From an uncultured Flavobacteriaceae bacterium (GTDB lineage: Bacteria > Bacteroidota > Bacteroidia > Flavobacteriales > Flavobacteriaceae): a DNA stretch of 64,000 bases. Shown one piece after another: positions 1 to 64,000 of the stretch. Position 1 is the first letter of the stretch. The number at the start of each line of letters is the position of its first letter. Location of the stretch: NCBI GenBank assembly GCA_947494565.1, contig CANLVG010000003.1, positions 1-64,000 of the forward strand. Reading direction: 5' to 3'. The position numbers were made by a program, and so were the translations under genes. The notes beneath the pieces are model-generated. The model was not told the origin of the DNA. It saw nothing but the letters and a program-made list of their open reading frames with translations, and did not search any database.

Positions 1-84
1 CTAGGAGCTAGGAGCTAGGAGCTAGGAGCTAGGAGCTAGGAGCTAGGAGCTAGGAGCTAGGAGCTAGGAGCTAGGAGCTAGGAG
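1..84. repeat. Heptamer tandem array (CTAGGAG)x12
   Basis: Twelve exact head-to-tail copies of the 7-base unit CTAGGAG fill the left edge of the window, so the array probably continues to the left. It ends at the sequence gagtagttag. A 7-base period is not a multiple of three and the sequence carries TAG in every unit, so it is not coding. It lies upstream of the cox-type accessory genes, and its copy number could vary by slippage. No function is visible. Confidence 0.95.
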
Positions 85-214
85 TAGTTAGTAATGAGAG
101 ATAAGTTTGGGATATAGCATTTGTAACTGTCCTTAAAAAAACACATTAACAGCGAACGGCGAACAATGAACAGCGCGTAGCGCAAAATGAGAAATGATAT
201 AAAATTAAAGTTGC
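85..214. other. Intergenic leader of coxG with low-complexity words
   Basis: This gap between the heptamer array and coxG holds words such as aacagcgaacggcgaacaat and gcgcgtagcgc. They resemble the low-complexity words seen again near 1640, 7265 and 9829. No clear TAnnTTTG promoter or strong Shine-Dalgarno sequence is seen before the coxG ATG, which fits the weak ribosome-binding sites of Bacteroidetes. Confidence 0.4.
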
Positions 215-685
215 ATGAAAACACAATTAGATAAATCTTTTGAAGTACCACAAAGTACCGATTTGGTTTGGGAACATTTGATCGACCCTGAAAAAATAAT
301 GGACTGTGTTCCCGGGGTGACCGTTGACGAAAAAGTGGGTGACAACCATTATAAAGGGAAAGTGGGTATGAAATTCGGACCCATGGGGGTCAAGTACGAT
401 GCCGATATCTTCTATAAGGAAATCGATGTGGACAATCGAAAGATAGTGCTCACCGGAGATGGAGTGGATTCTAAAGGAAATGGGAATGCCGAAATGGTGA
501 TGACCATCGACCTTACCGAAAAAGAGGAAGGTGGTGTGAAATTGGATGCCATTATGGATGTCACGGTCAATGGAAAAATCGCCCAATTCGGCTCGCGATT
601 GATTACAACCGTATCGAATCAACTGTTCAAACAGTTCGTTACCAACTTTTCCAAAAAATTAGCCGCAGCGGAGGCCACAGCATAG
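215..685 (+). CDS. coxG: CoxG-like SRPBCC family protein
   Basis: A 156-residue protein of the SRPBCC/CoxG (carbon monoxide dehydrogenase subunit G) family. The family fold is a helix-grip hydrophobic pocket. Known CoxG proteins act in maturation or membrane attachment of molybdenum hydroxylases rather than in catalysis. Visible family features are the opening FEVPQSTDLVWEHLIDPEKIMDCVPGV segment (residues 8-36), the KVGMKFGPMGVKY strand and the amphipathic C-terminal helix (SNQLFKQFVTNFSKKL). The ATG at 215 fits the family length. It is the first of four same-strand genes (coxG, coxD, coxE, xdhC), the usual accessory set of Cox/Xdh-type hydroxylases, whose catalytic subunits are not in the window. 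That makes the assignment firm at family level but leaves the substrate unknown. Confidence 0.88.
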   Translation: MKTQLDKSFEVPQSTDLVWEHLIDPEKIMDCVPGVTVDEKVGDNHYKGKVGMKFGPMGVKYDADIFYKEIDVDNRKIVLTGDGVDSKGNGNAEMVMTIDLTEKEEGGVKLDAIMDVTVNGKIAQFGSRLITTVSNQLFKQFVTNFSKKLAAAEATA

Positions 686-707
686 CTAGTCCCGTAATCT
701 GTAATCA

Positions 708-746
708 GAAGCTGTGTTCCACGGAGCATGGCTTCTAAAGCTTTAG
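708..746 (+). promoter_or_regulatory. Hairpin and palindrome before coxD
   Basis: Between coxG and coxD the arms gaagctgtgttcc (708-720) and ggagcatggcttc (723-735) can pair over 13 positions, counting three G-U pairs, with almost no loop. Directly after lies the perfect 12-base palindrome CTAAAGCTTTAG (735-746), ending just before the GTG start of coxD. This is seen directly. A role in RNA processing or translational control of coxD is inference. Confidence 0.45.
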
Positions 747-749
747 CTT

Positions 750-1622
750 GTGAATAAAGAAATTGATGCGCTGATAAAAGACTTTTATGAGCACAATTAT
801 ATCCTGAACGAAGCCCTTGCTACCTCTGTTTTTTTAGTAAAGAATTTGGGCAAACCGTTATTGTTAGAGGGTAATCCCGGTGTGGGGAAAACTGTTTTGG
901 CCAAGACTTTGGCCGCCCATCTGGGAACCCAGTTGATTCGTCTACAGTGCTATGAAGGTTTGGATGTCAGCACCACCATTTATGAATGGAACTATCAAAA
1001 GCAGTTGCTGCACATCAAACTCTTCGAACAGGAAGCCGATAAGATGGCCCTCCAAAATCAGATTTTTGGAATGGATTATGTATTGCAACGCCCTTTGTTG
1101 CAATCTATTAGTTCCGATACCCCCGTGGTGCTCTTAATCGATGAAATCGATCGGGCCGATGAGGAATTCGAGGCTTACCTGTTGGAATTACTGTCCGACT
1201 TTCAAATCAGTATCCCCGAATTGGGCACGATTAAAGCCAAGTCACAACCTTATGTGATCTTGACCTCCAATCGAACGCGGGAATTGAGCGATGCCTTACG
1301 TCGGCGCTGTTTATATCATTGGGTAGATTTTCCATCAAAGACCAAGGAAATTGATATTATCGCAAAGAAGCTGCCGAATATCGACGAGCAACTGGCGACG
1401 CAAGTAGTGACTTTTATCCATAACCTGAGAAAGTCGAGTTTGCATAAACCTCCGGGTATTGCCGAATCGCTAGACTGGGCAAAAACGCTGTTGGTGATGA
1501 ACGAAAAGAACATCACGGATGAAATTGTGCAGCATACCATTGGCAGTGTGCTAAAGCATAAAGATGATGTGGAGTTTGTACGGAACAAAACGGTCCAGGA
1601 GTTTTTGGTACCGATACATTAG
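750..1622 (+). CDS. coxD: MoxR-type AAA ATPase, CoxD-like
   Basis: A 290-residue AAA+ ATPase of the MoxR family. The Walker A motif GNPGVGKT is at residues 41-48, and Walker B (VVLLIDEIDRAD) is near residues 126-137. A sensor-type segment ILTSNRTRELSDALRRRC with the arginine cluster follows near 170-190. In Oligotropha-type systems CoxD works with CoxE to insert or activate the [CuSMoO2] or related Mo centre of the hydroxylase; that role is carried over by homology. The start is GTG at 750, since the upstream gap is short and no ATG gives a full N terminus. It sits 64 bases after coxG and 118 before coxE. Confidence 0.9.
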   Translation: MNKEIDALIKDFYEHNYILNEALATSVFLVKNLGKPLLLEGNPGVGKTVLAKTLAAHLGTQLIRLQCYEGLDVSTTIYEWNYQKQLLHIKLFEQEADKMALQNQIFGMDYVLQRPLLQSISSDTPVVLLIDEIDRADEEFEAYLLELLSDFQISIPELGTIKAKSQPYVILTSNRTRELSDALRRRCLYHWVDFPSKTKEIDIIAKKLPNIDEQLATQVVTFIHNLRKSSLHKPPGIAESLDWAKTLLVMNEKNITDEIVQHTIGSVLKHKDDVEFVRNKTVQEFLVPIH

Positions 1623-1740
1623 GGCTTAGTGTGCAGTTGGCAGTTTTCAATGAACATTGAACAATTAATAGATAGCATGAGCATAGGCATTAAACTTAAT
1701 TATCTGAATTAGTAGCTCTTTACTCGTAACGCGTATTCCA
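1623..1740. other. coxD-coxE gap with low-complexity words
   Basis: The gap contains cagttggcagttttcaatgaacattgaacaatta (in pieces, 1634-1668), the same CAATGAACA/CAGTTGGCA word family that fills larger gaps at 7265-7372 and 9829-10329. No promoter motif is evident, so coxD and coxE may still be co-transcribed. Confidence 0.4.
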
Positions 1741-2877
1741 GTGAAACAAGTCACAAAAACTTTCAAAGAACGCTTGATCGACTTTACCATGTATTGTCGA
1801 GAGCGTCAGTTTGTGCTTGGTCCGCAAGAGACACGGGATGCTTTTGCGATTGCGGAACGCGGTTATGCCTTGGATCGACAGCTCTTTCAATACAGTCTCA
1901 AGGCGATCTATTGCAAGCGTAAAGAGCACTTTGACCGTTTTGACGAAATGTTCCAGCGGTTTTGGAGCCGCTATTACGAGGAGAAATTGGAACAGCGAAA
2001 AAAGCAGATCCAACAACTCAAAAAGGAAAAAGATACGGCAACGGTCATTTTTTTGGGAACGGAATTCAAGCTTCCAAAGAAAGAAATGGAGGAAAAAGAG
2101 GCCAAAGAAACAGTGGGTGCGAATGAAAGTATCCGCTTGCGTATGACGGACTTCTCCAAGGTGGATGTCACGGATAAGGAGAAGTTGGAAGAATTGGCAG
2201 AAGAGCTCTTTCATCAAATGAGTATGCGGTTTAAGAGAAGGTTGGAACAAGCAAATCGCGGCAGTATTGATATCAGAAATACGATTCGCCATGGGATTTC
2301 CAAGGGAGGTATTCTTTTGGATTTGTCGCATAAACGGAAAAGAAAAGAAAAGCGCAAGGTCGTTTTTATCCTCGATGTCAGTGGTTCGATGGATACCTAT
2401 AGTTATTATTTATTACGTTATGTGATGGTGTTAAAAAAGTACTTTAAGAGCCTCGAGTTCTTTACCTTTAGTACCACCTTGACCCATGTGACCCCAATGC
2501 TCCGTCAAAATAATGAACAGGAGGTATTGAAGCAAATCGGTAAGAATGTGCATTCTTGGTCCAGTGGTACAAAGATCGGGGAGTCGCTAACGGAATTTCT
2601 TTCCGTCTACGGCAGTAAGTTTCTGAGTCAAAAGCATATTGTTGTGGTTTTGAGCGACGGACTTGAAACCGGTAGTGTTACCGTTCTGAAGGAGGCGGTC
2701 CGTACCATTCGAAGAAAATGCAAGACGTTGGTATGGTTGAACCCGTTGAAGGGTATGAAGGGGTACCAACCCATTCAAAAGGGAATGGTCAATGTGATGC
2801 CTCATTTAGATGCTTTTGAATCGGCGCACAACTTGGATAGTTTATTAAAATTAGAAAACCTATTGATGGATGTTTAA
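1741..2877 (+). CDS. coxE: VWA-domain protein, CoxE-like
   Basis: A 378-residue protein of the CoxE/VWA-CoxE family, the usual partner of a MoxR ATPase. The N-terminal part (about 1-200) is helical and charged, with a long Lys/Glu-rich stretch at 80-125 that looks like coiled coil. The C-terminal von Willebrand A domain begins near 207 and shows the MIDAS metal motif DVSGSMD at 212-218. A later LSDGLETGS segment fits the third MIDAS loop. The start is GTG at 1741. Its last 8 bases overlap the start of the next gene, so translation is probably coupled. It is presumed to act in cofactor maturation with CoxD. Confidence 0.88.
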   Translation: MKQVTKTFKERLIDFTMYCRERQFVLGPQETRDAFAIAERGYALDRQLFQYSLKAIYCKRKEHFDRFDEMFQRFWSRYYEEKLEQRKKQIQQLKKEKDTATVIFLGTEFKLPKKEMEEKEAKETVGANESIRLRMTDFSKVDVTDKEKLEELAEELFHQMSMRFKRRLEQANRGSIDIRNTIRHGISKGGILLDLSHKRKRKEKRKVVFILDVSGSMDTYSYYLLRYVMVLKKYFKSLEFFTFSTTLTHVTPMLRQNNEQEVLKQIGKNVHSWSSGTKIGESLTEFLSVYGSKFLSQKHIVVVLSDGLETGSVTVLKEAVRTIRRKCKTLVWLNPLKGMKGYQPIQKGMVNVMPHLDAFESAHNLDSLLKLENLLMDV

Positions 2878-3874
2878 CGAATTGGCACTACAAATAGAAA
2901 AACACTTGGCCGAGGGTGCGGATTTCGCCGTGGCCCAAGTCATCGACCGTATTGCACCCAGTTCAGGGAAGGTAGGAGACAAGGCCCTGATCCTACAAAC
3001 GGGAGAATTGATCGGTTGGATCGGTGGCGGCTGCGTACGGGGTATCGTCGTAAAGGAGGCCCTCGATGTGATCAAGAGCAAACGCTTTCGTCGGGTTCGT
3101 ATTTCCCCTGAAGGAGGCACACGAGAGACCGCTACCTATAAAGAGTACGTCATGTCATGTCAAAGTAAAGGAACCGTAGAAATTATGATAGAACCTGTCA
3201 TTCCACAACCAGAGATCGTCGTCGTCGGCAAAAGCAATATCGCACGGAAATTGGTAGAAATGGCTACTGCGGCTGATTTTAGGGTCTCCGTGATGGCAAT
3301 CGATGCCGATAGTCAAACCTTTCCCAGTGCCCATGTGGTTTCCGGATCGGTAAATTTTGAATCGCTACGGAGCATTCTAAATACCCATATTGTGGTGACC
3401 ACTCAGGGTGAAGATGATGAACTCTCGGTAAAAAAAGCCTTGCAGACCTCGGTCGCTTATGTCGGTTTTGTGGCCAGTGCCCGAAAATCGGAGGATATCA
3501 AAACCTATTTAAAAGCAGAGGGCATTTCGGAAGAACGCATTGAACAATTACGGAGTCCTGTAGGCTTGGATATCAACGCCAAACTCGCCAGTGAGGTGGC
3601 TATTAGTATTTTGGCAGAAATTATCGATCATTTTAGAAATCGAAAGTCGGAGACCGACTCCTGCTGTGGTTCTTCCAAAACTGCGGATACGACTTCCACT
3701 TCTGCTGAGGATAAATTTGCCGAGGATTATTACATCAATCCTGTTTGTAATGTGCCGGTTTCCAAAAAGAATCCGAAGCATATTGTGGACTACCAAGGTG
3801 AGAAAGTCTATTTCTGCTGTGATGGATGTAAAGTCAGTTTTGAGAAGGAGCCCGCAAAATACATGGAGGCCTAG
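2870..3874 (+). CDS. XdhC/CoxF-family protein with C-terminal YHS domain
   Basis: A 334-residue fusion. Residues 1-100 match the XdhC/CoxI N-terminal domain, including GWIGGGCVRGIVVKEAL. Residues about 110-260 match the XdhC C-terminal Rossmann domain. XdhC proteins bind and help sulfurate the molybdenum cofactor before insertion into xanthine-dehydrogenase-type enzymes. After a Ser/Thr-rich linker with a CCG motif (about 263-285) comes a YHS domain (about 287-334) with the Cys pattern NPVCNVPV and YFCCDGCKVSFEKEP. YHS domains occur in heavy-metal proteins and their Cys residues often bind metal. The fusion suggests metal handling tied to cofactor delivery, which is inference. It overlaps coxE by 8 bases and ends directly against the opposing DUF2306 gene. 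Confidence 0.88.
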   Translation: MFNELALQIEKHLAEGADFAVAQVIDRIAPSSGKVGDKALILQTGELIGWIGGGCVRGIVVKEALDVIKSKRFRRVRISPEGGTRETATYKEYVMSCQSKGTVEIMIEPVIPQPEIVVVGKSNIARKLVEMATAADFRVSVMAIDADSQTFPSAHVVSGSVNFESLRSILNTHIVVTTQGEDDELSVKKALQTSVAYVGFVASARKSEDIKTYLKAEGISEERIEQLRSPVGLDINAKLASEVAISILAEIIDHFRNRKSETDSCCGSSKTADTTSTSAEDKFAEDYYINPVCNVPVSKKNPKHIVDYQGEKVYFCCDGCKVSFEKEPAKYMEA

Positions 3875-4687
3875 CTATATATTCGGCAACCACATGCCCA
3901 TGGTCGCTGAAAAGCTACCCAAGGCAATGCACGCGGTCAGGAACCATAAAAAGAGACTTACCGACCATTTCACCTTTTTAGAATTGCTTTCTTTTGCCCG
4001 GAAATAACACTCTGCGAACAATACCGGAAGGATATAGCTAAAGGTAGAGATCATATTCAAAGCGGGCCCTTGAAAGGTTTCCATATCAAAGCCCACTGGT
4101 CCTTGATGAATGGTCAGCCACAACATCAGGAATACCCGAAAAAACCAAACGCCGCTCATCGCAAGAAACAAACGAATGGCCCATTTGCGATGGGGAGCCA
4201 GTTTTTTGGCCATGGCCATGTGTACCGTAAAAAAGGTACAAACGAAAATGAAAAGACCGTTGATGGAAACGAAAATTTGACCGATAAGTCCGCCAGAGGC
4301 TCCACGCACCCAGGTCAGGTAAAAGCCGGCCATACTGATGATAAAGGCCGCAATGACATAGATGCGACCATTGACCCGGTGAAAACGGGGAAATTTGGTG
4401 CGTACCCGTTTCATCAGCTGTAGAGGTCCACCTACGGTGATGATGGCCGCAAGTGCCACGTGTAATCCGAAGAAGATATTGCCCACAAGGTCCCTTTGTA
4501 CGTAGCCATGGGTCGTTTGGGCATTCCAGCGTTCGAAATCCCCAGCTAGTCCATTGACCCCGTAGAGACCAAGAATATAAAGGGCGAAGATGAATTGTCC
4601 GACCACAACGACCCCAAACCAAAGGTTGATCGAGTGTTTTAAGACTTTTGTGGCTTTTGATGAAGTGATGGTGATGGTTGATGACAT
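3875..4687 (-). CDS. DUF2306 integral membrane protein
   Basis: A 270-residue multi-pass membrane protein of the DUF2306 family; function unknown. About seven hydrophobic segments are visible, with family-typical stretches such as FGLHVALAAIITVGGPLQL and KFPRFHRVNGRIYVIAAF, in which His residues sit at membrane edges. The second half repeats this style with HMAMAKKLAPHRKWAIRLF. Paired histidines have led to the idea of haem binding in such families, but this is not shown. Its stop codon abuts the xdhC stop (convergent genes, no gap). A Crp-like regulator follows upstream on the same strand. Confidence 0.8.
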   Translation of the reverse strand: MSSTITITSSKATKVLKHSINLWFGVVVVGQFIFALYILGLYGVNGLAGDFERWNAQTTHGYVQRDLVGNIFFGLHVALAAIITVGGPLQLMKRVRTKFPRFHRVNGRIYVIAAFIISMAGFYLTWVRGASGGLIGQIFVSINGLFIFVCTFFTVHMAMAKKLAPHRKWAIRLFLAMSGVWFFRVFLMLWLTIHQGPVGFDMETFQGPALNMISTFSYILPVLFAECYFRAKESNSKKVKWSVSLFLWFLTACIALGSFSATMGMWLPNI

Positions 4688-4852
4688 GTGATTGATTTTT
4701 TTGATTGATGAACTTCAGGCTTTCAGTAGTATAGACGTCATATGGGAATGATATGCTGCCTAGGGACTACCTCTATATGGCCTGTTGACACAAATCTAAA
4801 TGCAAAATCGGCCCTGGCACTTCACATTTGTGAAGAAATCGGTACTGCTGGA

Positions 4853-5434
4853 TTATCCCAAATCTTTTCGGATACGACTTAAACTCCCAGGATTGATTCC
4901 CAGATAAGAAGCGATGTGTTTGAGGGGAATGTGCTGTATAATGGTCGGATATTCCTGGAGCAATTTGAGGTAACGCTGTTCCGCGGAAAGGGTAGTGAGG
5001 TCTACCGCACGTTGCTTGTTTTTCTCCAATTGCTGTTGTAGGATCTGTACCGTGTAGTCTTGTTGGGTCTCTCCCAATTGGGCCGTGACGTCCACATCAT
5101 CCCGTGAGATTTGAAGGAGTTCACAATCGGTGATGCACTGTAGGTTTTCCTTGGAGGGCTTGCGGTGAATAAAGGCATCGTAGGATGTAAAGAAGCGCGG
5201 ACCGTCATTCAAGTCGGTCGTGATTTCCTGCCCGCTTTCATCCGTATAGTAGTTGCGCATAAAGCCCGATACGATAAAGTTGTGGTATTCGGGGATTTTC
5301 CCTGCCGGGGAAATGATGGTATCCTTGGGTACCTGTATCGGTTTAAAATACGTACGGCAAATGGCCTGATCTCCCTCAGGGATAGCAACAAGCAAACGTA
5401 CATAGTCGAAGAAAACGTCGAAATAAGCGTCCAT
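4853..5434 (-). CDS. Crp/Fnr-family transcriptional regulator
   Basis: A 193-residue regulator with an N-terminal cyclic-nucleotide-binding-type beta barrel (about 25-115), recognised by the order PKDTIISPAGKIPEYHNFIVSGFMR and DLNDGPRFFTSYDAF. A long helix (125-150) follows and a short C-terminal helix-turn-helix at about 167-193 (HIPLKHIASYLGINPGSLSRIRK). No Fnr-type Cys cluster is present, so oxygen sensing by an iron-sulfur centre is unlikely. The protein is the usual size for the short Crp-like regulators common in Flavobacteria. It lies 165 bases upstream of the DUF2306 gene on the same strand and may control it. The ligand is unknown. Confidence 0.85.
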   Translation of the reverse strand: MDAYFDVFFDYVRLLVAIPEGDQAICRTYFKPIQVPKDTIISPAGKIPEYHNFIVSGFMRNYYTDESGQEITTDLNDGPRFFTSYDAFIHRKPSKENLQCITDCELLQISRDDVDVTAQLGETQQDYTVQILQQQLEKNKQRAVDLTTLSAEQRYLKLLQEYPTIIQHIPLKHIASYLGINPGSLSRIRKDLG

Positions 5435-5600
5435 GGGTTTTTTGATTGGTGGTTTGATCTATTGGTAGCGGAAATGGTATTGATGTTACAGTTGGAATGA
5501 TTTATTAAGTGTATTACCGCTCAGGGCAAGAAGGTTCCAGGTGTTAAAAATAAACGACTTCGCCTATGTTTTTGTACTTTTTAGGGGATGTAAATATAAA

Positions 5601-5715
5601 CTCAAGTTCAAGTTCAAGTTCAAGCTCAGGTTCAACTGTTTTCGCTTTATCCCGTACGCCTCGAGCTTTCAAATACAAACTCAAATGCAAGCTCAAATTC
5701 AAGTACAAGTTCAAA
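5601..5715 (+). repeat. Two blocks of degenerate NNCAAR hexamers
   Basis: Block one (5601-5636) is six hexamers: ctcaag, ttcaag three times, ctcagg, ttcaac. Block two (5668-5715) is eight hexamers: ttcaaa, tacaaa, ctcaaa, tgcaag, ctcaaa, ttcaag, tacaag, ttcaaa. The consensus is NNCAAR. They occupy the leader directly upstream of the secreted-protein start at 5725. The same repeat family appears in the same orientation in front of the amidohydrolase gene at 14240-14275. An open frame runs through them but gives only runs of Ser or alternating Lys, so they are not thought to be coding. Confidence 0.8.
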
Positions 5716-5724
5716 ACCAATTTT

Positions 5725-6219
5725 ATGAAAACACTAGCTATGTTATTTTTTCTACTACTAACTACCCTTAGTTATGCTCAGCATGACTATGAGCCTTCAG
5801 CCGAAAACCCCTTTGGACTTCGAAACCCGGATGCACCGGAGCAATTGGATGATTTTAGGCCGTTGATCGGTGAATGTGAGTGTACTTCGGAACGCAAAAA
5901 CCCAGATGGTAGCTGGGCAGAACCTATTGCGATGACCTGGACCTTCAAATATATCATGAACGGCACCGCTATTCAAGATGAGACGATCAAGGCCGATGGA
6001 ATTCATTCGGGCAGCATTCGACAGTTCAATGCCGATAGTCTAAAATGGTATGTACATTACTATACCTCCGCCAGTGCCACGCCGAGCTTGTCTTCATGGG
6101 AGGGTGCCAAAAAAGAAGACGGTAAAATTGTCTTATACAAACCCCAAAGAGCCCCCAATGGTATGGATGGCTTTTCCCGTTTGACCTTTTACGATATTTC
6201 CAAGTCAGGGTATCAATGA
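5725..6219 (+). CDS. Secreted DUF1579-like protein, apparently cut by a nonsense codon
   Basis: A 164-residue protein with a clear signal peptide (residues 1-19, cleaved after LSYAQ). The rest looks like the calycin-type DUF1579-like beta-barrel proteins common in Bacteroidetes (PLIGECECTSERKNPDGSW, then WTFKYIMNGTAIQDE). A longer frame opens at 5566 but runs through hexamer repeats; the ATG at 5725 begins the signal peptide and is preferred. The frame ends in a TGA at 6217-6219. Past it, the same frame stays open for 25 codons and reads like the normal C terminus (see next entry), so this is probably a disrupted gene. Substrate and role are unknown. Confidence 0.7.
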   Translation: MKTLAMLFFLLLTTLSYAQHDYEPSAENPFGLRNPDAPEQLDDFRPLIGECECTSERKNPDGSWAEPIAMTWTFKYIMNGTAIQDETIKADGIHSGSIRQFNADSLKWYVHYYTSASATPSLSSWEGAKKEDGKIVLYKPQRAPNGMDGFSRLTFYDISKSGYQ

Positions 6220-6297
6220 ATCGGCGAATGGGTAAATCCTTTGGAAACGGTGGTGTTTCCGTTTTGGAGGATTAGTTGTACCAAACCCGAGAACTAA
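6217..6297 (+). pseudogene. In-frame C-terminal remnant after premature TGA
   Basis: After the TGA at 6217-6219 the frame continues as IGEWVNPLETVVFPFWRISC plus TKPEN and then TAA at 6295-6297. The hydrophobic/aromatic pattern (GEWVN, FPFWRI, then CTK) is what is expected for the last two strands of this barrel family. A Trp codon TGG changed to TGA at 6217 would explain the stop. The restored protein would be 190 residues. Either a pseudogene, a stop readthrough, or a sequencing error; the sequence alone cannot tell these apart. Confidence 0.55.
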
Positions 6298-6349
6298 TTT
6301 GGATAAGTTTCGTGCTGCGGCATACCCGCGAAATCTATGTCAGAAGGGC

Positions 6350-6399
6350 ACCAGTTACAAATTGGCGCTAGCGGAGACCAGCGTGATAACTAATGTCAT
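6350..6399. repeat. Imperfect palindromic intergenic element
   Basis: Between the truncated gene and the next gene lies an imperfect inverted element. The outer arms gttac and gataac can pair partly. The core holds the perfect 8-base palindrome CGCTAGCG (6366-6373), followed by ggagac and the arm CAGCG. It could be a REP-like element or a weak terminator serving the two convergent genes. Only one copy was noticed in the window. Confidence 0.35.
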
Positions 6400-6412
6400 T
6401 ATTTTGCAATTT

Positions 6413-7048
6413 TCATTTAAAAAACTTTTGAATTAACAACTGTATTTTTTCATAAAATCCATCACTGAATACTCCTGCAAAAAAGCTTATCAAGACAATT
6501 GAAGCTATATTCAATGAACTTTGCCCTTTTATAAAAATAGTTGGAATCACATATGAAATCGCCAAAACCATGATACCCATAAAAAAACCGAGTAACGGAA
6601 AGGAAAGAAACTTTGATTCTCGAATAGGTCTTACATTTCTTGCATGGTCTATAATCATTCTGGCCACACTTCCTAGCGTTCCACCTGCGCCAGCACCTAA
6701 AAACAATAGCGCCATGTAGGGTAAAATGGTTATAAAGGTGATATAGGAGAATCCGGGAAAGCTATAGTACCAGTGCACATGATTTAAGTCTCTTATGGCT
6801 TGTTGGTCTTCGAAGGAGAGCTTCTTTTTTGAACCTTGGGCATTCAACCTTGTGATGAGGTCATCGACATCTTTTCCTTTCAACGTAATCTCATTTACAA
6901 TGCTCTGTTCAATTTTTCGTTCAACGATTCTTACCTTTTCCGTCGCATCGATCAGGGTCAGACTTCCAATACATAAATATCCTGCAACCAGTCCCCAGAT
7001 TAAGATAATCAAAACACTAACAACACTGGATATGGTTTTGTTTTTCAT
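6413..7048 (-). CDS. Hypothetical membrane protein
   Basis: A 211-residue protein that I do not recognise. It has an N-terminal membrane segment (about 8-33) and then a charged, probably helical extramembrane region (40-85, rich in Lys/Glu/Arg with VRIVERKIEQSIVNEI). Three more hydrophobic segments follow, near 97-125, 147-170 and 178-198. A Gly-rich stretch GAGAGGTLGSVARM lies at the membrane edge near 117-131. Base composition is visibly more AT-rich than its neighbours, which hints at separate acquisition. It is a single leftward gene with long non-coding gaps on both sides, so context offers no clue. Confidence 0.7.
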   Translation of the reverse strand: MKNKTISSVVSVLIILIWGLVAGYLCIGSLTLIDATEKVRIVERKIEQSIVNEITLKGKDVDDLITRLNAQGSKKKLSFEDQQAIRDLNHVHWYYSFPGFSYITFITILPYMALLFLGAGAGGTLGSVARMIIDHARNVRPIRESKFLSFPLLGFFMGIMVLAISYVIPTIFIKGQSSLNIASIVLISFFAGVFSDGFYEKIQLLIQKFFK

Positions 7049-7422
7049 ACTTAATTTTTTTGATCGGGTAGCCTAACGTTAGTCTTAGGTTTGATTTAAA
7101 AAAAGGACCCTTCTAAAACCTTATGACGCGTGAGATAGTTACTAGTGTTTTCCACCTTGACTACCAGCTTGTATCAATTTTCAATATGATTTCAGATTTG
7201 GGGGTAAGTTATACTTCAGGATAACTTGGGAACATACCCATTACTAGGTAATTTGTTCGAGTCGCAGTTGGCATTGAACAATTAGCAGTGAACAACTATC
7301 AGTTAGCGGTGGGCAATCATCAGTTAGCAGTGGGCAATGATCAATTAACAATGAGCAATGAACAATTCTGAATTCATAGTGCAAAGTTGACTTTTTCTAT
7401 CATCAGACATCAGACAGTTTCA
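7049..7422. other. 374-base gap with low-complexity word repeat
   Basis: No gene is seen. The right part (7265-7372) is a mosaic of near-repeated words: cagttggcattgaacaatta, gcagtgaacaactatcagtta, gcggtgggcaatcatcagtta, gcagtgggcaatgatcaatta, acaatgagcaatgaacaatt. The period is about 21-24 bases, built from CAGTTAGCAGTGGGCAAT-type words. A 10-base palindrome CTAACGTTAG lies near 7072-7081, close to the start of the unknown membrane protein. The same words recur at 9829-10329. Confidence 0.6.
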
Positions 7423-9738
7423 TCAAATCATTGTATACAATTGCTGAAACACCCGAAGGGTATCCGTAACGGCTTGCTCTTGAGGTAGGGCGGTGTCGGA
7501 GATGCCGGAGATGACCCGTGAAATATCATGATCGACTTGCCCGGTTTGTCCCCAGGTGCTGGGGGAGGCGACGGTCAAGTAGGCGGAAAAATTATGATGG
7601 CCCGATCCGGGGCGTTCGCCTATGATATGGATAATTCCTTTTTGACGTTGCGTGTTGGCGTTTCCGAACAAGGTCTCCCCACAAGCGTAGCCAGCCCGTA
7701 CGCGTCCATGTTGAATGACCAGGGTCTGGTCACTTAGGGCATATTGGTTTTCTTGTAACGCTTTTTGAAGTCCGTTTAAAAAGGGGGTGAGGTGCCCCTC
7801 ATCCATTAGGGCTCTAGGGTTCAGTCCGTCCGAGATGATGATTTGCACATCGGGAATCGTAGCACCCCAGTTGGTTCTGAGTTCGCGTAAGGTCTTTAAG
7901 GCCTGTGCTGCCAATTTTTCTCCACTTTCGGGATGGTAAACATAGTCCTTACGATCTTCCGATTGGGTACGGAGAGCTACCGAAGCAGGAATCGCAGCCG
8001 TAAAGACAGGGTCCAATTCGGTCCATAAACTGACTTTAGCATCCTCGTATAACCTATGGACTTCCGCATAGAGCTCGGGTGGTAAATCCCATAGCTCTTG
8101 TCCATATCCTTCCGCGATGGGTACCCCTCTTTTGCGAATACGCGCGATACATTTTTGGCCTTCTGCGTAGATATCCTCTTTGCTCCGTGGATCCCGTTTT
8201 GCGAGACAGTACTGGTAATAGACCCAAATGGGATCGCCGAAGTGCTCTGTAGGACGGCCCTGGGCATCCAGTATTTCAATTTGTTTAAAAAAGTCCCACA
8301 TCGCATCGTTGACCTTATAGCCAAATTGCTCCCGGATCTTGACATGGTCGCTAAATGCGGTGGTCAGATAACTGAGCATGGGGTCGTTTTTGGTGGGCAG
8401 GGCCATCAAGTACGCAGGATTGGCAGGCATCACTTGTGCAATACACCAATCGAGATCGTCAAGGGTGACATCCATATGTAGGGTAGAGCAGATGTCAAGA
8501 CCAATGGTCAGTCCGTGTAATTTGCCCATGATCGTATCTTCCAAACAGCAACGCACCAATTGTTCCTTAGTTCGAAATACTTCGGGACCAATGAATCCTG
8601 CTACGTCGTTCAAAAAGACCCATGGGGTTTTTTCAGGCGTTTTGTCCTTGGAAAGCAGTTGCTGTAGCCCTCTTACAAAACCATATTTCCGGGCTTCATG
8701 GAGTACCATATCAAATCCGGCCCCATGGCCATTGGTGAAATCGGCTCCTTGACCGGTTTCCGCATAGAGTCCATAACGCCCATTTCGCTGGCTCATATGA
8801 GCGAACATCTTATCTAGCGTCACATCAAAAGTCTGGTTGGCGGCCTCGGTCCCCGCTAAACTTTGAAACCAGATACCGGTGGTGCCGGGCTGTAAACCCT
8901 CCGCCTGCGCCTGTACATCAATATGTGACAATACACAGTTGGGCAAGGTGTCCTGTAGGCGAAATGTGGTAATAATATCAAATAAGGTCGCCTCGATTTT
9001 TGCTACGGATTCGGGTTCGCTTGACACCGGATTCGTACCGAGCAATAAATCCCCAACAGCATACGACCAAGCATCGAAAACCTGCCAGGCAATATCCTCA
9101 GGATGATCCGTAGGTGAATTGGGCTGTACCCGTGCGCTGAGGTACCCTTTGCTCCCAATCTGGCTGTTCGGAAGCGGGTTGAATACTTTTTGCCCGACCG
9201 CAATCAATTCATCATTGCTCATTAGCTTCACCAGACATCCGATAGTATCACTGGTCAGACTGGGCATGATGTTCTTAATCTCTTCTTCAGGGGAGGTCAA
9301 TACGAACTGTTTGAGTTCTCCCACTGTCCAGTTTTGGGTAGTTTCTTGTCTCAAGGTCGTTTGGTTAATCAGGTCGGAAATACCATCTTGAAAGACCAAG
9401 ATGCGATTCAAATCTCCCAGTTTGGTGGCCGCTAGCAATGTACGTGCATTCGCGCGAGAAGTTGCCTCCTTCGCCGCAACACCTAAGGTTTGGTCCCCTT
9501 CCTTGAAAGCATTGGCGGCACCGATCAATTGCCGGTAGCAAGTCAGGTCGAATTTCCCCTGCTTACGCTGGATATAGGCAAAGAGATCCTCATCTTTGAG
9601 AGGCGTATCCACAACAACGCCTTCCGCTGGAGCAGGGCGACCAGATGGGGAGAAAAGATCATAGCCCTGTCCCAATACCAATGACGTGCTCAGCATACCC
9701 GTTTGAGTTAAAAAAGTCTTTCGTGATATCGAACCCAT
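7423..9738 (-). CDS. Fused ethanolamine ammonia-lyase EutB-EutC with Tat-like leader
   Basis: A 771-residue protein joining both subunits of adenosylcobalamin-dependent ethanolamine ammonia-lyase (ethanolamine to acetaldehyde and ammonia). The EutB-like part (about 45-540) shows FQSLAGTEAAN, ETGQGADFTNGHGAGFD, GFIGPEVF and LEDTIMGKLHGLTIGLD. ETGQG carries the substrate-binding Glu of EutB. The EutC-like part (about 585-771) shows IIISDGLNPRA, HGRVRAGYACGE, GERPGSGHHNFSAYL and SRVISGISD. The ATG at 9738 is chosen because the longer frame starts with TTG. The N terminus SISRKTFLTQTGMLSTSLVLG resembles a twin-arginine leader with RK instead of RR, so export is possible but unproven. No eutA reactivase, permease or microcompartment gene is nearby. 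It stands alone between repeat-rich gaps. Confidence 0.88.
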   Translation of the reverse strand: MGSISRKTFLTQTGMLSTSLVLGQGYDLFSPSGRPAPAEGVVVDTPLKDEDLFAYIQRKQGKFDLTCYRQLIGAANAFKEGDQTLGVAAKEATSRANARTLLAATKLGDLNRILVFQDGISDLINQTTLRQETTQNWTVGELKQFVLTSPEEEIKNIMPSLTSDTIGCLVKLMSNDELIAVGQKVFNPLPNSQIGSKGYLSARVQPNSPTDHPEDIAWQVFDAWSYAVGDLLLGTNPVSSEPESVAKIEATLFDIITTFRLQDTLPNCVLSHIDVQAQAEGLQPGTTGIWFQSLAGTEAANQTFDVTLDKMFAHMSQRNGRYGLYAETGQGADFTNGHGAGFDMVLHEARKYGFVRGLQQLLSKDKTPEKTPWVFLNDVAGFIGPEVFRTKEQLVRCCLEDTIMGKLHGLTIGLDICSTLHMDVTLDDLDWCIAQVMPANPAYLMALPTKNDPMLSYLTTAFSDHVKIREQFGYKVNDAMWDFFKQIEILDAQGRPTEHFGDPIWVYYQYCLAKRDPRSKEDIYAEGQKCIARIRKRGVPIAEGYGQELWDLPPELYAEVHRLYEDAKVSLWTELDPVFTAAIPASVALRTQSEDRKDYVYHPESGEKLAAQALKTLRELRTNWGATIPDVQIIISDGLNPRALMDEGHLTPFLNGLQKALQENQYALSDQTLVIQHGRVRAGYACGETLFGNANTQRQKGIIHIIGERPGSGHHNFSAYLTVASPSTWGQTGQVDHDISRVISGISDTALPQEQAVTDTLRVFQQLYTMI

Positions 9739-9828
9739 AACTAGTTTTAGAACTCCCAAGACACCTGTTATTCAGCCGTGTTCCAAGAGTTGCTCTCCTA
9801 AGTTATAAAATATTGGTTTACAGTTGAC

Positions 9829-10329
9829 AATTGGCAGTTAACAATGGTCAATTAGCAATGAGCAGTAATCAGTTTAGAATGTTGAATTCTTACTTCAGAA
9901 TAGGTTTGGGTACGGCGTAAAGCGTAAGGCGTGAAGCGTTATGCGCATGACCAAACACCTGAGACTTGGAATTTGTTATTTGGAATTTCAGAATTGGCAG
10001 TTAACAATGGTCAATTAACAATGAGCAGTAATCAGTTTAGAATGTTGAATTCTTACTTCGGAATAGGTTTGGGTATGGCGTAAAGCGTAAGGCGTGAAGC
10101 ATTATGCGCATGACGAAACACCTAAGACTTGGAATTTGTTATTTGGAATTTCAGAATTTCAGAATTTCAGAATTGGCAGTTGGCAATGAACAATGAACAA
10201 GAGCAATGAGCAATAAGTGAATAGTAATGGGTAATGAGAAGTGCGAATAGCGAATAGCGTACGGCGTAAAGCGCAAAGCTAGAGCCATGGAATTTGGAGT
10301 TTCTTATTTGGAATATTAGAATTGGCAGT
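9829..10329. repeat. Tandem 163-bp duplication in a low-complexity gap
   Basis: The 590-base gap between the Eut fusion and the next gene holds no gene. A unit starting aattggcagttaacaatgg at 9829 is repeated from 9992 with a few substitutions. A third, partial and diverged start lies at 10171. Each unit strings together a CAATGAGCAGTAATCAG part, a gcgtaaagcgtaaggcgtgaagcg part and a ttggaatttgttatttggaatttcag part. The same word classes continue to 10329. The duplication is recent enough to be nearly exact. Confidence 0.85.
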
Positions 10330-10776
10330 TCATAATTCTGAATTATTTCTAACATAGCGACAGAAGTCGTTCCAGACGGGGGAATAGGTCTCTTCTAAAA
10401 ACCATTTTAGTCGGACTCGGGTGATGGTTTGGTTATTGAATTTCTCTCCGAATAGTGCCATGTTTTGATTATTTTCGTTGGCTAACCAGGTAGTGAATTC
10501 CTGTTGGTCTTCAAAAGTGACGATGGGTTTTCCAGGGCTATAGCCGTCGTGGACGACTCCCATAGTATACTGCTCTTGGTCATAGAAAAACCCTAAGCCA
10601 CAATAGTCCCGATGAGAGTGAAAGAGTCCCGAATCTTGATACTTGGGAAGGCGTAACTTCTCGGCTACCTGGTCCGCTAGGTCTGGTCCATAGGGTTGGT
10701 TATCTAGATTGTGGTAGAGCGCCAATTCCTTTTCTGTTAGGGCGTCGAGGGGTATTTTAGGTAGGAGTAGGGTCAT
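10330..10776 (-). CDS. Hypothetical protein
   Basis: A 148-residue soluble protein that I do not recognise. It has no signal peptide or membrane segment. It is acidic and aromatic-rich, with a central GLFHSHRDYCGLGFFYDQEQYT (in two parts, about 50-72) followed by VVHDGYSPGKPIVTFEDQQEFTTWL. The C-terminal half is helical and charged (about 95-148). The composition and size recall small immunity or SUKH-like proteins, but no diagnostic motif is present and no toxin gene is adjacent. The ATG at 10776 is the only sensible start. It lies 62 bases downstream of the S9 peptidase on the same strand. Confidence 0.65.
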   Translation of the reverse strand: MTLLLPKIPLDALTEKELALYHNLDNQPYGPDLADQVAEKLRLPKYQDSGLFHSHRDYCGLGFFYDQEQYTMGVVHDGYSPGKPIVTFEDQQEFTTWLANENNQNMALFGEKFNNQTITRVRLKWFLEETYSPVWNDFCRYVRNNSEL

Positions 10777-10838
10777 GGTGCCTGTGAAAACTTAAATGCA
10801 AATCATTATCAAGGGTGGGGCCTCATTCTGAAAAAAGA

Positions 10839-12878
10839 CTACTCCATCGGAATTTCAATGTCCTCTCCCCAGATATATTTTCCGAACCATTGCCAGTTGT
10901 GCCAGGTGGCCGCCAAGCGCTCCTTGGGTTTGTTAATGCCATGCCCAAAGCCTTTGTAGATAATGAATTTGGTTTCTACCCCAATGTCCTGTAAACCTTG
11001 ATATAACTCATAGGCGTTGGCAATGGGCACCCTTCTGTCATTTTCCCCATGCTGGATCAGGGTAGGGGTCACTGCCTTATTGATATTGGTCATGGGTGAG
11101 GTCTTTTCGTATAGCTTTTTATCGGACCAAGGGGTGGACTTTAAATACTGCCGGGTAAATGGATGGATATCCGTATTGACATAGTATGTCATCCAATTAC
11201 TGATTCCGGCACCTACGGAAATTGCTTTGAACTTATCGGAATTCGTGGTCAAAAACGCGGAGATGTACCCGCCTTGACTCCAACCCATGGAGGCCACTTT
11301 GTTACCATCAATGAGCCCCTGTTTTTCTAAATGACCGACCCCGGAAAGTACATCCCAGGCATCACCCACACCCAAATTCTTTACATTGAGCGAACGGAAT
11401 TTTTCACCGTACCCGGCCGATCCCCGATAATTGGGCCGTAAGATCAAAGCACCTTTGTTCAACCATTGCACCATCGGATACACATACGAAGGCACGGGGC
11501 CGGGTGTAGATATTCCGGTGGGGCCTCCGTGTATGATGACCAACAAGGGGTATTTCTTATTCGGGTCGTAATCTTGGGGTTTGTGCAAGACCCCCTCAAT
11601 GATTGCCCCGTCCTTGCTTTTCCATTGGATAACCTCACTTTTGGCCGTGGCCCATTCCGCGATTTGGGCCGAGGAGGAAGTCAATTTTTGGACTCCCGTG
11701 AACGGAAAGTCGGCGGTATAGACTTCGGTCAGATCGGTATCATTGCTTGCCGTAAAGGCAATTTTGGTACCCTCATCGGAAAATGAATAGTTCCAAATGC
11801 GCTCTGGGGTTTCCGAAACAATTTGGGTATTTCCGTTCTGTGGATCGATTTGAATTAGCCTCCGTAAGGTTTTTTGCCAGGATAGGGCAAAAATACCTTT
11901 GGTGTTCCATTGCAGGGCAAAGAGGTCTTCGTCAAAACCTTGGGCAATTTGTCGGCTGTTCGAGCCGTCACTATCAATAATGAAGAACTTACCGTTTTTG
12001 TAATAATTACTGGTCGTATCATCCAGACTACTACCGTACAAAATCGATTTTCCGTCTGGAGACCAATCGATGAGTCCATCATAACTACGGTTCTTAACCA
12101 AGGTTTTTAGTGATTTGGACTCGAGGTCATAAAGAGAAATATCCGCTTTGAAGAACGTATTGATGAGCGGGTCGGGCTGATGTTCGATGGCTACTTTTTT
12201 CCCGTCAGGTGACCATTTAAAACTATTGACCGAGAAAGTGGTGCTATCCATTAGCAATGTAGCTTTGCGCTTTTCGGTATAGAGCGAATCCTTTAATTGG
12301 TCGGGTAGGGGCCATTGCTGCAATTCATCAGCATGAAAATCAACGACCCATAGCTGATCTATGTCATATTCTGCGTCTTCTACGGCGTATCCTCCGTATT
12401 TGTCCTTTCTTTTATCCTGCTCCTTTTTGCTGTCCTCAGATTGTAAAAAGGCGATTTTTGTTCCATCGGGCGACCATTCAAAATCGGAAACATTCTGTTC
12501 TGTACGGGTAATGGACAGCGCTTCGCCCCCAGCCGATCGAATGGCATGTAATTGGGTATGCTCTCCACGTTTTGCTGTGAAAGCGATCCATTTCCCATCG
12601 GGTGACCATTTCGCACTTCGACTACTACCTTTAGGAGTATTGGTCAATTGAAAAGGCGCTTGCCCTTCTTTGGAAATCCATAATTCTCGATCATACCGAT
12701 TTTCCTTCCAATCCACTGATTGGGTCTCGAAAACCACGTTTTTTCCATCGGGCGATATGACGGCGCTGGAACGTGATTGTAACGAAATAATCTCCTCAAA
12801 AGAAGGATTCTTTCCGTTTTGCGCTAGGGCATTGAAACCGAAACAAAGAAAAACGAGTAACGCGAACTTTTTGAACAT
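10839..12878 (-). CDS. Secreted S9-family (prolyl oligopeptidase-type) peptidase
   Basis: A 679-residue serine peptidase with a signal peptide (residues 1-19, ending NALAQ). Residues 25-400 form a beta-propeller with repeated WSPDGK motifs (at least five visible). The alpha/beta-hydrolase domain (about 420-679) carries the nucleophile motif GWSQGGY, the acid in HGENDRRVP and the catalytic His in KGFGHGINKP. Members cut short peptides, often after Pro or Ala, as dipeptidyl- or acylaminoacyl-peptidases; the exact specificity is not visible. It is in the same strand order as two amidohydrolase-fold exported proteins upstream (gap 17 bases), so the three are probably co-transcribed for periplasmic peptide use. 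Confidence 0.92.
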   Translation of the reverse strand: MFKKFALLVFLCFGFNALAQNGKNPSFEEIISLQSRSSAVISPDGKNVVFETQSVDWKENRYDRELWISKEGQAPFQLTNTPKGSSRSAKWSPDGKWIAFTAKRGEHTQLHAIRSAGGEALSITRTEQNVSDFEWSPDGTKIAFLQSEDSKKEQDKRKDKYGGYAVEDAEYDIDQLWVVDFHADELQQWPLPDQLKDSLYTEKRKATLLMDSTTFSVNSFKWSPDGKKVAIEHQPDPLINTFFKADISLYDLESKSLKTLVKNRSYDGLIDWSPDGKSILYGSSLDDTTSNYYKNGKFFIIDSDGSNSRQIAQGFDEDLFALQWNTKGIFALSWQKTLRRLIQIDPQNGNTQIVSETPERIWNYSFSDEGTKIAFTASNDTDLTEVYTADFPFTGVQKLTSSSAQIAEWATAKSEVIQWKSKDGAIIEGVLHKPQDYDPNKKYPLLVIIHGGPTGISTPGPVPSYVYPMVQWLNKGALILRPNYRGSAGYGEKFRSLNVKNLGVGDAWDVLSGVGHLEKQGLIDGNKVASMGWSQGGYISAFLTTNSDKFKAISVGAGISNWMTYYVNTDIHPFTRQYLKSTPWSDKKLYEKTSPMTNINKAVTPTLIQHGENDRRVPIANAYELYQGLQDIGVETKFIIYKGFGHGINKPKERLAATWHNWQWFGKYIWGEDIEIPME

Positions 12879-12895
12879 AGGGATGGTTTTTGGAC

Positions 12896-14185
12896 TTATT
12901 CTCCTTCGTATTTTTCGCTATAGCGTTTCCAAAGTTCGGTTTGATGGGTTTCTAAGGAAATGGCACGGCCATCGATAAAGGCGTGGCTCAATACATTGGT
13001 GCGCATATCAAGGGCATCTCCCTCGGAAACAAAGAGGGTAGCACTTTTACCCACGGCCAAAGTGCCATGGCTATCGTCGATGCCCAAAATTTTTGCGGTA
13101 TTGCCCGAAATCAATTGTACAGCTTTTTCCCGATCCAGTCCTTGTCCGACGACCTGTCCGGCATAGAACGGCAGGTTACGGGTCTGGAAGTTACTTGCGT
13201 TTCCATTTTGGATAGCGACGAGCAATCCGGCGTCCATCAACAGCTTAGGAAGTTTATAGGGCAAGTCGTAATCGTCATCATCGAATTCCGGGGTGTTATG
13301 CGTATACTGTACGAGTACGGGAATATCATGCTCCTTGAGAAAATCGGTCACTTTATAGGCATGGTACCCACCGACCAAGACAATCGATTTCGCCCCTGAC
13401 TTTTTTGCAAGGGTAATACCATCGATAATTTCACGTTCACCATCGGCATAAACATACAAGCGCTGCGTTCCATTGAAGACACCTTGCATTGCGGAAAAGG
13501 CGGGATTTAATTCCTTGGTGCCTCCATCACTATAGGCGGCTGCATTTTGCATAAAGGTTTCTACCTCACCGACTTGTTTTTGATAGTCTTTGTTTGGACG
13601 TAAGCCTCGGGGTTCGCCCATCCACCATCGGCCTCTTCTAAAGCTTGAGGGCCAATTTAAATGAATGCCATCATCGACTTTGATGGCAGCATCCTCCCAG
13701 TTCCAGGCATCGAATTGTACGATGGAGGAGGTACCCGAAATACGTCCGCCCTTTGGGGTGATCTGTCCGATCAAGATGCCATTGGGGCGCATACTTTCCA
13801 CCACTTTCGATTCTGCGTCATAAGCGATCAGACTCCGTACATGGGGAATGATATCGCCGATTTCGTCAGAGTCGTTACTGGCGCGAACGGCATTGATTTC
13901 TTGCAAGCCCAATTGCTTGCTCGGCGCAATGAACCCGGGGTAAACGTGTTTTCCTGTAGCATCGATAATTTGACCTTTGGTGGTTTCCCCAGAACCGAGG
14001 GCCGTAATCTTGCCCGCTTCAAAAACGATAGTACAGTTTTCAACGACCGTACCGTCACCGATATGGGCCGTAACCCCGGTGATAGTAATGGCCTCTGTTT
14101 GGGCTCCTGCAGGGGTTTGTTGTGCCCAGACGAACATCCCTGTCATTAGGAGGAGCACGCTGAGTGTATTTTTTATAATATTCAT
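12896..14185 (-). CDS. Exported amidohydrolase-fold protein lacking metal-ligand motif
   Basis: A protein of about 430 residues in the imidazolonepropionase-like amidohydrolase family, with a signal peptide (MNIIKNTLSVLLLMTGMFVWAQ). The composite beta-sandwich edges are clear: IGDGTVVENCTIVFEAGKITALG at the N side and GTLAVGKSATLFVSEGDALD at the C side. However, the segment after HVYPGF reads IAPSKQLG, where active members have an H-x-H metal pair. Later metal His/Asp motifs are also not visible. It therefore looks like a catalytically inactive homologue. The start is taken at the ATG at 14185 (a second ATG is at 14191), since the frame opens further upstream without an RBS. It lies between the S9 peptidase and a larger amidohydrolase. 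Confidence 0.85.
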   Translation of the reverse strand: MNIIKNTLSVLLLMTGMFVWAQQTPAGAQTEAITITGVTAHIGDGTVVENCTIVFEAGKITALGSGETTKGQIIDATGKHVYPGFIAPSKQLGLQEINAVRASNDSDEIGDIIPHVRSLIAYDAESKVVESMRPNGILIGQITPKGGRISGTSSIVQFDAWNWEDAAIKVDDGIHLNWPSSFRRGRWWMGEPRGLRPNKDYQKQVGEVETFMQNAAAYSDGGTKELNPAFSAMQGVFNGTQRLYVYADGEREIIDGITLAKKSGAKSIVLVGGYHAYKVTDFLKEHDIPVLVQYTHNTPEFDDDDYDLPYKLPKLLMDAGLLVAIQNGNASNFQTRNLPFYAGQVVGQGLDREKAVQLISGNTAKILGIDDSHGTLAVGKSATLFVSEGDALDMRTNVLSHAFIDGRAISLETHQTELWKRYSEKYEGE

Positions 14186-14239
14186 GATCATTATTTTAGT
14201 GTCGTTTCGCGTTGAGAGCAAAGCGAATTGTATTTCAGT

Positions 14240-14275
14240 TTTGAATTTGAATTTGCATTTGAATCTGAGTTTGCA
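14240..14275 (-). repeat. NNCAAA hexamer block before amidohydrolase gene
   Basis: Six hexamers tttgaa, tttgaa, tttgca, tttgaa, tctgag, tttgca on the + strand, that is tgcaaa/ctcaga/ttcaaa on the coding strand of the gene starting at 14185. This matches the hexamer blocks at 5601-5715, again just upstream of a signal-peptide gene and in the same orientation relative to it. Confidence 0.7.
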
Positions 14276-14277
14276 TT

Positions 14278-17232
14278 TTACAAACTTTCACAGGTCATGC
14301 GTTCCTTTTTGCTCATTTTCGGCCCCTGCATTTTTCCACCGCCTGCTTTCTCTTTCAGCATCATATCGATGAGCTGACTACGCTCTTTTTTTATGGCTTC
14401 CCGCATTTGTTGGTCCTTTTTGAGATCGAAATAGGTGACCCCTTCAATAATCGTTTTTTCCGATTTGGCATAGACCGAAAGCGGATGGTCGCTCCATAAG
14501 ACCAGATCGGCATCCTTTCCTTCCTTGATACTGCCTACACGGTCATCGATATGCAATAATTTCGCAGGATTGATGGTCACCATTTTCCAGGCGTCTTCTT
14601 CGCTTACGCCACCGTATTTGACCGTTTTGCCTGCCTCTTGATTCAATCGGCGCGCCATTTCGGCATCATCACTATTGATAGCGACGGTTACTCCGACCTT
14701 GTTCATAATGGCGGCATTGTAGGGTATGGCATCCTTAACCTCATACTTATAGGCCCACCAGTCACTGAAAGTTCCGGCACCGGCGCCATGTTCCTTCATT
14801 TTATCGGCGACTTTGTACCCTTCTAAAATGTGAGTGAAGGTGTTCAACCTAAAATTAAATTTTTCGGCGACCTTCATCATCATGTTGATTTCACTCTGTA
14901 CATAACTATGACAGCTGATAAACCGCTCCCCGTTTAAAATCTCGGCGAGTACTTCCAATTCCTCATCATACCGATACGGCTGACCGCTTTTCTTTTTTAT
15001 ATCATACTCCTTCGCCCGTTGAAAGTAATTCATGAACACCTGTTCAACACCCATACGCGTTTGCGGAAATCTTGAAAAACTTTGCCAGTTGCTCTGCTTC
15101 ACGTTTTCCCCCAGGGCGAATTTGATAAATTTTGGGGAGTTGCTATAGATCATATTTTCGGGCGATTCACCCCATTTCAATTTCAAGATGGCCGAGCGTC
15201 CACCAATAGGATTGGCCGAGCCATGTAGTAATTGTGCCGAGGTCACCCCACCCGCCAATTGACGGTAAATATCAATGTCTTCATTGTCGACCACATCTTC
15301 CATTTTGACTTCCGCCGTAGAATTGTGCCCGGCTTCATTAATGGCCAAGGCAGCGATATGCGTATGTTCGTCTATGACTCCTGCGGTCAAGTGTTTGCCA
15401 GTAGCATCGATGACTTGTGCGCGGCCAGCAGATAGGTTCTGCCCGATCTTGGTTATCTTTCCGTCCTTGATCACGACATCGGTATTTTGAAGAATACCAT
15501 CTGCTTCGCCGGTCCATACGGTAGCATTTTTAAAGAGCAGGTGCTCTGATTGTGGTGCTGTCGTAAAGCCAAAACCGACATTGGGGTAGGTTACGGCCAT
15601 CAGTTTTGGAGCGTTCTGATCCTTTTCATCTTCTTTCTTATCTTCTGAAAAGGCAGCGGTTTTTACGGCCGTAAAAGTCGATTCATTTCCATTCGGCAAG
15701 GTGAGCTTTCCTTTCAGGTTATCCGAAGCGCCGTCAACCAAGCCGGCCATCCGATAATTCTTTTTCCCTTCATCCGTCGCAAAGGAAAAGGATACCCAGC
15801 CATTCGCATAGCTGATTTTCGACTTCAATTTGTTGGTATCTTGTTTGACCTCGATTTTCGGTTTGCTACTTTCCCCGGAAATCACCATAGTGTACGTCAT
15901 ACCGCCAGCGGAAAGATCATATGTGCCGCGAATGTCTTTTTGGCTCATATCATTGATGACGTTCTTTTGTCCTTGAACCCAATTTTCGTGTAAGATCGTT
16001 CCTTTGTCAAAAATATCGCCCGAGGTCACCAAGAAGTTGGCTTGGCGCCCCGTCTGTAGGGAACCAACGGTATTTGACTTGCCGAGAATCGAGGCCGGTA
16101 CCGTGGTCAGGGCCTCAAGGGCCTTGGTTTTGGGAAGCCCATAGGCAATCGCCTTCATCAATTTTTCCTTGAGTTTGTCCGGAGATTTCAAGTCATAAAG
16201 AGTAAAGGAAAATGGAATACCATTGTCCGCCATCACCTTTGGATTGGAGGGCGCTTGGTTCCATTTGCGCATATCCTTCAAATTCACATAGGAAGCGGCA
16301 ATAGGATCGGAAACATCATAGGCATCGGGAAAGTTCAGGGGAAGGATGAACTTGGCATTAGTGCTTTTGATCTCGGCAATGCGTTCATATTCATTTCCGC
16401 CACCTAAGATGACATATTGTATACCATTGGCATCACCGATTTTATCCGCGCGTAATACATGGCCTTTGTCCTTTGCCTCAAAAATCTGCACAAGGTTTTT
16501 GTTTTCGTTCAACGCTTCCAAAGATCGGTCTTTGGTATCCGAATTACCGGCAGCATACCATTTGGCGTCGGAGTACAGTTGTCGCAAAAGGGCCATCGAA
16601 CCCATCAGCGAGGTGGGATACGATTGGTTTTTGATGATACTCCTTGAAAAAGAGAGGTATTGGGCCGAAGTATCGTCGAGGATACGTTCGGCATCGGATT
16701 CTTTTCCGTTCAGGGCGACCAAGACACCGGTACCGCGAACCACTCCATCGTGAATATGCGAATTGACCACGCCGAAACCTGCTTTGCGAAGGGCCTTGGC
16801 CTTCTCATCGTCATATTTGAATTTTTGTATGGCATCATTTTCGGGCATCACGTGATCGTTCCAGTAAAAGCCTTCTCTATTTGAATCATACTGGGCCGTT
16901 CTTCCTCCACCCGGCTTTTTTTTGGGCTGTTCGACGCCAAATTTCGAATACACATCGATAAACGAAGGGTAGATGGAGTACCCTTTGAGGTCAACCATCA
17001 CCGTATTCTTAGGCAAGGTAACCGATTTGCCCACTTGCTTTACAATGCCATCTTGAATAAGCAAAGTACCCCCGTCTATAATCTGGGTGGGAGTGACAAA
17101 GATTTTGGCATTGGTGAAAGCCGTATAATTGTTGTTTTTTGATTTTACACCACTATTTTCCGGAAAGTAATCTTGTGAAAATAGGGCTGCACTACACCAT
17201 AGAAAGGCGAGTGCGAAGAGTCTCCTGTTCAT
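14278..17232 (-). CDS. Exported double-domain amidohydrolase
   Basis: A 984-residue exported protein (signal peptide 1-19, ending ALFSQ) with two amidohydrolase-type domains in tandem. Domain one (about 30-440) has the family edges but reads YPSFIDVYSKFG where an HxH pair would be, so it looks inactive. A beta-rich linker (about 440-570) follows. Domain two (about 575-950) keeps the ligands: GVIDEHTHIAALAINEAG with the HxH pair, then CHSYVQSE, THILEG and NSDDAE. The family hydrolyses cyclic amides or dipeptides; substrate unknown here. The C-terminal Lys/Gly/Met-rich tail ends CESL. It is the first gene of an exported peptide-processing group with the 441-residue homologue and the S9 peptidase. 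Confidence 0.88.
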   Translation of the reverse strand: MNRRLFALAFLWCSAALFSQDYFPENSGVKSKNNNYTAFTNAKIFVTPTQIIDGGTLLIQDGIVKQVGKSVTLPKNTVMVDLKGYSIYPSFIDVYSKFGVEQPKKKPGGGRTAQYDSNREGFYWNDHVMPENDAIQKFKYDDEKAKALRKAGFGVVNSHIHDGVVRGTGVLVALNGKESDAERILDDTSAQYLSFSRSIIKNQSYPTSLMGSMALLRQLYSDAKWYAAGNSDTKDRSLEALNENKNLVQIFEAKDKGHVLRADKIGDANGIQYVILGGGNEYERIAEIKSTNAKFILPLNFPDAYDVSDPIAASYVNLKDMRKWNQAPSNPKVMADNGIPFSFTLYDLKSPDKLKEKLMKAIAYGLPKTKALEALTTVPASILGKSNTVGSLQTGRQANFLVTSGDIFDKGTILHENWVQGQKNVINDMSQKDIRGTYDLSAGGMTYTMVISGESSKPKIEVKQDTNKLKSKISYANGWVSFSFATDEGKKNYRMAGLVDGASDNLKGKLTLPNGNESTFTAVKTAAFSEDKKEDEKDQNAPKLMAVTYPNVGFGFTTAPQSEHLLFKNATVWTGEADGILQNTDVVIKDGKITKIGQNLSAGRAQVIDATGKHLTAGVIDEHTHIAALAINEAGHNSTAEVKMEDVVDNEDIDIYRQLAGGVTSAQLLHGSANPIGGRSAILKLKWGESPENMIYSNSPKFIKFALGENVKQSNWQSFSRFPQTRMGVEQVFMNYFQRAKEYDIKKKSGQPYRYDEELEVLAEILNGERFISCHSYVQSEINMMMKVAEKFNFRLNTFTHILEGYKVADKMKEHGAGAGTFSDWWAYKYEVKDAIPYNAAIMNKVGVTVAINSDDAEMARRLNQEAGKTVKYGGVSEEDAWKMVTINPAKLLHIDDRVGSIKEGKDADLVLWSDHPLSVYAKSEKTIIEGVTYFDLKKDQQMREAIKKERSQLIDMMLKEKAGGGKMQGPKMSKKERMTCESL

Positions 17233-17397
17233 TTTTGTAAAGTTGATTAATTAGTCCTCTTAAATGTAAGGGAAGTGTAGGGATTTTTAGAGGTGTTGGG
17301 ATTATTTTAACACTAGAATTACGAATTCGGAAGTAGCTGGCGAAGGTAAATTTGGAATCCTCGGCCCGAATTCTTTTTTTGTCCGCGAAACGAACGC

Positions 17398-18486
17398 CTA
17401 CAATGGGAAGCGCTGGTGAAAGCCGACGAGTAGATTGACCACTTTGCCATAGCTTTTGATACCATCTTTTTGATTGTTCGCTTTGAGAAAGGTACTGAAT
17501 ATCGATTTGAATATCGGCTCGAATGGATTTTCATACGACTCATGAAACTCCCGTAGTTCCCGATAGTTTTTGATGACCCCCAGGTTGAGCTTTTCGTACA
17601 AGGCTTTTGAGGCAGCTTGATCACTGCGGTGCAGGGCATTCAAACAATGACTAAGCGCATAGGCATAGGCCGAATATTGAAAATAGGGGTCCTCGTTTTT
17701 TACGGTGACATAATAGCCGATGAAATTGGTTTCGTTCTCGGCGGAATATCCCACTTGATGTCCGATTTCATGGCCACTGACCACCGGAAACCGAAATAAA
17801 GGCGTCTTTCTGTTGACCTGCGCCTCATTCGTAAACGGATTCAAATATCCGCCAATGCCCATATAACTGGAGAGGATACTGTACATCGATTTCTTGATAC
17901 TCGGTCTGGGATAATCTAGCAAGGGCATTTGTTGGCTCATGCGCGAATAATTGGCCACTGTTTTGTCAAATACCTCGTTTCGGGTATAGGGCACTTGTAC
18001 AATTGCCGTAGAATCGCCAGTGAGTTGAACTTGCAGTGCATTGGTTTTTTTGACCAGAGACTCCGTCAATACCCTGATCTCTTCGTAGGTGGCTTCGGTT
18101 TCAATGTCGAATTGCCGTGCTATGGGTTCCCGATAATAATTGAGTCCCCAGACCAAATGAAAGGTAAAGTAGAAAATGGATAAGACCAAGACGACATCGC
18201 GCAGGAAAGCCAGCTTGTTCGCCTTGATTTTTTTTCTATTCCTGATAAGATACCGAACACCGAGTATGATCAAAAGTGTATACACAATTTCACCAATGGA
18301 GAAGGGAATCCATCCGAAAAGTGTTCTGAAAAAGGTACTGATCCACGGGTAGAGTCCTGTGCTGTAGTAGCGTTCCACGACTTCAGGATGACCGCTTAAC
18401 CAACTGATGATCGCGATCTGTGGAATGATACTCAGGGCAATACCATTGCGCAGCGTATTCTTTAAAGGTTCTTTGGTAATCAGCAT
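17398..18486 (-). CDS. DUF3810 membrane metalloprotease-like protein
   Basis: A 362-residue protein of the DUF3810 family. Three hydrophobic segments lie in the first 120 residues. The rest is soluble and carries the zinc-protease-like signature SGHEIGHQVGYSAENETNF (HExxH plus a downstream Glu) near 230-248. This arrangement fits a gluzincin-type metallopeptidase, but activity is unproven. A longer frame begins with TTG at 18504; the ATG at 18486 is preferred. A TATTTTTG motif, matching the Bacteroidetes -7 element, lies only 5 bases before this ATG (18492-18499), which would make a nearly leaderless transcript. It is divergent from pepD. Confidence 0.85.
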   Translation of the reverse strand: MLITKEPLKNTLRNGIALSIIPQIAIISWLSGHPEVVERYYSTGLYPWISTFFRTLFGWIPFSIGEIVYTLLIILGVRYLIRNRKKIKANKLAFLRDVVLVLSIFYFTFHLVWGLNYYREPIARQFDIETEATYEEIRVLTESLVKKTNALQVQLTGDSTAIVQVPYTRNEVFDKTVANYSRMSQQMPLLDYPRPSIKKSMYSILSSYMGIGGYLNPFTNEAQVNRKTPLFRFPVVSGHEIGHQVGYSAENETNFIGYYVTVKNEDPYFQYSAYAYALSHCLNALHRSDQAASKALYEKLNLGVIKNYRELREFHESYENPFEPIFKSIFSTFLKANNQKDGIKSYGKVVNLLVGFHQRFPL

Positions 18487-18559
18487 GAGACCAAAAATAA
18501 CCAATAAACTACCATGCTAATTTTTGAGGCCGTATTTTTAGGAAAAATTAAACATCTCT

Positions 18560-20017
18560 ATGAGCATAGAAGTAAGGGCTCTCGAACCCACAGCGATCTG
18601 GAACTGTTTTGCGGATTTAAATGCCGTACCACGTCCTTCTAAAAAAGAGGAACGTGTAATTCAATTTATGTTGGATTTTGGAGGGTCTTTAAAATTGGAG
18701 ACTTTTTCGGATGCGGTAGGAAATGTTATCATTCGCAAACCGGCCACGGCAGGTATGGAAGATCGAAAAATGGTTACGCTACAGTCGCACCTTGATATGG
18801 TACATCAGAAGAATACGGAAACGGTTTTTGATTTCGATACCCAGGGTATCGCTATGGTCGTGGATGGAGACTGGGTCAGGGCCGAGGGCACTACTTTGGG
18901 TGCCGATAATGGGATGGGCGTGGCCGCAATTATGGCCTTGTTGCAAAGTACCGATATTCCACACCCCCCTTTGGAGGCTTTGTTTACCATCGATGAGGAA
19001 ACTGGGATGACCGGGGCGATGGGACTTGAAGCCGGACTGTTACAAGGTGAGGTCCTCTTAAACCTCGATACGGAGGAAGATGATGAAATCGATATCGGAT
19101 GTGCGGGGGGAATTGATATTACCGCTGTGGGTGAATACCATTTGCAAGGGGTAAGACCTGAGTATCAATGTTATGAAATCCGTATAACGGGATTGAAAGG
19201 AGGGCATAGCGGAATGGATATCCATAAAGGTCTGGGCAATGCGAACAAATTAATGAACCGCTTGTTATATCATAGTGTCTTTGAATTCGATGCCGATATC
19301 TCGGAAATCGATGGGGGAGGTCTTCGCAATGCTATTCCTAGGGAAAGCGCAGCTACCTTGGCCGTAAATCAGACAAACGATGGTTTTCAGGAAGCTTTTC
19401 AAGGCTGGGTGACTATTCTGAAAAGCGAACTTTCGGCAACGGAACCAGACTTGCAAATAGCGTTGCAGCCGATTGCGCCATTTGACTTTACTATGGAGCC
19501 CACAAAAGCCCGTGATCTTTTGAGAAGTATCTACGCAGCGCACAATGGGGTGTATGCAATGAGTGCTACGATTCCCGATTTGGTCGAAACATCCAACAAT
19601 ATTGCGCGGGTAAAGGTTTCGGATGGGGCCATTAAGGTGAGCTGTTTGACCCGCTCCTCTAGGCAGTCGTCAAAAATGGACCTGGCTCAAGCCCTACAAT
19701 CGGCTTTTGAACTGGGAGGCTATGCCGTTACTTTTAGTGGGGCCTATCCGGGTTGGAATCCGAATCCGAATTCGGAGATTTTAAAACTCCTCGAGACAAC
19801 GTATAAACGTCTTTTTACCGCCGAACCTAGGGTAGTCGCCTGTCATGCGGGCCTTGAATGTGGTATTCTCGGGCAAAACTATCCCTATATTGACATGATC
19901 AGTTTTGGTCCTACGATACATGGGGCCCATTCGCCTGATGAATGTGTACAAATTTCTTCGGTTCAAAAATTCTGGACCTTCTTGAAAGCCGTATTGGCCG
20001 ATAGTCCTAAAAAATAA
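18560..20017 (+). CDS. pepD: Aminoacyl-histidine dipeptidase (PepD), M20 family
   Basis: A 485-residue cytosolic dipeptidase of the M20C/PepD family (cytosol non-specific dipeptidase, Xaa-His). The two-zinc site is visible in order: QSHLDMVH (near 80), GADNGMGVA (near 115), DEETGMTGAMG with the catalytic Glu pair (near 147), NLDTEEDDE (near 170) and CHAGLECGILG near 430. The dimerisation insert starts with GLKGGHSGMDIHKG. Length matches the family. The ATG at 18560 is well placed, 74 bases from the divergent DUF3810 start. It would complete breakdown of peptides released by the exported enzymes nearby, though that link is only by proximity. Confidence 0.95.
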   Translation: MSIEVRALEPTAIWNCFADLNAVPRPSKKEERVIQFMLDFGGSLKLETFSDAVGNVIIRKPATAGMEDRKMVTLQSHLDMVHQKNTETVFDFDTQGIAMVVDGDWVRAEGTTLGADNGMGVAAIMALLQSTDIPHPPLEALFTIDEETGMTGAMGLEAGLLQGEVLLNLDTEEDDEIDIGCAGGIDITAVGEYHLQGVRPEYQCYEIRITGLKGGHSGMDIHKGLGNANKLMNRLLYHSVFEFDADISEIDGGGLRNAIPRESAATLAVNQTNDGFQEAFQGWVTILKSELSATEPDLQIALQPIAPFDFTMEPTKARDLLRSIYAAHNGVYAMSATIPDLVETSNNIARVKVSDGAIKVSCLTRSSRQSSKMDLAQALQSAFELGGYAVTFSGAYPGWNPNPNSEILKLLETTYKRLFTAEPRVVACHAGLECGILGQNYPYIDMISFGPTIHGAHSPDECVQISSVQKFWTFLKAVLADSPKK

Positions 20018-20020
20018 AAA

Positions 20021-20043
20021 GGAGCGGTTGATCGTACCGCTCC
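20021..20043. terminator. Hairpin terminator between pepD and DUF805
   Basis: GGAGCGGT (20021-20028) pairs perfectly with ACCGCTCC (20036-20043) across a 7-base loop. Read leftward, the stem is followed by TTTTTATTTTTT, so it is a strong terminator for the DUF805 gene. Read rightward the U-run is poor, so it is a weaker stop for pepD. Confidence 0.8.
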
Positions 20044-20065
20044 CTTCCAATAGTTGTATTTGAGA

Positions 20066-20422
20066 TTATACTTTTTGCAATTTCACATCCTGCGTTTGCT
20101 TGGGGTCAGTTCCATAGGTATTGTCTCCTTGGTCACCTTCCGTTACCGCCAGAATGAACGAATAGATCGGAATCAGTAGGTACCACCCGCTTTTACCGAC
20201 ATCGTGCATCCGTCGAACCCCAACGGCCAAACTGGGTATTAAGACAGCGAAGCTATAAATGACCGCTAAAAAGAGTAGGGCGGGAACTTCCGCGGCAAAG
20301 GCTAAAATTTGAAGGCCATAGGCGAAAATCATGTTAAAAAGAAAGAACATCCAATATTCCTTGCGTCGTGCTCGACCGCTAAAATCCGCATATTGCGAGA
20401 TTACTTTTAGGTACCAATTCAT
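20066..20422 (-). CDS. DUF805 membrane protein
   Basis: A 118-residue inner-membrane protein of the DUF805 family (YhaH/YhaI type); function unknown. The family start WYLKVISQYADFSGRARRKEYW is followed by three hydrophobic segments (about 26-45, 50-75, 85-100). The typical SLAVGVRRMHDVGKSGWYLLIP motif lies near 65-85. It is a single gene, convergent with pepD and closed by the hairpin at 20021-20043. Confidence 0.88.
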   Translation of the reverse strand: MNWYLKVISQYADFSGRARRKEYWMFFLFNMIFAYGLQILAFAAEVPALLFLAVIYSFAVLIPSLAVGVRRMHDVGKSGWYLLIPIYSFILAVTEGDQGDNTYGTDPKQTQDVKLQKV

Positions 20423-20574
20423 AAGTAGGGCTTTAGATTTTTATGAATTGCTCTAACGGAGGATATAGTTCACTAGTATTATTTTTAGACGAACGGCAGT
20501 CTAAAATCCAAAAAATCGATGAACAGCATTCTTGTAACCGATACGTTTTAAAAACTTAAAGGTCGGTAAATGGA

Positions 20575-21630
20575 CTATCCCCCGTATTCGGGATTTTTCG
20601 ATCGAATTTCTTCCCGGACCAAGAGTCCTGATGGCGTCAACATGTCAAGTGGCCAGCTGCCATTGCCACTGGCACCTGGTTTTACCGCTGCCGAGCTCTC
20701 TTCCTTGTCCGCAATAGACCAGTTACACCATGAGATTTGGTTATCGTCTAGAAAGTCCCACCAGATTTGGGCTTCGGCAACATCAACAAATCCGTCCCCG
20801 GTATATTCAGTAACCCCATATTCGGTAACGAAAAGGGGAATGCCGGCGTCCAAGGCGTTTTGTGCAATCGTACGTAGTTCTTGCTTGTGCGATGCCGCAT
20901 AATAATGTAAGGTATATAGGGTATTGGAATCGGAAAGGCGGTTTCCGATGACCTCGTCGACGCGCTGTGACCACGAACGTGTTCCGGCAATGATAATGTT
21001 ATCGGGATCATGCGTCCTGATTTCGGAGGTAATAGTCTCATGATACGGTTTCAAGGTATCGGTCCATGAAACGGTGTCTAAGGGCTCATTGTACGTTTCA
21101 TAGATGATATTTGGTCGATCGCCATATTTTTGGGCGACCTCGGCAAAAAAGACTAGGGCTTCGTCTATGTAATCTTGTGCATGATGACTGTGCCAATCCA
21201 CAATGACATAGAGCCCTTCTTCAATGGCGGCATCGATAACCCTGAAAATTTTTGCCTTTTCCCCTGCCTTATTTTCCAGGTATCCGCCAGGATCTTCAAT
21301 TCCCATGGATGCCCTGACAATATTGACCTGAAAGTCATCTTTGAGCCATTTGACTACCTCAGGGGTATAGAATTGGGGCCACCATTGACTCCAAGAGAGT
21401 GACATACCACGAAGTTGTATGACCGTTCCGTTTTTATCGACTAGGTGCTTTCCTGAAACCTGTAGCTGTCCATGGGTATCCACCGCGCTGAGCGGCTCAA
21501 CATCAGTGTTCTCTTGCTTTGGATCTTGGGTTACAAGAGGTTCCTCAATCGGTACGGTAGCTTCGGAATTCGAACAGCCGATAAGCAACATACACAGAGC
21601 GCAAAAAACTTGAACTATTGATTTTTTCAT
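20575..21630 (-). CDS. GH5-family glycoside hydrolase lipoprotein (endoglucanase-like)
   Basis: A 351-residue lipoprotein (signal peptide ending LLIGC, Cys about 19, then an acidic linker). The TIM-barrel catalytic domain begins LQVSGKHLVDKNGTVIQLRG. GMSLSWSQWWPQFYT resembles the cellulase subfamily 2 opening. The acid/base Glu lies in YETYNEPL and the nucleophile Glu in LFVTEYGV; VDWHSHHAQ is also family-typical. It probably cleaves beta-1,4-glucan or a related beta-glucan outside the cytoplasm. It has no carbohydrate-binding module and no T9SS sorting tail. No SusC/SusD pair is near, so it is not part of a standard polysaccharide-utilization locus. Confidence 0.9.
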   Translation of the reverse strand: MKKSIVQVFCALCMLLIGCSNSEATVPIEEPLVTQDPKQENTDVEPLSAVDTHGQLQVSGKHLVDKNGTVIQLRGMSLSWSQWWPQFYTPEVVKWLKDDFQVNIVRASMGIEDPGGYLENKAGEKAKIFRVIDAAIEEGLYVIVDWHSHHAQDYIDEALVFFAEVAQKYGDRPNIIYETYNEPLDTVSWTDTLKPYHETITSEIRTHDPDNIIIAGTRSWSQRVDEVIGNRLSDSNTLYTLHYYAASHKQELRTIAQNALDAGIPLFVTEYGVTEYTGDGFVDVAEAQIWWDFLDDNQISWCNWSIADKEESSAAVKPGASGNGSWPLDMLTPSGLLVREEIRSKNPEYGG

Positions 21631-21689
21631 ACGAAATCTGTCCTACACGTTTGTGGTACAAGTGGTATTCGGAATTCAAATTAATGAAA

Positions 21690-21709
21690 AAACCCGCTCA
21701 AGCGGGTTT
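21690..21709 (-). terminator. Rho-independent terminator of the PPIase operon
   Basis: AAACCCGCT and AGCGGGTTT form a 9-bp stem with a 2-base loop, followed leftward by a run of Ts (AAAAAA at 21686 on the + strand). It ends the leftward DHH-gldI-PPIase operon. Confidence 0.85.
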
Positions 21710-21737
21710 TATTCTAATTTTTATATGTTGATTTTGG

Positions 21738-22880
21738 TTATTGGGCGATACCGGCAATTTCCAAATCAAAAACAAGGTCGGCGTTGGGTGGAATCACATT
21801 TCGGCTTCCTTGTTCGCCATATCCTAAATGTGGAGGGATGAAAACACGAATTTTATCTCCTACTTTCATCGTCATTAGGGCCTCCTTAAATCCGGCAATG
21901 AGTTGGGCTTCTGAGCTGTAGACCATTGGAATGGGACGATACCCTCCACCTTGCGCTCTGCGGTCATCGTACTTGTTGTACTTCCGGGCGATTTCCTCAT
22001 AGTTGCTATCGAATAAAGAACCGTTCTCCAAAAAGCCGGCATACATCACCAAGACCTGTTGTCCAATTTTAGGTTTTTCGCCTTTTCCTTCCTTCAAGCT
22101 CAAGATCCGGAGTCCTGAAGGCAATTCTTTCGCTTTTTCCTTTTCGGTGGGAATGACAGCAGCTAAGGCAGCACGCTCTTCTTGGGCTACGGCTTCTCGC
22201 TCGGCATTCGCTTTTTCCTCTGCAGCCAAACGTTCGCCCTCTTTGGCAAAATAATCGGTCATCACCGCTACGGCGTCGAACTTACGGGCTTCTTTTCCGT
22301 TTCGGATGATCTCGACCGTGTTCATAACGACATCGACCACCGGTTTGTCACCTGTGCCTGTTTCGACATTCGCGATAGAGTCAACTACGCTTAGGCCTTC
22401 GACCACGGCTCCAAAAACCGTATGACGCCCATTGAGGAAAGGGGTTTCTTTATGGGTAATGAAAAATTGGCTACCGTTCGTCCCTGGGCCAGCGTTGGCC
22501 ATGGACAGAATTCCTTTTTTGTCATGAACCAAAGAATCGTTAGTCTCGTCCATGAATTTATAACCCGGGTTTCCTCTTCCGGTTCCATCAGGATCGCCCC
22601 CTTGGATCATAAAGTCTTTGATGACCCTATGAAAGATAATACCATTATAGTAGGGTTTGTCTTTGTATTTTTCATCTACAAAAGGATTCTTTCCTTCTGC
22701 TAGTGACACAAAGTTCGCTACGGTAACAGGCGTCTGCTCATGCGCTAACTTGACAATGATATCGCCTTTAGAGGTTTTGATGTCCGCAAAAAGGCCATCA
22801 CCCAAATCGGCACGTTTACTTGAGGTGCAACTTGCTAAAACAATGCCTATGAGACATAGTACTAAATACGCTTTCTTCAT
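21738..22880 (-). CDS. Two-domain peptidyl-prolyl isomerase lipoprotein (cyclophilin + FKBP)
   Basis: A 380-residue lipoprotein (lipobox VLASC, Cys about 18). Residues 28-200 are a cyclophilin-type PPIase (FHRVIKDFMIQGGDPDGTGRGNPGY, then NAGPGTNGSQFFIT). A charged helical linker (205-255, Glu/Ala/Lys-rich) follows. Residues 265-380 are an FKBP-type PPIase (VLVMYAGFLENGSLFDSN, RVFIPPHLGYGEQG). Both catalytic folds look complete. It probably helps fold exported proteins in the periplasm or at the outer membrane. It starts 10 bases after gldI, with which it forms an operon. The combination with another FKBP lipoprotein points to a shared role in envelope protein folding. Confidence 0.92.
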   Translation of the reverse strand: MKKAYLVLCLIGIVLASCTSSKRADLGDGLFADIKTSKGDIIVKLAHEQTPVTVANFVSLAEGKNPFVDEKYKDKPYYNGIIFHRVIKDFMIQGGDPDGTGRGNPGYKFMDETNDSLVHDKKGILSMANAGPGTNGSQFFITHKETPFLNGRHTVFGAVVEGLSVVDSIANVETGTGDKPVVDVVMNTVEIIRNGKEARKFDAVAVMTDYFAKEGERLAAEEKANAEREAVAQEERAALAAVIPTEKEKAKELPSGLRILSLKEGKGEKPKIGQQVLVMYAGFLENGSLFDSNYEEIARKYNKYDDRRAQGGGYRPIPMVYSSEAQLIAGFKEALMTMKVGDKIRVFIPPHLGYGEQGSRNVIPPNADLVFDLEIAGIAQ

Positions 22881-22890
22881 TTTATGATAT

Positions 22891-23442
22891 TTAATTTTGG
22901 ATACTGTCTTGTTGTTTTTCGATTTTTAAGAGGGTCAAGGTGGATTTTAATGGCACGTTGGTCCCTATTTTATTATCGTCCCCATGGTAGCCGTAGGCTA
23001 AGGATGACGGGAACAAAAAGGTCGCGGTTTCATTTTCCTTGAGTAGGGGAACACTGTTTCTAAGACCGGGGAACAGGTCTAGTTTATCGGCTCTGAACTG
23101 GCGAATACCGATATCTTTCATGCGATATATCGTATCGTCGGCAAAGGTCACAACATTGTAGGTCAAGGTGACCTTATCGGCTGGGCCTACCGTTTTGGTA
23201 CTGGCTTCGTCCTTTACATTATAATAATACCAAGAACCCGTAGTGCTTTGTATATAGTTATGAACGGAATCTTTGGCCATGATATCCTGTATGAGTTGTT
23301 CCTCTTTTGCCAGTAGTGCCCGTGTACGTTCGATGGAGGCTTTAAAACTGCTGCCGGTATTCTGTTTGACCGGTCTCCGCGGTTCGGGCCCCTGACAACT
23401 CAACAAACCTAACAATAGGATGAAATAGCCAAAAGTTCTCAT
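22891..23442 (-). CDS. gldI: Gliding motility-associated FKBP lipoprotein GldI
   Basis: A 183-residue lipoprotein (lipobox GLLSC, Cys about 16) with a C-terminal FKBP-type PPIase domain (about 80-175: VGPADKVTLTYNV, then LFPSSLAYGYHGDDNKIGTNVPLKSTL). In Flavobacterium johnsoniae GldI is a PPIase-like lipoprotein needed for gliding. Size, lipobox and domain place match that protein. It overlaps the DHH gene stop by 4 bases (ATGA) and is followed by the two-domain PPIase. The presence of an SprB-like giant protein at the right end of the window fits a gliding, T9SS-bearing organism. Confidence 0.88.
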   Translation of the reverse strand: MRTFGYFILLLGLLSCQGPEPRRPVKQNTGSSFKASIERTRALLAKEEQLIQDIMAKDSVHNYIQSTTGSWYYYNVKDEASTKTVGPADKVTLTYNVVTFADDTIYRMKDIGIRQFRADKLDLFPGLRNSVPLLKENETATFLFPSSLAYGYHGDDNKIGTNVPLKSTLTLLKIEKQQDSIQN

Positions 23443-24455
23443 GCGTCCAATTTATCTTTATACTGTTCTAAAAGGGAAACGAAATAGGTGATGGTTTCTT
23501 GCATATTAAGGTTACTTCTTCCTCCAGCCGCATTCGTATGGCCCCCTCCATTGAAATGGGTTCGTGCAAATTCGTTTACCGAGAAACTCCCCTCGGAACG
23601 AAAGGAAATCTTGATAATGGCCTCGTCCGCGTTCTCGATAAAAATGACGGCAAAACGAATGTTCTCCAGGGTCAGGCCATAATTCACGAAACCTTCGGTA
23701 TCCCCTTTTTGGTAATCAAAAGCATCCAATTCACTTTGCGATAGGGTGATATAAGCCGTTCTGTAGTCGGGTAGAATCACCATATTTTTTAGGGCACAGC
23801 CCAAAAGATGCAAACGACTTGGTGAATTGGTATCGTATATATGGTTATGAATTTTGGTATTTTCGGCCCCTTTTTCAATGAGTTTGGCCACTACTTGATG
23901 GGTTCTGCTCGTCGTGGACGGAAATTTGAACGATCCTGTATCGGTCATGATACCGGTATAGAGACAATTTGCCATTTGTGGAGTCAACTTACATTGCCCC
24001 CCTAAAAGTTCAATGACATTGTATACCATTTCACAAGTTGAGCTCATTTGGGTATCCGAATAAACGATTTGTGCATAATCGGATGGCGCCTGGTGATGAT
24101 CGATCATGACGAACGTTGCCTCTTTTTTTTCCAATACCCCTTGCATTTGACCAATTCTGCCCAGATGGTTGAAATCCAGTGTGAAAATCACGGTCGCCTT
24201 ATCGATTGCTTCTTTCGCTTGAGAATTCTCTTTTTCAAAGTTTAGGATATGCTCATTGCCCGGCATCCATTTCAAGAATTTCGGATAGTCGTTCGGCGCT
24301 ATAACAACGGCCTGTTGACCTAAATCGCTGAGGTAGTGCCAAAGCGCCAAGGTGGAGCCGATCGCGTCGCCGTCAGGATTCTTATGCGGAACGATTACAA
24401 TCTGTTGCGGTACTGCAAGGAGCGCTTTAAGTGCCTCTACGCTTGTCGAATTCAT
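23439..24455 (-). CDS. DHH/DHHA1 phosphoesterase, NrnA-like
   Basis: A 338-residue cytosolic phosphoesterase of the DHH-DHHA1 type, similar to bifunctional oligoribonuclease/PAP phosphatase NrnA. Metal motifs are visible: PHKNPDGDAIGS, TLDFNH, MIDHHQAPSDYA (the DHH motif) and TGIMTDTGSFKF. The DHHA1 substrate-binding motif GGGHTNAAGGRS is near 310. The computed frame extends 60 codons further upstream, but the ATG at 24455 begins the conserved fold and sits 6 bases after a TATCTTTG promoter element, so it is chosen. It degrades nanoRNA and/or pAp. It is the first gene of the operon with gldI and the PPIase. Confidence 0.9.
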   Translation of the reverse strand: MNSTSVEALKALLAVPQQIVIVPHKNPDGDAIGSTLALWHYLSDLGQQAVVIAPNDYPKFLKWMPGNEHILNFEKENSQAKEAIDKATVIFTLDFNHLGRIGQMQGVLEKKEATFVMIDHHQAPSDYAQIVYSDTQMSSTCEMVYNVIELLGGQCKLTPQMANCLYTGIMTDTGSFKFPSTTSRTHQVVAKLIEKGAENTKIHNHIYDTNSPSRLHLLGCALKNMVILPDYRTAYITLSQSELDAFDYQKGDTEGFVNYGLTLENIRFAVIFIENADEAIIKISFRSEGSFSVNEFARTHFNGGGHTNAAGGRSNLNMQETITYFVSLLEQYKDKLDA

Positions 24456-24460
24456 GCGCG

Positions 24461-24468
24461 CAAAGATA
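24461..24468 (-). promoter_or_regulatory. -7 promoter element of the DHH-gldI operon
   Basis: TATCTTTG on the minus strand matches the Bacteroidetes -7 consensus TAnnTTTG and lies 5 bases before the ATG at 24455. No convincing TTG -33 element is seen at the usual spacing. Confidence 0.5.
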
Positions 24469-24502
24469 CGATAATATAACACCCGCGTAAATTTGAAAAG
24501 GC

Positions 24503-24510
24503 TATTTTTG
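24503..24510 (+). promoter_or_regulatory. -7 promoter element of phoD-like gene
   Basis: TATTTTTG matches TAnnTTTG and lies 24 bases before the ATG at 24535. It is divergent from the DHH promoter, only about 35 bases away. Confidence 0.5.
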
Positions 24511-24534
24511 TCGAATCGATATCCGCTTTGTCCT

Positions 24535-25560
24535 ATGAAAATAATTGTACCTGTTGGGGCTCTTTTACTTCTGAGTGCGTGTACTTCCGTTAAAAAGCCA
24601 GCGGCGGGTGCCGCCGAAACCCCTGATTTTACCATAGCTTTTGGCTCTTGTAATAAAATCGAGTTGAAGAACCTGCTTTGGGATGATGTCCTGGCCTTGG
24701 AACCCGACGTTTGGATTTGGGGTGGAGATAATGTTTATGCCGATACGGATGATATGGAGCAATTGCGTCGAGATTATACTACTCAAAATGCCGTGCCGGG
24801 ATATAAAAAAATGAAAAAAAGCATTCCTGTTATCGGAACTTGGGATGATCATGATTATGGTGTAAATGACGGGGGAGTGGAGTTCGAAGCGAAAAAGGGA
24901 AGTCAGGCAGAATTTTTGGACTTCATGGAAGTCCCGCAAGATAGTCCCCGTAGACTACAGGAAGGTGTATATACCAGCCATGACTATTATCTGCCTTTCG
25001 GTAGCATTAAGGTGATTGTTTTGGATACCCGCTACTTCAGAACCGCCCTTACACCTGATACGGAAACGGATAAAAGAGTCAAGCCGAATGTTTATGGTCA
25101 AGGTTCCGTACTCGGTGAGGCTCAATGGAATTGGCTTGAGACGACTTTAAAAGACTCTAAGGCGAACTTCAATGTTATCGTGAGCAGTATTCAATTTTTG
25201 TCTAATGAGCACGGTTTTGAATGTTGGGGGAATTTTCCACATGAGGTCGACCGGCTGAAGAATTTGATCACTGACTCTAAAGCCCGAGGCGTTCTCTTCT
25301 TATCCGGTGATCGTCATATTTCCGAATTCTCGAAAACCACTGTTGATGAATTGGAGTATCCGATTATCGATTTTACGAGTAGCGGTCTTACCCATGCTTA
25401 TTCAAAATTCAATGGTGAACCCAATCCGTTTCGTGTAGGGTCCGTCATCAGTACGGAAAGTTTCGGTCTAGTGCGCTTCAATTTTTTTACCAACACCGTC
25501 AATTTTATGATGGTTGGGGATGATGGTGTGGTTTTCTCTCGGTTGGAACAATCCTATTAA
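24535..25560 (+). CDS. PhoD-like alkaline phosphatase lipoprotein
   Basis: A 341-residue lipoprotein (MKIIVPVGALLLLSAC, Cys 16) of the PhoD/metallophosphatase superfamily. The metal-binding order is visible: FGSCNK, WIWGGDNVYADTDD, IGTWDDHDYGVNDGG and LSGDRHISEFS. Such enzymes hydrolyse phosphodiesters or phosphomonoesters outside the cytoplasm. The frame opens at a TTG at 24493, but the ATG at 24535 starts the lipoprotein signal and is preceded by a promoter element. It lies just upstream of ndk on the same strand, with ndk having its own promoter. Confidence 0.88.
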   Translation: MKIIVPVGALLLLSACTSVKKPAAGAAETPDFTIAFGSCNKIELKNLLWDDVLALEPDVWIWGGDNVYADTDDMEQLRRDYTTQNAVPGYKKMKKSIPVIGTWDDHDYGVNDGGVEFEAKKGSQAEFLDFMEVPQDSPRRLQEGVYTSHDYYLPFGSIKVIVLDTRYFRTALTPDTETDKRVKPNVYGQGSVLGEAQWNWLETTLKDSKANFNVIVSSIQFLSNEHGFECWGNFPHEVDRLKNLITDSKARGVLFLSGDRHISEFSKTTVDELEYPIIDFTSSGLTHAYSKFNGEPNPFRVGSVISTESFGLVRFNFFTNTVNFMMVGDDGVVFSRLEQSY

Positions 25561-25563
25561 ACA

Positions 25564-25593
25564 TTGCGGGTTTTCAAATAAAGGTTATTTTTG
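25564..25593 (+). promoter_or_regulatory. Promoter of ndk (TTG / TAnnTTTG)
   Basis: TTG at 25564-25566 and TATTTTTG at 25586-25593, separated by 19 bases, match the Bacteroidetes -33/-7 promoter pattern. The ndk ATG follows 16 bases later. Confidence 0.7.
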
Positions 25594-25609
25594 CACAAAA
25601 TTTTGAAAG

Positions 25610-26029
25610 ATGACGACAAACAGAACTTTTACGATGATTAAGCCGGATGCTGTCGAAAACGGACACATTGGAGGAATTTTGGATAAGATTACTTCCGCTG
25701 GTTTTAAGATCGTAGCAATGAAATATACCCAATTAAGCCGTCGGGATGCCGAGGAGTTTTATGCGATTCATAAAGAACGTCCATTTTTTGGGGAGCTTGT
25801 TCAATTTATGACCCGCGGTCCTATCGTTTCGGCTATCCTTGAAAAAGACAATGCCGTGGAAGATTTCCGAGCATTGATCGGAGCGACCAATCCAGCGGAA
25901 GCTGCGGAAGGTACCATTCGCAAAATGTATGCTACGGATATCGCCGAGAATGCCGTTCATGGTTCCGATAGTGATGAAAATGCCGGAATCGAAGGAGCAT
26001 TTCATTTTTCAGGTAGAGAGATCTACTAG
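25610..26029 (+). CDS. ndk: Nucleoside diphosphate kinase
   Basis: A 139-residue enzyme that moves the gamma-phosphate from ATP to nucleoside diphosphates. The start [11 protein letters not shown], the [10 protein letters not shown] segment and the active-site His motif NAVHGSDS (His about 116) are intact, and length is typical. It has its own promoter upstream and a shared terminator (26052-26079) downstream, so it is a single-gene unit. ndk next to the gldI locus is a common flavobacterial arrangement. Confidence 0.97.
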
Positions 26030-26051
26030 GCTGTTACTGGAATAAAATATA

Positions 26052-26079
26052 AAACCCAATGCGCAATGGCATTGGGTTT
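26052..26079. terminator. Bidirectional terminator between ndk and DUF721 gene
   Basis: AAACCCAATG (26052-26061) pairs perfectly with CATTGGGTTT (26070-26079), with an 8-base loop. A T-run follows on the + strand (TTTTTTTA) and A-rich sequence precedes the stem, so it can serve both convergent units. Confidence 0.85.
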
Positions 26080-26102
26080 TTTTATTGAAGGACTTTAAAA
26101 AA

Positions 26103-26399
26103 CTAGCGCAACACCAGTTTTTTGATCAATTCTTTCCCTAGCTCCTCATTGAGCATAGTGACGATTTTAGATTTGCCGTGACTGAGTTCTTCCCGCAAAA
26201 CGGAGGAGGAAAGGGAAACAAAGAGTGTTTCGTTCCGCAGCTCTACCCCAGTAGTATAATTGTTCACCCCGTTGCCCATTAGTTTCACCCAAGCCTCCTT
26301 GACGTTGACGCGATCCATCCCTTTTTCAAGTTTGTTGGCCTTGATGAACGCTTGTAGGGCTTCCCCCATATTAAGATTGTTGTTTTTTCTTTTCGCCAT
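26103..26399 (-). CDS. DUF721 family protein, DciA-like
   Basis: A 98-residue DUF721 protein. The family includes DciA, which assists loading of the replicative helicase in bacteria lacking DnaC/DnaI. Here LGEALQAFIKANKLEKGMDRV-type sequence is followed by VKEAWVKLMG, then a short beta-rich half ending ELGKELIKKLVLR. It lies just downstream of recF with one small lipoprotein between, a replication/repair context that supports the DciA reading. Its ATG overlaps the preceding stop by one base (TAATG), so translation is coupled. Confidence 0.8.
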   Translation of the reverse strand: MAKRKNNNLNMGEALQAFIKANKLEKGMDRVNVKEAWVKLMGNGVNNYTTGVELRNETLFVSLSSSVLREELSHGKSKIVTMLNEELGKELIKKLVLR

Positions 26400-26812
26400 T
26401 ACTGCTCCAGATTCATAGGTTGATAGCGTTTATAGGTATAGGTCAACGTATCTCGATTGGTGACCGAGAAGCGGTCTGCGGAAAGTTCGATGAGGTTCTC
26501 CATCCAGGTTTCCGAACTTCCTGTATACTCGAATTGAAAGCTGTTTCCATTCGATATGATCTTGAATAATTCCGCATCGTTAGAGGTTTCGAACGTACCG
26601 TCGAACTTGGGTTGCACTTTTTTTCGAAAACCAGCCCTATCCTTAACTTCGATATAGTCAATTGTCGTACTTGCCATGAAATCCTTGGTCTGCCCATTCG
26701 GAAAGGTGACTTTTTCGATTTCCCAATATCCGTTCAGCTGGTGGAGTGCTTCCCCAGAGATTTCAGGGTGACATCCAACGAGCAATATAAGCATGAACAG
26801 GACTACTCTCAT
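26399..26812 (-). CDS. Small lipocalin-like lipoprotein
   Basis: A 137-residue predicted lipoprotein (MRVVLFMLILLVGC, Cys about 14) with a beta-rich body starting LNGYWEIEKVTFPNGQ, as in lipocalin-like Bacteroidetes proteins. The longer frame (to 26977) lies inside recF and is rejected; the ATG at 26812 begins the lipobox signal. It sits between recF (4-base gap) and the DUF721 gene (1-base overlap), so the three form an operon, although a lipoprotein has no obvious replication role. Confidence 0.78.
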   Translation of the reverse strand: MRVVLFMLILLVGCHPEISGEALHQLNGYWEIEKVTFPNGQTKDFMASTTIDYIEVKDRAGFRKKVQPKFDGTFETSNDAELFKIISNGNSFQFEYTGSSETWMENLIELSADRFSVTNRDTLTYTYKRYQPMNLEQ

Positions 26813-26816
26813 GAAG

Positions 26817-27896
26817 CTACAATTTAAATATTTTATAGGTTTGATGGATTGTTTTGACCACATTTTCGGTGCGCTCGGCATGCGTATCGCTGATGAAGAT
26901 CTGGCCGAATTCGGCATTATCCACCAACGCGATAATATGGGCGACCCGGTTTTCATCAAGTTTGTCAAAAATATCATCCAACAGCAATATCGGCGTCGTT
27001 CCTGCTTGGACCTTCATGAAGTGGAATTGCGCTAATTTTAACGCGATCAAAAAGGATTTCTGTTGTCCTTGACTTCCGAATTTTTTAATCGGGTGTTCGG
27101 CTATGGCGAAAGCCAGATCGTCTTTATGGATCCCTACACTAGAATACTGCAGAGCCCTGTCACGTTCGATGTTCTTTTCCAAAAGGTCTAAAAGCGAATG
27201 GTCAAAAAGCTTACTTTGATAGGTCAATGAAACGGTTTCATTTCCGCCGGAAATGACTTCATACTGCGATTTGAAAATAGGGATAAAGGCTTCCATGAAC
27301 TTCGCCCGTTTTTCAAAGATCGCGGTACCAAATTCCGTAAGTTGTTCATTGTAAACGGCCAGAGTGGTGGCATCGAACGTCTGGTTCGCAGCAAAATATT
27401 TTAATAGCGAGTTGCGCTGCGAAAGCACCTTATTGTATTTGATAAGGTCTTGCAGGTATTTTTTATCGGATTGTGAAATGACCCCATCCATGAATTTTCG
27501 TCGGGTATCACTGCCTTCAGTAATCAGGTCACGATCAGCAGGCGAGATGATGACCAGGGGCAAAAGACCAATGTGGTCGGAGATCCGTTCGTACGCCTTT
27601 CCATTTCGCTTGATGATTTTTTTGTTCCCCTTCTTAAAACTGCAGACTACTTTCTCTTCACGGTCTTTTTTTTCGAAAGTGCCGTCGATAACGAAAAAGT
27701 CTTGGTGATAGCGAATGTTCTGTGTTGCCACCGGGTTGAAATAGCTCTTCCCCAAAGAAAGGTGATATATCGCATCCAACACATTTGTCTTCCCAATGCC
27801 ATTGGCACCCACAAAACAGTTGATCTTGGCATCGAACTCAAAATCTTTCGATTCAAAATTCTTGTAGTTGATAAGCGATAGGTTCCTTAAAAGCAT
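26817..27896 (-). CDS. recF: DNA replication/repair protein RecF
   Basis: A 359-residue SMC-like ATPase that helps load RecA at single-strand gaps. The N terminus [15 protein letters not shown] is typical. Walker A is GANGIGKTN (about 31-39), the signature motif is FGSQGQQKS (about 270-278), and Walker B is [12 protein letters not shown] (about 303-314). Length and motif spacing are standard. It is the first gene of a leftward trio with a lipoprotein and DUF721, divergent from the TPR gene. Confidence 0.95.
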
Positions 27897-27992
27897 TCCG
27901 AAAACAGTGGGATTTTATTTTTTGTAGATGGAAGACTCGCAAAATATCGAAAAATAACGAATAAATACCCCTCAGGATTTCAATAAAACCTT

Positions 27993-28000
27993 TATTTTTG
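27993..28000 (+). promoter_or_regulatory. -7 promoter element of TPR-ribH operon
   Basis: TATTTTTG, followed by CG, matches the -7 consensus and lies 20 bases before the ATG at 28021. A clear -33 TTG is not seen. Confidence 0.5.
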
Positions 28001-28020
28001 CGCGACCAATAAAAATAGTG

Positions 28021-28788
28021 ATGGCTACATACAAAAAAAGGGGGTTCAAACCCAAAAACAAGGTAGAAGAACAACTGTTGGATGAACAGGGAAGTACAAC
28101 TGCCGAGGTCTTTAGTACCCTTGATGAGAGCGCTTCGAGGAGTGAGGAATGGGTCTCCAAAAACCAAAATTACATTTTAGGTATTATTGGTGTTATCGCT
28201 GTAGGCGTTTTGGGCTACTTGGCCTATATGCAGTTCGTGCAGAATCCAAAAGAAGCAAGTGCAGCCAATGAAATGTACTATCCACAACAATATTTCGATC
28301 AGGCTTTGAGTAATGAAGCCGCAAAGGATTCCCTATACAACCTTGCCTTGAACGGGGCGGAAGGAAAGTACGGGTTCTTGGATATCATCGATGAATACAG
28401 TGGAACCAAAGCCGCAAACTTAGCCAATTATTCGGCTGGAATGGCGTATTTGAACATGCAACAATACGAAGAGGCTATCGGTCACCTTGAGGATTTCTCT
28501 TCGGATGATGCTGTTTTAGGTGCCTTGGCCAAAGGTGGATTGGGCGATGCGTTTATGCAGTTGGGGCAGCCCGAAGATGCACTAGGATACTATGAAAAGG
28601 CCATCGCGCACAGTGATAATGAATATACTACTCCGCGATTTCTTTATAAAGGGGGGGTTACGGCAATGGAATTGAACCAGAATGACAAGGCGCTACAATG
28701 GTTTGAGCGAATCAAGAATGACTTTGCTTCCTCTGACGAGGCACGAACGATAGATGCCTTTATCGGGATGGCCAAAAGCGGAAACTAA
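28021..28788 (+). CDS. Membrane-anchored TPR protein (YfgM-like)
   Basis: A 255-residue protein with a cytoplasmic basic N terminus (TYKKRGFKPKNK), one membrane segment (about 51-70, ILGIIGVIAVGVLGYLAYM) and TPR repeats from about 105 to 245 (YSAGMAYLNMQQYEEAIGHL, then GDAFMQLGQPEDALGYYEKAI). This layout matches YfgM/TPR_21 proteins, which bind the SecYEG translocon and periplasmic chaperones in E. coli. The function here is by similarity. The ATG at 28021 is preferred to the GTG at 28018. Its stop overlaps the ribH ATG by one base. Confidence 0.85.
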   Translation: MATYKKRGFKPKNKVEEQLLDEQGSTTAEVFSTLDESASRSEEWVSKNQNYILGIIGVIAVGVLGYLAYMQFVQNPKEASAANEMYYPQQYFDQALSNEAAKDSLYNLALNGAEGKYGFLDIIDEYSGTKAANLANYSAGMAYLNMQQYEEAIGHLEDFSSDDAVLGALAKGGLGDAFMQLGQPEDALGYYEKAIAHSDNEYTTPRFLYKGGVTAMELNQNDKALQWFERIKNDFASSDEARTIDAFIGMAKSGN

Positions 28789-29270
28789 TGGCTACCGAAA
28801 ATAAAAATTTATCGATTTACGATAAAGCAACGATCCCAAATGCGAAGGACCTTCGATTTGGGATCGTTGTTTCTGAATGGAATTCGGAAATCACGGAAGG
28901 ACTTTACCATGGTGCCCTTGATGCACTCATCGACTGTGGTGCGGTTACCGACAATGTCATCCGCTGGAACGTGCCCGGTAGTTTCGAATTGCCGTATGGA
29001 TGTAAAAAACTGTTGGTTTCGGAAAAAGTGGATGCCGTTATCGCTATTGGAAGTGTTATTCAAGGGGAGACCAAACACTTTGATTTTGTGTGCAGTGCCA
29101 CCGCCCAAGGTATCATGGATCTCAACACCCAAACCGACATACCTGTTATATTTTGTGTGCTCACCGATAATACCCTACAGCAGGCGCAAGACCGGAGTGG
29201 GGGTAAGCATGGTAATAAGGGGGTTGAAGCTGCCATTGCCGCGATAAAGATGGCAACGCTCGGTCACTGA
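28788..29270 (+). CDS. ribH: 6,7-dimethyl-8-ribityllumazine synthase
   Basis: A 160-residue lumazine synthase, the penultimate step of riboflavin synthesis. Family motifs are visible: FGIVVSEWNSEIT, VPGSFELPYG, AIGSVIQGETKHFDFV (containing the catalytic His) and PVIFCVLTDNT. It overlaps the TPR gene by one base, so both are co-translated. Unusually, codons 14-27 form a 20-bp inverted repeat (separate entry). No FMN riboswitch was seen upstream. Confidence 0.96.
   Translation: MATENKNLSIYDKATIPNAKDLRFGIVVSEWNSEITEGLYHGALDALIDCGAVTDNVIRWNVPGSFELPYGCKKLLVSEKVDAVIAIGSVIQGETKHFDFVCSATAQGIMDLNTQTDIPVIFCVLTDNTLQQAQDRSGGKHGNKGVEAAIAAIKMATLGH
28828..28869 (+). promoter_or_regulatory. Long inverted repeat inside the start of ribH
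   Basis: The left arm 28828-28848 and the right arm 28850-28869 are complementary over 20 bases with one bulged G at 28842 or next to it. The core arms are CAACGATCCCAAAT and ATTTGGGATCGTTG. The mRNA would form a very stable hairpin about 40 bases after the ribH start codon. It encodes normal-looking protein (ATIPNAKDLRFGIVV). Its role is unknown. Confidence 0.75.
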
Positions 29271-29404
29271 TATTGATACTTTATCACTTTCCTTACCCTC
29301 CATTAATTTAAGCTGTACTAAGGGCGCTGGGGAACCGTATGATTCAATTGACTACTGTTAACAAAAATTGGCATTTGAACAACGGCATGTTTTTTGATTT
29401 TAAG

Positions 29405-29412
29405 TAACTTTG
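29405..29412 (+). promoter_or_regulatory. -7-like element upstream of small membrane protein and mutL
   Basis: TAACTTTG matches the TAnnTTTG consensus 24 bases before the TTG start at 29437. No -33 TTG is found at the expected distance. Confidence 0.4.
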
Positions 29413-29436
29413 AGAATAGTGTAAAAAAATCACGAT

Positions 29437-29727
29437 TTGAGGTTAAAAGGGTTTAAGCTTAAGAAAAATAATACATTCGTTTACGTACCGCGGTATTCGA
29501 AAGATGAGGATAATGATAATTCCTTTTCCGTGGACTCCAAATTCTCTAAGTATCGCGAATCTGCTAAGGCTTCAGGACTGAGAGGACAATGGGGAGAAGC
29601 GAGGTCGGCGAGTAGAAATCGCAGTAATCGTGAAATCAATACCCGACTTATAGTCATCGTGGCCGTGCTCATTTTTATAGTGCTGTGGATTTTTGATTTT
29701 GACCTTTCTATATTCTTCGGTAACTAA
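29437..29727 (+). CDS. Small conserved membrane protein upstream of mutL
   Basis: A 96-residue protein with a basic and acidic N-terminal region (MRLKGFKLKKNNTFVYVPRY, then DEDNDNS) and one C-terminal membrane segment (about 71-92, IVIVAVLIFIVLWIF). Function unknown. Proteins of this size next to mutL in Flavobacteria are sometimes labelled riboflavin synthase subunit beta; nothing in this sequence supports that, and ribH nearby is a normal enzyme. The start is TTG at 29437; no ATG gives the full protein. Its stop overlaps the mutL ATG by one base. Confidence 0.7.
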   Translation: MRLKGFKLKKNNTFVYVPRYSKDEDNDNSFSVDSKFSKYRESAKASGLRGQWGEARSASRNRSNREINTRLIVIVAVLIFIVLWIFDFDLSIFFGN

Positions 29728-31598
29728 TGGGGGATATCATTCAACTTCTTCCCGACCATGTTGCGAACCAAATTGCAGCGGGTGAAGTAGTACAACGGCC
29801 CGCTTCGGTAGTCAAAGAGCTGCTTGAAAATGCCATCGATGCCAAGGCAAATACAATTAAGCTTATTGTTAAGGACGGCGGTAAGGCCCTTATTCAAATT
29901 GTCGATGATGGTACCGGTATGACCGCAACGGATGCGCGGCTTAGTTTTGAGCGCCACGCCACATCTAAAATACGGAAGGCCGAGGACCTCTTTGATCTCG
30001 ATACCAAAGGTTTTCGTGGAGAGGCCTTAGCTTCCATTGCAGCTATTGCCCATGTTGATATGCAGACCAAACCTGCCGAAACGGAGTTGGGCACCCATCT
30101 GAAAATAGAGGGTAGTAAGGTCACCTCACAAGAAGTAGCGGCAGTTCCCAAGGGTACTTCCATTGCAGTTAAAAATCTCTTTTTTAATATTCCTGCAAGG
30201 CGTAACTTCTTGAAATCAAATCAAGTAGAATTACGTCATATTACCGATGAGTTTCACCGTGTGGCTTTGGCCCACCCATCGATAGCATTTCATTTTTATA
30301 ACAATGGTAGTGAACTGTTCAATTTGCCCAAGGCGAATTACCGACAGCGGATCGTTCACATCTTCGGAGCAAAGACCAATCAAAAATTGGTGCCGGTTTC
30401 GGAAGACACCCAGGTCGTTAAGGTTTCCGGATTTATCAATAAACCAGAGTTTTCCAAAAAGAGTAGGGGCGAACAGTTTTTCTTTGTGAACAACCGTTTT
30501 ATTAAAAGCCCGTATTTACATCATGCGGTGGTTGCCGCCTTTGAAGGCCTCGTTCGACCGGATACGTACCCTGGATATTTTTTGTATTTGGAGGTGGACC
30601 CTGGCTCGATCGATATCAATATCCACCCCACGAAAACGGAAGTGAAATTTGACGATGAACATACGTTGTACGCTATTTTAAGATCTACGATCAAACATGG
30701 TCTGGGGCAGTTCAATGTTATTCCGGCCCTTGATTTTGAGCAGGATCGCAATCTTGATACGCCTTACGCCTATAAAGACAAAGCGGCGTCGTTACCAGGG
30801 GTAACGGTTGACGCGGGCTTTAATCCTTTCCAGGAAGTGGCTCAAGGAAAAGGTACTTCGACCTCCAATCGGTACAAAAGTAGTTTTGGTTCCCAGAGTA
30901 CTTCCAAAAGTTGGGACAGTCTGTATGTAGGACTAGAATCCGATTTGGAATCTAGCGAAGGCTTCAGTAGTATGAAGTTTGAATCGGACTTAGGTACAGG
31001 TTCAATTTTTGATGGAAAACACGAAGCGGAGGAGAGCCACGCCACTACTTTTCAACTTAAAAGAAAGTATATTGTAACAACCATTAAATCGGGAATGGTG
31101 GTTATCGATCAAAGTAGGGCGCACCAACGGGTATTGTATGAGAAGTTCCTAAAAAATATTACGATAAAAGAGGCGGTAAGCCAACAATTGCTTTTTCCAC
31201 TGGTATTGCCCTTCTCTAAATCGGATATGCGTATGTTGAAAGATATTAAGGACAGCCTTGCAACAACGGGTTTTGTTTTTGGGAAGCTAGAAGAAGAGCA
31301 GATAGAAATTACAGGTGTACCACTTTTGGTCGCGGAAAGTGAGGTAGGGATGGTCTTGGACCAATTGATTTCCGACTGTCAAATGGAAGTGAGTGCGGAC
31401 AGTTTTTCCCAAACCGACCTTTTGGCGAAAACCTTGGCCAAGACCCTATCTGTAAAAACCGGAGAGGCCCTAGATGCATCTTCACAACTCGCTTTGGTGA
31501 ACGATCTCTTCGCTTGTAAGGAAACACAGGTGAGTCCGTTTAACAAACCAGTATATATCACGATTACCGAAAATGATATTGATAAAAGATTTATTTAA
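29727..31598 (+). CDS. mutL: DNA mismatch repair protein MutL
   Basis: A 623-residue MutL. The GHKL ATPase domain shows ELLENAIDAKA, DDGTGM, TSKI and GFRGEALASIAAI in the first 110 residues, and the transducer domain follows to about 330. The C-terminal dimerisation domain (about 440-623) carries VVIDQSRAHQRVLYE where endonuclease MutL proteins have DQHAxxERxxYE; the His and first Glu are changed, so nicking activity is probably lost. A variable linker (about 350-440) separates the domains. It is downstream of the small membrane protein (1-base overlap) and directly followed by a rhomboid gene. Confidence 0.95.
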   Translation: MGDIIQLLPDHVANQIAAGEVVQRPASVVKELLENAIDAKANTIKLIVKDGGKALIQIVDDGTGMTATDARLSFERHATSKIRKAEDLFDLDTKGFRGEALASIAAIAHVDMQTKPAETELGTHLKIEGSKVTSQEVAAVPKGTSIAVKNLFFNIPARRNFLKSNQVELRHITDEFHRVALAHPSIAFHFYNNGSELFNLPKANYRQRIVHIFGAKTNQKLVPVSEDTQVVKVSGFINKPEFSKKSRGEQFFFVNNRFIKSPYLHHAVVAAFEGLVRPDTYPGYFLYLEVDPGSIDINIHPTKTEVKFDDEHTLYAILRSTIKHGLGQFNVIPALDFEQDRNLDTPYAYKDKAASLPGVTVDAGFNPFQEVAQGKGTSTSNRYKSSFGSQSTSKSWDSLYVGLESDLESSEGFSSMKFESDLGTGSIFDGKHEAEESHATTFQLKRKYIVTTIKSGMVVIDQSRAHQRVLYEKFLKNITIKEAVSQQLLFPLVLPFSKSDMRMLKDIKDSLATTGFVFGKLEEEQIEITGVPLLVAESEVGMVLDQLISDCQMEVSADSFSQTDLLAKTLAKTLSVKTGEALDASSQLALVNDLFACKETQVSPFNKPVYITITENDIDKRFI

Positions 31599-32357
31599 AT
31601 GATGAACCGACTAACTGAAGCCGTAAAGCATTTGTTGATTATCAATGTGCTTTTTTTTATTGCCACTGAGATATACGGGGATCAGATGTATGCCTGGTTC
31701 GCCCTTTGGTTTCCGGAGAACCCGAATTTTCAGATATGGCAGATTGTTTCGCATATGTTCATGCATGGTGGGTTTGCCCATATTGGTTTCAATATGTTTG
31801 CGCTATGGATGTTCGGAGGTCCAGTGGAGAACTATTTAGGCAAGAATAAGTTTCTATTTCTATACTTCTCGGCGGGCCTTGGTGCGGTGTTGTTTCAGTT
31901 GGGTGGATACTATTTCAATTATTCCCCGATTCATAACGAGTTGTTGAATATGGGGCTCACTGCGGATCAAATCTTTCAAATGATGGCCGATAATAAGACC
32001 ATTGAGGGATTGACCGAATTACAGTTCCAAAAGCTGCAAGAGGCATATCCCGTTTACCGAGACACCTATTTCTCGTCCATGGTCGGGGCTTCCGGTTGTA
32101 TTATGGGCATATTGGCCGCTTTTGGGGTGATGAACCCGAACGCGGAGCTTATGTTGATTTTCCTGCCGATACCGATAAAGGCTAAATACTTTATCCCGGG
32201 TATTATTCTTTTGGATGTCATCAGCGCAATCACTGGGCAATCCTTTTTCAGCCCGAGTAATACGGCCTACCTCGCGCACGTGGGAGGAGCGGTTTTCGGT
32301 TTTATCGTAATGTGGTATTGGAAAAAGAATTCGTTCAATAAAAATCGTTGGAATTAA
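31599..32357 (+). CDS. Rhomboid-family intramembrane serine protease (first of two)
   Basis: A 252-residue rhomboid with about six membrane segments. The catalytic Ser is in the GASGCIMG motif (near 164-171) and the His in AHVGGAVFG (near 223-231); the family loop motif HMFMHGGFAHIGFNMFALW lies near 50-68. About 55 extra residues between segments three and four (NYSPIHNELLNMGLT to YPVYRDTYF) form an unusual loop. It starts directly after the mutL stop, and the next rhomboid follows 2 bases after its own stop, so the genes form one operon. Confidence 0.9.
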   Translation: MMNRLTEAVKHLLIINVLFFIATEIYGDQMYAWFALWFPENPNFQIWQIVSHMFMHGGFAHIGFNMFALWMFGGPVENYLGKNKFLFLYFSAGLGAVLFQLGGYYFNYSPIHNELLNMGLTADQIFQMMADNKTIEGLTELQFQKLQEAYPVYRDTYFSSMVGASGCIMGILAAFGVMNPNAELMLIFLPIPIKAKYFIPGIILLDVISAITGQSFFSPSNTAYLAHVGGAVFGFIVMWYWKKNSFNKNRWN

Positions 32358-32359
32358 TC

Positions 32360-33217
32360 ATGGCTGGAGGATTGAGATATCAATACGCTCGACTAAGCGT
32401 TTCAGAAAAGCTGATCGCCATTAATATTGCGGTTTTTATTGCCGTCGGATTGCTTGGTAATTTGGTGTATCCCGCTTTGGAGGGTTGGTTTGTACTACCT
32501 GCTGATTTTATCGAATTTATCGGTCAGCCCTGGTCTATAATTACCTATTCCTTTTTACATGCGGGCATTTTACACCTTCTTTGGAACATGTATGTGCTGT
32601 TTATTGCAGGGCGTATTCTGCTCAATCTTTTCGATGGCAAGCGTTTTTTGAACATCTATTTTTTAGGAGTGATGCTCGGAGGGTTGTTCTACATGCTGAC
32701 CGATAGTTTGTTTTCCAGTGGAGGAGGAGTACTATTGGGTGCCTCGGCCGGTGTAATGGCGGTTTTGATATTCGTTTGTGCCTATATTCCCAATCAAGAG
32801 GTTCGTATTATATTTTTCAATGTGAAGCTCTGGCATGTTGGGGTCTTTGTTGTGCTGATCGATTTGTTGCAAATCAGCTCCGGTGGGGATAATATCGGTG
32901 GGCGCATTGCTCATTTAGGTGGTGCCTTACTCGGTTATGTTTATGCAAGACAGCTTTCTCAAGGTCGTGATATCGGAGCAGGTTTTTCAAATTTTATGGA
33001 TGGTCTGGCGAACACCTTCAAATCCAAAGAGAAGAAAGCTCCCCTAAAAACAGTCTACAAAAAGAAGCGAACGACTTCAAAGACAAAAGCCAGTAGTGGC
33101 AAAGATGCCCATCAGCGTAGAATAGATGATATACTCGACAAGATCAGTAAATCTGGATACGATAGCTTATCAAAGGCCGAAAAGGACTTTTTGTTCAAAG
33201 CAGGTAAGGAAGATTGA
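32360..33217 (+). CDS. Rhomboid-family intramembrane serine protease (second of two)
   Basis: A 285-residue rhomboid. HAGILHLLWNMYVLF is the family loop, the Ser lies in LGASAGVMAVLIF, and the His in AHLGGALLGYVYA. A basic cytoplasmic tail (about 215-285, KEKKAPLKTVYKKKRTTSK) follows and ends in a helix typical of the DUF6576/rhomboid C-terminal extension (RIDDILDKISKSGYDSLSKA). The ATG at 32360 is preferred over a start 12 bases earlier that overlaps the previous gene. Confidence 0.9.
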   Translation: MAGGLRYQYARLSVSEKLIAINIAVFIAVGLLGNLVYPALEGWFVLPADFIEFIGQPWSIITYSFLHAGILHLLWNMYVLFIAGRILLNLFDGKRFLNIYFLGVMLGGLFYMLTDSLFSSGGGVLLGASAGVMAVLIFVCAYIPNQEVRIIFFNVKLWHVGVFVVLIDLLQISSGGDNIGGRIAHLGGALLGYVYARQLSQGRDIGAGFSNFMDGLANTFKSKEKKAPLKTVYKKKRTTSKTKASSGKDAHQRRIDDILDKISKSGYDSLSKAEKDFLFKAGKED

Positions 33218-33220
33218 TCG

Positions 33221-34252
33221 GTGAAAAAACAGCTATCGCGATTCGACAAGTTCGTTCTCTTCCTCAACCTTGTGGCTGTTGCATTACTGTTATTGGCGTG
33301 TTTTGTTCCCACTGTGCGAAGTTTGGAGTTATCTTATCTTTCCCTTGTGGGCCTTGGTGTTCCGCTATTGGTATTGGCCCACTTTCTTTTCTTGTTGTAT
33401 TGGATCGTCCGTAGAAAAAGATACTTTGGGTTCTCCCTGCTTATCATACTCCTGAGCTACGCTAGCCTTGATTCTTTTTATCAAATTCCCTTTTCAAAGG
33501 ATAAGGAGGACGGCAATCTAAAGGTCATGAGTTACAATGTGCGATGTTTTAATCGCTATGAAGAGCTACCCAGTAAGACGGTTTTGGAGGATATCAAGGC
33601 GTTTGTGAAAAAGGAAGACCCGGATATTTTCTGTATTCAAGAATCATTTTACGATTCGAGCGATGATTTCAAGCAGTACCCGTACCATTATTTGCAGTAC
33701 ATTCATATGATGGGTAAGGGACTATTGGCGGTATTTTCGAAATACCCCATCATAAATACCGGATTGCTCAATCTTCCGAGAACTGATAGCAACGCCATTT
33801 ATGCCGATATTCAATACAAAAACGATACGATTCGGATCTACAATGTGCATTTGGAATCGCTTGGTATTACACCGGGTCAGGGAGTGCTGAGCAAAGAACC
33901 TACCGATAAACTATTTCGTCAAGTGAGTCACGCCTTTCGAAAGCAAGTGGAGCAGGCCCAAGTAATCGAGGATCATATCGCATCATCACCTCATAAAAGT
34001 ATTCTGTGTGGCGATTTTAACAATGGGCAGTATTCAAATGTATACCGGATAATCAGGGGAGAACTCCGAGATACGTTTTTGGAGAAAGGCACGGGGTACG
34101 GTCGCACCTTTGTGTTTCACGGTGTTCCCTTGCGCATCGATTTTATTTTGTCCGATGCCTCTTTCGAAGTCAAATCGCACACCAACTATGATGTGTCCTA
34201 CTCAGACCACTATCCTGTGATGGCCTCCTTCAAATGGCCGGTGATGAAATAG
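33221..34252 (+). CDS. Endonuclease/exonuclease/phosphatase-family membrane protein
   Basis: A 343-residue protein with two or three N-terminal membrane segments (about 10-85) and an extracytoplasmic EEP-fold domain (about 100-343). Catalytic motifs are visible: MSYNVRCFNRY, FCIQESFYD, LCGDFNNGQYSN and YSDHYPVM, giving the metal Glu, Asp/Asn and final Asp-His pair. Substrates in this fold range from DNA to phospholipids; membrane anchoring argues for a lipid or extracellular substrate. The start is GTG at 33221, three bases after the preceding rhomboid stop. Its end overlaps the convergent DUF6122 gene by 43 bases. Confidence 0.88.
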   Translation: MKKQLSRFDKFVLFLNLVAVALLLLACFVPTVRSLELSYLSLVGLGVPLLVLAHFLFLLYWIVRRKRYFGFSLLIILLSYASLDSFYQIPFSKDKEDGNLKVMSYNVRCFNRYEELPSKTVLEDIKAFVKKEDPDIFCIQESFYDSSDDFKQYPYHYLQYIHMMGKGLLAVFSKYPIINTGLLNLPRTDSNAIYADIQYKNDTIRIYNVHLESLGITPGQGVLSKEPTDKLFRQVSHAFRKQVEQAQVIEDHIASSPHKSILCGDFNNGQYSNVYRIIRGELRDTFLEKGTGYGRTFVFHGVPLRIDFILSDASFEVKSHTNYDVSYSDHYPVMASFKWPVMK

Positions 34253-34548
34253 CAATCGGTTAGATCTGCCAAAATATGGATGAGCAATGCGATGCCGAAT
34301 ATTCTTGTTTTACGAAAGAATAGAAGCGCTGTATATAACGAAATCGCCCAATAGGAATGCAGGGGGTGAAAAGCAATGCTGCAGCGATTCGGATCAAAAA
34401 CGGGATTCGCCAAGAGATGGTCCACATCGATGAGAATGGCACCCAATAATATCAAGATAGCTCGCTTTTGACTGGTCTTAAAGAAGACCAGACCCACTGC
34501 AATGGGTACTATGAAGTGTATTCCGTAGTGAACAAAGAACCTAAGCAT
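34210..34548 (-). CDS. DUF6122 small membrane protein
   Basis: A 112-residue hydrophobic protein with three or four membrane segments and conserved-looking polar residues (YGIHFIVP, ILIDVDHLLANPVFDPNRC, FHPLHSYW, LLIHILADLTDC). The DVDHL...HPLHS pattern recalls membrane metal-dependent hydrolases of the YdjM type, but the family is uncharacterised. It overlaps the WbqC gene by 8 bases upstream and the end of the EEP gene by 43 bases downstream. Confidence 0.8.
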   Translation of the reverse strand: MLRFFVHYGIHFIVPIAVGLVFFKTSQKRAILILLGAILIDVDHLLANPVFDPNRCSIAFHPLHSYWAISLYTALLFFRKTRIFGIALLIHILADLTDCYFITGHLKEAITG

Positions 34549-35173
34549 CCAACAAATCCAAATTGATTGCCTTAAGATAGGTCAATGCACCGGTACCTTC
34601 ATTGAACAGTAAATCTAGTACGCTCATATTTTTTAAAAAGCCATGTCTTTCACCGAATACTTGGTTATAGAATGGGAAGTCTGTCTGAATCTCTTTTTTG
34701 GCATTGACCAAAAAGCGTGCCTCCTGTAACTCCGTCAGGTCAACGTTATAGCTGGTGGTTCGAACGGTAGGCATTTCGATTTGTAGGCAATCACAAATCA
34801 AGGCGATGGCACTAAGGTTATATTCAAGAAGGGACTCATATTGCTGCTGGTACAAGGGTGCGATGTCATCCTCATAGTACTCAAAAAAGGGTGAGGTACG
34901 ATAAGCCGTCTGCAGTGTCCGCCAATGCTGACGTTGCCAATGATCACTGTTGTCAATTTTGACGTCTTTGTAATACTGTCTCCCCTGATTCTTGCCTACA
35001 TGTTTGATCGGTATGTTGAGCATCAACTTCCCTCTGTCCGTACAGATATAGGTGCGATTGCGAAAGGTCTGTTTTTGAAAATTGTCTTGAACCTCCCATA
35101 CGATTTTCTTTTGGGCGATAACACCGAAGGTGAGGATGTTCGGTAAATAGGCAGGGTGTAAAAGGGTTCTCAA
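34541..35173 (-). CDS. WbqC-family protein
   Basis: A 210-residue protein of the WbqC family, found in surface polysaccharide loci and as a standalone gene in Bacteroidetes; the biochemical role is not settled. Family motifs: LLHPAYLPNILTFGVIAQ at the start, NFQKQTFRNRTYI, LNIPIKH and HWRTLQTAYRTSPFFEYYEDD. It starts with TTG at 35173, since no ATG is available and the homologous start lies there. It overlaps the DUF6122 gene and is 110 bases downstream of lepB. Confidence 0.88.
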   Translation of the reverse strand: MRTLLHPAYLPNILTFGVIAQKKIVWEVQDNFQKQTFRNRTYICTDRGKLMLNIPIKHVGKNQGRQYYKDVKIDNSDHWQRQHWRTLQTAYRTSPFFEYYEDDIAPLYQQQYESLLEYNLSAIALICDCLQIEMPTVRTTSYNVDLTELQEARFLVNAKKEIQTDFPFYNQVFGERHGFLKNMSVLDLLFNEGTGALTYLKAINLDLLDA

Positions 35174-35283
35174 TTCGTTTAAGCTTGGTTTATTCTTTCA
35201 AGATGTAACAACTTTGACTTCGTGTGGTCCATGACAGTCTTAGGAACAATACGAACTGTCTAACAATTCAAGAAGACAAGAGA

Positions 35284-37002
35284 TCACTCTTTGGTTACCT
35301 TCCGCTTCTTTCTAAAATAGTCAAAAACAAAGTATCCTGCTAAGGCGAATAAGAACCATTTGAAATATGAAACAGGTTCCCCGGTACCGTTCACCGTGGT
35401 AAAAATGCGGTCCCATCGGGGTTTCCATTTCCATGGTTTGTTGACGCGTCCGGCCGCATCGGTAAAATTGTCGAAACTCATCCAAATAAAAATTGGTGTT
35501 CCTACAATGTGGTTTTCCGGTACGTAGCCCCAGGCACGACTATCTTCCGAATGATCACGATTATCGCCCATCATCCAGTAATAATCCTGTTTGAAGGTAT
35601 AAGAATCGACGACTTGCCCATTAATGCTGATTTCATTACCGGAAACACTTAGGGTGTTCCCTTCATATTCGCGGATAATTTTTTTATAGAGCGGTAAGAC
35701 CTTTAGATTTAGGTCTACCGTCTTCCCTTTTTCGGGAATGTAAATAGCTCCCATATTACTGTAGTTCCATGGGTACTCGGCATTTTGTGGAAACAGGTTT
35801 GAAGCCCATCTGCCCTTTGGGTTTATGGCCCTTACCAAGGAATCGATAGCCGGATTCTTTTCCAATTTTTCTTTCATCTCTTGGGTCAACGTCACGACAC
35901 GTTTTCTATCGGTGACCTCTTGCAACGCCAATCGGTGCTGTCGAACGAAATCACCAGGTATTCCATTCATGCCAGCTACAATTTGAACCGCTTGGCCTTG
36001 CTGATATGCGCGAAATCCGTTTTGTGCCAAGGCAATTTGCTGATTTCTATTTAAGGATTGTGCCACGTAGATTCTGCTGAAATCCGCCACGCCAGACTCT
36101 AAAAGCATTTTCGAGGAAACCCCTTTGTTTGAATAGGCGATGTAATCGAATTGTGGCTTGGCGCGATCGGGCAGTTCCAATTGTTTTCCGTTGGCGAAGA
36201 CGTACCCGTCACGCACCTCGATACTATCCCCAGGAATACCCACGCAACGTTTTACATAATTCGATTTCTTGTCTATTGGTTTCCGTACACCTTGTTCGGC
36301 AACGAAAAATTGGCGTACCGTATCGGCCGGCCAACTGAAGACAACGATTTCTTGTCGTTTGATGTCCTTGAATCCCGGTAATCTGAAATATGGGATCTGG
36401 GGTTTGTTCATGTACGACGGTGAGCCGATCAACGGCAAGGTGTCATGAACCATAGGTGCTGCGATTGCGGTCATGGGCGTACGTGCCCCATAGTGAAACT
36501 TGCTTACGAACAGCAAGTCACCCACACGTAAGGTACGTTCCAGAGAACCGGTCGGAATAACGTAGGGTTGAATGAAATACGTATGCACAAGGGTGGCGGC
36601 AACTACCGCAAATACGATGGAACTGACCCATTCTCCCAAAGCGGTCGTCGGATGCAAACTACGGTCTTCGATGTAATTGACGTCCAAGGAGTAGTTGACG
36701 TAATAGATGTAAAAACCGAGGGTCAAGACCACGGCCCAACTTTCCCATAAGGTACTTCGACCAAAGCTTCGGATGGTTTCTACCCAAATAACCGGAAACA
36801 TGAGTAAATTGATAATTGGGATAAACAGAAGGATTACCCACCATTTCGGTCGATTGATGATTTGCATCAAAACGATAGCGTTGTAGATAGGCACCGCGGC
36901 CTCCCATGCTTTTCTACCTGCTTTTACATATAACTTCCAAGTGCCCAGAAAGTGGATAACCTGAACAAGTAGTATAAAAATAATCCATTGTGTTGCGCTC
37001 AT
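35284..37002 (-). CDS. lepB: Signal peptidase I with N-terminal membrane domain
   Basis: A 572-residue signal peptidase I (S26), almost twice the length of typical forms. Residues 1-110 are a DUF5684-like membrane region with three or four segments. The catalytic domain starts with another segment near 130. The catalytic Ser is in VIPTGSLERTLRVGD (near 151) and the Lys in NYVKRCVGIPGDSIEV (near 250). A large insert (about 275-440) precedes the last conserved box MMGDNRDHSEDSRAWGYVP near 483. This long form is typical of Flavobacteria. It removes signal peptides of exported proteins, including the many seen in this window. It ends the par-dap-lep run. Confidence 0.93.
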   Translation of the reverse strand: MSATQWIIFILLVQVIHFLGTWKLYVKAGRKAWEAAVPIYNAIVLMQIINRPKWWVILLFIPIINLLMFPVIWVETIRSFGRSTLWESWAVVLTLGFYIYYVNYSLDVNYIEDRSLHPTTALGEWVSSIVFAVVAATLVHTYFIQPYVIPTGSLERTLRVGDLLFVSKFHYGARTPMTAIAAPMVHDTLPLIGSPSYMNKPQIPYFRLPGFKDIKRQEIVVFSWPADTVRQFFVAEQGVRKPIDKKSNYVKRCVGIPGDSIEVRDGYVFANGKQLELPDRAKPQFDYIAYSNKGVSSKMLLESGVADFSRIYVAQSLNRNQQIALAQNGFRAYQQGQAVQIVAGMNGIPGDFVRQHRLALQEVTDRKRVVTLTQEMKEKLEKNPAIDSLVRAINPKGRWASNLFPQNAEYPWNYSNMGAIYIPEKGKTVDLNLKVLPLYKKIIREYEGNTLSVSGNEISINGQVVDSYTFKQDYYWMMGDNRDHSEDSRAWGYVPENHIVGTPIFIWMSFDNFTDAAGRVNKPWKWKPRWDRIFTTVNGTGEPVSYFKWFLFALAGYFVFDYFRKKRKVTKE

Positions 37003-37105
37003 GGCCTTCTATTATTCAAAATTCAAAAATAAGTCTGTGTTCAAGTTTTTCTGTTACATATTTACTAAAACAATAACAGTTTTTAACACTACTTCAACTG
37101 ACGTT

Positions 37106-37804
37106 TTAAAGTCCTAGTACATCTTTCATCGTGAATACACCGGTTTTGCCAATGATCCATTCTGCGGCCACCACGGCTCCGAGAGCGAATCCCTCGCGGT
37201 TATGGGCCGTATGCTTCAGCTGAATACTGTCAATGGCACTGGTGTACGCTACGGTATGTGTTCCGGGTACTTCATCGATTCTTTTCGCTGTAATCGGAAT
37301 CTCGTTTTCGGCCGCCTCGGAAAGCTTCCAGTCCGAATAATCCGTTTTTTCCAAGATTCCCTCTGCCAAAGTAATCGCCGTACCACTAGGTGCGTCCAAT
37401 TTTTTCGTATGGTGGATTTCTTCCATGGAAACGCGATAGTCCTTAAGGTTTTTCATCATTTCGGCCAAATAACTGTTCAGCTCGAAAAAGACATTTACCC
37501 CGAGGCTAAAATTCGATGCGTAGATAAAGGAGCCTTTATGTTCTTGACAGATTTCCACGGCTTTTTCATAGGCATCCAACCATCCTGTGGTGCCCGATAT
37601 TACCGGAACCTGGTGTTTCAGACAGCCAGATATATTTTCAAAGGCGGCGTCGGGCATGCTAAAGTCGATTGCAACATCCATAATTGAATAATCGATATCC
37701 ACTGAATCCACATCAATTTTCGAAATGATCGTATGCCCTCTTTTCAAGGCGATTTGTTCAATCATCTTACCCATTCTGCCATAACCGAATAGTGCTATCC
37801 TCAT
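37106..37804 (-). CDS. dapB: 4-hydroxy-tetrahydrodipicolinate reductase
   Basis: A 232-residue DapB, which reduces 4-hydroxy-tetrahydrodipicolinate in the lysine/meso-diaminopimelate pathway. The NAD(P)-binding start IALFGYGRMGKMIE, GTTGW and the catalytic EEIHHTKKLDAPSGTAITLAE box (His and Lys) are all present. Length is typical of the short Bacteroidetes form. It lies 2 bases after the DUF5683 gene and 103 bases before lepB. Confidence 0.96.
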   Translation of the reverse strand: MRIALFGYGRMGKMIEQIALKRGHTIISKIDVDSVDIDYSIMDVAIDFSMPDAAFENISGCLKHQVPVISGTTGWLDAYEKAVEICQEHKGSFIYASNFSLGVNVFFELNSYLAEMMKNLKDYRVSMEEIHHTKKLDAPSGTAITLAEGILEKTDYSDWKLSEAAENEIPITAKRIDEVPGTHTVAYTSAIDSIQLKHTAHNREGFALGAVVAAEWIIGKTGVFTMKDVLGL

Positions 37805-37806
37805 TG

Positions 37807-38439
37807 CTAAAAAGTTAGGGTTAAGCTCATTCCGTAATTCGGGTTCCCATCAATGGGATTAGCCTCTAAATAGGGTTGCAAATTCATATCCCAACTCAAG
37901 TCATCGTTAATGTTGAACTGCTTTAAATGGGCATCGACATTCGCGTCGACAATATTCAAGGCATAGATAATTATGGTGACCAAAAGTGCCAAATCACGTT
38001 CATTCTGTTTGGCGTTCTGAAGTCGTTCTAGCCGGTCATCACCGGGTAGCGGAATGACATTGATAAATTCATCATCTGCGAAGCCCGCTCTTCGTCTCTT
38101 AAAGGCAGTTCGAAAGCGTTGGTATTCCCCATTGTAAAATGTATAGGCGTAAATACCAGCGCCCAGTGCTCCATAGACGATAGGCACTTTCCAGTACCTC
38201 TTATTGTAAATCTGCCCTAAACCTGGTAAAACGGCCGAATAAAAGGCGGCCTTACTTGGGGCCAAGGGATTGAGGTAACGCTCTTTTTTAACTATGGAAT
38301 CTTGCAGTACAATGCCATCTTCCTGCAAGTTGGTACGTACCGAGTCGATTTCGTTTTCCGCGGGATTCTCGTCCTGCGCTGATAATAACACCGAAAACAG
38401 GCTTAGTAAAAAGGCGATGAAAAAAGATTTACTTACCAA
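37807..38439 (-). CDS. DUF5683 envelope protein
   Basis: A 210-residue protein of the DUF5683 family with a signal peptide (VSKSFFIAFLLSLFSVLLSAQ). A family segment LAPSKAAFYSAVLPGLGQIYNKRYWKVP and two hydrophobic stretches follow. The start is TTG at 38439, overlapping the parB end by 11 bases; no ATG would keep the signal peptide. Function unknown, but it is a standing neighbour of parB and dapB in Flavobacteria. Confidence 0.85.
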   Translation of the reverse strand: MVSKSFFIAFLLSLFSVLLSAQDENPAENEIDSVRTNLQEDGIVLQDSIVKKERYLNPLAPSKAAFYSAVLPGLGQIYNKRYWKVPIVYGALGAGIYAYTFYNGEYQRFRTAFKRRRAGFADDEFINVIPLPGDDRLERLQNAKQNERDLALLVTIIIYALNIVDANVDAHLKQFNINDDLSWDMNLQPYLEANPIDGNPNYGMSLTLTF

Positions 38440-39331
38440 GGATGAGTTTTTTGATTCGAAGCAATTCGTCTTCAGACGTAAAGGGGATGGTGATTTTTCC
38501 TTTTCCTTTTTCAGATGAACTTACCACGACCTTTGCGTTCAGGTAATCGACAAGTTCTTTTTTGGAAAGCACCGCAAATTCGGGATTTTTGCCTCCTCCA
38601 GTAGAACTCATGGAGCCCTTTTGTTTGTCGTGATAGGACTTGACAATGCGCTCCGTATCGCGCACCGATAGGTTTTGACCGACTATTTTTTCGTAAATAT
38701 CGATTTGCTCTTCTTTGCTATCCACATTGACCAAAGCCCTGCCATGACCCATGCTAACGAAACCATCACGTATGCCCGTCTGAATGATCGGGTCTAGTTT
38801 CAGCAACCGAAGGTAGTTGGCAATAGTCGAGCGTTTTTTACCCACCCGGTCACTTAGTTTTTCTTGTGTCAGTTGGATCTCATCGATCAGACGTTGATAA
38901 GACAAGGCAATCTCGATAGGATCTAGATCTTGCCTTTGAATATTCTCGACCAAGGCCATTTCAAGCGACTCCTGATCATTGGCAATACGAATATAGGCCG
39001 GAATCGTTCGTAGACCCGCTAATTTCGACGCTCTGAATCTGCGTTCACCGGAAACGAGTTGGTAGTTATTGAAGTCGAGCTTGCGAACCGTTATCGGCTG
39101 AATAATTCCCAATTCGGAAATCGATGTGGCCAGTTCACGTAGTGCCTCATCGTTAAAATTGGATCTTGGTTGAAACGGATTCACTTCAATAGCATCCAAG
39201 TCCAATTCCACGATATTGCCAACGACCTTATCAGCATTCTTATCCGATGCGGATTGTATATCGTTTTCGGGGTCTTTCAACAGTGCCGACAACCCGCGCC
39301 CTAAGGCTTGCTTTTTCGTTGCTTTTGCCAT
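38429..39331 (-). CDS. parB: Chromosome partitioning protein ParB
   Basis: A 300-residue ParB. The N-terminal CTPase domain shows NPFQPRSNFNDEALREL and LVSGERRFRASKLAGL. The central HTH (about 130-190) shows TQEKLSDRVGKKRSTIANYLRLLKL. The C-terminal dimerisation domain ends EDELLRIKKLILGK. It binds parS sites and spreads along DNA as a CTP-gated clamp. The parA stop and parB start abut with no gap. No convincing parS (TGTTNCACGTGNAACA-like) site was found in the window. Confidence 0.96.
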   Translation of the reverse strand: MAKATKKQALGRGLSALLKDPENDIQSASDKNADKVVGNIVELDLDAIEVNPFQPRSNFNDEALRELATSISELGIIQPITVRKLDFNNYQLVSGERRFRASKLAGLRTIPAYIRIANDQESLEMALVENIQRQDLDPIEIALSYQRLIDEIQLTQEKLSDRVGKKRSTIANYLRLLKLDPIIQTGIRDGFVSMGHGRALVNVDSKEEQIDIYEKIVGQNLSVRDTERIVKSYHDKQKGSMSSTGGGKNPEFAVLSKKELVDYLNAKVVVSSSEKGKGKITIPFTSEDELLRIKKLILGK

Positions 39332-40105
39332 TTATGCCGTTTGCTTGTTTTTTTTGATCACTTCATTGGCCATATTCAGATAATTGGCCGCGCCTTTGCT
39401 ACTCGCATCATATTTTATGATGCTTTCACCGTAACTGGGTGCTTCGCTCAATCGCACATTTCGTTGTATGACCGTGTCGAAAACCATATCCGAAAAGTGT
39501 TTTCGTACTTCCTCTACCACTTGGTTCGAAAGCCTTAAACGCGAATCGTACATCGTCAATAGCATACCTTCTATATCCAAATCGGGGTTGTGTATTTTTT
39601 GAACACTTTTAATGGTATTCAACAACTTGCCGAGCCCTTCAAGCGCAAAATATTCGCATTGTATGGGAATGATGACCGAATCAGCTGCAGTTAATGCATT
39701 CAAGGTCAACAAGCCCAATGATGGGGCACAGTCGATAAGAATGAAATCATAAGCATCCTTCAGTTCTGAAATGGCCTTTTTCATCATGTACTCGCGTTCG
39801 TCCTTATCTACCAATTCGATCTCTATGGCGACGAGGTCAATATGGGAGGGAATCAAATCGACATTCGGGCTTGTAGTCTCTATAATGGTCTCCTTGGCCG
39901 TCTTTGTATGTTCCAAAAGTTGGTAGGTGCCCAATTCGACACCTTCCACATCGATACCCAATCCTGAAGTGGCGTTCGCTTGGGGGTCCGCATCGATCAA
40001 TAACACCTTTTTTTCAAGCACGCCTAGGGAGGCTGCTAGATTTACCGTAGTAGTGGTTTTACCCACTCCGCCTTTTTGATTTGCAATAGCAATAATCTTG
40101 CCCAT
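39332..40105 (-). CDS. parA: Chromosome partitioning ATPase ParA
   Basis: A 257-residue Walker-type ATPase (Soj/ParA). The deviant Walker A motif KGGVGKTTTTVNLAA is at residues 10-24, switch I DADPQANAT near 40-48, and Walker B FILIDCAPSLG near 120-130. It works with ParB to segregate the chromosome origin. It is first in the leftward run parA-parB-DUF5683-dapB-lepB. Confidence 0.97.
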   Translation of the reverse strand: MGKIIAIANQKGGVGKTTTTVNLAASLGVLEKKVLLIDADPQANATSGLGIDVEGVELGTYQLLEHTKTAKETIIETTSPNVDLIPSHIDLVAIEIELVDKDEREYMMKKAISELKDAYDFILIDCAPSLGLLTLNALTAADSVIIPIQCEYFALEGLGKLLNTIKSVQKIHNPDLDIEGMLLTMYDSRLRLSNQVVEEVRKHFSDMVFDTVIQRNVRLSEAPSYGESIIKYDASSKGAANYLNMANEVIKKNKQTA

Positions 40106-40401
40106 TCATCTATCAAGTTAGAGGGTAAAAATACAATTATTTACAACGCTAGGGAATGATTTTTGTTAACAGAAAGTGAATAACTGCGGCGGCCTCCGTT
40201 AAATTGAGTTAAAGTTTAATCCATTCAGGTGGCCGATAGAAAGGTGGCCCAACCTTAGACAGACCGCCAGAGGCCCATGAAGGTGCTCAATGCCTTGAAA
40301 AGTTAATACCAGGCCATTTTGAAAGTCATATCTCTGAAGCAGTGGAAATCGAGGGAAAAGTAATGAAGTACACGAATTGAACGTGCTTCAATGAAGGGTC
40401 G
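40106..40401. other. 296-base gap between divIC and parA
   Basis: No convincing gene. A short open stretch on the + strand (about 40240-40380) gives about 45 residues ending VEIEGKVMKYTN, with no start codon in place and a stop just before it. It may be chance or a relic. No hairpin terminator is obvious. Confidence 0.3.
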
Positions 40402-40743
40402 CTACTCTTTTTCCTTAAGTTTCAGACTATCTTCATATTCTATCAAATAGATTTCCTCGTTTTTCTTTTTCAAATAGTACTGTTCGCGAGCGAATTTTTC
40501 TAGCTCCTTGGGATCGGATAATTTTTCAATGATCTGTTTATCCTTGGCGATTTCTTTTTGCAGGAACTCTTTTTGATTTTCCAGTTTATCGATTTCTTTT
40601 TTCAATTCTAGATGAATGAGCAAGCTATTGGTATCGAAGAAGAGCATCCAAACTACGAAAGCCGTAAGCACCAAAACGTATATACTACTGAATATAGCCG
40701 CTACACCAAACCATTTGCTTTTTTTGAATTCGTTCCACCCCAT
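40402..40743 (-). CDS. Septum formation initiator protein (DivIC/FtsB type)
   Basis: A 113-residue small bitopic division protein. The membrane segment (about 12-36, WFGVAAIFSSIYVLVLTAFVVWMLF) is followed by a coiled coil (about 40-85, LELKKEIDKLENQKEFLQKEI) and the DivIC-type ending LEKFAREQYYLKKKNEEIYLIEY. Such proteins link FtsL/FtsQ in the divisome. It is 2 bases after udk in the conserved flavobacterial pair. Confidence 0.9.
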   Translation of the reverse strand: MGWNEFKKSKWFGVAAIFSSIYVLVLTAFVVWMLFFDTNSLLIHLELKKEIDKLENQKEFLQKEIAKDKQIIEKLSDPKELEKFAREQYYLKKKNEEIYLIEYEDSLKLKEKE

Positions 40744-40745
40744 CG

Positions 40746-41357
40746 CTATTGTACTAATTTTTCATTAACAATACTTCGTACGATGTCTACTGCAACGGTA
40801 TTATACCGATTATTTGGAATAATGATATCTGCGTATTCCTTTGTGGGTTCAATGAACTGATCGTGCATCGGTTTGAGAATGGTCTGGTATTTTTCTAAGG
40901 TTTCATCCAAATTCCATCCCCGTTCATTAACATCCCTTTTTAACCTACGGATCAAGCGTTCATCGGAATCGGCATGAACAAAAATCTTGATATCGCACAT
41001 CTCACGAATCTTCGGATTAGTAAGAATGAGAATACCCTCAACGATCAGCACTTTGGTCGGATGCGTGGGGACGGTTTCATCGGTTCTATTGCATTCCAAA
41101 AAAGAGTAAACCGGCTGTTGTATGGACTGTCCCTGTCTTAACGATTTCAAATGCGCTGCGAGCAATTGGAAGTCAATGGAATTCGGGTGATCAAAATTGG
41201 TCTCCCGACGCTCTGGAAGGGTGAGATGCGAGAGGTCATTGTAATAGGAATCTTGCGAAATCACACCAACTTCCTCGTCTGGCAATTCGGCAATAATCTG
41301 ATTGACTACCGTTGTTTTGCCACAGCCCGTACCTCCCGCAATACCTATAACCAGCAT
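40746..41357 (-). CDS. udk: Uridine kinase
   Basis: A 203-residue P-loop kinase that phosphorylates uridine and cytidine. Walker A is GIAGGTGCGKTT (about 4-15). VISQDSYYND, NFDHPNSIDF and LIVEGILILTNPKIRE are all present. Length is standard. It has a TACTTTTG promoter element in the 41-base gap behind acs and is followed by the DivIC gene. Confidence 0.95.
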   Translation of the reverse strand: MLVIGIAGGTGCGKTTVVNQIIAELPDEEVGVISQDSYYNDLSHLTLPERRETNFDHPNSIDFQLLAAHLKSLRQGQSIQQPVYSFLECNRTDETVPTHPTKVLIVEGILILTNPKIREMCDIKIFVHADSDERLIRRLKRDVNERGWNLDETLEKYQTILKPMHDQFIEPTKEYADIIIPNNRYNTVAVDIVRSIVNEKLVQ

Positions 41358-41376
41358 TTTCGAATTTTGTTTAGTA

Positions 41377-41384
41377 CAAAAGTA
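41377..41384 (-). promoter_or_regulatory. -7 promoter element of udk
   Basis: TACTTTTG on the minus strand fits TAnnTTTG and lies 19 bases before the udk ATG, inside the short acs-udk gap. Confidence 0.45.
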
Positions 41385-41398
41385 GCAAACAATTATGG

Positions 41399-43306
41399 TT
41401 AGAGGGCATTATCCATGATATCCTTGACCACTTCCGGATTGAGCAGGGTGCTGGTATCACCCAAATTGGACGTATCCTTACTGGCGATTTTCCTTAGAAT
41501 GCGCCGCATGATCTTGCCACTTCGTGTTTTGGGCAATCCTGATACGAATTGAATTTTGTCCAGTTTGGCAATGGGTCCGATTTGCTCCGTAATCTGCTGA
41601 TTGATCTCTTTGCGGAGATTGTCCCGATTCCTGTCTTCCCCGGTTTCTTTGAGAATAACATATCCGTATAGGGCATTGCCCTTGACATCATGTGGAAAGC
41701 CGACGATGGCCGATTCGGCTACCGCAGGATGTTCGTTGATGGAATCTTCGATTGGAGCGGTACCTAAATTATGTCCGGAAACGATTATGACGTCATCTAC
41801 CCGCCCTGTGATTCGGTAGTACCCTACGGCATCGCGAAGGGCTCCATCCCCAGTGAAATACATGTTTTCATACGCCGCGAAATAGGTGTCGCGATAGCGA
41901 TCGTGGTTACCCCAAATGGTCCGGGCCATGGAGGGCCATGGAAACTTGATGCACAGGCGCCCATCTACTTGATTGCCTTTGATTTCCTTTCCATTCTCAT
42001 CCATCAAAGCCGGTTGTATGCCAATAAATGGCAACGTGGCATAGGTAGGTGTTGTGGGGGTAACGTACGGAATAGGTGTTATCATGATCCCACCGGTTTC
42101 GGTTTGCCACCACGTATCGATAATCGGACTATGTTTTTTACCCACATTGTTATTGTACCAGTGCCAAGCTTCTTCATTGATCGGTTCCCCGACCGATCCG
42201 ATGACCTTTAGACTTGACAGGTCATGTTTTTCAACATAGTCAAGGTTCTCTTTTGCCAAGGCCCGAATGGCGGTCGGTGCCGTATAAAATTGATTCACTT
42301 TGTGTTTTTCTACGATTTCCCAAAAACGTCCAAAATCTGGGTAAGAGGGCACTCCTTCGAACATCAGGGTGGTCGCCCCGTTCGCCAAAGGTCCATAAAC
42401 GATATAGGAATGTCCTGTTATCCAACCGATATCGGCCGTACACCAGTAGACATCCTCTTCCCGGTATTGAAATGCATTTTTGAAGGTATATGCCGTATAC
42501 ACCATGTACCCCGCAGTGGTATGCACCATGCCTTTAGGTTGGCCGGTGGAACCCGAAGTATACAAAATGAACAAAGGGTCCTCGGCATTCATCCGTTCGG
42601 CCACCAGGTCTGCATATGATTCGTCTAAAAGGGGTTGTAACCATTTGTCACGCCCCTCTTTCATGTTGATTTCACTGTTGATGCGTTTGGCCACCAGTAC
42701 GTTTTCGACACCGGGACAATCTTCAAGTGCCTTGTCAACAATACCTTTTAAGTCGATGGTCTTTGCCCCGCGATACGAACCATCTGAGGTAATGACCATT
42801 TTACAATCCGAGTCGTTGATGCGTGTAGAGAGGGCATTGGCCGAAAAGCCTGCGAATACAACGGAATGAATCGCACCGATTCGCGCACATGCAAGAAGCG
42901 ATACGGCCAATTCAGGTATCATCGGAAGGTAAATACAGACACGATCTCCTTTTTTTATGCCATGTTCGAGCAACACATTTGCCATTCTACAGACACGCTC
43001 ATGCAATTGTCGATAAGTGATATGCTCCGCCTCTTCATTGGGATCATTGGGTTCAAATAGAATCGCCGTCTTATTGCCGCGGGTGGGTAAATGGCGGTCC
43101 AAACAATTTTCGGTGATATTCAATTGCGCTCCTTCGAACCATTTAACTTCGGGTTTGGTGAAGTCCCACTGTAAAACACTATTCCATTTCTTACGCCAAA
43201 CGAAATGTTCTTCGGCGATTTCCTCCCAAAAAGCCTCAGGATTTCGAACCGATTTTCGGTAAACCTGAAAATATTCCTCTAAGTGTTTTATATGATAATT
43301 GCTCAT
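41399..43306 (-). CDS. acs: Acetyl-CoA synthetase
   Basis: A 635-residue AMP-forming acetyl-CoA synthetase. The start SNYHIKHLEEYFQVYRKSV and the ATP motif LFILYTSGSTGQPKGMVHT are visible. So are the acetate-pocket segment NQFYTAPTAIRAL, the WWQTETGG box and the C-terminal acetylation motif LPKTRSGKIMRR, with the regulatory Lys. The frame extends 33 codons further upstream without homology, so the ATG at 43306 is used. It acts on acetate brought in by the nearby symporter, from which it is separated by one opposing gene. Confidence 0.96.
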   Translation of the reverse strand: MSNYHIKHLEEYFQVYRKSVRNPEAFWEEIAEEHFVWRKKWNSVLQWDFTKPEVKWFEGAQLNITENCLDRHLPTRGNKTAILFEPNDPNEEAEHITYRQLHERVCRMANVLLEHGIKKGDRVCIYLPMIPELAVSLLACARIGAIHSVVFAGFSANALSTRINDSDCKMVITSDGSYRGAKTIDLKGIVDKALEDCPGVENVLVAKRINSEINMKEGRDKWLQPLLDESYADLVAERMNAEDPLFILYTSGSTGQPKGMVHTTAGYMVYTAYTFKNAFQYREEDVYWCTADIGWITGHSYIVYGPLANGATTLMFEGVPSYPDFGRFWEIVEKHKVNQFYTAPTAIRALAKENLDYVEKHDLSSLKVIGSVGEPINEEAWHWYNNNVGKKHSPIIDTWWQTETGGIMITPIPYVTPTTPTYATLPFIGIQPALMDENGKEIKGNQVDGRLCIKFPWPSMARTIWGNHDRYRDTYFAAYENMYFTGDGALRDAVGYYRITGRVDDVIIVSGHNLGTAPIEDSINEHPAVAESAIVGFPHDVKGNALYGYVILKETGEDRNRDNLRKEINQQITEQIGPIAKLDKIQFVSGLPKTRSGKIMRRILRKIASKDTSNLGDTSTLLNPEVVKDIMDNAL

Positions 43307-43383
43307 AAGTACGTTATTGTTGTATACCGATAAAAATAAGGAAAAGTAAATATTCTGAGGTACAATTTTCCGTCTTTTGAATA

Positions 43384-44517
43384 ATGAAATCCATAATACA
43401 AACATACCACCATATACCTCTAAAAATCGGAGCGTTGTTCCTCATGCTTACTTTGGGATGTTCGAGCGATGCAGAACCGGAAGATATGCCCATGGAGGAT
43501 GTGGTTTTCGACACCTCTGAAGCACGGGTATTTCAAATGGGATTCACCACCTGGCCCTTTGCGCCCACGCAGCTTGCGGTGGATGAAACGAATGCCTTTC
43601 TCATGGCAAACGGGGATATCTATTCCGAACATATCGACTCTGAAATCCCGTGGAGCGCATGGATCAACGATACGGACTTGCCCATTGCATTTACCGATAT
43701 GGTAGCCCATCGAACCGCTAGGCGAACATCGGGAACCCGTATGACCCTATCGATCAGTTTGCTGAATTTAGATCGCAACGACCTGATGCCGGATTTTGAT
43801 GGACAAAAGCCTGATTACACGGCATTGAATGATGAAACCATTGTAGAGGCCTATCACAAGCACGTACGGTATTTGGTTGCACAATTGCAGCCGGAATATC
43901 TGGTCATTGCCGTGGAGGTAGATGGGCTTTTGAAAAATGCACCGGAAAAGTGGGCTGAATACAAACTGCTTATATCAAATGTGAAAAGTCGTATAAAAAC
44001 AGAATATCCGACCTTGCCGATTGCCGAGTCGGTTATGTTGCACAATTTTTACAGACCGGATTATGATACCCAACAATCGGCTATCGATGAGGTAGGCAAT
44101 TATGTCAACACCATGGATTTTGCGGCGATTAGCTTTTACCCTTTCCTAAAAGGATTACAGCGCACTTCAGAGGTGCAGCAGGCATTTGATTTTTTGCATG
44201 CTCATGTGGATGTGCCCATTGCGTTTGCTGAAACCGGACATTTGTCCGAGGATTTGAGCATTGAGGGTTTTGACCTTTTTATACCCGGAACGGAATCTGG
44301 GCAAGCTACTTATATGCAAACGCTATTCACCAATGCACAGGCGGAACACTACGAATACATCATCTGGTGGACCCACAGGGATTACGATCCGTTATGGGAA
44401 ACATTTCCTGAAGATTTGAAGGATCTCGGAAAGATCTGGATCAGTACCGGAATTCTGAATGAGGATGGTGTGGAAAAACAGGCCTATTCGAGTTGGAAGG
44501 CCGCCTTCTCCAAATAG
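43384..44517 (+). CDS. TIM-barrel glycosidase-like lipoprotein, family not assigned
   Basis: A 377-residue lipoprotein (signal ending LTLGC, Cys about 26, then an acidic linker EPEDMPMED). The body has a TIM-barrel look: FQMGFTTWPFAPT, IPWSAWIND, VAHRTARRTSGTRMTLSISLLN, then YLVIAVEVDGLLKN, AAISFYPF, PIAFAETGHLSE, YIIWWTHRDYDPLWE. Strand-end Glu residues in AVEVDG and AETGH sit where acid/base and nucleophile lie in clan GH-A enzymes such as GH53 galactanases. Aromatic residues line the other strand ends. I cannot assign a family. It is the only rightward gene between acs and the symporter. Confidence 0.75.
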   Translation: MKSIIQTYHHIPLKIGALFLMLTLGCSSDAEPEDMPMEDVVFDTSEARVFQMGFTTWPFAPTQLAVDETNAFLMANGDIYSEHIDSEIPWSAWINDTDLPIAFTDMVAHRTARRTSGTRMTLSISLLNLDRNDLMPDFDGQKPDYTALNDETIVEAYHKHVRYLVAQLQPEYLVIAVEVDGLLKNAPEKWAEYKLLISNVKSRIKTEYPTLPIAESVMLHNFYRPDYDTQQSAIDEVGNYVNTMDFAAISFYPFLKGLQRTSEVQQAFDFLHAHVDVPIAFAETGHLSEDLSIEGFDLFIPGTESGQATYMQTLFTNAQAEHYEYIIWWTHRDYDPLWETFPEDLKDLGKIWISTGILNEDGVEKQAYSSWKAAFSK

Positions 44518-44519
44518 TC

Positions 44520-46232
44520 TTAATGATCAACCGCTTGTCCGGCACCACTTGGTATTCGAATATCCTCTACGATTTCTTGCACATCTTCTGGTGGGGCAGG
44601 GGTAAATTGTAATATGACAATCGACACCACGAAATTGACCAGCATGGCAATACTGCCGAAACCTTCAGGGGAAATTCCGAACCACCAGTCTTTTTGCAAG
44701 CCAGCGACGGCCGATTTTCCACCGTCGAAAATGCCGAATTTGAACTTAAGCATATAAAAGATCATCAAGGAAATACCGATGACCATACCGGCAATAGCAC
44801 CCTCCTTGTTCATTTTTTTATAGAAGATACCGAGAACAATCGCTGGAAAGAAGGAGGCTGCCGCCAAACCGAAGGCCAAAGCGACCACAGCAGCAACGAA
44901 TCCCGGTGGATTTATTCCAAAATATCCTGCAATAACTACCGCGACCACGGCGGACAGACGGGCTGCCAAAAGCTCCCCTTTTTCTGAAATATCAGGTTTG
45001 AAGACCTTTTTGATCAAGTCATGCGATACCGATGCGGAGATGACCAACAGCAGACCAGCTGCTGTGGAAAGTGCCGCAGCAAGGGCGCCCGCAGCGACCA
45101 AGGCAATGACCCAAGAAGGCAAGTTCGCAATTTCAGGATTTGCCAGAACCATGATGTCGTTATCCACGGTCAACTCATTTTGTTTTGCATCAGCGACATA
45201 TTGAATTTTACCATCCCCATTTTTGTCTTCAAAGGTGATCAGTTTTGTTTTTTCCCAGGTCTTAAACCATGCCGGCATACTAGCATACTCTTGATCGCTT
45301 ACGGTATTGATCATATTCGTCCGCGCAAAAACAGATACCGCAGGGGCGGTGGTGTACAATATGGCAATCAACAATAAGGCCCAGCCGGCAGACTTTCGAG
45401 CGTCTTTTACCCGTTTGACCGTAAAGAACCGCACAATGACATGTGGTAATCCGGCAGTACCTACCATCAAAGCCAGGGTAATCATAAAGACGTCGGTCAC
45501 TGATTTGGAACCGTCGGTGTATTCGTTGAATCCTAATTCAGTGGAGAGACCATCCAATTTATCCAAAAGGTACATTCCCGATCCATCGTTCAATGTAGAT
45601 CCCATACCCAATTGTGGAATAGGGTTTCCCGTCATTTGAATGGAAATGAAAATGGCTGGCACCATAAAAGCAAAAATGAGCACACAATACTGTGCCACCT
45701 GTGTATAGGTGATGCCTTTCATTCCTCCTAAAACGGCATAAAATAGTACTATGATCATACCGATGATGACGCCGGTATTGATATCGACTTCCAAAAACCT
45801 AGAAAATACGAGACCGACACCCCGCATTTGACCTGCAACATAAGTAAACGATACGATCAATGCACAGAACACGGCCACAATGCGGGCCGTTTTGGAATAA
45901 TAGCGGTCGCCTATAAAGTCGGGCACGGTAAATTTCCCAAATTTACGGAGATAGGGGGCGAGTAAAAGGGCTAAAAGTACATACCCACCTGTCCACCCCA
46001 TCAGATACACAGATCCATCATAACCGGCAAAAGCAATGATACCCGCCATGGAAATAAAGGATGCGGCCGACATCCAGTCGGCGGCTGTTGCCATGCCATT
46101 GGCAAGAGGTGATACACCACCCCCGGCAACATAAAACTCTTTGGTAGATCCAGCTCGAGACCAGATAGCGATACCAATGTAGAGAGCAAACGTAATTCCA
46201 ACTAAAATATAAGTCCAGGTCTGAACGGTCAT
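44520..46232 (-). CDS. Sodium/solute symporter, large subunit (acetate-type)
   Basis: A 570-residue member of the sodium:solute symporter family (SSS), with about 13 membrane segments. The start VQTWTYILVGITFALYIGIAIW and the EFYVAGGGVSPLANGMATAADWMSAASFISMAG motif are typical of the VC_2705/ActP-like subgroup, which pairs with a DUF4212 small subunit. That small gene lies just upstream. Since acs is the next leftward gene, acetate or another short carboxylate is the likely substrate. The loop around residues 290-370 is longer than in E. coli ActP. Confidence 0.92.
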   Translation of the reverse strand: MTVQTWTYILVGITFALYIGIAIWSRAGSTKEFYVAGGGVSPLANGMATAADWMSAASFISMAGIIAFAGYDGSVYLMGWTGGYVLLALLLAPYLRKFGKFTVPDFIGDRYYSKTARIVAVFCALIVSFTYVAGQMRGVGLVFSRFLEVDINTGVIIGMIIVLFYAVLGGMKGITYTQVAQYCVLIFAFMVPAIFISIQMTGNPIPQLGMGSTLNDGSGMYLLDKLDGLSTELGFNEYTDGSKSVTDVFMITLALMVGTAGLPHVIVRFFTVKRVKDARKSAGWALLLIAILYTTAPAVSVFARTNMINTVSDQEYASMPAWFKTWEKTKLITFEDKNGDGKIQYVADAKQNELTVDNDIMVLANPEIANLPSWVIALVAAGALAAALSTAAGLLLVISASVSHDLIKKVFKPDISEKGELLAARLSAVVAVVIAGYFGINPPGFVAAVVALAFGLAAASFFPAIVLGIFYKKMNKEGAIAGMVIGISLMIFYMLKFKFGIFDGGKSAVAGLQKDWWFGISPEGFGSIAMLVNFVVSIVILQFTPAPPEDVQEIVEDIRIPSGAGQAVDH

Positions 46233-46293
46233 AGGTGTGGTTGTTTATCGTGAAAATGGTTTCCGTAGTTACTTCAAGAGTACGGTCTGTGTG

Positions 46294-46554
46294 CTACTCA
46301 TTGTATCCGTATTTCTTGTCCAATTTGTTCATCAATCGTACGTATACAAAAATGAGGATGACAAATACATAAATCGCCCCTTGTTGCGCGAACCAAAAAC
46401 CGAGTTTGAACCCTCCGATCTGTATGGTATCAAGAGCCTCTTTGAATAGGATTCCGGCCCCGTAGGAAACAGCGAACCAAATGCTCAAAAGTAGAAATAG
46501 GTACCTTACGTTTTCTCTCCAATAGGCCGAAGCCTTTTTCTGTTTGTCACTCAT
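46294..46554 (-). CDS. DUF4212 symporter small subunit
   Basis: An 86-residue membrane protein of the DUF4212 family, with two membrane segments. Typical features are AYWRENVRYLFLLLSIWFAVSYGAGILF, then GGFKLGFWFAQQGAIYVFVILIFVYVRLMNKLDKKYG. It always pairs with an SSS symporter as a small subunit. The ATG at 46554 (MSDKQKK) is chosen over one two codons earlier. It lies 61 bases upstream of the large subunit. Confidence 0.93.
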   Translation of the reverse strand: MSDKQKKASAYWRENVRYLFLLLSIWFAVSYGAGILFKEALDTIQIGGFKLGFWFAQQGAIYVFVILIFVYVRLMNKLDKKYGYNE

Positions 46555-46606
46555 GATCAATTGGTATTGGCATTAGTTTTCTAAGATAGCGATTTCTACC
46601 TAATCC

Positions 46607-47683
46607 TTAGGCAGGCAAATAGATCACCCCGCTAGAGGAATCCCTTTTTGCACCGGTTACCGATTTCAAAACATTGATTTCCTTTTCGGCACGTAAGGCG
46701 CCCATAAGGGCAAAAACAAGTGCTTCCTTGAATTCGATAATTTCCCTTTCGGGTACAATGACTTCCGTGTGCCCCATGAGTTTTTTACTTAGGACCTCAA
46801 TTAAAAAATGGTTCAAGGCTCCTCCTCCCGTAACGAATAAGGTATTCTGATCCTTGGTGCTATTCAGTTTAATCTGTTGTGCCACTTTTTCGCAAATATG
46901 ATGCACAGAGGTATGTAATAGGTTTTCGGTAGTATCGTCACATGCTTCCACAATGGGAACCACCTCTTCAACGAACCATTCATAGCCGATGGATTTCGGA
47001 TGCGGTAATAAATAATATCGCAATGCATTTAACTTCGTGAGCATCGCTTCGTTAATATGGCCGGAGCGTGCCAATGCTCCTTCATCGTCATAATCGAGAT
47101 CGATTTTTCTGGTGATATAATTCAGGATCATATTCGCCAACCCGATATCATAGGCAATACGTTTGCCTTTTTGCACCAGCGATATATTACTGATCCCACC
47201 AAGGTTCAGACAGAAATCGTATTCTTCGAAAAATAGTTGATCACCGATAGGAACTAGAGGGGCACCCTGACCTCCTAGGGCCACGTCATTGGTCCTGAAA
47301 TCACAGATAACTTTGTGACCGCAAGCGTTGGCCAAGTGCTGCCCCGAACCGATTTGGAATGTTAGCCCTTTTTCCGGTCGGTGGTGGGTGGTGTGTCCAT
47401 GGCTTGCAATGTACTCCGGATCCAATTTTTCGGCTTCAATGAACTGCTTGACCTGTTCCCCCAGCCAGGTTCCATAAGTATTATGGAATTGCAACAGGTC
47501 TTCCGCTTTCAAGTAGATCGAATCTTTCAACTCGGTCTGCATGGCACTCGAATAGGCGATGCTTTTTGATTTAATGATTTCAAAGGACCAATTTCCTTTT
47601 GTGTTGCCAATATGACAATAACAAAGATCGAGACCATCCAAAGAGGTGCCCGACATGACGCCCAAAATTTTATGTTGCTTCAT
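46607..47683 (-). CDS. anmK: Anhydro-N-acetylmuramic acid kinase
   Basis: A 358-residue kinase that opens and phosphorylates 1,6-anhydroMurNAc to MurNAc-6-phosphate. GVMSGTSLDGLDLCY is the ATP/substrate start. HGHTTHHRPEKGLTFQIGSG, DFRTNDVALGGQGAPLVPIGD and LFVTGGGALNHFL are all present. It overlaps the methyltransferase stop by 4 bases. It is the end of the leftward peptidoglycan-recycling set and feeds MurQ. Confidence 0.95.
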   Translation of the reverse strand: MKQHKILGVMSGTSLDGLDLCYCHIGNTKGNWSFEIIKSKSIAYSSAMQTELKDSIYLKAEDLLQFHNTYGTWLGEQVKQFIEAEKLDPEYIASHGHTTHHRPEKGLTFQIGSGQHLANACGHKVICDFRTNDVALGGQGAPLVPIGDQLFFEEYDFCLNLGGISNISLVQKGKRIAYDIGLANMILNYITRKIDLDYDDEGALARSGHINEAMLTKLNALRYYLLPHPKSIGYEWFVEEVVPIVEACDDTTENLLHTSVHHICEKVAQQIKLNSTKDQNTLFVTGGGALNHFLIEVLSKKLMGHTEVIVPEREIIEFKEALVFALMGALRAEKEINVLKSVTGAKRDSSSGVIYLPA

Positions 47684-48348
47684 AGCTTGTATTGCAATAT
47701 GAAAATCACCGAGAGTGGTGTATTTTCGTTTGTTCGCGTTTCCTTTATTTTTATGAGCTCTAGTCCTGATTCGGAAAAAACGACGCTCCAGTCTTCAAAT
47801 GTTCTGGCAAACCATTTATGCCCATTGGTGAAATTGCCCGGTAACCCTTCCCAGGCGTTTGCTATCCACTGACTTTTATACCCCAGTTTCCGGTCTAGAA
47901 GGAAAAAGGGATGTATGGTCTGTATGACCAAATAGCCCTTAGAGGTGACCGACTTTCTGAGGTTCTTCAACAAGAGGTCCATACCCTCTTGTTGATAAAG
48001 GCAAAAATTGAATATTACGGCCTCAAATGGACTTTCGGGTATTTCTTCTCCCTGACTGATTTCGTCATAGGACATTTGGTAATAGGTCTCAGGTCCCTTC
48101 GTGCGTGCGTGCTCGATTAATTTTAAGGTCGCATCGACCCCGACGGATTTCTTGCCGATTAGGGTCATACTTCTTGTAAGCCAACCTTCCCCACATCCGC
48201 AATCCAGGATCGTAGTGCTGGGCAATTGAGAAAGTAATTCTATGATGGCGCTATTAGTAACGATTCGAGATGGTATTTCCTCCGAATCGATAATCTTAAT
48301 CCATTCGTTAGCGTTTTCATCCCATGACTTTAATACTTTTTTTTCCAT
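47680..48348 (-). CDS. Class I SAM-dependent methyltransferase
   Basis: A 222-residue methyltransferase. Motif I is TILDCGCGEGWLTRSM near 49-64, the acidic end of strand two is GVDATLKL, and AVIFNFCLYQQEGMDLLLKNL is the motif IV/V region. The substrate is unknown. It sits between anmK and the GH3 gene with tight spacing, so it is co-transcribed with peptidoglycan-recycling genes without a known role there. The ATG at 48348 is used because the longer frame starts with TTG. Confidence 0.85.
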   Translation of the reverse strand: MEKKVLKSWDENANEWIKIIDSEEIPSRIVTNSAIIELLSQLPSTTILDCGCGEGWLTRSMTLIGKKSVGVDATLKLIEHARTKGPETYYQMSYDEISQGEEIPESPFEAVIFNFCLYQQEGMDLLLKNLRKSVTSKGYLVIQTIHPFFLLDRKLGYKSQWIANAWEGLPGNFTNGHKWFARTFEDWSVVFSESGLELIKIKETRTNENTPLSVIFILQYKL

Positions 48349-48359
48349 CAGGCCCTTCC

Positions 48360-49919
48360 TCAAAAGATAGATACCGGGAGTTTTCCCTCAGCGGATAGTT
48401 TTCCTAAAAAATGCTCGGTCGCCGCGTCTTGGAACTCGGTAAAATCTTGATAGACCACTACGACCGCGGTTGCTTTTTCATACGATAGATGTTGCAACAT
48501 ATAAGGATTCCCGAAAAGGTACACGACGACATTTTTCGTCTGGATCAGTTCATTGATAAAGTCAATTTCCTCTTTGATGAAACCGAACCGATTCGCAGGT
48601 TTTACTTGCGGAGGTGTGAGCAATACCAAAATATCGGTTTCTTCCGCTACTTGCGATCGCATTTGTCGTATTTCTGACGGAAGGTCTTGCAACTTCGGCT
48701 GTGAGGCTGATCTTTTCAGGGTTAGTGTACAGAAATCGGTAGCCCTGAATTGTGCAATTGCACTTTCGCTTCCCCATAAAAGGGTCAGGCTCCTTTCGGC
48801 CAAAGTTTGATTCAATTGCTTGGGTTCTGTAAGTCTCGGGGTCTTCGAAACATCCCTCTCAATGGCTTTCTCCTTTAAAGCCCAAACGCGCTTGAAGCTT
48901 TCCTCAATCTGTTCGGAAGAAGCCTTTTGGAGAATGGTGGTTATACCTTCGGAGACGTTTTCCGCGAAACATAGCACATCGTTTCCGGCATCAAAAGCCA
49001 ACCATTCGAGTTGTCCTTTTTCCGAATACTCCTTTGATACGGCATGCATATTCAAAGCGTCTGATATGACGACTCCTTGGTATCCCATATCGTTTCGCAA
49101 AAGGTCTTTGATAATTGCGGGTGAAATACTTGAAGAAGTGGTTTCGCCATTGGCCAAAGAAGGCACGGATAAATGTCCGACCATCACCGAGTCTACCCCT
49201 TTATCTATGATTTGCTGAAATGGATACAATTCGTTCGCCGTGAGTTCCGTTCTAGGTTTTTCAACTAAAGGAAGCCCCAAATGCGAATCCGTGGCTGTAT
49301 CACCGTGTCCTGGAAAGTGCTTTATGCTAGTTAGAATGCCCTCACTCTCAGCACCCTTTATGAAGGCGAGTGCCTTTTCGGCAACTTTCAATTTGTCGGC
49401 TCCGAAAGACCGATATCCGATGACGGGATTGTTCGGATTGCTGTTCACATCGACACAGGGAGCCAAATTCCAATGTATTCCGGCGGCCTTGCAGTCTTTT
49501 GCAATATTTTTTCCCACTTGAAAAATCAGGTCATTGTTACCTTGAATGGCCCCTAGGGTTAATGCATAGGGGTATTGGGGAGTGTTTTCGATACGCATGG
49601 CCAAACCCCATTCGGCATCTATGGCAATGAGTAAAGGATATTTTGAAGCGTTTTGGTAACGTTCAATGAGTTTTTTGAGGGTCTCGAAACTAGCATCGTT
49701 GAAGACGACCTCTTTTTTTCCTTCATAATTTGTTGCCGCACTGGCCCTACTGTGAAAAAAGCAAAGCGAACCGATACCTTTTGTACGTATCAAATGCTCC
49801 AATTGTTCGATCTCCGCTTCTGAGTCATTGATAAAGGCCGCCGGCATAAACAATTGCCCTACCTTTTCGGCTCGGGAGAGTAGGCTATTGGCGGTTTGAT
49901 AATCTGGGACTTTGTTCAT
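48360..49919 (-). CDS. GH3-family beta-N-acetylhexosaminidase, NagZ-like
   Basis: A 519-residue cytosolic GH3 enzyme; no signal peptide. The catalytic His-Asp loop typical of NagZ is present in IKHFPGHGDTATDSHLGLP (near 200-218), and the nucleophile Asp lies in GVVISDALNMHAV near 285. A C-terminal GH3 domain (about 370-519) makes it longer than E. coli NagZ. It probably removes GlcNAc from imported anhydromuropeptides. The ATG at 49919 replaces an upstream TTG. Its neighbours are the AmpG-like permease and AnmK. Confidence 0.9.
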   Translation of the reverse strand: MNKVPDYQTANSLLSRAEKVGQLFMPAAFINDSEAEIEQLEHLIRTKGIGSLCFFHSRASAATNYEGKKEVVFNDASFETLKKLIERYQNASKYPLLIAIDAEWGLAMRIENTPQYPYALTLGAIQGNNDLIFQVGKNIAKDCKAAGIHWNLAPCVDVNSNPNNPVIGYRSFGADKLKVAEKALAFIKGAESEGILTSIKHFPGHGDTATDSHLGLPLVEKPRTELTANELYPFQQIIDKGVDSVMVGHLSVPSLANGETTSSSISPAIIKDLLRNDMGYQGVVISDALNMHAVSKEYSEKGQLEWLAFDAGNDVLCFAENVSEGITTILQKASSEQIEESFKRVWALKEKAIERDVSKTPRLTEPKQLNQTLAERSLTLLWGSESAIAQFRATDFCTLTLKRSASQPKLQDLPSEIRQMRSQVAEETDILVLLTPPQVKPANRFGFIKEEIDFINELIQTKNVVVYLFGNPYMLQHLSYEKATAVVVVYQDFTEFQDAATEHFLGKLSAEGKLPVSIF

Positions 49920-49926
49920 ATTTAGG

Positions 49927-51189
49927 TTATGTTTTTGACTTTCCAAAATCAGCTGGGTAATCTAAGTATTTCAACAAAACAAAAGCGGGCAATGCGGCCA
50001 GGACTACCCAAATAAAGAAACCATCGTAGCCAAGCCACTCTTGCATATAGCCGCTGATGAGTCCGGGCAACATCATTCCCAAGGCCATAAATCCTGTTGC
50101 TAAGGCATAATGCGAGGTTTTGGAAGCTCCTTCGGCGATGTAGATTAGGTAGACCATAAAGCCTGCGATTCCGAAACCATAGCCAAATTGTTCCACAATA
50201 ACCGTTCCTGTGACGGCATAGATATTTGTCGTTTTGGTAATAGCCAGTAGGGCATAGAGGGCATTGGGCGCATTTAAGGAAATAAGCATGGGAAGCATCC
50301 ATTTTTTTAGGCCTTGCCGCGATATGAGAATTCCCCCTAGGATTCCGCCAATCGTGAGAAAAATAACTCCGATGGTTCCATAAATGGTACCAACTTCCGA
50401 GGTGCTGTAACCCAAGCCTCCTTCCGAGGTGGGGTCCAATAGAAATGGAGAGGCCATTTTTACCAATTGGGACTCCCCAAGTCTAAAAAACAATATAAAT
50501 GCCAAGGCCATACCCATGCCCGACTTCTTGAAGAATGTAGAAAAGACTTCCAAAAATCCTTTTGGCCTTTCTAGTGTAATCGCTTGTGAACTCTCAAATT
50601 TGGGGGCAACGAAAAAATTGGATATGGTCAAGATCAACATTAACAAAGCGGCACTAATCATGGTGTAGGACCAGGCTTTGGTATTGTCACCGTAATGCTC
50701 TTCCAATAAACCGGCCAAAACTACAAGGAGCCCTTGTCCTGTTACATTTGCCAATTTGTAAAAAACGCTCCTCAGCCCAACGAAAAAGGACTGTCGGTCC
50801 TCGGTAAGGCCGATCATGTAATAGCCATCCGTAGCAATATCATTGGTCGCGGAAGCAAAGGCTACCATCCAAAAACAGGCTAAACTAGTGACAAAAAAGA
50901 TGTTCGTGGGCAGCGTCAGCCCAATAGCCAAAAGGGCTATGGAGGCTAATAATTGCATCCCTAAAAACCAATTTCGTTTGGTGCTTTTTAAGTCTACGAA
51001 GGGACTCCATAAGGGTTTGATGACCCAGGGAATATATAGAAAACTTGTGTATAGCCCTATATCCGCATTGCTGACACCTAGTCTTTTGTACATAATGACG
51101 GAGACGGTTACGACTAAGGCATAAGGTAATCCTTGGGCAAAATAAAGAGTGGGTACCCAAGCCCAGGCCCATTTATTCTTTTGGATCAT
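49927..51189 (-). CDS. AmpG-like muropeptide permease (MFS)
   Basis: A 420-residue 12-segment major facilitator. The opening WAWVPTLYFAQGLPYALVVTVSVIMYKRLGVSNADIG is AmpG-like (in two parts). Family motifs WVIKPLWSPFVDL and ATNDIATDGYYMI follow. AmpG carries GlcNAc-anhydroMurNAc peptides into the cytosol. It lies between the GHL10 gene (17-base overlap) and the GH3 gene. Confidence 0.92.
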   Translation of the reverse strand: MIQKNKWAWAWVPTLYFAQGLPYALVVTVSVIMYKRLGVSNADIGLYTSFLYIPWVIKPLWSPFVDLKSTKRNWFLGMQLLASIALLAIGLTLPTNIFFVTSLACFWMVAFASATNDIATDGYYMIGLTEDRQSFFVGLRSVFYKLANVTGQGLLVVLAGLLEEHYGDNTKAWSYTMISAALLMLILTISNFFVAPKFESSQAITLERPKGFLEVFSTFFKKSGMGMALAFILFFRLGESQLVKMASPFLLDPTSEGGLGYSTSEVGTIYGTIGVIFLTIGGILGGILISRQGLKKWMLPMLISLNAPNALYALLAITKTTNIYAVTGTVIVEQFGYGFGIAGFMVYLIYIAEGASKTSHYALATGFMALGMMLPGLISGYMQEWLGYDGFFIWVVLAALPAFVLLKYLDYPADFGKSKT

Positions 51190-52726
51190 TTGAATCGGTT
51201 TGTTTTAAATGTATGATTTTCGGCTCACTTTCCCGACCATTTTTATCCATAAATATAATAGCTATCCGTTTTTTGCCCTTCAGGAGATCGGAAGGTATCC
51301 GTATATGATCTTTGTTTTTGACAAATGACCGTGTCAACAACTTCTTTCGAACATAGTGGTCTTTCTTTACTTTTTGGCAGGTGTAGATGGTGGCATAATG
51401 GACCTGTTCTAAATGATCAAATTCAAGTAAGGTATGTTCTTTTTGATTTTGTATTGATTTCAACGCTGTCTTTTGCTCTTTGACCACTCTTGTTTTCTGT
51501 AGCTGAGGTGGTAAGGCTTTCTTTCTATAGAATTTCCTTTTGAGATGTTTAACTACATCTTTTGAATTGGTCATCAGACTTTTTGCACTAAAGAACACAT
51601 TGCCGTTCACCTCGTCAGTATTTCGAGCGAGATGTATTTGATCGGGAAGTTCTTTCTTTTTGTTCCAAGCAGTATCGCTATTGTTCCTGATTTTATAAGG
51701 TCCGTTGCCGATGTAGAGCAGGGTATTGGTTGAATACTGTGACCACCAATTCACGATTTTTCGGTGTGAGGCTACTGGAAGTTCCATACTCCAATAGACC
51801 TGCGGAACAATATAGTCAAGCCATCCTTGTTCCATCCAAAGTAGGGGATCGGCATAAAGATTATCGAAGGTGGTCTGTCCCGCTTGCGTATCGGAACCTT
51901 TGGGGTCGGTCGATTGGTTTTTCCATACTCCGAACGGACTAACCCCAAACTGTACCCAAGGTTTCCGCGCTTTTATGGTCGCGTGGCTCTTCTTGATCAA
52001 TGAATCGATATTGCTACGGCGCCAATCGCCGAGATCTTGATTCGGTAGGCTGCAATTGTAGTAGGTAATCGAATCGTTAAATACCTCGTCCTTGATAGTA
52101 TAAGGATAAAAGTAGTCGTCAAAATGAACGGCGTCGATATCATAAATTGATACGAGCTCATCGATAACCGATACCATACGTTCCTGTACTTGGGGAAGTC
52201 CTGGATCATAGTAATATTTTTTACCGTATTTCAACATCCATTCCGGGTGTTGGTTGAAATCATGGGCGGTACTTAAGATATCGGTTTTGAGGTCGAAGGT
52301 GGCACGGTACGGATTGAGCCAAGCATGAAATTCCATTCCTCTATCATGCGTTTCGTCAATCATCCACTGCAGCAGGTTTTCTTGAGTATCGGGGGTCTTT
52401 CCTTCTTTTCCGGTCAAAAATCGTGACCAAGGAGCATAATCCGAAGTATAAAAGGCGTCTCCTGCCGTTCTCACTTGAACGATTGCTGCGTTAAAATTGA
52501 GGTCCTGATAAAAATTGAGAATGGTACGGTAGTCGGCTTTCTTTTTTTCGATGGCGTCCGTGCCTTTTTTTGGCCAATCGATATTGACTACTGTCGCCAC
52601 CCAGAAGCCACGGAATTCCCTTTCGGGCTGTGGGACGGGTTTCCATAAGGCGCAGGAGGCGAAACTCAAAAAGGATAGCACTAACAGCCCTTTCTTTACT
52701 TGGCCAATGTTGATTCTACGTCTCAT
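51173..52726 (-). CDS. GHL10 (DUF187) family glycosidase-like lipoprotein
   Basis: A 517-residue protein with a lipoprotein-type signal (KKGLLVLSFLSFASC) and a GHL10/DUF187 TIM-barrel domain beginning REFRGFWVATVVNIDWP. Also visible are HAWLNPYRATF, YDIDAVHFDDYFYPY and FGVSPFGVWKN. The Asp pair in VHFDDYF is a candidate catalytic site. A Lys-rich C-terminal region (about 400-517) looks like a beta domain. The frame starts 60 codons upstream inside the nitrilase gene; the ATG at 52726 begins the signal peptide and is used. Relatives act on unusual glycosidic bonds; here the cluster suggests a peptidoglycan-derived substrate. Confidence 0.88.
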   Translation of the reverse strand: MRRRINIGQVKKGLLVLSFLSFASCALWKPVPQPEREFRGFWVATVVNIDWPKKGTDAIEKKKADYRTILNFYQDLNFNAAIVQVRTAGDAFYTSDYAPWSRFLTGKEGKTPDTQENLLQWMIDETHDRGMEFHAWLNPYRATFDLKTDILSTAHDFNQHPEWMLKYGKKYYYDPGLPQVQERMVSVIDELVSIYDIDAVHFDDYFYPYTIKDEVFNDSITYYNCSLPNQDLGDWRRSNIDSLIKKSHATIKARKPWVQFGVSPFGVWKNQSTDPKGSDTQAGQTTFDNLYADPLLWMEQGWLDYIVPQVYWSMELPVASHRKIVNWWSQYSTNTLLYIGNGPYKIRNNSDTAWNKKKELPDQIHLARNTDEVNGNVFFSAKSLMTNSKDVVKHLKRKFYRKKALPPQLQKTRVVKEQKTALKSIQNQKEHTLLEFDHLEQVHYATIYTCQKVKKDHYVRKKLLTRSFVKNKDHIRIPSDLLKGKKRIAIIFMDKNGRESEPKIIHLKQTDSNDPKE

Positions 52727-53657
52727 TTGACATCCAAACCGGTTGAAGACTTGGTTGGTGTTCTTGCCCCAGAATGGCTTTGTACAATTCAGGTCTTCTC
52801 GCATTTTTGTATCTCCATCCGCCTGATAAGGGTATTTTGTCTTTCGTAAGTTTTGCAATAGTGATTTCATCTTCAAAACTTCTAATTTCCGATAAAATTT
52901 CGCCATATGGGTCGATAATCATCGAATTGCCATTTTTCAAATGCTCCCCATCATAGCCGATAGGGTTCATAAATGCGTAGTATACCCCATTATCATAAGC
53001 TCGTGCCGGTAACCAGCGCATCAACCATCTTCTTCCTTTAGGGCCATCGAACTCCAAACGCAATGACACGGGATCAATTTCACGGTTTTGCCATAGGTTG
53101 TCATCCACATAACCTCTTCCGGGCATGGAGGAGGGGGTGCATCCCGTTACATGGGGAGCAAAGATGATTTCGGCTCCGAGAAGGGTGGTCGCACGCACAT
53201 TTTCGACGATGTTGTTGTCATAACAGATTAAGATGCCACACTTCCAACCCAAAAGATCGAAGACCACATAATCATCACCGGCGCTCATATGGGGGTTGAT
53301 AAACGGATGTAGTTTCCGGTATTTCGCAAGTAGTCCGTCTTTGGTCACACAGACATAGGTGTTAAAAATCTTGTCATTTTCCAATTCAACCAGGCCTGCT
53401 AGTATGGGAATGTCATAAGTTTTCGAAATAGCGATTAATTGTTGACAACTCGTCCCATAGGGTACTTTTTCGGCCAGATCGTGAATTTGGGAATAGGAGA
53501 GATCCTTGGTAAAGGTATAGGCGGTAACCGCCATCTCATGAAAACTGATGACATCGGCCCCTGCCAATTTTGACTTCTTTGTTAAGTTTTCAATTACCGA
53601 TAAGTTATAAGCGGTATCCCCATCTTTTGGGCTAAACTGCGCAACAGCTAGGTTCAT
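52716..53657 (-). CDS. Nitrilase-family carbon-nitrogen hydrolase
   Basis: A 313-residue cytosolic hydrolase. The Glu-Lys-Cys triad is visible: VISFHEMAVTAYTF (Glu about 41), KYRKLHPF (Lys about 115) and GILICYDNNIVENVRA (Cys about 149). Family members hydrolyse amides or nitriles. In this operon an amidase acting on muropeptides or N-acyl sugars is possible but not shown. It overlaps the GHL10 start by 11 bases and is followed upstream by a terminator before nagB. Confidence 0.88.
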   Translation of the reverse strand: MNLAVAQFSPKDGDTAYNLSVIENLTKKSKLAGADVISFHEMAVTAYTFTKDLSYSQIHDLAEKVPYGTSCQQLIAISKTYDIPILAGLVELENDKIFNTYVCVTKDGLLAKYRKLHPFINPHMSAGDDYVVFDLLGWKCGILICYDNNIVENVRATTLLGAEIIFAPHVTGCTPSSMPGRGYVDDNLWQNREIDPVSLRLEFDGPKGRRWLMRWLPARAYDNGVYYAFMNPIGYDGEHLKNGNSMIIDPYGEILSEIRSFEDEITIAKLTKDKIPLSGGWRYKNARRPELYKAILGQEHQPSLQPVWMSNET

Positions 53658-53679
53658 GTGCTCTACTATTTGATATATA

Positions 53680-53709
53680 AAAGGCCTACTTTTTTAGAAA
53701 TAGGCCTTT
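53680..53709 (-). terminator. Terminator after the NagB-PIG-L gene
   Basis: AAAGGCCTA (53680-53688) pairs with TAGGCCTTT (53701-53709), a 9-bp stem with a 12-base loop; leftward it is followed by TTTTATAT. It would end the nagB transcript before the nitrilase gene, partly separating it from the rest of the cluster. Confidence 0.65.
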
Positions 53710-53727
53710 GTAAGTTAAAGATTGAAT

Positions 53728-55677
53728 TTAATCGAATTTGTGTCGCACGAACGCTTCCATAGCGGCATAGTCGGAAAGTCCCAATGCGCGATACCTGGCC
53801 GCAGTGTCTTTGTTGCGTTCTTCGGCGCGCATCCAGAATTCCCTCGAGTCGTCACCTTGGAACATCACACCATCTTTTTGTGATTGATGTGCAAAAATGG
53901 CGTTCCTTTTCTTCAGCACTTGACTTGGGCTCATCGGTACTGCCATTTCGATTTCGTTGACATCCCATTCGTGCCATGCCCCGCGATACAACCACAACCA
54001 GCAATCATCCATAAAGAGCTCTGATTTCAGGCGTTTCATTGCGGCGAAAACAGCATCGAGACATACTTTATGTGTGCCATGTGGGTCAGCTAGATCCCCT
54101 GCGGCATATACTTGATGGGGCTGTACTTCGGTAATCATGTCCATAACGATCTGGATGTCCGCTTCCGAAAGGTTATTTTTCTTAATGGTTCCCGTTTCAT
54201 AGAAGGGGAGGTCCAAGAAGTGTACATTTTCATCCGGAAGTCCGAGGTATCTTGTGGCAGCAAACGATTCGCCTCTTCTGATATTTCCTTTGAGGCGTCT
54301 TACCTCAAGGGTGTCAAAGCTACTTTCTTTCTTGTTTTTTATGGCATCGATGATCGTTTCGGCTTCCTCAGAAGGACTGATATCCCTTGAAATTTCCGCA
54401 TACCTTAACGCATCGGTATCCGAAACCGCGATATTTCCAGAAGTTTGGTACGCAATGTGTACCTCGTGGCCTTGTTCGACCAATCTGTCGAATGTTCCCC
54501 CCATGGAAATCACGTCGTCATCAGGATGAGGACTAAAGATAATGACCTTCTTTTTGGCGGGTTCGGCTCGTTCTGGTCTACTCGTATCATCGGCGTTGGG
54601 TTTACCACCCGGCCATCCCGTAATCGTATGTTGTAACCTATTGAACATTTTGATATTCAGGTCATAGGAGTCTTGGGCTGCCAATAAACCTGACATGCCA
54701 TTATCATTATAATCCTTATCGGTAAGGCTAAGTATCGATTTGCCGGTTTCACCACACAACCACACTATGGCCTTTGCCGTCAGGCTCTCGGTCCATTCCA
54801 ATGATTCGTCAACGAGCCAAGGTGTCTTGTTTCGGGTCAGCTCTGTTCCTGCACCGGTGTCCAATACAAACGTACAGTTTTTATGACCTTGTAAATAGGT
54901 GGCGGGTACTTGAGAAGAAACTACGCCCTCCACGGTTTTTTTGATGATATCCGCTTTGTTTTGTCCCCAACCTAATAGTACGATCCGTTTGGCTTTCATA
55001 ACGGTAGCGATTCCCATGGTAATGGCTTTTCTGGGAACATTATCGATACCCAAAAATGCTGGGGCCGCATCCACACGTGTGATATGGTCCAAGGTGATTA
55101 CACGGGTTCCGGAGTTATAGTGGGAACCTGGTTCATTAAAGCCGACATGTCCGGTACGACCGATACCGAGTAGTTGAAAATCAAGTCCACCAAACTGCTT
55201 GATGGCCCTTTCATAGGCCAGACAGTAATCAATGACAAATTCACTTGCGACGGTTCCATCCGGAATATGGATATTCTCTCGCGGAATATCGATGTGATTG
55301 AACAAGTGTTCGTGCATGAAGTACCAATAGCTCTGACGATTGTCGGAATCCATCGGAAGGTATTCGTCGAGATTGAAGGTGACGACATTCGAGAAGCTGA
55401 GTCCTTCTTCTTTATGCATCCTTACCAATTCCTCATAGACCCGAATCGGTGATGAACCGGTAGCTAAGCCCAACACACAAGTTTTGTTGGCTTCTTGCTT
55501 TTTTCTGATCAAGGCAGCGATTTCTTGGGCCACTTTGATCGAAGCTTCATTGGAATCATCAAAAATTACATTGTGGATTTTTTCAAATCGAGTTTCCTCA
55601 AATTGTCCTACAGGTTTGAATGCGATATTCTTTCCTGGTTTTTCCCCTTTTGGTTTCATTGTTAAAGTTGCTATCAT
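53728..55677 (-). CDS. NagB-like glucosamine-6-phosphate deaminase fused to PIG-L deacetylase
   Basis: A 649-residue two-domain protein. Residues about 30-330 are NagB-like (GLATGSSPIRVYEELV, TFNLDEYLPM, GIGRTGHVGFNEPGSHY). NagB converts glucosamine-6-P to fructose-6-P and ammonia. In E. coli NagB the loop reads GNDGH with catalytic Asp141; here it is GRTGH, so that Asp is Thr, while the His and Glu of the site remain. Residues about 375-649 are a PIG-L/LmbE zinc deacetylase (IIFSPHPDDDVISMGG, DPHGTHKVC). This could deacetylate GlcNAc-6-P and so replace NagA; that is inference. The gene is divergent from deoR and closed by a terminator. Confidence 0.92.
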   Translation of the reverse strand: MIATLTMKPKGEKPGKNIAFKPVGQFEETRFEKIHNVIFDDSNEASIKVAQEIAALIRKKQEANKTCVLGLATGSSPIRVYEELVRMHKEEGLSFSNVVTFNLDEYLPMDSDNRQSYWYFMHEHLFNHIDIPRENIHIPDGTVASEFVIDYCLAYERAIKQFGGLDFQLLGIGRTGHVGFNEPGSHYNSGTRVITLDHITRVDAAPAFLGIDNVPRKAITMGIATVMKAKRIVLLGWGQNKADIIKKTVEGVVSSQVPATYLQGHKNCTFVLDTGAGTELTRNKTPWLVDESLEWTESLTAKAIVWLCGETGKSILSLTDKDYNDNGMSGLLAAQDSYDLNIKMFNRLQHTITGWPGGKPNADDTSRPERAEPAKKKVIIFSPHPDDDVISMGGTFDRLVEQGHEVHIAYQTSGNIAVSDTDALRYAEISRDISPSEEAETIIDAIKNKKESSFDTLEVRRLKGNIRRGESFAATRYLGLPDENVHFLDLPFYETGTIKKNNLSEADIQIVMDMITEVQPHQVYAAGDLADPHGTHKVCLDAVFAAMKRLKSELFMDDCWLWLYRGAWHEWDVNEIEMAVPMSPSQVLKKRNAIFAHQSQKDGVMFQGDDSREFWMRAEERNKDTAARYRALGLSDYAAMEAFVRHKFD

Positions 55678-55701
55678 TAGTGTATGTGATAAAATTTAAA
55701 C

Positions 55702-55758
55702 ACTGCAAATGTAGGCAATAAAATGATATTTTGCAGTTTTTTGCCATTTATTTTGCAG
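55702..55758. promoter_or_regulatory. Candidate operator: ACTGCAAA/TTTGCAGT half-sites
   Basis: The nagB-deoR gap holds ACTGCAAA (55702-55709), its inverted partner TTTGCAGT (55730-55737) and a third TTTGCAG (55752-55758). The nagB -7 element TACATTTG (minus strand, 55706-55713) overlaps the first site. This would let the DeoR-type regulator block nagB. The motif is seen; binding is inference. Confidence 0.45.
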
Positions 55759-55824
55759 CTTTATGCTTTTTTAACATTTAATTCAATTTCAAAATAGAAA
55801 AAAACGGCAAACTGAAATAATACC

Positions 55825-55832
55825 TATATTTG
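55825..55832 (+). promoter_or_regulatory. -7 promoter element of deoR-murQ
   Basis: TATATTTG exactly matches TAnnTTTG and lies 19 bases before the deoR ATG. It is about 110 bases from the divergent nagB element. Confidence 0.6.
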
Positions 55833-55851
55833 TATTTTGTAAGAGTGTATT

Positions 55852-56601
55852 ATGCTTAAAGAAGAACGACAACAGACCATTTTGAACGAAGTGGAGTTGC
55901 ATAACCGTATTTTGCTCACCGATATCGCCGAAACGCTTGATGTATCCATTGATACCGTTCGTAGGGATGTGAAAGAACTAGACGCAGAGCAAAAGTTACG
56001 CAAGGTCCACGGAGGAGCCGTCTCCCTTGGTTTCACGACGAACAGTACGCGAAACACGAATGTGTATGCCCTGAATGAAAAATTGATCATTGCTGAAAAA
56101 GCGAGCAGCCTCTTGAAGAGTGGGGGCGTAATTTTTATAGATGGGGGCACGACTTGTTTAGAGTTGGCGCGTATGATTCCAGATCATCTTGAAATCACCT
56201 GTTTCACCCTGAGTTTGCCCGTGGCCATGGAGCTTACCACAAAAGGGAATGTTACCGTGATCTTTGTGGGAGGTCAAATTTCCAAGGATTCCCAAATCTC
56301 CATCGGCGCCAACGCCATTCACAATTTGTCCGAAATCAAGGTCGATTATAGTTTTATAGGTACAGGATATGTCGATTCAACCTATGGTCTAACCGAATTC
56401 GATTGGGATATCGTACAGTTAAAAAAAGCAGTGATACAAGCTGCCAAGAAAACGGTATTGTTGTGCATTTCAGAAAAACTGAATTCGCAACATCGGTACA
56501 AGACCTGTGATATCAATGCTATCAATACCATGATTACCGAACTGCTCCCTGAAAACCAACTTTTAAACTCCTTTAGAAACCACGATATTCGAATTCTATA
56601 A
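55852..56601 (+). CDS. DeoR-family transcriptional regulator
   Basis: A 249-residue DeoR-type repressor. The N-terminal HTH (about 1-57) reads LKEERQQTILNEVE, ILLTDIAETLDVSIDTVRRDV and KLRKVHGGAV. The C-terminal sugar-phosphate sensor domain (about 75-240) includes FIDGGTTCLELARM and IGTGYVDSTYGLTEFD. Such regulators sense phosphosugars; MurNAc-6-P or GlcN-6-P fit this locus. It is 3 bases before murQ and divergent from nagB, so it likely controls both directions. Confidence 0.92.
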   Translation: MLKEERQQTILNEVELHNRILLTDIAETLDVSIDTVRRDVKELDAEQKLRKVHGGAVSLGFTTNSTRNTNVYALNEKLIIAEKASSLLKSGGVIFIDGGTTCLELARMIPDHLEITCFTLSLPVAMELTTKGNVTVIFVGGQISKDSQISIGANAIHNLSEIKVDYSFIGTGYVDSTYGLTEFDWDIVQLKKAVIQAAKKTVLLCISEKLNSQHRYKTCDINAINTMITELLPENQLLNSFRNHDIRIL

Positions 56602-56604
56602 CCT

Positions 56605-57417
56605 ATGAGCTATACTAAAATTACCGAAACCCCGTCAAACCATGACAATTTAGAACAGTTGGACACGGCGGTCTTACTTCAAAAAATGAACGAGGAAGAT
56701 AAAAAAGTCGCCGATGCCGTGGCCCTTGCCATACCTCAAATTACGGAGTTGGTCGATGCCTTGGCCGAACGTTTTGAAAAAGGAGGGAGGCTTTTCTACA
56801 TTGGCGCCGGTACCAGCGGTCGTTTGGGTATTCTTGACGCCTCTGAAATTCCACCGACCTATGGCATGCCCCATGAACGGGTAGTAGGCCTAATTGCTGG
56901 TGGTGATATCGCAATTCGAAAATCCGTTGAGCATGCAGAAGATGATAGCCAACAAGCTTGGTCGGATCTTATGGTCCATGAGATGACCGATTTGGATGTC
57001 GTTGTTGGTATTGCCGCCTCGGGTACCACGCCCTATGTCTTGGGTGGTATTGCCGATGCGAAGAAAAATGGACTTTTAACAGCCGGTATTACGAATAATC
57101 CTGGTTCTCCTCTGGCGGAGGTAGTGGATATCCCAATAGAAATGAACGTCGGGCCTGAGTTCGTTACAGGAAGTACACGTATGAAAAGCGGTACTTCGCA
57201 AAAACTAGCACTTAATATGATTTCGACGGCCTTGATGATCAGAATCGGCCGAGTAAAGGGAAATAAAATGGTGCATATGCAGTTGAGCAACAATAAATTG
57301 GTCGATCGTGGGGTACGCTATGTAGCCGAAGGTTTGGGTATTTCGTATGATGAGGCGGAACAGTTACTTCAAAAGCACGGCTCGGTTAAAGAGGCTATTG
57401 CCGCCGGAAAATCCTAA
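56605..57417 (+). CDS. murQ: N-acetylmuramic acid 6-phosphate etherase
   Basis: A 270-residue SIS-domain etherase that cleaves the lactyl ether of MurNAc-6-P, giving GlcNAc-6-P and D-lactate. Motifs: YIGAGTSGRLGILDASEIPPTYGMP (substrate loop, in two parts), VEHAEDDSQQ with the catalytic Glu region, and GSTRMKSGTSQKLALNMIST. The length is that of the short Bacteroidetes form. It directly follows the DeoR gene. GlcNAc-6-P made here would be handled by the NagB-PIG-L protein. Confidence 0.96.
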   Translation: MSYTKITETPSNHDNLEQLDTAVLLQKMNEEDKKVADAVALAIPQITELVDALAERFEKGGRLFYIGAGTSGRLGILDASEIPPTYGMPHERVVGLIAGGDIAIRKSVEHAEDDSQQAWSDLMVHEMTDLDVVVGIAASGTTPYVLGGIADAKKNGLLTAGITNNPGSPLAEVVDIPIEMNVGPEFVTGSTRMKSGTSQKLALNMISTALMIRIGRVKGNKMVHMQLSNNKLVDRGVRYVAEGLGISYDEAEQLLQKHGSVKEAIAAGKS

Positions 57418-57436
57418 TTTTGGATTCCTCCAATAG

Positions 57437-57455
57437 TTCCCAAAGGTTTTGGGAA
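57437..57455. terminator. Weak hairpin downstream of murQ
   Basis: TTCCCAAA and TTTGGGAA pair over 8 bases with a 3-base loop between the convergent murQ and sugar dehydrogenase genes. There is no clear T-run, so termination is only possible. Confidence 0.4.
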
Positions 57456-57487
57456 TGGGCAAGAGCAGGAGAAATAGGATTCCTGTT

Positions 57488-58609
57488 CTATCCTTTCGGG
57501 ACCAATCTATATACCCCTTTTCCCTCTACGGAGACGTAAATCAATCCGTCAGGGCCTTCTTTGACGTCTCGGACGCGACCTATACCGTCCATAAGTTTTT
57601 GCCTGTCAACCACCTTGGTGCCCTCCAGTACGAGCCGTTCTAGATACTGATATTTCAAAGAACCGACCAATAAGCTGCCTTTCCAATCCCCATACTTATC
57701 GGAGGTCATAAATGCCATACCACTTGGTGCAATCGAAGGCAACCAATAATGAATAGGCTCTTCCATACCGGGCATCTCGGTTTTGTCGGTAATCGGGGTG
57801 CCACTGTAGTTGATACCATAGGTAACGACCGGCCAACCATAATTTTTGCCAGGTTTCACAATATTGATTTCATCACCACCCCTTGGGCCATGCTCATGAT
57901 CCCAAATCTCCCCTGTATCCGGATGCTTCAAGAGTCCTTGGGGATTTCTATGGCCATAGCTATAAATCGCTTCCTTGGCATCTTTGGTCCCAACAAAAGG
58001 GTTGTCTTTTGGTATTCTTCCATCATCAAAAAATCGATAGATTTTGCCCCCATCGCGGGTAATATCCTGTGGATTTTCATCTCTGGCCCCACGTTCTCCA
58101 ATAGACAGGTATAGGTATCCGTCATTGTCGAATGTTATTCGTGACCCGAAGTGTTGTCCTTTTGTCGTGTTAGGTGAGGCTTTGTAGAGTAACTCTTTGT
58201 TTATTAGTGAATTATCTTTGATTTGGGCACGCATTAGTGCGGTGTGACCGCCTTTGCCCTCTCCTTCAGCGGAGGCATAGGAAATGTACAACCAACCATT
58301 GCTTGCATAATCGGGATGTAATTTAATATCCAGAAGTCCGCCCTGACCTCTTTTATAGACTTCCGGCACATTTGCGATTTGTGTTTTTTTTCCATCCTTG
58401 AAATGAATGATTTCACCGGATTTTTCCGTTACGAGAATACTACCGTCAGGAAGCACTTCCAACCCCCATGGAACTTGCAGTTCATCGATCAGTAGCTCAG
58501 CTGAAAAAGGCATATTTTTTGCTTTAGATACTTGATTTTCAGGATCTTGAGCGCAAGACAATTGGAGGCTGACGATGAATAATCCCACTAAGAACACACT
58601 TTTTTCCAT
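57488..58609 (-). CDS. PQQ-dependent sugar dehydrogenase-like protein
   Basis: A 373-residue exported protein (signal ending LQLSCAQ, possibly a lipobox) with a six-bladed beta-propeller of the soluble aldose-sugar dehydrogenase/GSDH family. Visible motifs: QVPWGLEVLPDGSILVTEK, GGLLDIKLHPDY, FGSRITFDNDGYLYLSIGERG, YSYGHRNPQGL, WDHEHGPRGGDEINIV, NYGWPVVTYGINY, and RVRDVKEGPDGLIYV. These line the PQQ/Ca site of the E. coli YliI type. The sugar oxidised is unknown. It is transcribed towards murQ. Confidence 0.92.
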   Translation of the reverse strand: MEKSVFLVGLFIVSLQLSCAQDPENQVSKAKNMPFSAELLIDELQVPWGLEVLPDGSILVTEKSGEIIHFKDGKKTQIANVPEVYKRGQGGLLDIKLHPDYASNGWLYISYASAEGEGKGGHTALMRAQIKDNSLINKELLYKASPNTTKGQHFGSRITFDNDGYLYLSIGERGARDENPQDITRDGGKIYRFFDDGRIPKDNPFVGTKDAKEAIYSYGHRNPQGLLKHPDTGEIWDHEHGPRGGDEINIVKPGKNYGWPVVTYGINYSGTPITDKTEMPGMEEPIHYWLPSIAPSGMAFMTSDKYGDWKGSLLVGSLKYQYLERLVLEGTKVVDRQKLMDGIGRVRDVKEGPDGLIYVSVEGKGVYRLVPKG

Positions 58610-58650
58610 ATTCAGTCGTTTGATATTAATACTAAGGTAACCCCTAGACG

Positions 58651-58679
58651 TTGAATATTAAAGAGAATTTATAAGTTTA
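58651..58679 (+). promoter_or_regulatory. Possible promoter of the giant SprB-like gene
   Basis: TTG (58651-58653) and TAAGTTTA (58672-58679) are spaced by 18 bases. The -7 box has one mismatch to TAnnTTTG. It lies 68 bases before the ATG at 58748. Confidence 0.3.
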
Positions 58680-58747
58680 AACAATTACACTAGAGAATAT
58701 TTTGATCCCCAAATCACGAGTATTCTTGCCCAAACTCGACTTAACCT

Positions 58748-61700
58748 ATGCTCCCTATAAAAAAAAGGCATCTACTGTATGCGCTATCCCTAGCCATACT
58801 TTCAGTAGTTTTTACAACAGCCCTTGCCAATGAGAAGCTACATAGTTTTATTGTGGACGTGGCACTGGCAATCGAGGAAACGCTTCCTGTTTTAGACGAT
58901 ACGGATAAAACGGAAATTCCAGAACGATCTTCCCGCCCGGCGGAGAAACCTTTTTCAAGCACCAGGGCTTTATCTTTTATGCCCCCGACGACCGTACTAG
59001 GTGCGGATACAGAATCAAATTGTGGTGTAGACGGAAGTTTAGTGGCTGAAGTCTTTGTCTGTGGTGACTACGATTTCAAAGACTTGTCCATCGCTGGAAA
59101 TCCATCTGGAGCCATTTGGGAACAATACGTTCCTACTGGGGCCTGCGCACTTGACTTTGGAGAAGTATGTCCTTCATTTTTGGTGGCCGGTTCCAATTGT
59201 ACCAATAGCCCTTCAAACTGGACTCAAATCGCTACAGGTGCTAACTACACTATCGACCCGGCTAGTATTTCGGTTTCCTCTGGAACGGAATACCGCGTGC
59301 GTGTTGGAGGAAACACCTACTATATCAAGGCGACGAAAAGTTCATTTGATTATAGCTACGAAGTTAATGATGTGGTTTGTGGTACTTTAGGCAGTATACG
59401 GATCACCTCACTTTCTCCTGCCTACGAACTGAGAATCGCTGCGGGAACCGGTGGTTTTGGACCATGGCAAGATTCAAAAGAGTTCACTGATTTGGCCGTA
59501 GGTGATTATACGGTTGAAGTGCGACTTAAAAATACGCCTAATGCCTGTGAATACCCTTATCCTCCATTTACTATTGCCGATAGGGCCCTCGATATTGAGG
59601 TGACTGTTACCGATGCCAATTGTCCTGGTCAAAATGGCGATATCTTCGTGCAGCTTAACGGTTCAGAAGTTCCGGGACCTTATAGTTATACCTTAATTGA
59701 CGCTGGTACGAACCAACCGATTGTTTTTACACCGGGTATTGCTCCTGATTCGTATTTATTTTCTTCGGTAAGTCCGGGAACCTATATTGTTAAGGTAGAA
59801 ACCCCTGAATGTCAAGATGATTTTGCCAATGGCATCTTGGCTCCCACACAGGATGAGGACACCAATGGTGATCCTATTGTAATAGGTCAGGGACTGCAGC
59901 CCATTGTCGCCGATGCCAACCTAAACGGACAGAGTTTTGGTTGTGCGAACATTACCAGTATCGATATTGATATTACCACAACGGGAGGAACACCGCCTTA
60001 TACCTATACCGTCGTTTGGGGAACAGGTAGTGGTGTTTCACCAGCACCTTACACAGATACACAAACCTCACAATTTGCAGTAACTACTTCAGATACATAT
60101 ACCTTTACGATTACCGATGCTAACGGATGTAGTCCTGATCAGCCCTTATCGGTTTATATTGATGACTTACCACCACCTGTAATCGATCCGGAACCTATTT
60201 TGGGAACCTGTACCAATGGAGGAGGTAAAATTGATTTCCAAGTCGTAAGCAATCCTGGTTATGATTTGGAATTCCGTGTTTCCTCGGGAGACCCTTGGGT
60301 GAACTTCACTATTGTAAACGTACCCGATGGTACCTATAATGATATGTGGGTCCGCTATACGCAGGGTGCCTTTTCTTGTGAGGTCCAAATTTCGGACACT
60401 GTGGTGGTTACGTCAGACTCTAGTATTACCGGTTCAGCTTCGGTTACGGCCGACTTTACCTGTACGGCTGGCGGAGGTACCATTACCTTTGATCCGGGCA
60501 TGACCGCTGGTGGTACCGGAACGGGATATGAATACAGTATAGATAATGTGAATTATCAGGTGGGAACCGTCTTTTCAGGTTTAGCTCCGGGAACGTATAC
60601 CCCCTTTATTAGGGATGACTCTGATTGCCGCCAACCCATTGGTGCACCTTTGGTCATTAATGACCCGGCGACCCCTACCGATATTACCTTCGCACAAGGG
60701 AGTATCAATTGCGCAACAGGTACCAGCGAAGTCACCGTTACCGTCGTAGGTGGCGCAGCAGTTTCTACCTATGAAATCGTTGCACCCGCAGGGGCGGTTA
60801 CCGCTCCTCAGGCGAGTAATGTTTTTCCAAATTTGGTACTCGATACAAGACATGATTTCATAGTCACCGATGTGAATGGATGTACGCATCCGGCCAGTTT
60901 TGTAACTGGAGGAATCAGTACCATTCGTGCCCGTATTAAGGCTGGTGGGGATACCAATGTGTGTACAGGTGCCACCGATGGTTTCGGGGCCTTCATCATT
61001 GATGGGTTCAACCCGGATACCCCCGGCGCCGATTATACTTATTCTATTTCAGGTACGGCCTTGAGCGGTTCTAGTAGTGATCTTGAAATTCCAGTAACAA
61101 ATTTGGGTGCAGGTACTTACACGATTACCGTAACCGATGCGGATACCAATTGTACCGATACGGCCGATTTAGTGATTTCCGGACCTCCTTCACCTTTATC
61201 CGTAACACCAACCGTGACTCCAATGTCTTGTACCAATGGCAACGTAGGCACGGTTAGGGCAAATAAAATAGGCGGTTTTTCGGGACAACCACAATATCAA
61301 TTGACTTACCCTGGAGGAACGGTCATTCCGTGGAAAAATGGTCGCTTTTTCGGAGGCTTGAATGAAACAGGAACATATACCTTGGAAGTACGTGATGCTG
61401 AAGGCTGTATTGCTAGTACCACTTTTGCTTTAGTTTCCTTAGGTGCTCCCACAATTACGGAGGGAACCATAAACAGATGCTTTACCTCTGCCAGTTTTGC
61501 ATCAATTGAGGTGTTTTCCGCAGTAGGTACCGGTAATCTGAGCGATCACCGTTTTCGAATCGTCGGACAAGGATTACAACCTTTGGGAACCCCTGGTACG
61601 CATACTTTTACCAATCTTGTACCGGGTACCTATACGATAGAAGTAGAGAATATTGTAACCAATTGTACGGCGACATTACCTCCAATTGTTATTGAGCCCG

Positions 61701-64000
61701 AATTACAGGTGCAATTGAATCTCAACAGTGAGATAGCCTGTGGGGGAGATGGAGCCCTTGATATTGTAGTTACTGGGGGAGATATCTCTGACCTCTCCAC
61801 AACTTCCTATATCTTGAGAAAGGATGGTGTTGTTGTCCCAGGTCATAATGGGGTACCCTTACCCTCGAATCCATTTACCTATACCGTTCCATTCGGCGAA
61901 CATGGTGATTACACGATTGAACTTACGGATAATAATAGCTGTACCGATATTTCGGATCCGCTCACTATGATCGAACCTACCAATATTACGGCAACGGCCA
62001 ACCCGACCGGACCCAGTTGTGGGGATCCCAATAGTGGTTTTGTTGAGCTTGTTCCAATAGTTAATCCTGGTGTAGCACCCTTTCAGTATGTTTTCGGACC
62101 TGTAGGATCACTAACGGATGTGGTAACCGACCCTGCTTATCCTGATGGCAATGCGGGCGATGGTGTCCTATACACTTTTTCTTCGCAGAACATTTATAGC
62201 GGATTGGCGGCTGGAACTTACGAATACATCGTTATCGATGATCGTGGGTGTCCAACTTCCCTACAAACTGTTGTGGTCACAGCAAATCTGGACCCAGCTC
62301 CGGTAGCGAATGTCACTCCGATTGATGCCACCTGTAGTCCTGGTGCTCCTGCATCTGGAGGAGTTACGATCAATAGCATTACACCGGGTAGTCCTAATTA
62401 TAGCATTGTGGTCGAGGATATTTTCGGTAATCCGTTCTTTAGTCAAAACAACGTGGCTCCGGGTGATTTGCCCTTGGTCATTACCGATCCTGGTCTGATT
62501 CCTGGAAACTACCAAGTTATTGTCGTAGATGCACGAGGGTGTAATGATATCCAACCCTTTACCATCGATACTGGAAGTTTAGATATTATACCTGACCCTA
62601 TCGTACCACCTCTTACCTGTACACCTGGAGGAGAAACCCTTTGTGTTGAGGTTACCGGAGGTACCTTACCTGAAAATTATGAAATACGGATGGTCACCGA
62701 CCCTGTATCCCCTTGGTTACCCTTGAACAGTCCACCAGACCGGCATTGTTTTGCTAACCTGTTGCTAGGGGTATCCTATACTATTGAGGTAAGGGATGTC
62801 AATACAGGTTGTACCTACCAAGAGGTCATCCGATTACCGGACGGACCGAATTTGACCGTTTCCCTTGATGTCGATGGAGCTACCTGTCGCAACGGCGATG
62901 TTGGTGTGAATTATACTATAGATGGCGCCAACGCAGGAACGCCTCCTTATGATGTAACCATCACCAATTTGGATACAGGAGCCGTCGTGTTTACGGTAAT
63001 AGGCACCTTCGACCTTACGTTGGCCACGGATCTAACGGTCCCAGCTGGACGTTACGGGGTCGCCGTAGAAGACTCGGGAGATTGTTCTGCAGGCGCGGAA
63101 GATGAAGCGATCTTGAATGCACCTCGAGTTGATATTGTCAGTAATCAAAATGCGAATTGTAATGCTCCCGGACTCCTAACGGTGCGCGGTAGTGGTGGTG
63201 TTCCGTATCCCTCTTCGGGGCCAGGATCCCTTCCGGATGGTTCTCCGTACGAGTTTGCCTATGTTCCTGCTGGAACACCGGTGGATGAGGATGGTACCGC
63301 AACTCCGGCAGATCCTTCCGACGATTTTACCACGGGTACAACGGTTTCGTTACCAGGTTCCTTGGCTCCCGGTATCTCCTATGATATTTGGGTACGGGAT
63401 TTGAACCTTTGTTCGTATCGGATTTCTGCTGCAGTGATTCAAGAAGACCCGCCGCTTCCGGCTCCAACCATTACCGTAAATAATCAATGTGATGTAAGTA
63501 CGCCTGTTGGTGGTTTTGAGATTACCGTAGAAATGCCGGGAACCATTGACACGCCCACTTTTATCTTGGATGGAGTGAGCCTAACCCCTGTCTACACGCC
63601 CGGGGTACCTACCCAAGCTGTCTTCTATGTGAATAGTATTGGCAATTACCCTATTAACGTAACGGATGTCAACGGCTGTTTTGTTGATGATTCCGCAGAT
63701 GTATATCAAGTACTATCCGCCTCTGCCGATTTTACGACTACCCCACCAAATTGTACGAATGCAGATGGTGAAATCGTTATTACGGCCAATGGAGGAAGTG
63801 GTGACTTCACTTTCGAATTAAGCGGTACGGATTATACTGGTGCTGCAATCGCAAATGTGATTCAAGTCAATAATGGAACGTTCACTGGTATCGCTCCTGG
63901 TACTTATCAAGTGGTGGTGACCGATAATCAGGTCACCGATGGGGTCAATCCTTGTCAATTTACCGTTGTGGATATTATTAGTGAAGAACCCATCGTACCT
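58748..64000 (+). CDS. Giant SprB-repeat surface protein, partial (N-terminal 1751 residues)
   Basis: An open frame of 1751 codons from ATG 58748 to the last base, with no stop; TAA lies 2 codons before the ATG, so the start is fixed. A signal peptide is clear (KKRHLLYALSLAILSVVFTTALA). An acidic/basic spacer and a Cys-rich N-terminal domain (about 90-200) follow. From about residue 205 to the end there are about 17 repeats of 60-90 residues of the SprB type. Each opens near a Cys (such as ADFTCTAGGGTITF), has GGTPPYTYT-like strands, and closes PGTYTxxVxDxxGC. SprB in F. johnsoniae is a giant mobile gliding adhesin secreted by the type IX system. A type B sorting domain would be expected beyond the window. 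Role as adhesin is inference. Confidence 0.92.
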   Translation, partial: MLPIKKRHLLYALSLAILSVVFTTALANEKLHSFIVDVALAIEETLPVLDDTDKTEIPERSSRPAEKPFSSTRALSFMPPTTVLGADTESNCGVDGSLVAEVFVCGDYDFKDLSIAGNPSGAIWEQYVPTGACALDFGEVCPSFLVAGSNCTNSPSNWTQIATGANYTIDPASISVSSGTEYRVRVGGNTYYIKATKSSFDYSYEVNDVVCGTLGSIRITSLSPAYELRIAAGTGGFGPWQDSKEFTDLAVGDYTVEVRLKNTPNACEYPYPPFTIADRALDIEVTVTDANCPGQNGDIFVQLNGSEVPGPYSYTLIDAGTNQPIVFTPGIAPDSYLFSSVSPGTYIVKVETPECQDDFANGILAPTQDEDTNGDPIVIGQGLQPIVADANLNGQSFGCANITSIDIDITTTGGTPPYTYTVVWGTGSGVSPAPYTDTQTSQFAVTTSDTYTFTITDANGCSPDQPLSVYIDDLPPPVIDPEPILGTCTNGGGKIDFQVVSNPGYDLEFRVSSGDPWVNFTIVNVPDGTYNDMWVRYTQGAFSCEVQISDTVVVTSDSSITGSASVTADFTCTAGGGTITFDPGMTAGGTGTGYEYSIDNVNYQVGTVFSGLAPGTYTPFIRDDSDCRQPIGAPLVINDPATPTDITFAQGSINCATGTSEVTVTVVGGAAVSTYEIVAPAGAVTAPQASNVFPNLVLDTRHDFIVTDVNGCTHPASFVTGGISTIRARIKAGGDTNVCTGATDGFGAFIIDGFNPDTPGADYTYSISGTALSGSSSDLEIPVTNLGAGTYTITVTDADTNCTDTADLVISGPPSPLSVTPTVTPMSCTNGNVGTVRANKIGGFSGQPQYQLTYPGGTVIPWKNGRFFGGLNETGTYTLEVRDAEGCIASTTFALVSLGAPTITEGTINRCFTSASFASIEVFSAVGTGNLSDHRFRIVGQGLQPLGTPGTHTFTNLVPGTYTIEVENIVTNCTATLPPIVIEPELQVQLNLNSEIACGGDGALDIVVTGGDISDLSTTSYILRKDGVVVPGHNGVPLPSNPFTYTVPFGEHGDYTIELTDNNSCTDISDPLTMIEPTNITATANPTGPSCGDPNSGFVELVPIVNPGVAPFQYVFGPVGSLTDVVTDPAYPDGNAGDGVLYTFSSQNIYSGLAAGTYEYIVIDDRGCPTSLQTVVVTANLDPAPVANVTPIDATCSPGAPASGGVTINSITPGSPNYSIVVEDIFGNPFFSQNNVAPGDLPLVITDPGLIPGNYQVIVVDARGCNDIQPFTIDTGSLDIIPDPIVPPLTCTPGGETLCVEVTGGTLPENYEIRMVTDPVSPWLPLNSPPDRHCFANLLLGVSYTIEVRDVNTGCTYQEVIRLPDGPNLTVSLDVDGATCRNGDVGVNYTIDGANAGTPPYDVTITNLDTGAVVFTVIGTFDLTLATDLTVPAGRYGVAVEDSGDCSAGAEDEAILNAPRVDIVSNQNANCNAPGLLTVRGSGGVPYPSSGPGSLPDGSPYEFAYVPAGTPVDEDGTATPADPSDDFTTGTTVSLPGSLAPGISYDIWVRDLNLCSYRISAAVIQEDPPLPAPTITVNNQCDVSTPVGGFEITVEMPGTIDTPTFILDGVSLTPVYTPGVPTQAVFYVNSIGNYPINVTDVNGCFVDDSADVYQVLSASADFTTTPPNCTNADGEIVITANGGSGDFTFELSGTDYTGAAIANVIQVNNGTFTGIAPGTYQVVVTDNQVTDGVNPCQFTVVDIISEEPIVP

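What the first reader, a model, noticed from the sequence alone, without database searches (positions are those of the whole stretch)
53728..55677. NagB-PIG-L fusion lacking the canonical NagB catalytic Asp
The active-site loop reads GRTGHVGFNEP where E. coli NagB has GNDGHIAFNEP, so Asp141 (ring opening) is Thr, while His143 and Glu148 equivalents remain. The fused zinc deacetylase domain keeps its HPDDD and HGTH motifs. The protein may do deacetylation plus a modified deamination or isomerisation, and could replace the separate NagA not seen here.
Basis: partly seen in the sequence, partly recalled or inferred. Interest (0 to 1): 0.65.

Follow-up and report, generated by a model that had tools for sequence, protein, structure and literature searches.

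The report
Probable two-step amino-sugar fusion enzyme
A flavobacterium-like bacterium carries one protein that probably does two consecutive steps in breaking down a recycled cell-wall sugar, with an unrelated zinc enzyme standing in for the usual deacetylase NagA; the odd residue that was flagged is normal for this protein family.

Summary
Confirmed: window 53728-55677 (minus strand) encodes 649 aa, a NagB half fused to a PIG-L zinc-deacetylase half, with Thr at the E. coli Asp141 position. This is a catalogued family (NF002557/PRK02122), over cut-off in 100 of 247 sampled genomes of the phylum. The Thr is no lesion: the position is T 139, S 24, N 12 of 178 homologues, and Asn in 10 of 30 stand-alone NagBs. 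Other acid-base residues and the PIG-L metal motif are kept.

Stronger is the NagA-replacement idea. The genome has no NagA and no other NagB over cut-off. The gene heads an apparent operon ending in AnmK, divergent from DeoR-MurQ; MurQ makes GlcNAc-6-P. Fusion genomes may have NagA (24 of 100) or stand-alone NagB (18 of 100), never both. Two lineages lost the NagB-half catalytic Asp; those genomes have stand-alone NagB, no NagA and an intact PIG-L half. One genome encodes the halves as adjacent separate genes. Best reading: GlcNAc-6-P to GlcN-6-P to Fru-6-P on one polypeptide.

Against: no assay; 61 of 79 fusion-less MurQ+ genomes also lack NagA; the NagB lid lost Arg172; independent evolutionary events are few.

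The parts
53728..55677 (-). NagB-PIG-L fusion gene, 649 aa (NF002557 / PRK02122 family)
   Evidence: ORF; NF002557 1055.7 bits against cut-off 384
54835..55569 (-). NagB half, about residues 37-281; the TIGR00502 nagB model matches 40-281 at 256.6 bits, cut-off 236.9
   Evidence: model matches 2bkv with TM 0.97 (target length), rmsd 1.1
55129..55161 (-). ring-opening loop GRTGHVGFNEP (residues 173-183); Thr175 at 55153-55155 is at the Asp141 position
55366..55368 (-). Asp104 = E. coli Asp72 (enolisation base; role recalled)
   Evidence: D in 172 of 178 homologues
55060..55071 (-). altered active-site lid: Asp203, Ala204, Ala205, Pro206 where E. coli has Ala169, Asn170, Ser171, Arg172
54559..54834 (-). 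linker region, residues 282-373
   Evidence: no Pfam match; absent from the split pair in L257
53731..54558 (-). PIG-L half, residues 374-649
   Evidence: 3we7 diacetylchitobiose deacetylase TM 0.65
54514..54528 (-). HPDDD motif (residues 384-388): metal ligands His384 and Asp387, catalytic Asp386 (roles recalled)
   Evidence: H384, D386, D387, D388 each in 177 of 178, the exception being an extraction artefact
54070..54087 (-). DPHGTH motif (residues 531-536), His536 presumed third metal ligand (recalled)
   Evidence: H536 in 177 of 178; His533 is Asn in 2 of 177
55852..56601 (+). DeoR-family regulator, divergent from the fusion
   Evidence: near the fusion in 50 of 80 named relatives
56605..57417 (+). 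MurQ, MurNAc-6-P etherase, source of GlcNAc-6-P
   Evidence: TIGR00274 306 bits, cut-off 302; 50 of 80 named relatives
52716..53657 (-). carbon-nitrogen hydrolase, second gene of the apparent operon; rarely found at this place in relatives
   Evidence: found near the fusion in 1 of 80 named relatives
51173..52906 (-). GHL10 glycoside-hydrolase-like protein; the listed start overlaps the gene upstream, the true start is probably further in
   Evidence: 43 of 80
49927..51189 (-). AmpG-type MFS transporter
   Evidence: TIGR00901 181.6 bits, below its cut-off of 350; 46 of 80
48360..49946 (-). GH3, NagZ-like
   Evidence: PF00933; NF003740 151.9 bits, below its cut-off of 207; 46 of 80
47680..48363 (-). 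methyltransferase
   Evidence: 3 of 80
46607..47683 (-). AnmK, anhydro-MurNAc kinase, last gene of the apparent operon
   Evidence: NF007144 509.1 bits, cut-off 436; 44 of 80

Best explanation
The protein is a two-step amino-sugar enzyme. Its PIG-L half removes the acetyl group from GlcNAc-6-phosphate with a metal-bound water, doing the job of NagA, an unrelated amidohydrolase that this genome lacks. Its NagB half then isomerises and deaminates the resulting GlcN-6-phosphate to fructose-6-phosphate plus ammonia, using Asp104, His177 and Glu182; Thr175 sits where Asp or Asn sits in other NagBs. In this organism the substrate comes mainly from recycled cell wall: AmpG-type and NagZ-like proteins, then AnmK and MurQ deliver GlcNAc-6-P. 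Shown: domain content, kept residues, gene neighbourhood, NagA absence, the occurrence pattern, the split pair. Inferred: both reactions, the 6-phosphate on the substrate, the order of steps, operon co-transcription.
For: NagB half passes the nagB equivalog cut-off and its model matches a deaminase whose entry title reports kinetics (2bkv, TM 0.97). PIG-L metal residues intact in 177 of 178; the exception is a 48-aa extraction artefact. Own genome: best NagA-model hit 34 bits over 52 profile positions, while the same search is over cut-off in 7 of 14 control genomes; no other NagB over cut-off. Neighbours in 80 named loci (best 80 of 552 relatives): DeoR 50, MurQ 50, AmpG 46, NagZ-like 46, AnmK 44. 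In 98 phylum loci AnmK 8 and MurQ 6, against 0.34 expected for one copy in a 4-Mb genome, and GH20 20. Fusion genomes: MurQ 99 of 100 and AnmK 99 of 100, against 79 and 73 of 147 without it. NagA (over 150 bits) 24, stand-alone NagB 18, both 0 of 100; NagA plus stand-alone NagB occurs in 14 of 147 fusion-less genomes. Rechecked, the 24 NagA-bearing fusion genomes show no stand-alone NagB over cut-off; one short frame in G099 is a fusion cut by a contig end. The 5 fusions that lost Asp104 are all in genomes with stand-alone NagB and no NagA, PIG-L residues intact, in 2 events on the tree. Genome G219 encodes the halves as adjacent genes 23 bp apart, no linker, with no NagA over cut-off. In 247 genomes strong matches to the PIG-L half lie inside fusions except in G219 and three contig-start pieces (two in G099, one in G246); the next listed match is 48 bits.
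Against: No enzymology here, and none seen in the held papers. 61 of 79 fusion-less MurQ+ genomes have no NagA either, so lack of NagA does not by itself demand a substitute. Phylogeny-aware tests rest on 2 decay events and are not significant, and the NagA-versus-NagB comparison is uninformative once relatedness is considered. Arg172, which I recall as a phosphate ligand, is kept in only 7 of 178, and Asp203 is gained. The best-listed solved PIG-L relatives are diacetylchitobiose deacetylases, not GlcNAc-6-P deacetylases. In 24 of 100 genomes NagA, or a relative of it, is also present. Recurrent neighbours in the phylum sample also include genes with no evident link to amino sugars, and 77 of 98 loci have none of the tested cluster genes. 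The kinase that could feed GlcNAc into the pathway is only weakly NagK-like. In F. johnsoniae deletion of nagB Fjoh_4557 had no effect on chitin growth; the authors suggest redundancy (PMC5127042, passages).
Confidence: 0.72

Rival explanations
1. The NagB half has changed substrate or reaction (for example a sugar without the 6-phosphate, or isomerisation without ammonia release), because the lid lost Arg172 and Asn170 and gained Asp203, and Asp141 became Thr or Ser.
For: Arg172 invariant in 30 of 30 stand-alone NagBs and 3 solved ones, but R in only 7 of 178 fusions; Asn170 is Ala in 173 of 177. The galactosamine-6-phosphate isomerase paralogue of the same genome (NF007291 284.9 bits, cut-off 271) also lacks the Arg in the HMMER alignment, so the lid may relate to substrate.
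Against: Asp104, His177, Glu182, Lys241 and the TGSSP loop are kept. The 24 NagA-bearing fusion genomes have no other NagB over cut-off, so the NagB half is their only candidate GlcN-6-P deaminase of this model. In the window's own locus the neighbours supply GlcNAc-6-P.
Confidence: 0.15
2. The PIG-L half deacetylates another molecule (free GlcNAc, chitobiose, a muropeptide sugar), and GlcNAc-6-P is handled by an unknown route as in fusion-less MurQ+ genomes.
For: Best-listed solved PIG-L folds are diacetylchitobiose deacetylases. 61 of 79 MurQ+ genomes without the fusion also lack NagA. GH20 genes lie within 5 kb of the fusion in 20 of 98 loci.
Against: Fusion and split pair tie it to a GlcN-6-P deaminase; in decayed-NagB lineages the PIG-L half persists beside a stand-alone NagB with no NagA.
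Confidence: 0.18
3. The NagB half is a catalytically dead sensor or scaffold and only the PIG-L half works.
For: Thr at Asp141; decayed NagB halves do exist in 5 of 178.
Against: In the other members the acid-base residues are conserved, and decay is seen only where a stand-alone NagB exists.
Confidence: 0.05

Closest known systems
NF002557 / PRK02122 'glucosamine-6-phosphate deaminase-like protein'
   Same: Same full-length architecture, 1055.7 bits against cut-off 384; the window protein is an ordinary member.
   Different: The family name speaks only of deaminase likeness; the role of the PIG-L half is proposed here.
Monomeric NagB (2bkv) and S. mutans NagB (2ri1, with GlcN6P)
   Same: 40-41% identity to 2bkv and a near-identical fold; both solved proteins also lack Asp at position 141 (Asn).
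   Different: No fusion; Arg172 and Asn170 kept.
E. coli NagB (allosteric hexamer)
   Same: Asp72, His143, Glu148, Lys208 equivalents.
   Different: Asp141 is Thr, allosteric Lys160 is Ile (role recalled), Arg172 is Pro.
NagA (TIGR00221) GlcNAc-6-P deacetylase
   Same: Proposed reaction.
   Different: Different protein family; no NagA over cut-off in this genome.
PIG-L/LmbE deacetylases (archaeal diacetylchitobiose deacetylase 3we7, BshB)
   Same: Fold and HPDD / His metal motif.
   Different: Fused to NagB; proposed substrate carries a 6-phosphate; no solved homologue named for that specificity was listed.
Peptidoglycan-recycling clusters (AmpG, NagZ, AnmK, MurQ)
   Same: AnmK and MurQ over cut-off, AmpG-type and NagZ-like genes in one locus.
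   Different: NagA and NagB appear to be replaced by one fused gene at the head of the apparent operon.

Membership tests
NF002557 / PRK02122 | Whole-protein score over the curated cut-off of 384 bits | tested here: met
   1055.7 bits, profile 14-652 of 653
GlcN-6-P deaminase NagB (TIGR00502) | Equivalog score over 236.9 bits | tested here: met
   256.6 bits
GlcN-6-P deaminase NagB (TIGR00502) | Asp72, His143, Glu148, Lys208 | tested here: met
   D104, H177, E182, K241
GlcN-6-P deaminase NagB (TIGR00502) | Asp or Asn at position 141 | tested here: not met
   Thr; D 20 / N 10 in 30 stand-alone NagBs
GlcN-6-P deaminase NagB (TIGR00502) | Lid Asn170 and Arg172 | tested here: not met
   Ala204 and Pro206
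GlcN-6-P deaminase NagB (TIGR00502) | GlcN-6-P to Fru-6-P plus ammonia | not testable with these tools
   needs an assay
PIG-L/LmbE deacetylase | PF02585 over gathering score, HPDD motif and distal His | tested here: met
   70.3 bits against 28.2; motifs
PIG-L/LmbE deacetylase | Metal-dependent deacetylation of a GlcNAc moiety | not testable with these tools
   needs an assay
NagA (TIGR00221) | Homology to the NagA amidohydrolase | tested here: not met
   The deacetylase half matches PIG-L; TIGR00221 was not among the NCBIfam hits of the fusion

The most novel reading that the evidence does not exclude
Much of Bacteroidota deacetylates GlcNAc-6-phosphate not with NagA but with an unrelated PIG-L zinc enzyme, physically fused to a NagB whose lid has been rebuilt (Arg172 lost, Asp203 paired with Arg174), so that two steps run on one polypeptide, perhaps with direct hand-over of GlcN-6-P. 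The split pair in G219 would be an unfused form of the same partnership.
Probability: 0.55. Interest if true: 0.65.

Novelty: new variant of a known kind. Interest (0 to 1): 0.55.

Why it matters
If right, it fills the NagA gap in amino-sugar and peptidoglycan recycling pathways of many Bacteroidota (76 of 100 fusion genomes in the sample have no NagA hit above 150 bits), corrects a database name that credits only one of two activities, and gives a second, unrelated solution to GlcNAc-6-P deacetylation. It is directly testable with one purified protein or one complementation strain.

Tried and rejected
Rejected: Thr175 as a lesion, since Asn stands there in solved deaminases and T, S or N in the family.

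Rejected: two 'NagB-only' copies in genome G099 as real truncations. Both end exactly at contig ends.

Rejected: locus L197 as a decayed member. My extraction gave a 48-aa wrong frame; it is dropped from the decay count and.

Rejected: a simple fusion-versus-NagA exclusion. NagA occurs in 24 of 100 fusion genomes and 18 of 147 others; only the joint pattern with stand-alone NagB is informative. Six of the 24 are under the NagA cut-off, and several NagA hits lie next to stand-alone NagB-superfamily genes that score under the NagB cut-off, so some are probably GalNAc-type (inference, not tested).

Weak: the covariation Arg/Lys174 with Asp/Glu203. It holds for all 178 rows counted (168 with a basic residue have Asp or Glu, 10 without have Ala) but reflects only 2 changes on the tree, and it is not a rule outside the family: 2bkv has the Arg without the Asp. 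I first read it as Thr175 pairing with Asp203; rows with Asn175, Arg174 and Asp203 point to residue 174 instead. No coordinates were available to measure distances.

Led nowhere: literature on residue Arg172 (its role is recalled); papers on a NagB-PIG-L fusion (searches listed none that I recognised as a functional study; judged from listings, with passages of nine papers opened; subscription papers not held); promoter and terminator scan not above chance.

Limits: stand-alone NagB was taken from the rows listed (down to about 252 bits), plus G065, so hits of 237-252 bits may be missed outside the 24 genomes rechecked; G219 at E 7e-73 is one such. One stand-alone NagB match used for the decay argument (G215) has a TAG inside the matched stretch. 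G246 counts as a fusion genome although its copy lies in pieces on two contigs. The split-pair genome G219 is counted as fusion-less in all tallies. Adjacency was measured on the best-scoring copy only, in 98 of the 99 other fusion genomes (G246 left out); 6 of these 98 loci, and 3 of the 28 named loci with no cluster gene, have under 3 kb on one side. Gene lists for searches were copied by hand; the AnmK split (99 and 73) was counted by eye. Adjacency expectation assumes one copy and 4-Mb genomes.

Full report
What is there. Window 53728-55677, minus strand, encodes 649 aa. Pfam gives Glucosamine_iso at residues 41-267 and PIG-L at 380-546. NCBIfam places the whole protein in NF002557 (PRK02122, 'glucosamine-6-phosphate deaminase-like protein') at 1055.7 bits against a cut-off of 384, and the N-terminal half also passes the nagB equivalog model (256.6 against 236.9). 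An AlphaFold2 model from a 41-sequence alignment has mean pLDDT 89.4 and pTM 0.81. Its N half matches 2bkv, a monomeric GlcN-6-P deaminase (the organism, B. subtilis, is recalled), at TM 0.97 and rmsd 1.1; its C half matches archaeal diacetylchitobiose deacetylase 3we7 at TM 0.65. The nearest named relatives are Maribacter, Kriegella and Zobellia; the best, 91%, is an uncultured Flavobacteriaceae.

The flagged residue. Thr175 does stand at E. coli Asp141. It is not unusual enough to imply a broken enzyme: 2bkv has Asn there, S. mutans NagB has Asn (its structure with GlcN6P is listed), and 30 stand-alone NagBs of the phylum have D 20, N 10. Over 178 fusion copies (80 named loci and 98 phylum-sample loci) the position is T 139, S 24, N 12, V 2, one gap. 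Asp104, His177, Glu182 and Lys241 (Asp72, His143, Glu148, Lys208) are kept in this protein. In the phylum sample NagA accompanies 6 of 12 Asn copies, 18 of 59 Thr copies and 0 of 24 Ser copies.

A bigger change that was not flagged lies in the active-site lid. Asn170 and Arg172 are invariant in 30 of 30 stand-alone NagBs and the three solved sequences used. In the fusions Asn170 is Ala in 173 and Asn in 4 of 177, and Arg172 is mostly Ser (82) or Pro (65); Arg remains in 7 of 178. I recall Arg172 as a phosphate ligand but found no passage to confirm it. An Asp or Glu at 203 goes with a basic residue at 174 in 168 rows, and Ala203 goes with its absence in 10 rows, but only two changes on the tree underlie this, and 2bkv has the Arg without the Asp. 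The allosteric Lys160 (role recalled) is Ile in 107 of 110, so activation by GlcNAc-6-P as in E. coli is unlikely.

Surroundings. The fusion is the first of seven same-strand genes: CN hydrolase, GHL10, AmpG-type MFS, NagZ-like GH3, methyltransferase and AnmK follow. A DeoR regulator and MurQ run the other way from a 174-bp gap. In 80 named relatives (the best 80 of 552) DeoR and MurQ lie near the fusion in 50, AmpG and NagZ-like in 46, AnmK in 44, GHL10 in 43, none of the tested genes in 28. In 98 loci sampled across the phylum (best copy per genome) the cluster is mostly absent (77 with none), but AnmK is within 7 kb in 8 and MurQ in 6, against 0.34 expected by chance. Other recurrent neighbours within 5 kb fit amino-sugar or glycan use: GH20 hexosaminidases (20), SusC-type (22) and SusD-like (12) proteins, a GntR/LacI-type regulator (20), a BadF-like kinase (6; Pfam score under the gathering score). 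Others have no evident link: a sodium-solute symporter (10), a GMC oxidoreductase (9), a PD40-repeat protein (8), a TatD DNase (7), MgtE (6).

Genome level. The window's genome (5.39 Mb, 99.99% complete) has no NagA over cut-off: the best TIGR00221 hit is 34 bits over 52 profile positions. Its only other NagB-superfamily matches are a galactosamine-6-phosphate isomerase gene (130 bits to nagB; NF007291 284.9 bits, cut-off 271) and one of 33.7 bits that I read as 6-phosphogluconolactonase-like. A kinase just beyond the window resembles the BadF-like neighbour but is only weakly NagK-like (27.5 bits, cut-off 370). In 247 phylum genomes the fusion is over cut-off in 100. MurQ is present in 99 of these 100 against 79 of 147 others, AnmK in 99 of 100 against 73 of 147 (hand counts). 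NagA above 150 bits is in 24 of the 100 (18 over the curated cut-off), stand-alone NagB in 18, both in none, neither in 58; the NagA plus stand-alone NagB pair occurs in 14 of the 147 fusion-less genomes. A recheck of the 24 NagA-bearing fusion genomes found no stand-alone NagB over cut-off; the one short frame, in G099, is cut by a contig end. Uncorrected probabilities are 0.004 for the absence of 'both' and 0.0005 for none of the 14 pairs falling among fusion genomes. With relatedness considered, the NagA/NagB comparison is uninformative.

Two natural experiments. First, five fusion copies (G230, G238, G167, G207, G215) have lost Asp104. All five genomes have a stand-alone NagB and no NagA, and all five keep the PIG-L residues. 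The tree of the C-terminal part shows two losses; the sign test cannot reach significance with two. Second, genome G219 encodes a 263-aa NagB-type protein (47% identical to the N half) and, 23 bp downstream, a 286-aa PIG-L protein (38% to the C half); the sequence shows a proper stop and no linker. It has no NagA over cut-off. Apart from this genome and contig-start pieces in G099 (two) and G246 (one), the strong matches to the PIG-L half in 247 genomes are inside fusions; the next listed is 48 bits.

Reading. The simplest account is a bifunctional GlcNAc-6-P deacetylase / GlcN-6-P deaminase in which PIG-L replaces NagA. What is shown is co-occurrence, linkage, residue retention and the split pair; the two reactions are inferred. 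Against it stand the 61 of 79 MurQ-bearing fusion-less genomes with no NagA either (one of them is G219), which shows that other routes exist or that the NagA model misses some enzymes, and the lost lid Arg.

Literature. Passages of PMC5127042 say that the F. johnsoniae ChiUL NagB, Fjoh_4557, is predicted to convert GlcN-6-P to Fru-6-P, could not be expressed in E. coli, had no deletion phenotype on chitin, that three additional nagB-like genes exist, and that NagA is Fjoh_3974. I did not establish that Fjoh_4557 itself is a fusion. A passage of PMC7426924 repeats the expression failure. A passage of PMC4324048 reports NagA and NagB in Flaviramulus ichthyoenteri, a flavobacterium. Passages of PMC5583593 list NagB1 and NagB2 as non-orthologous deaminases and show no PIG-L replacement of NagA. 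Passages of PMC5790795 and PMC7670621 describe MurQ-derived GlcNAc-6-P in Tannerella; the words NagA and deacetylase do not occur in them. A passage of PMC3764172 has the family's name once, in a table of Porphyromonas genes. Passages of PMC9812318 and PMC4008608 concern NagB structure and allostery. The listings showed no functional study of the fusion in the held library.

Noticed in passing
L257:8175-9850 (genome G219): Unfused, adjacent NagB-type and PIG-L genes, 23 bp apart: a natural split form of the fusion.
   Followed up: yes
L171, L186, L248, L249, L250: Fusion proteins whose NagB half has lost the Asp72 equivalent while the PIG-L half is intact.
   Followed up: yes
window 52716-53657: Carbon-nitrogen hydrolase gene between the fusion and GHL10; seen near the fusion in 1 of 80 named relatives.
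   Followed up: partly
window 56605-57417: MurQ here is 270 aa, and listed matches from the same family and class stop near profile position 253-277 of 291, while listed matches from other parts of the phylum mostly reach 289-291: a possible loss of the C-terminal lid.
   Followed up: no
window 58748-64000: Open frame of at least 1751 codons running off the window, repetitive and secreted-looking; probably a large surface adhesin (guess from the translation).
   Followed up: no
L252:8819-9535 (own genome, contig C1): Galactosamine-6-phosphate isomerase gene beside GH4, sodium-solute symporter and beta-lactamase-fold genes, with a sulfatase gene nearby, although no NagA-model hit over cut-off exists in the genome.
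   Followed up: partly
genomes G042, G069, G077, G081, G159, G175: MurQ and AnmK present but neither fusion nor NagA over cut-off: the fate of their GlcNAc-6-P is unexplained.
   Followed up: no
fusion ORFs in G030, G147, G195, G199, G231: Longer frames (727-867 aa); the match to the PIG-L half breaks near residue 188 of 284, which suggests a local insertion or divergence.
   Followed up: no
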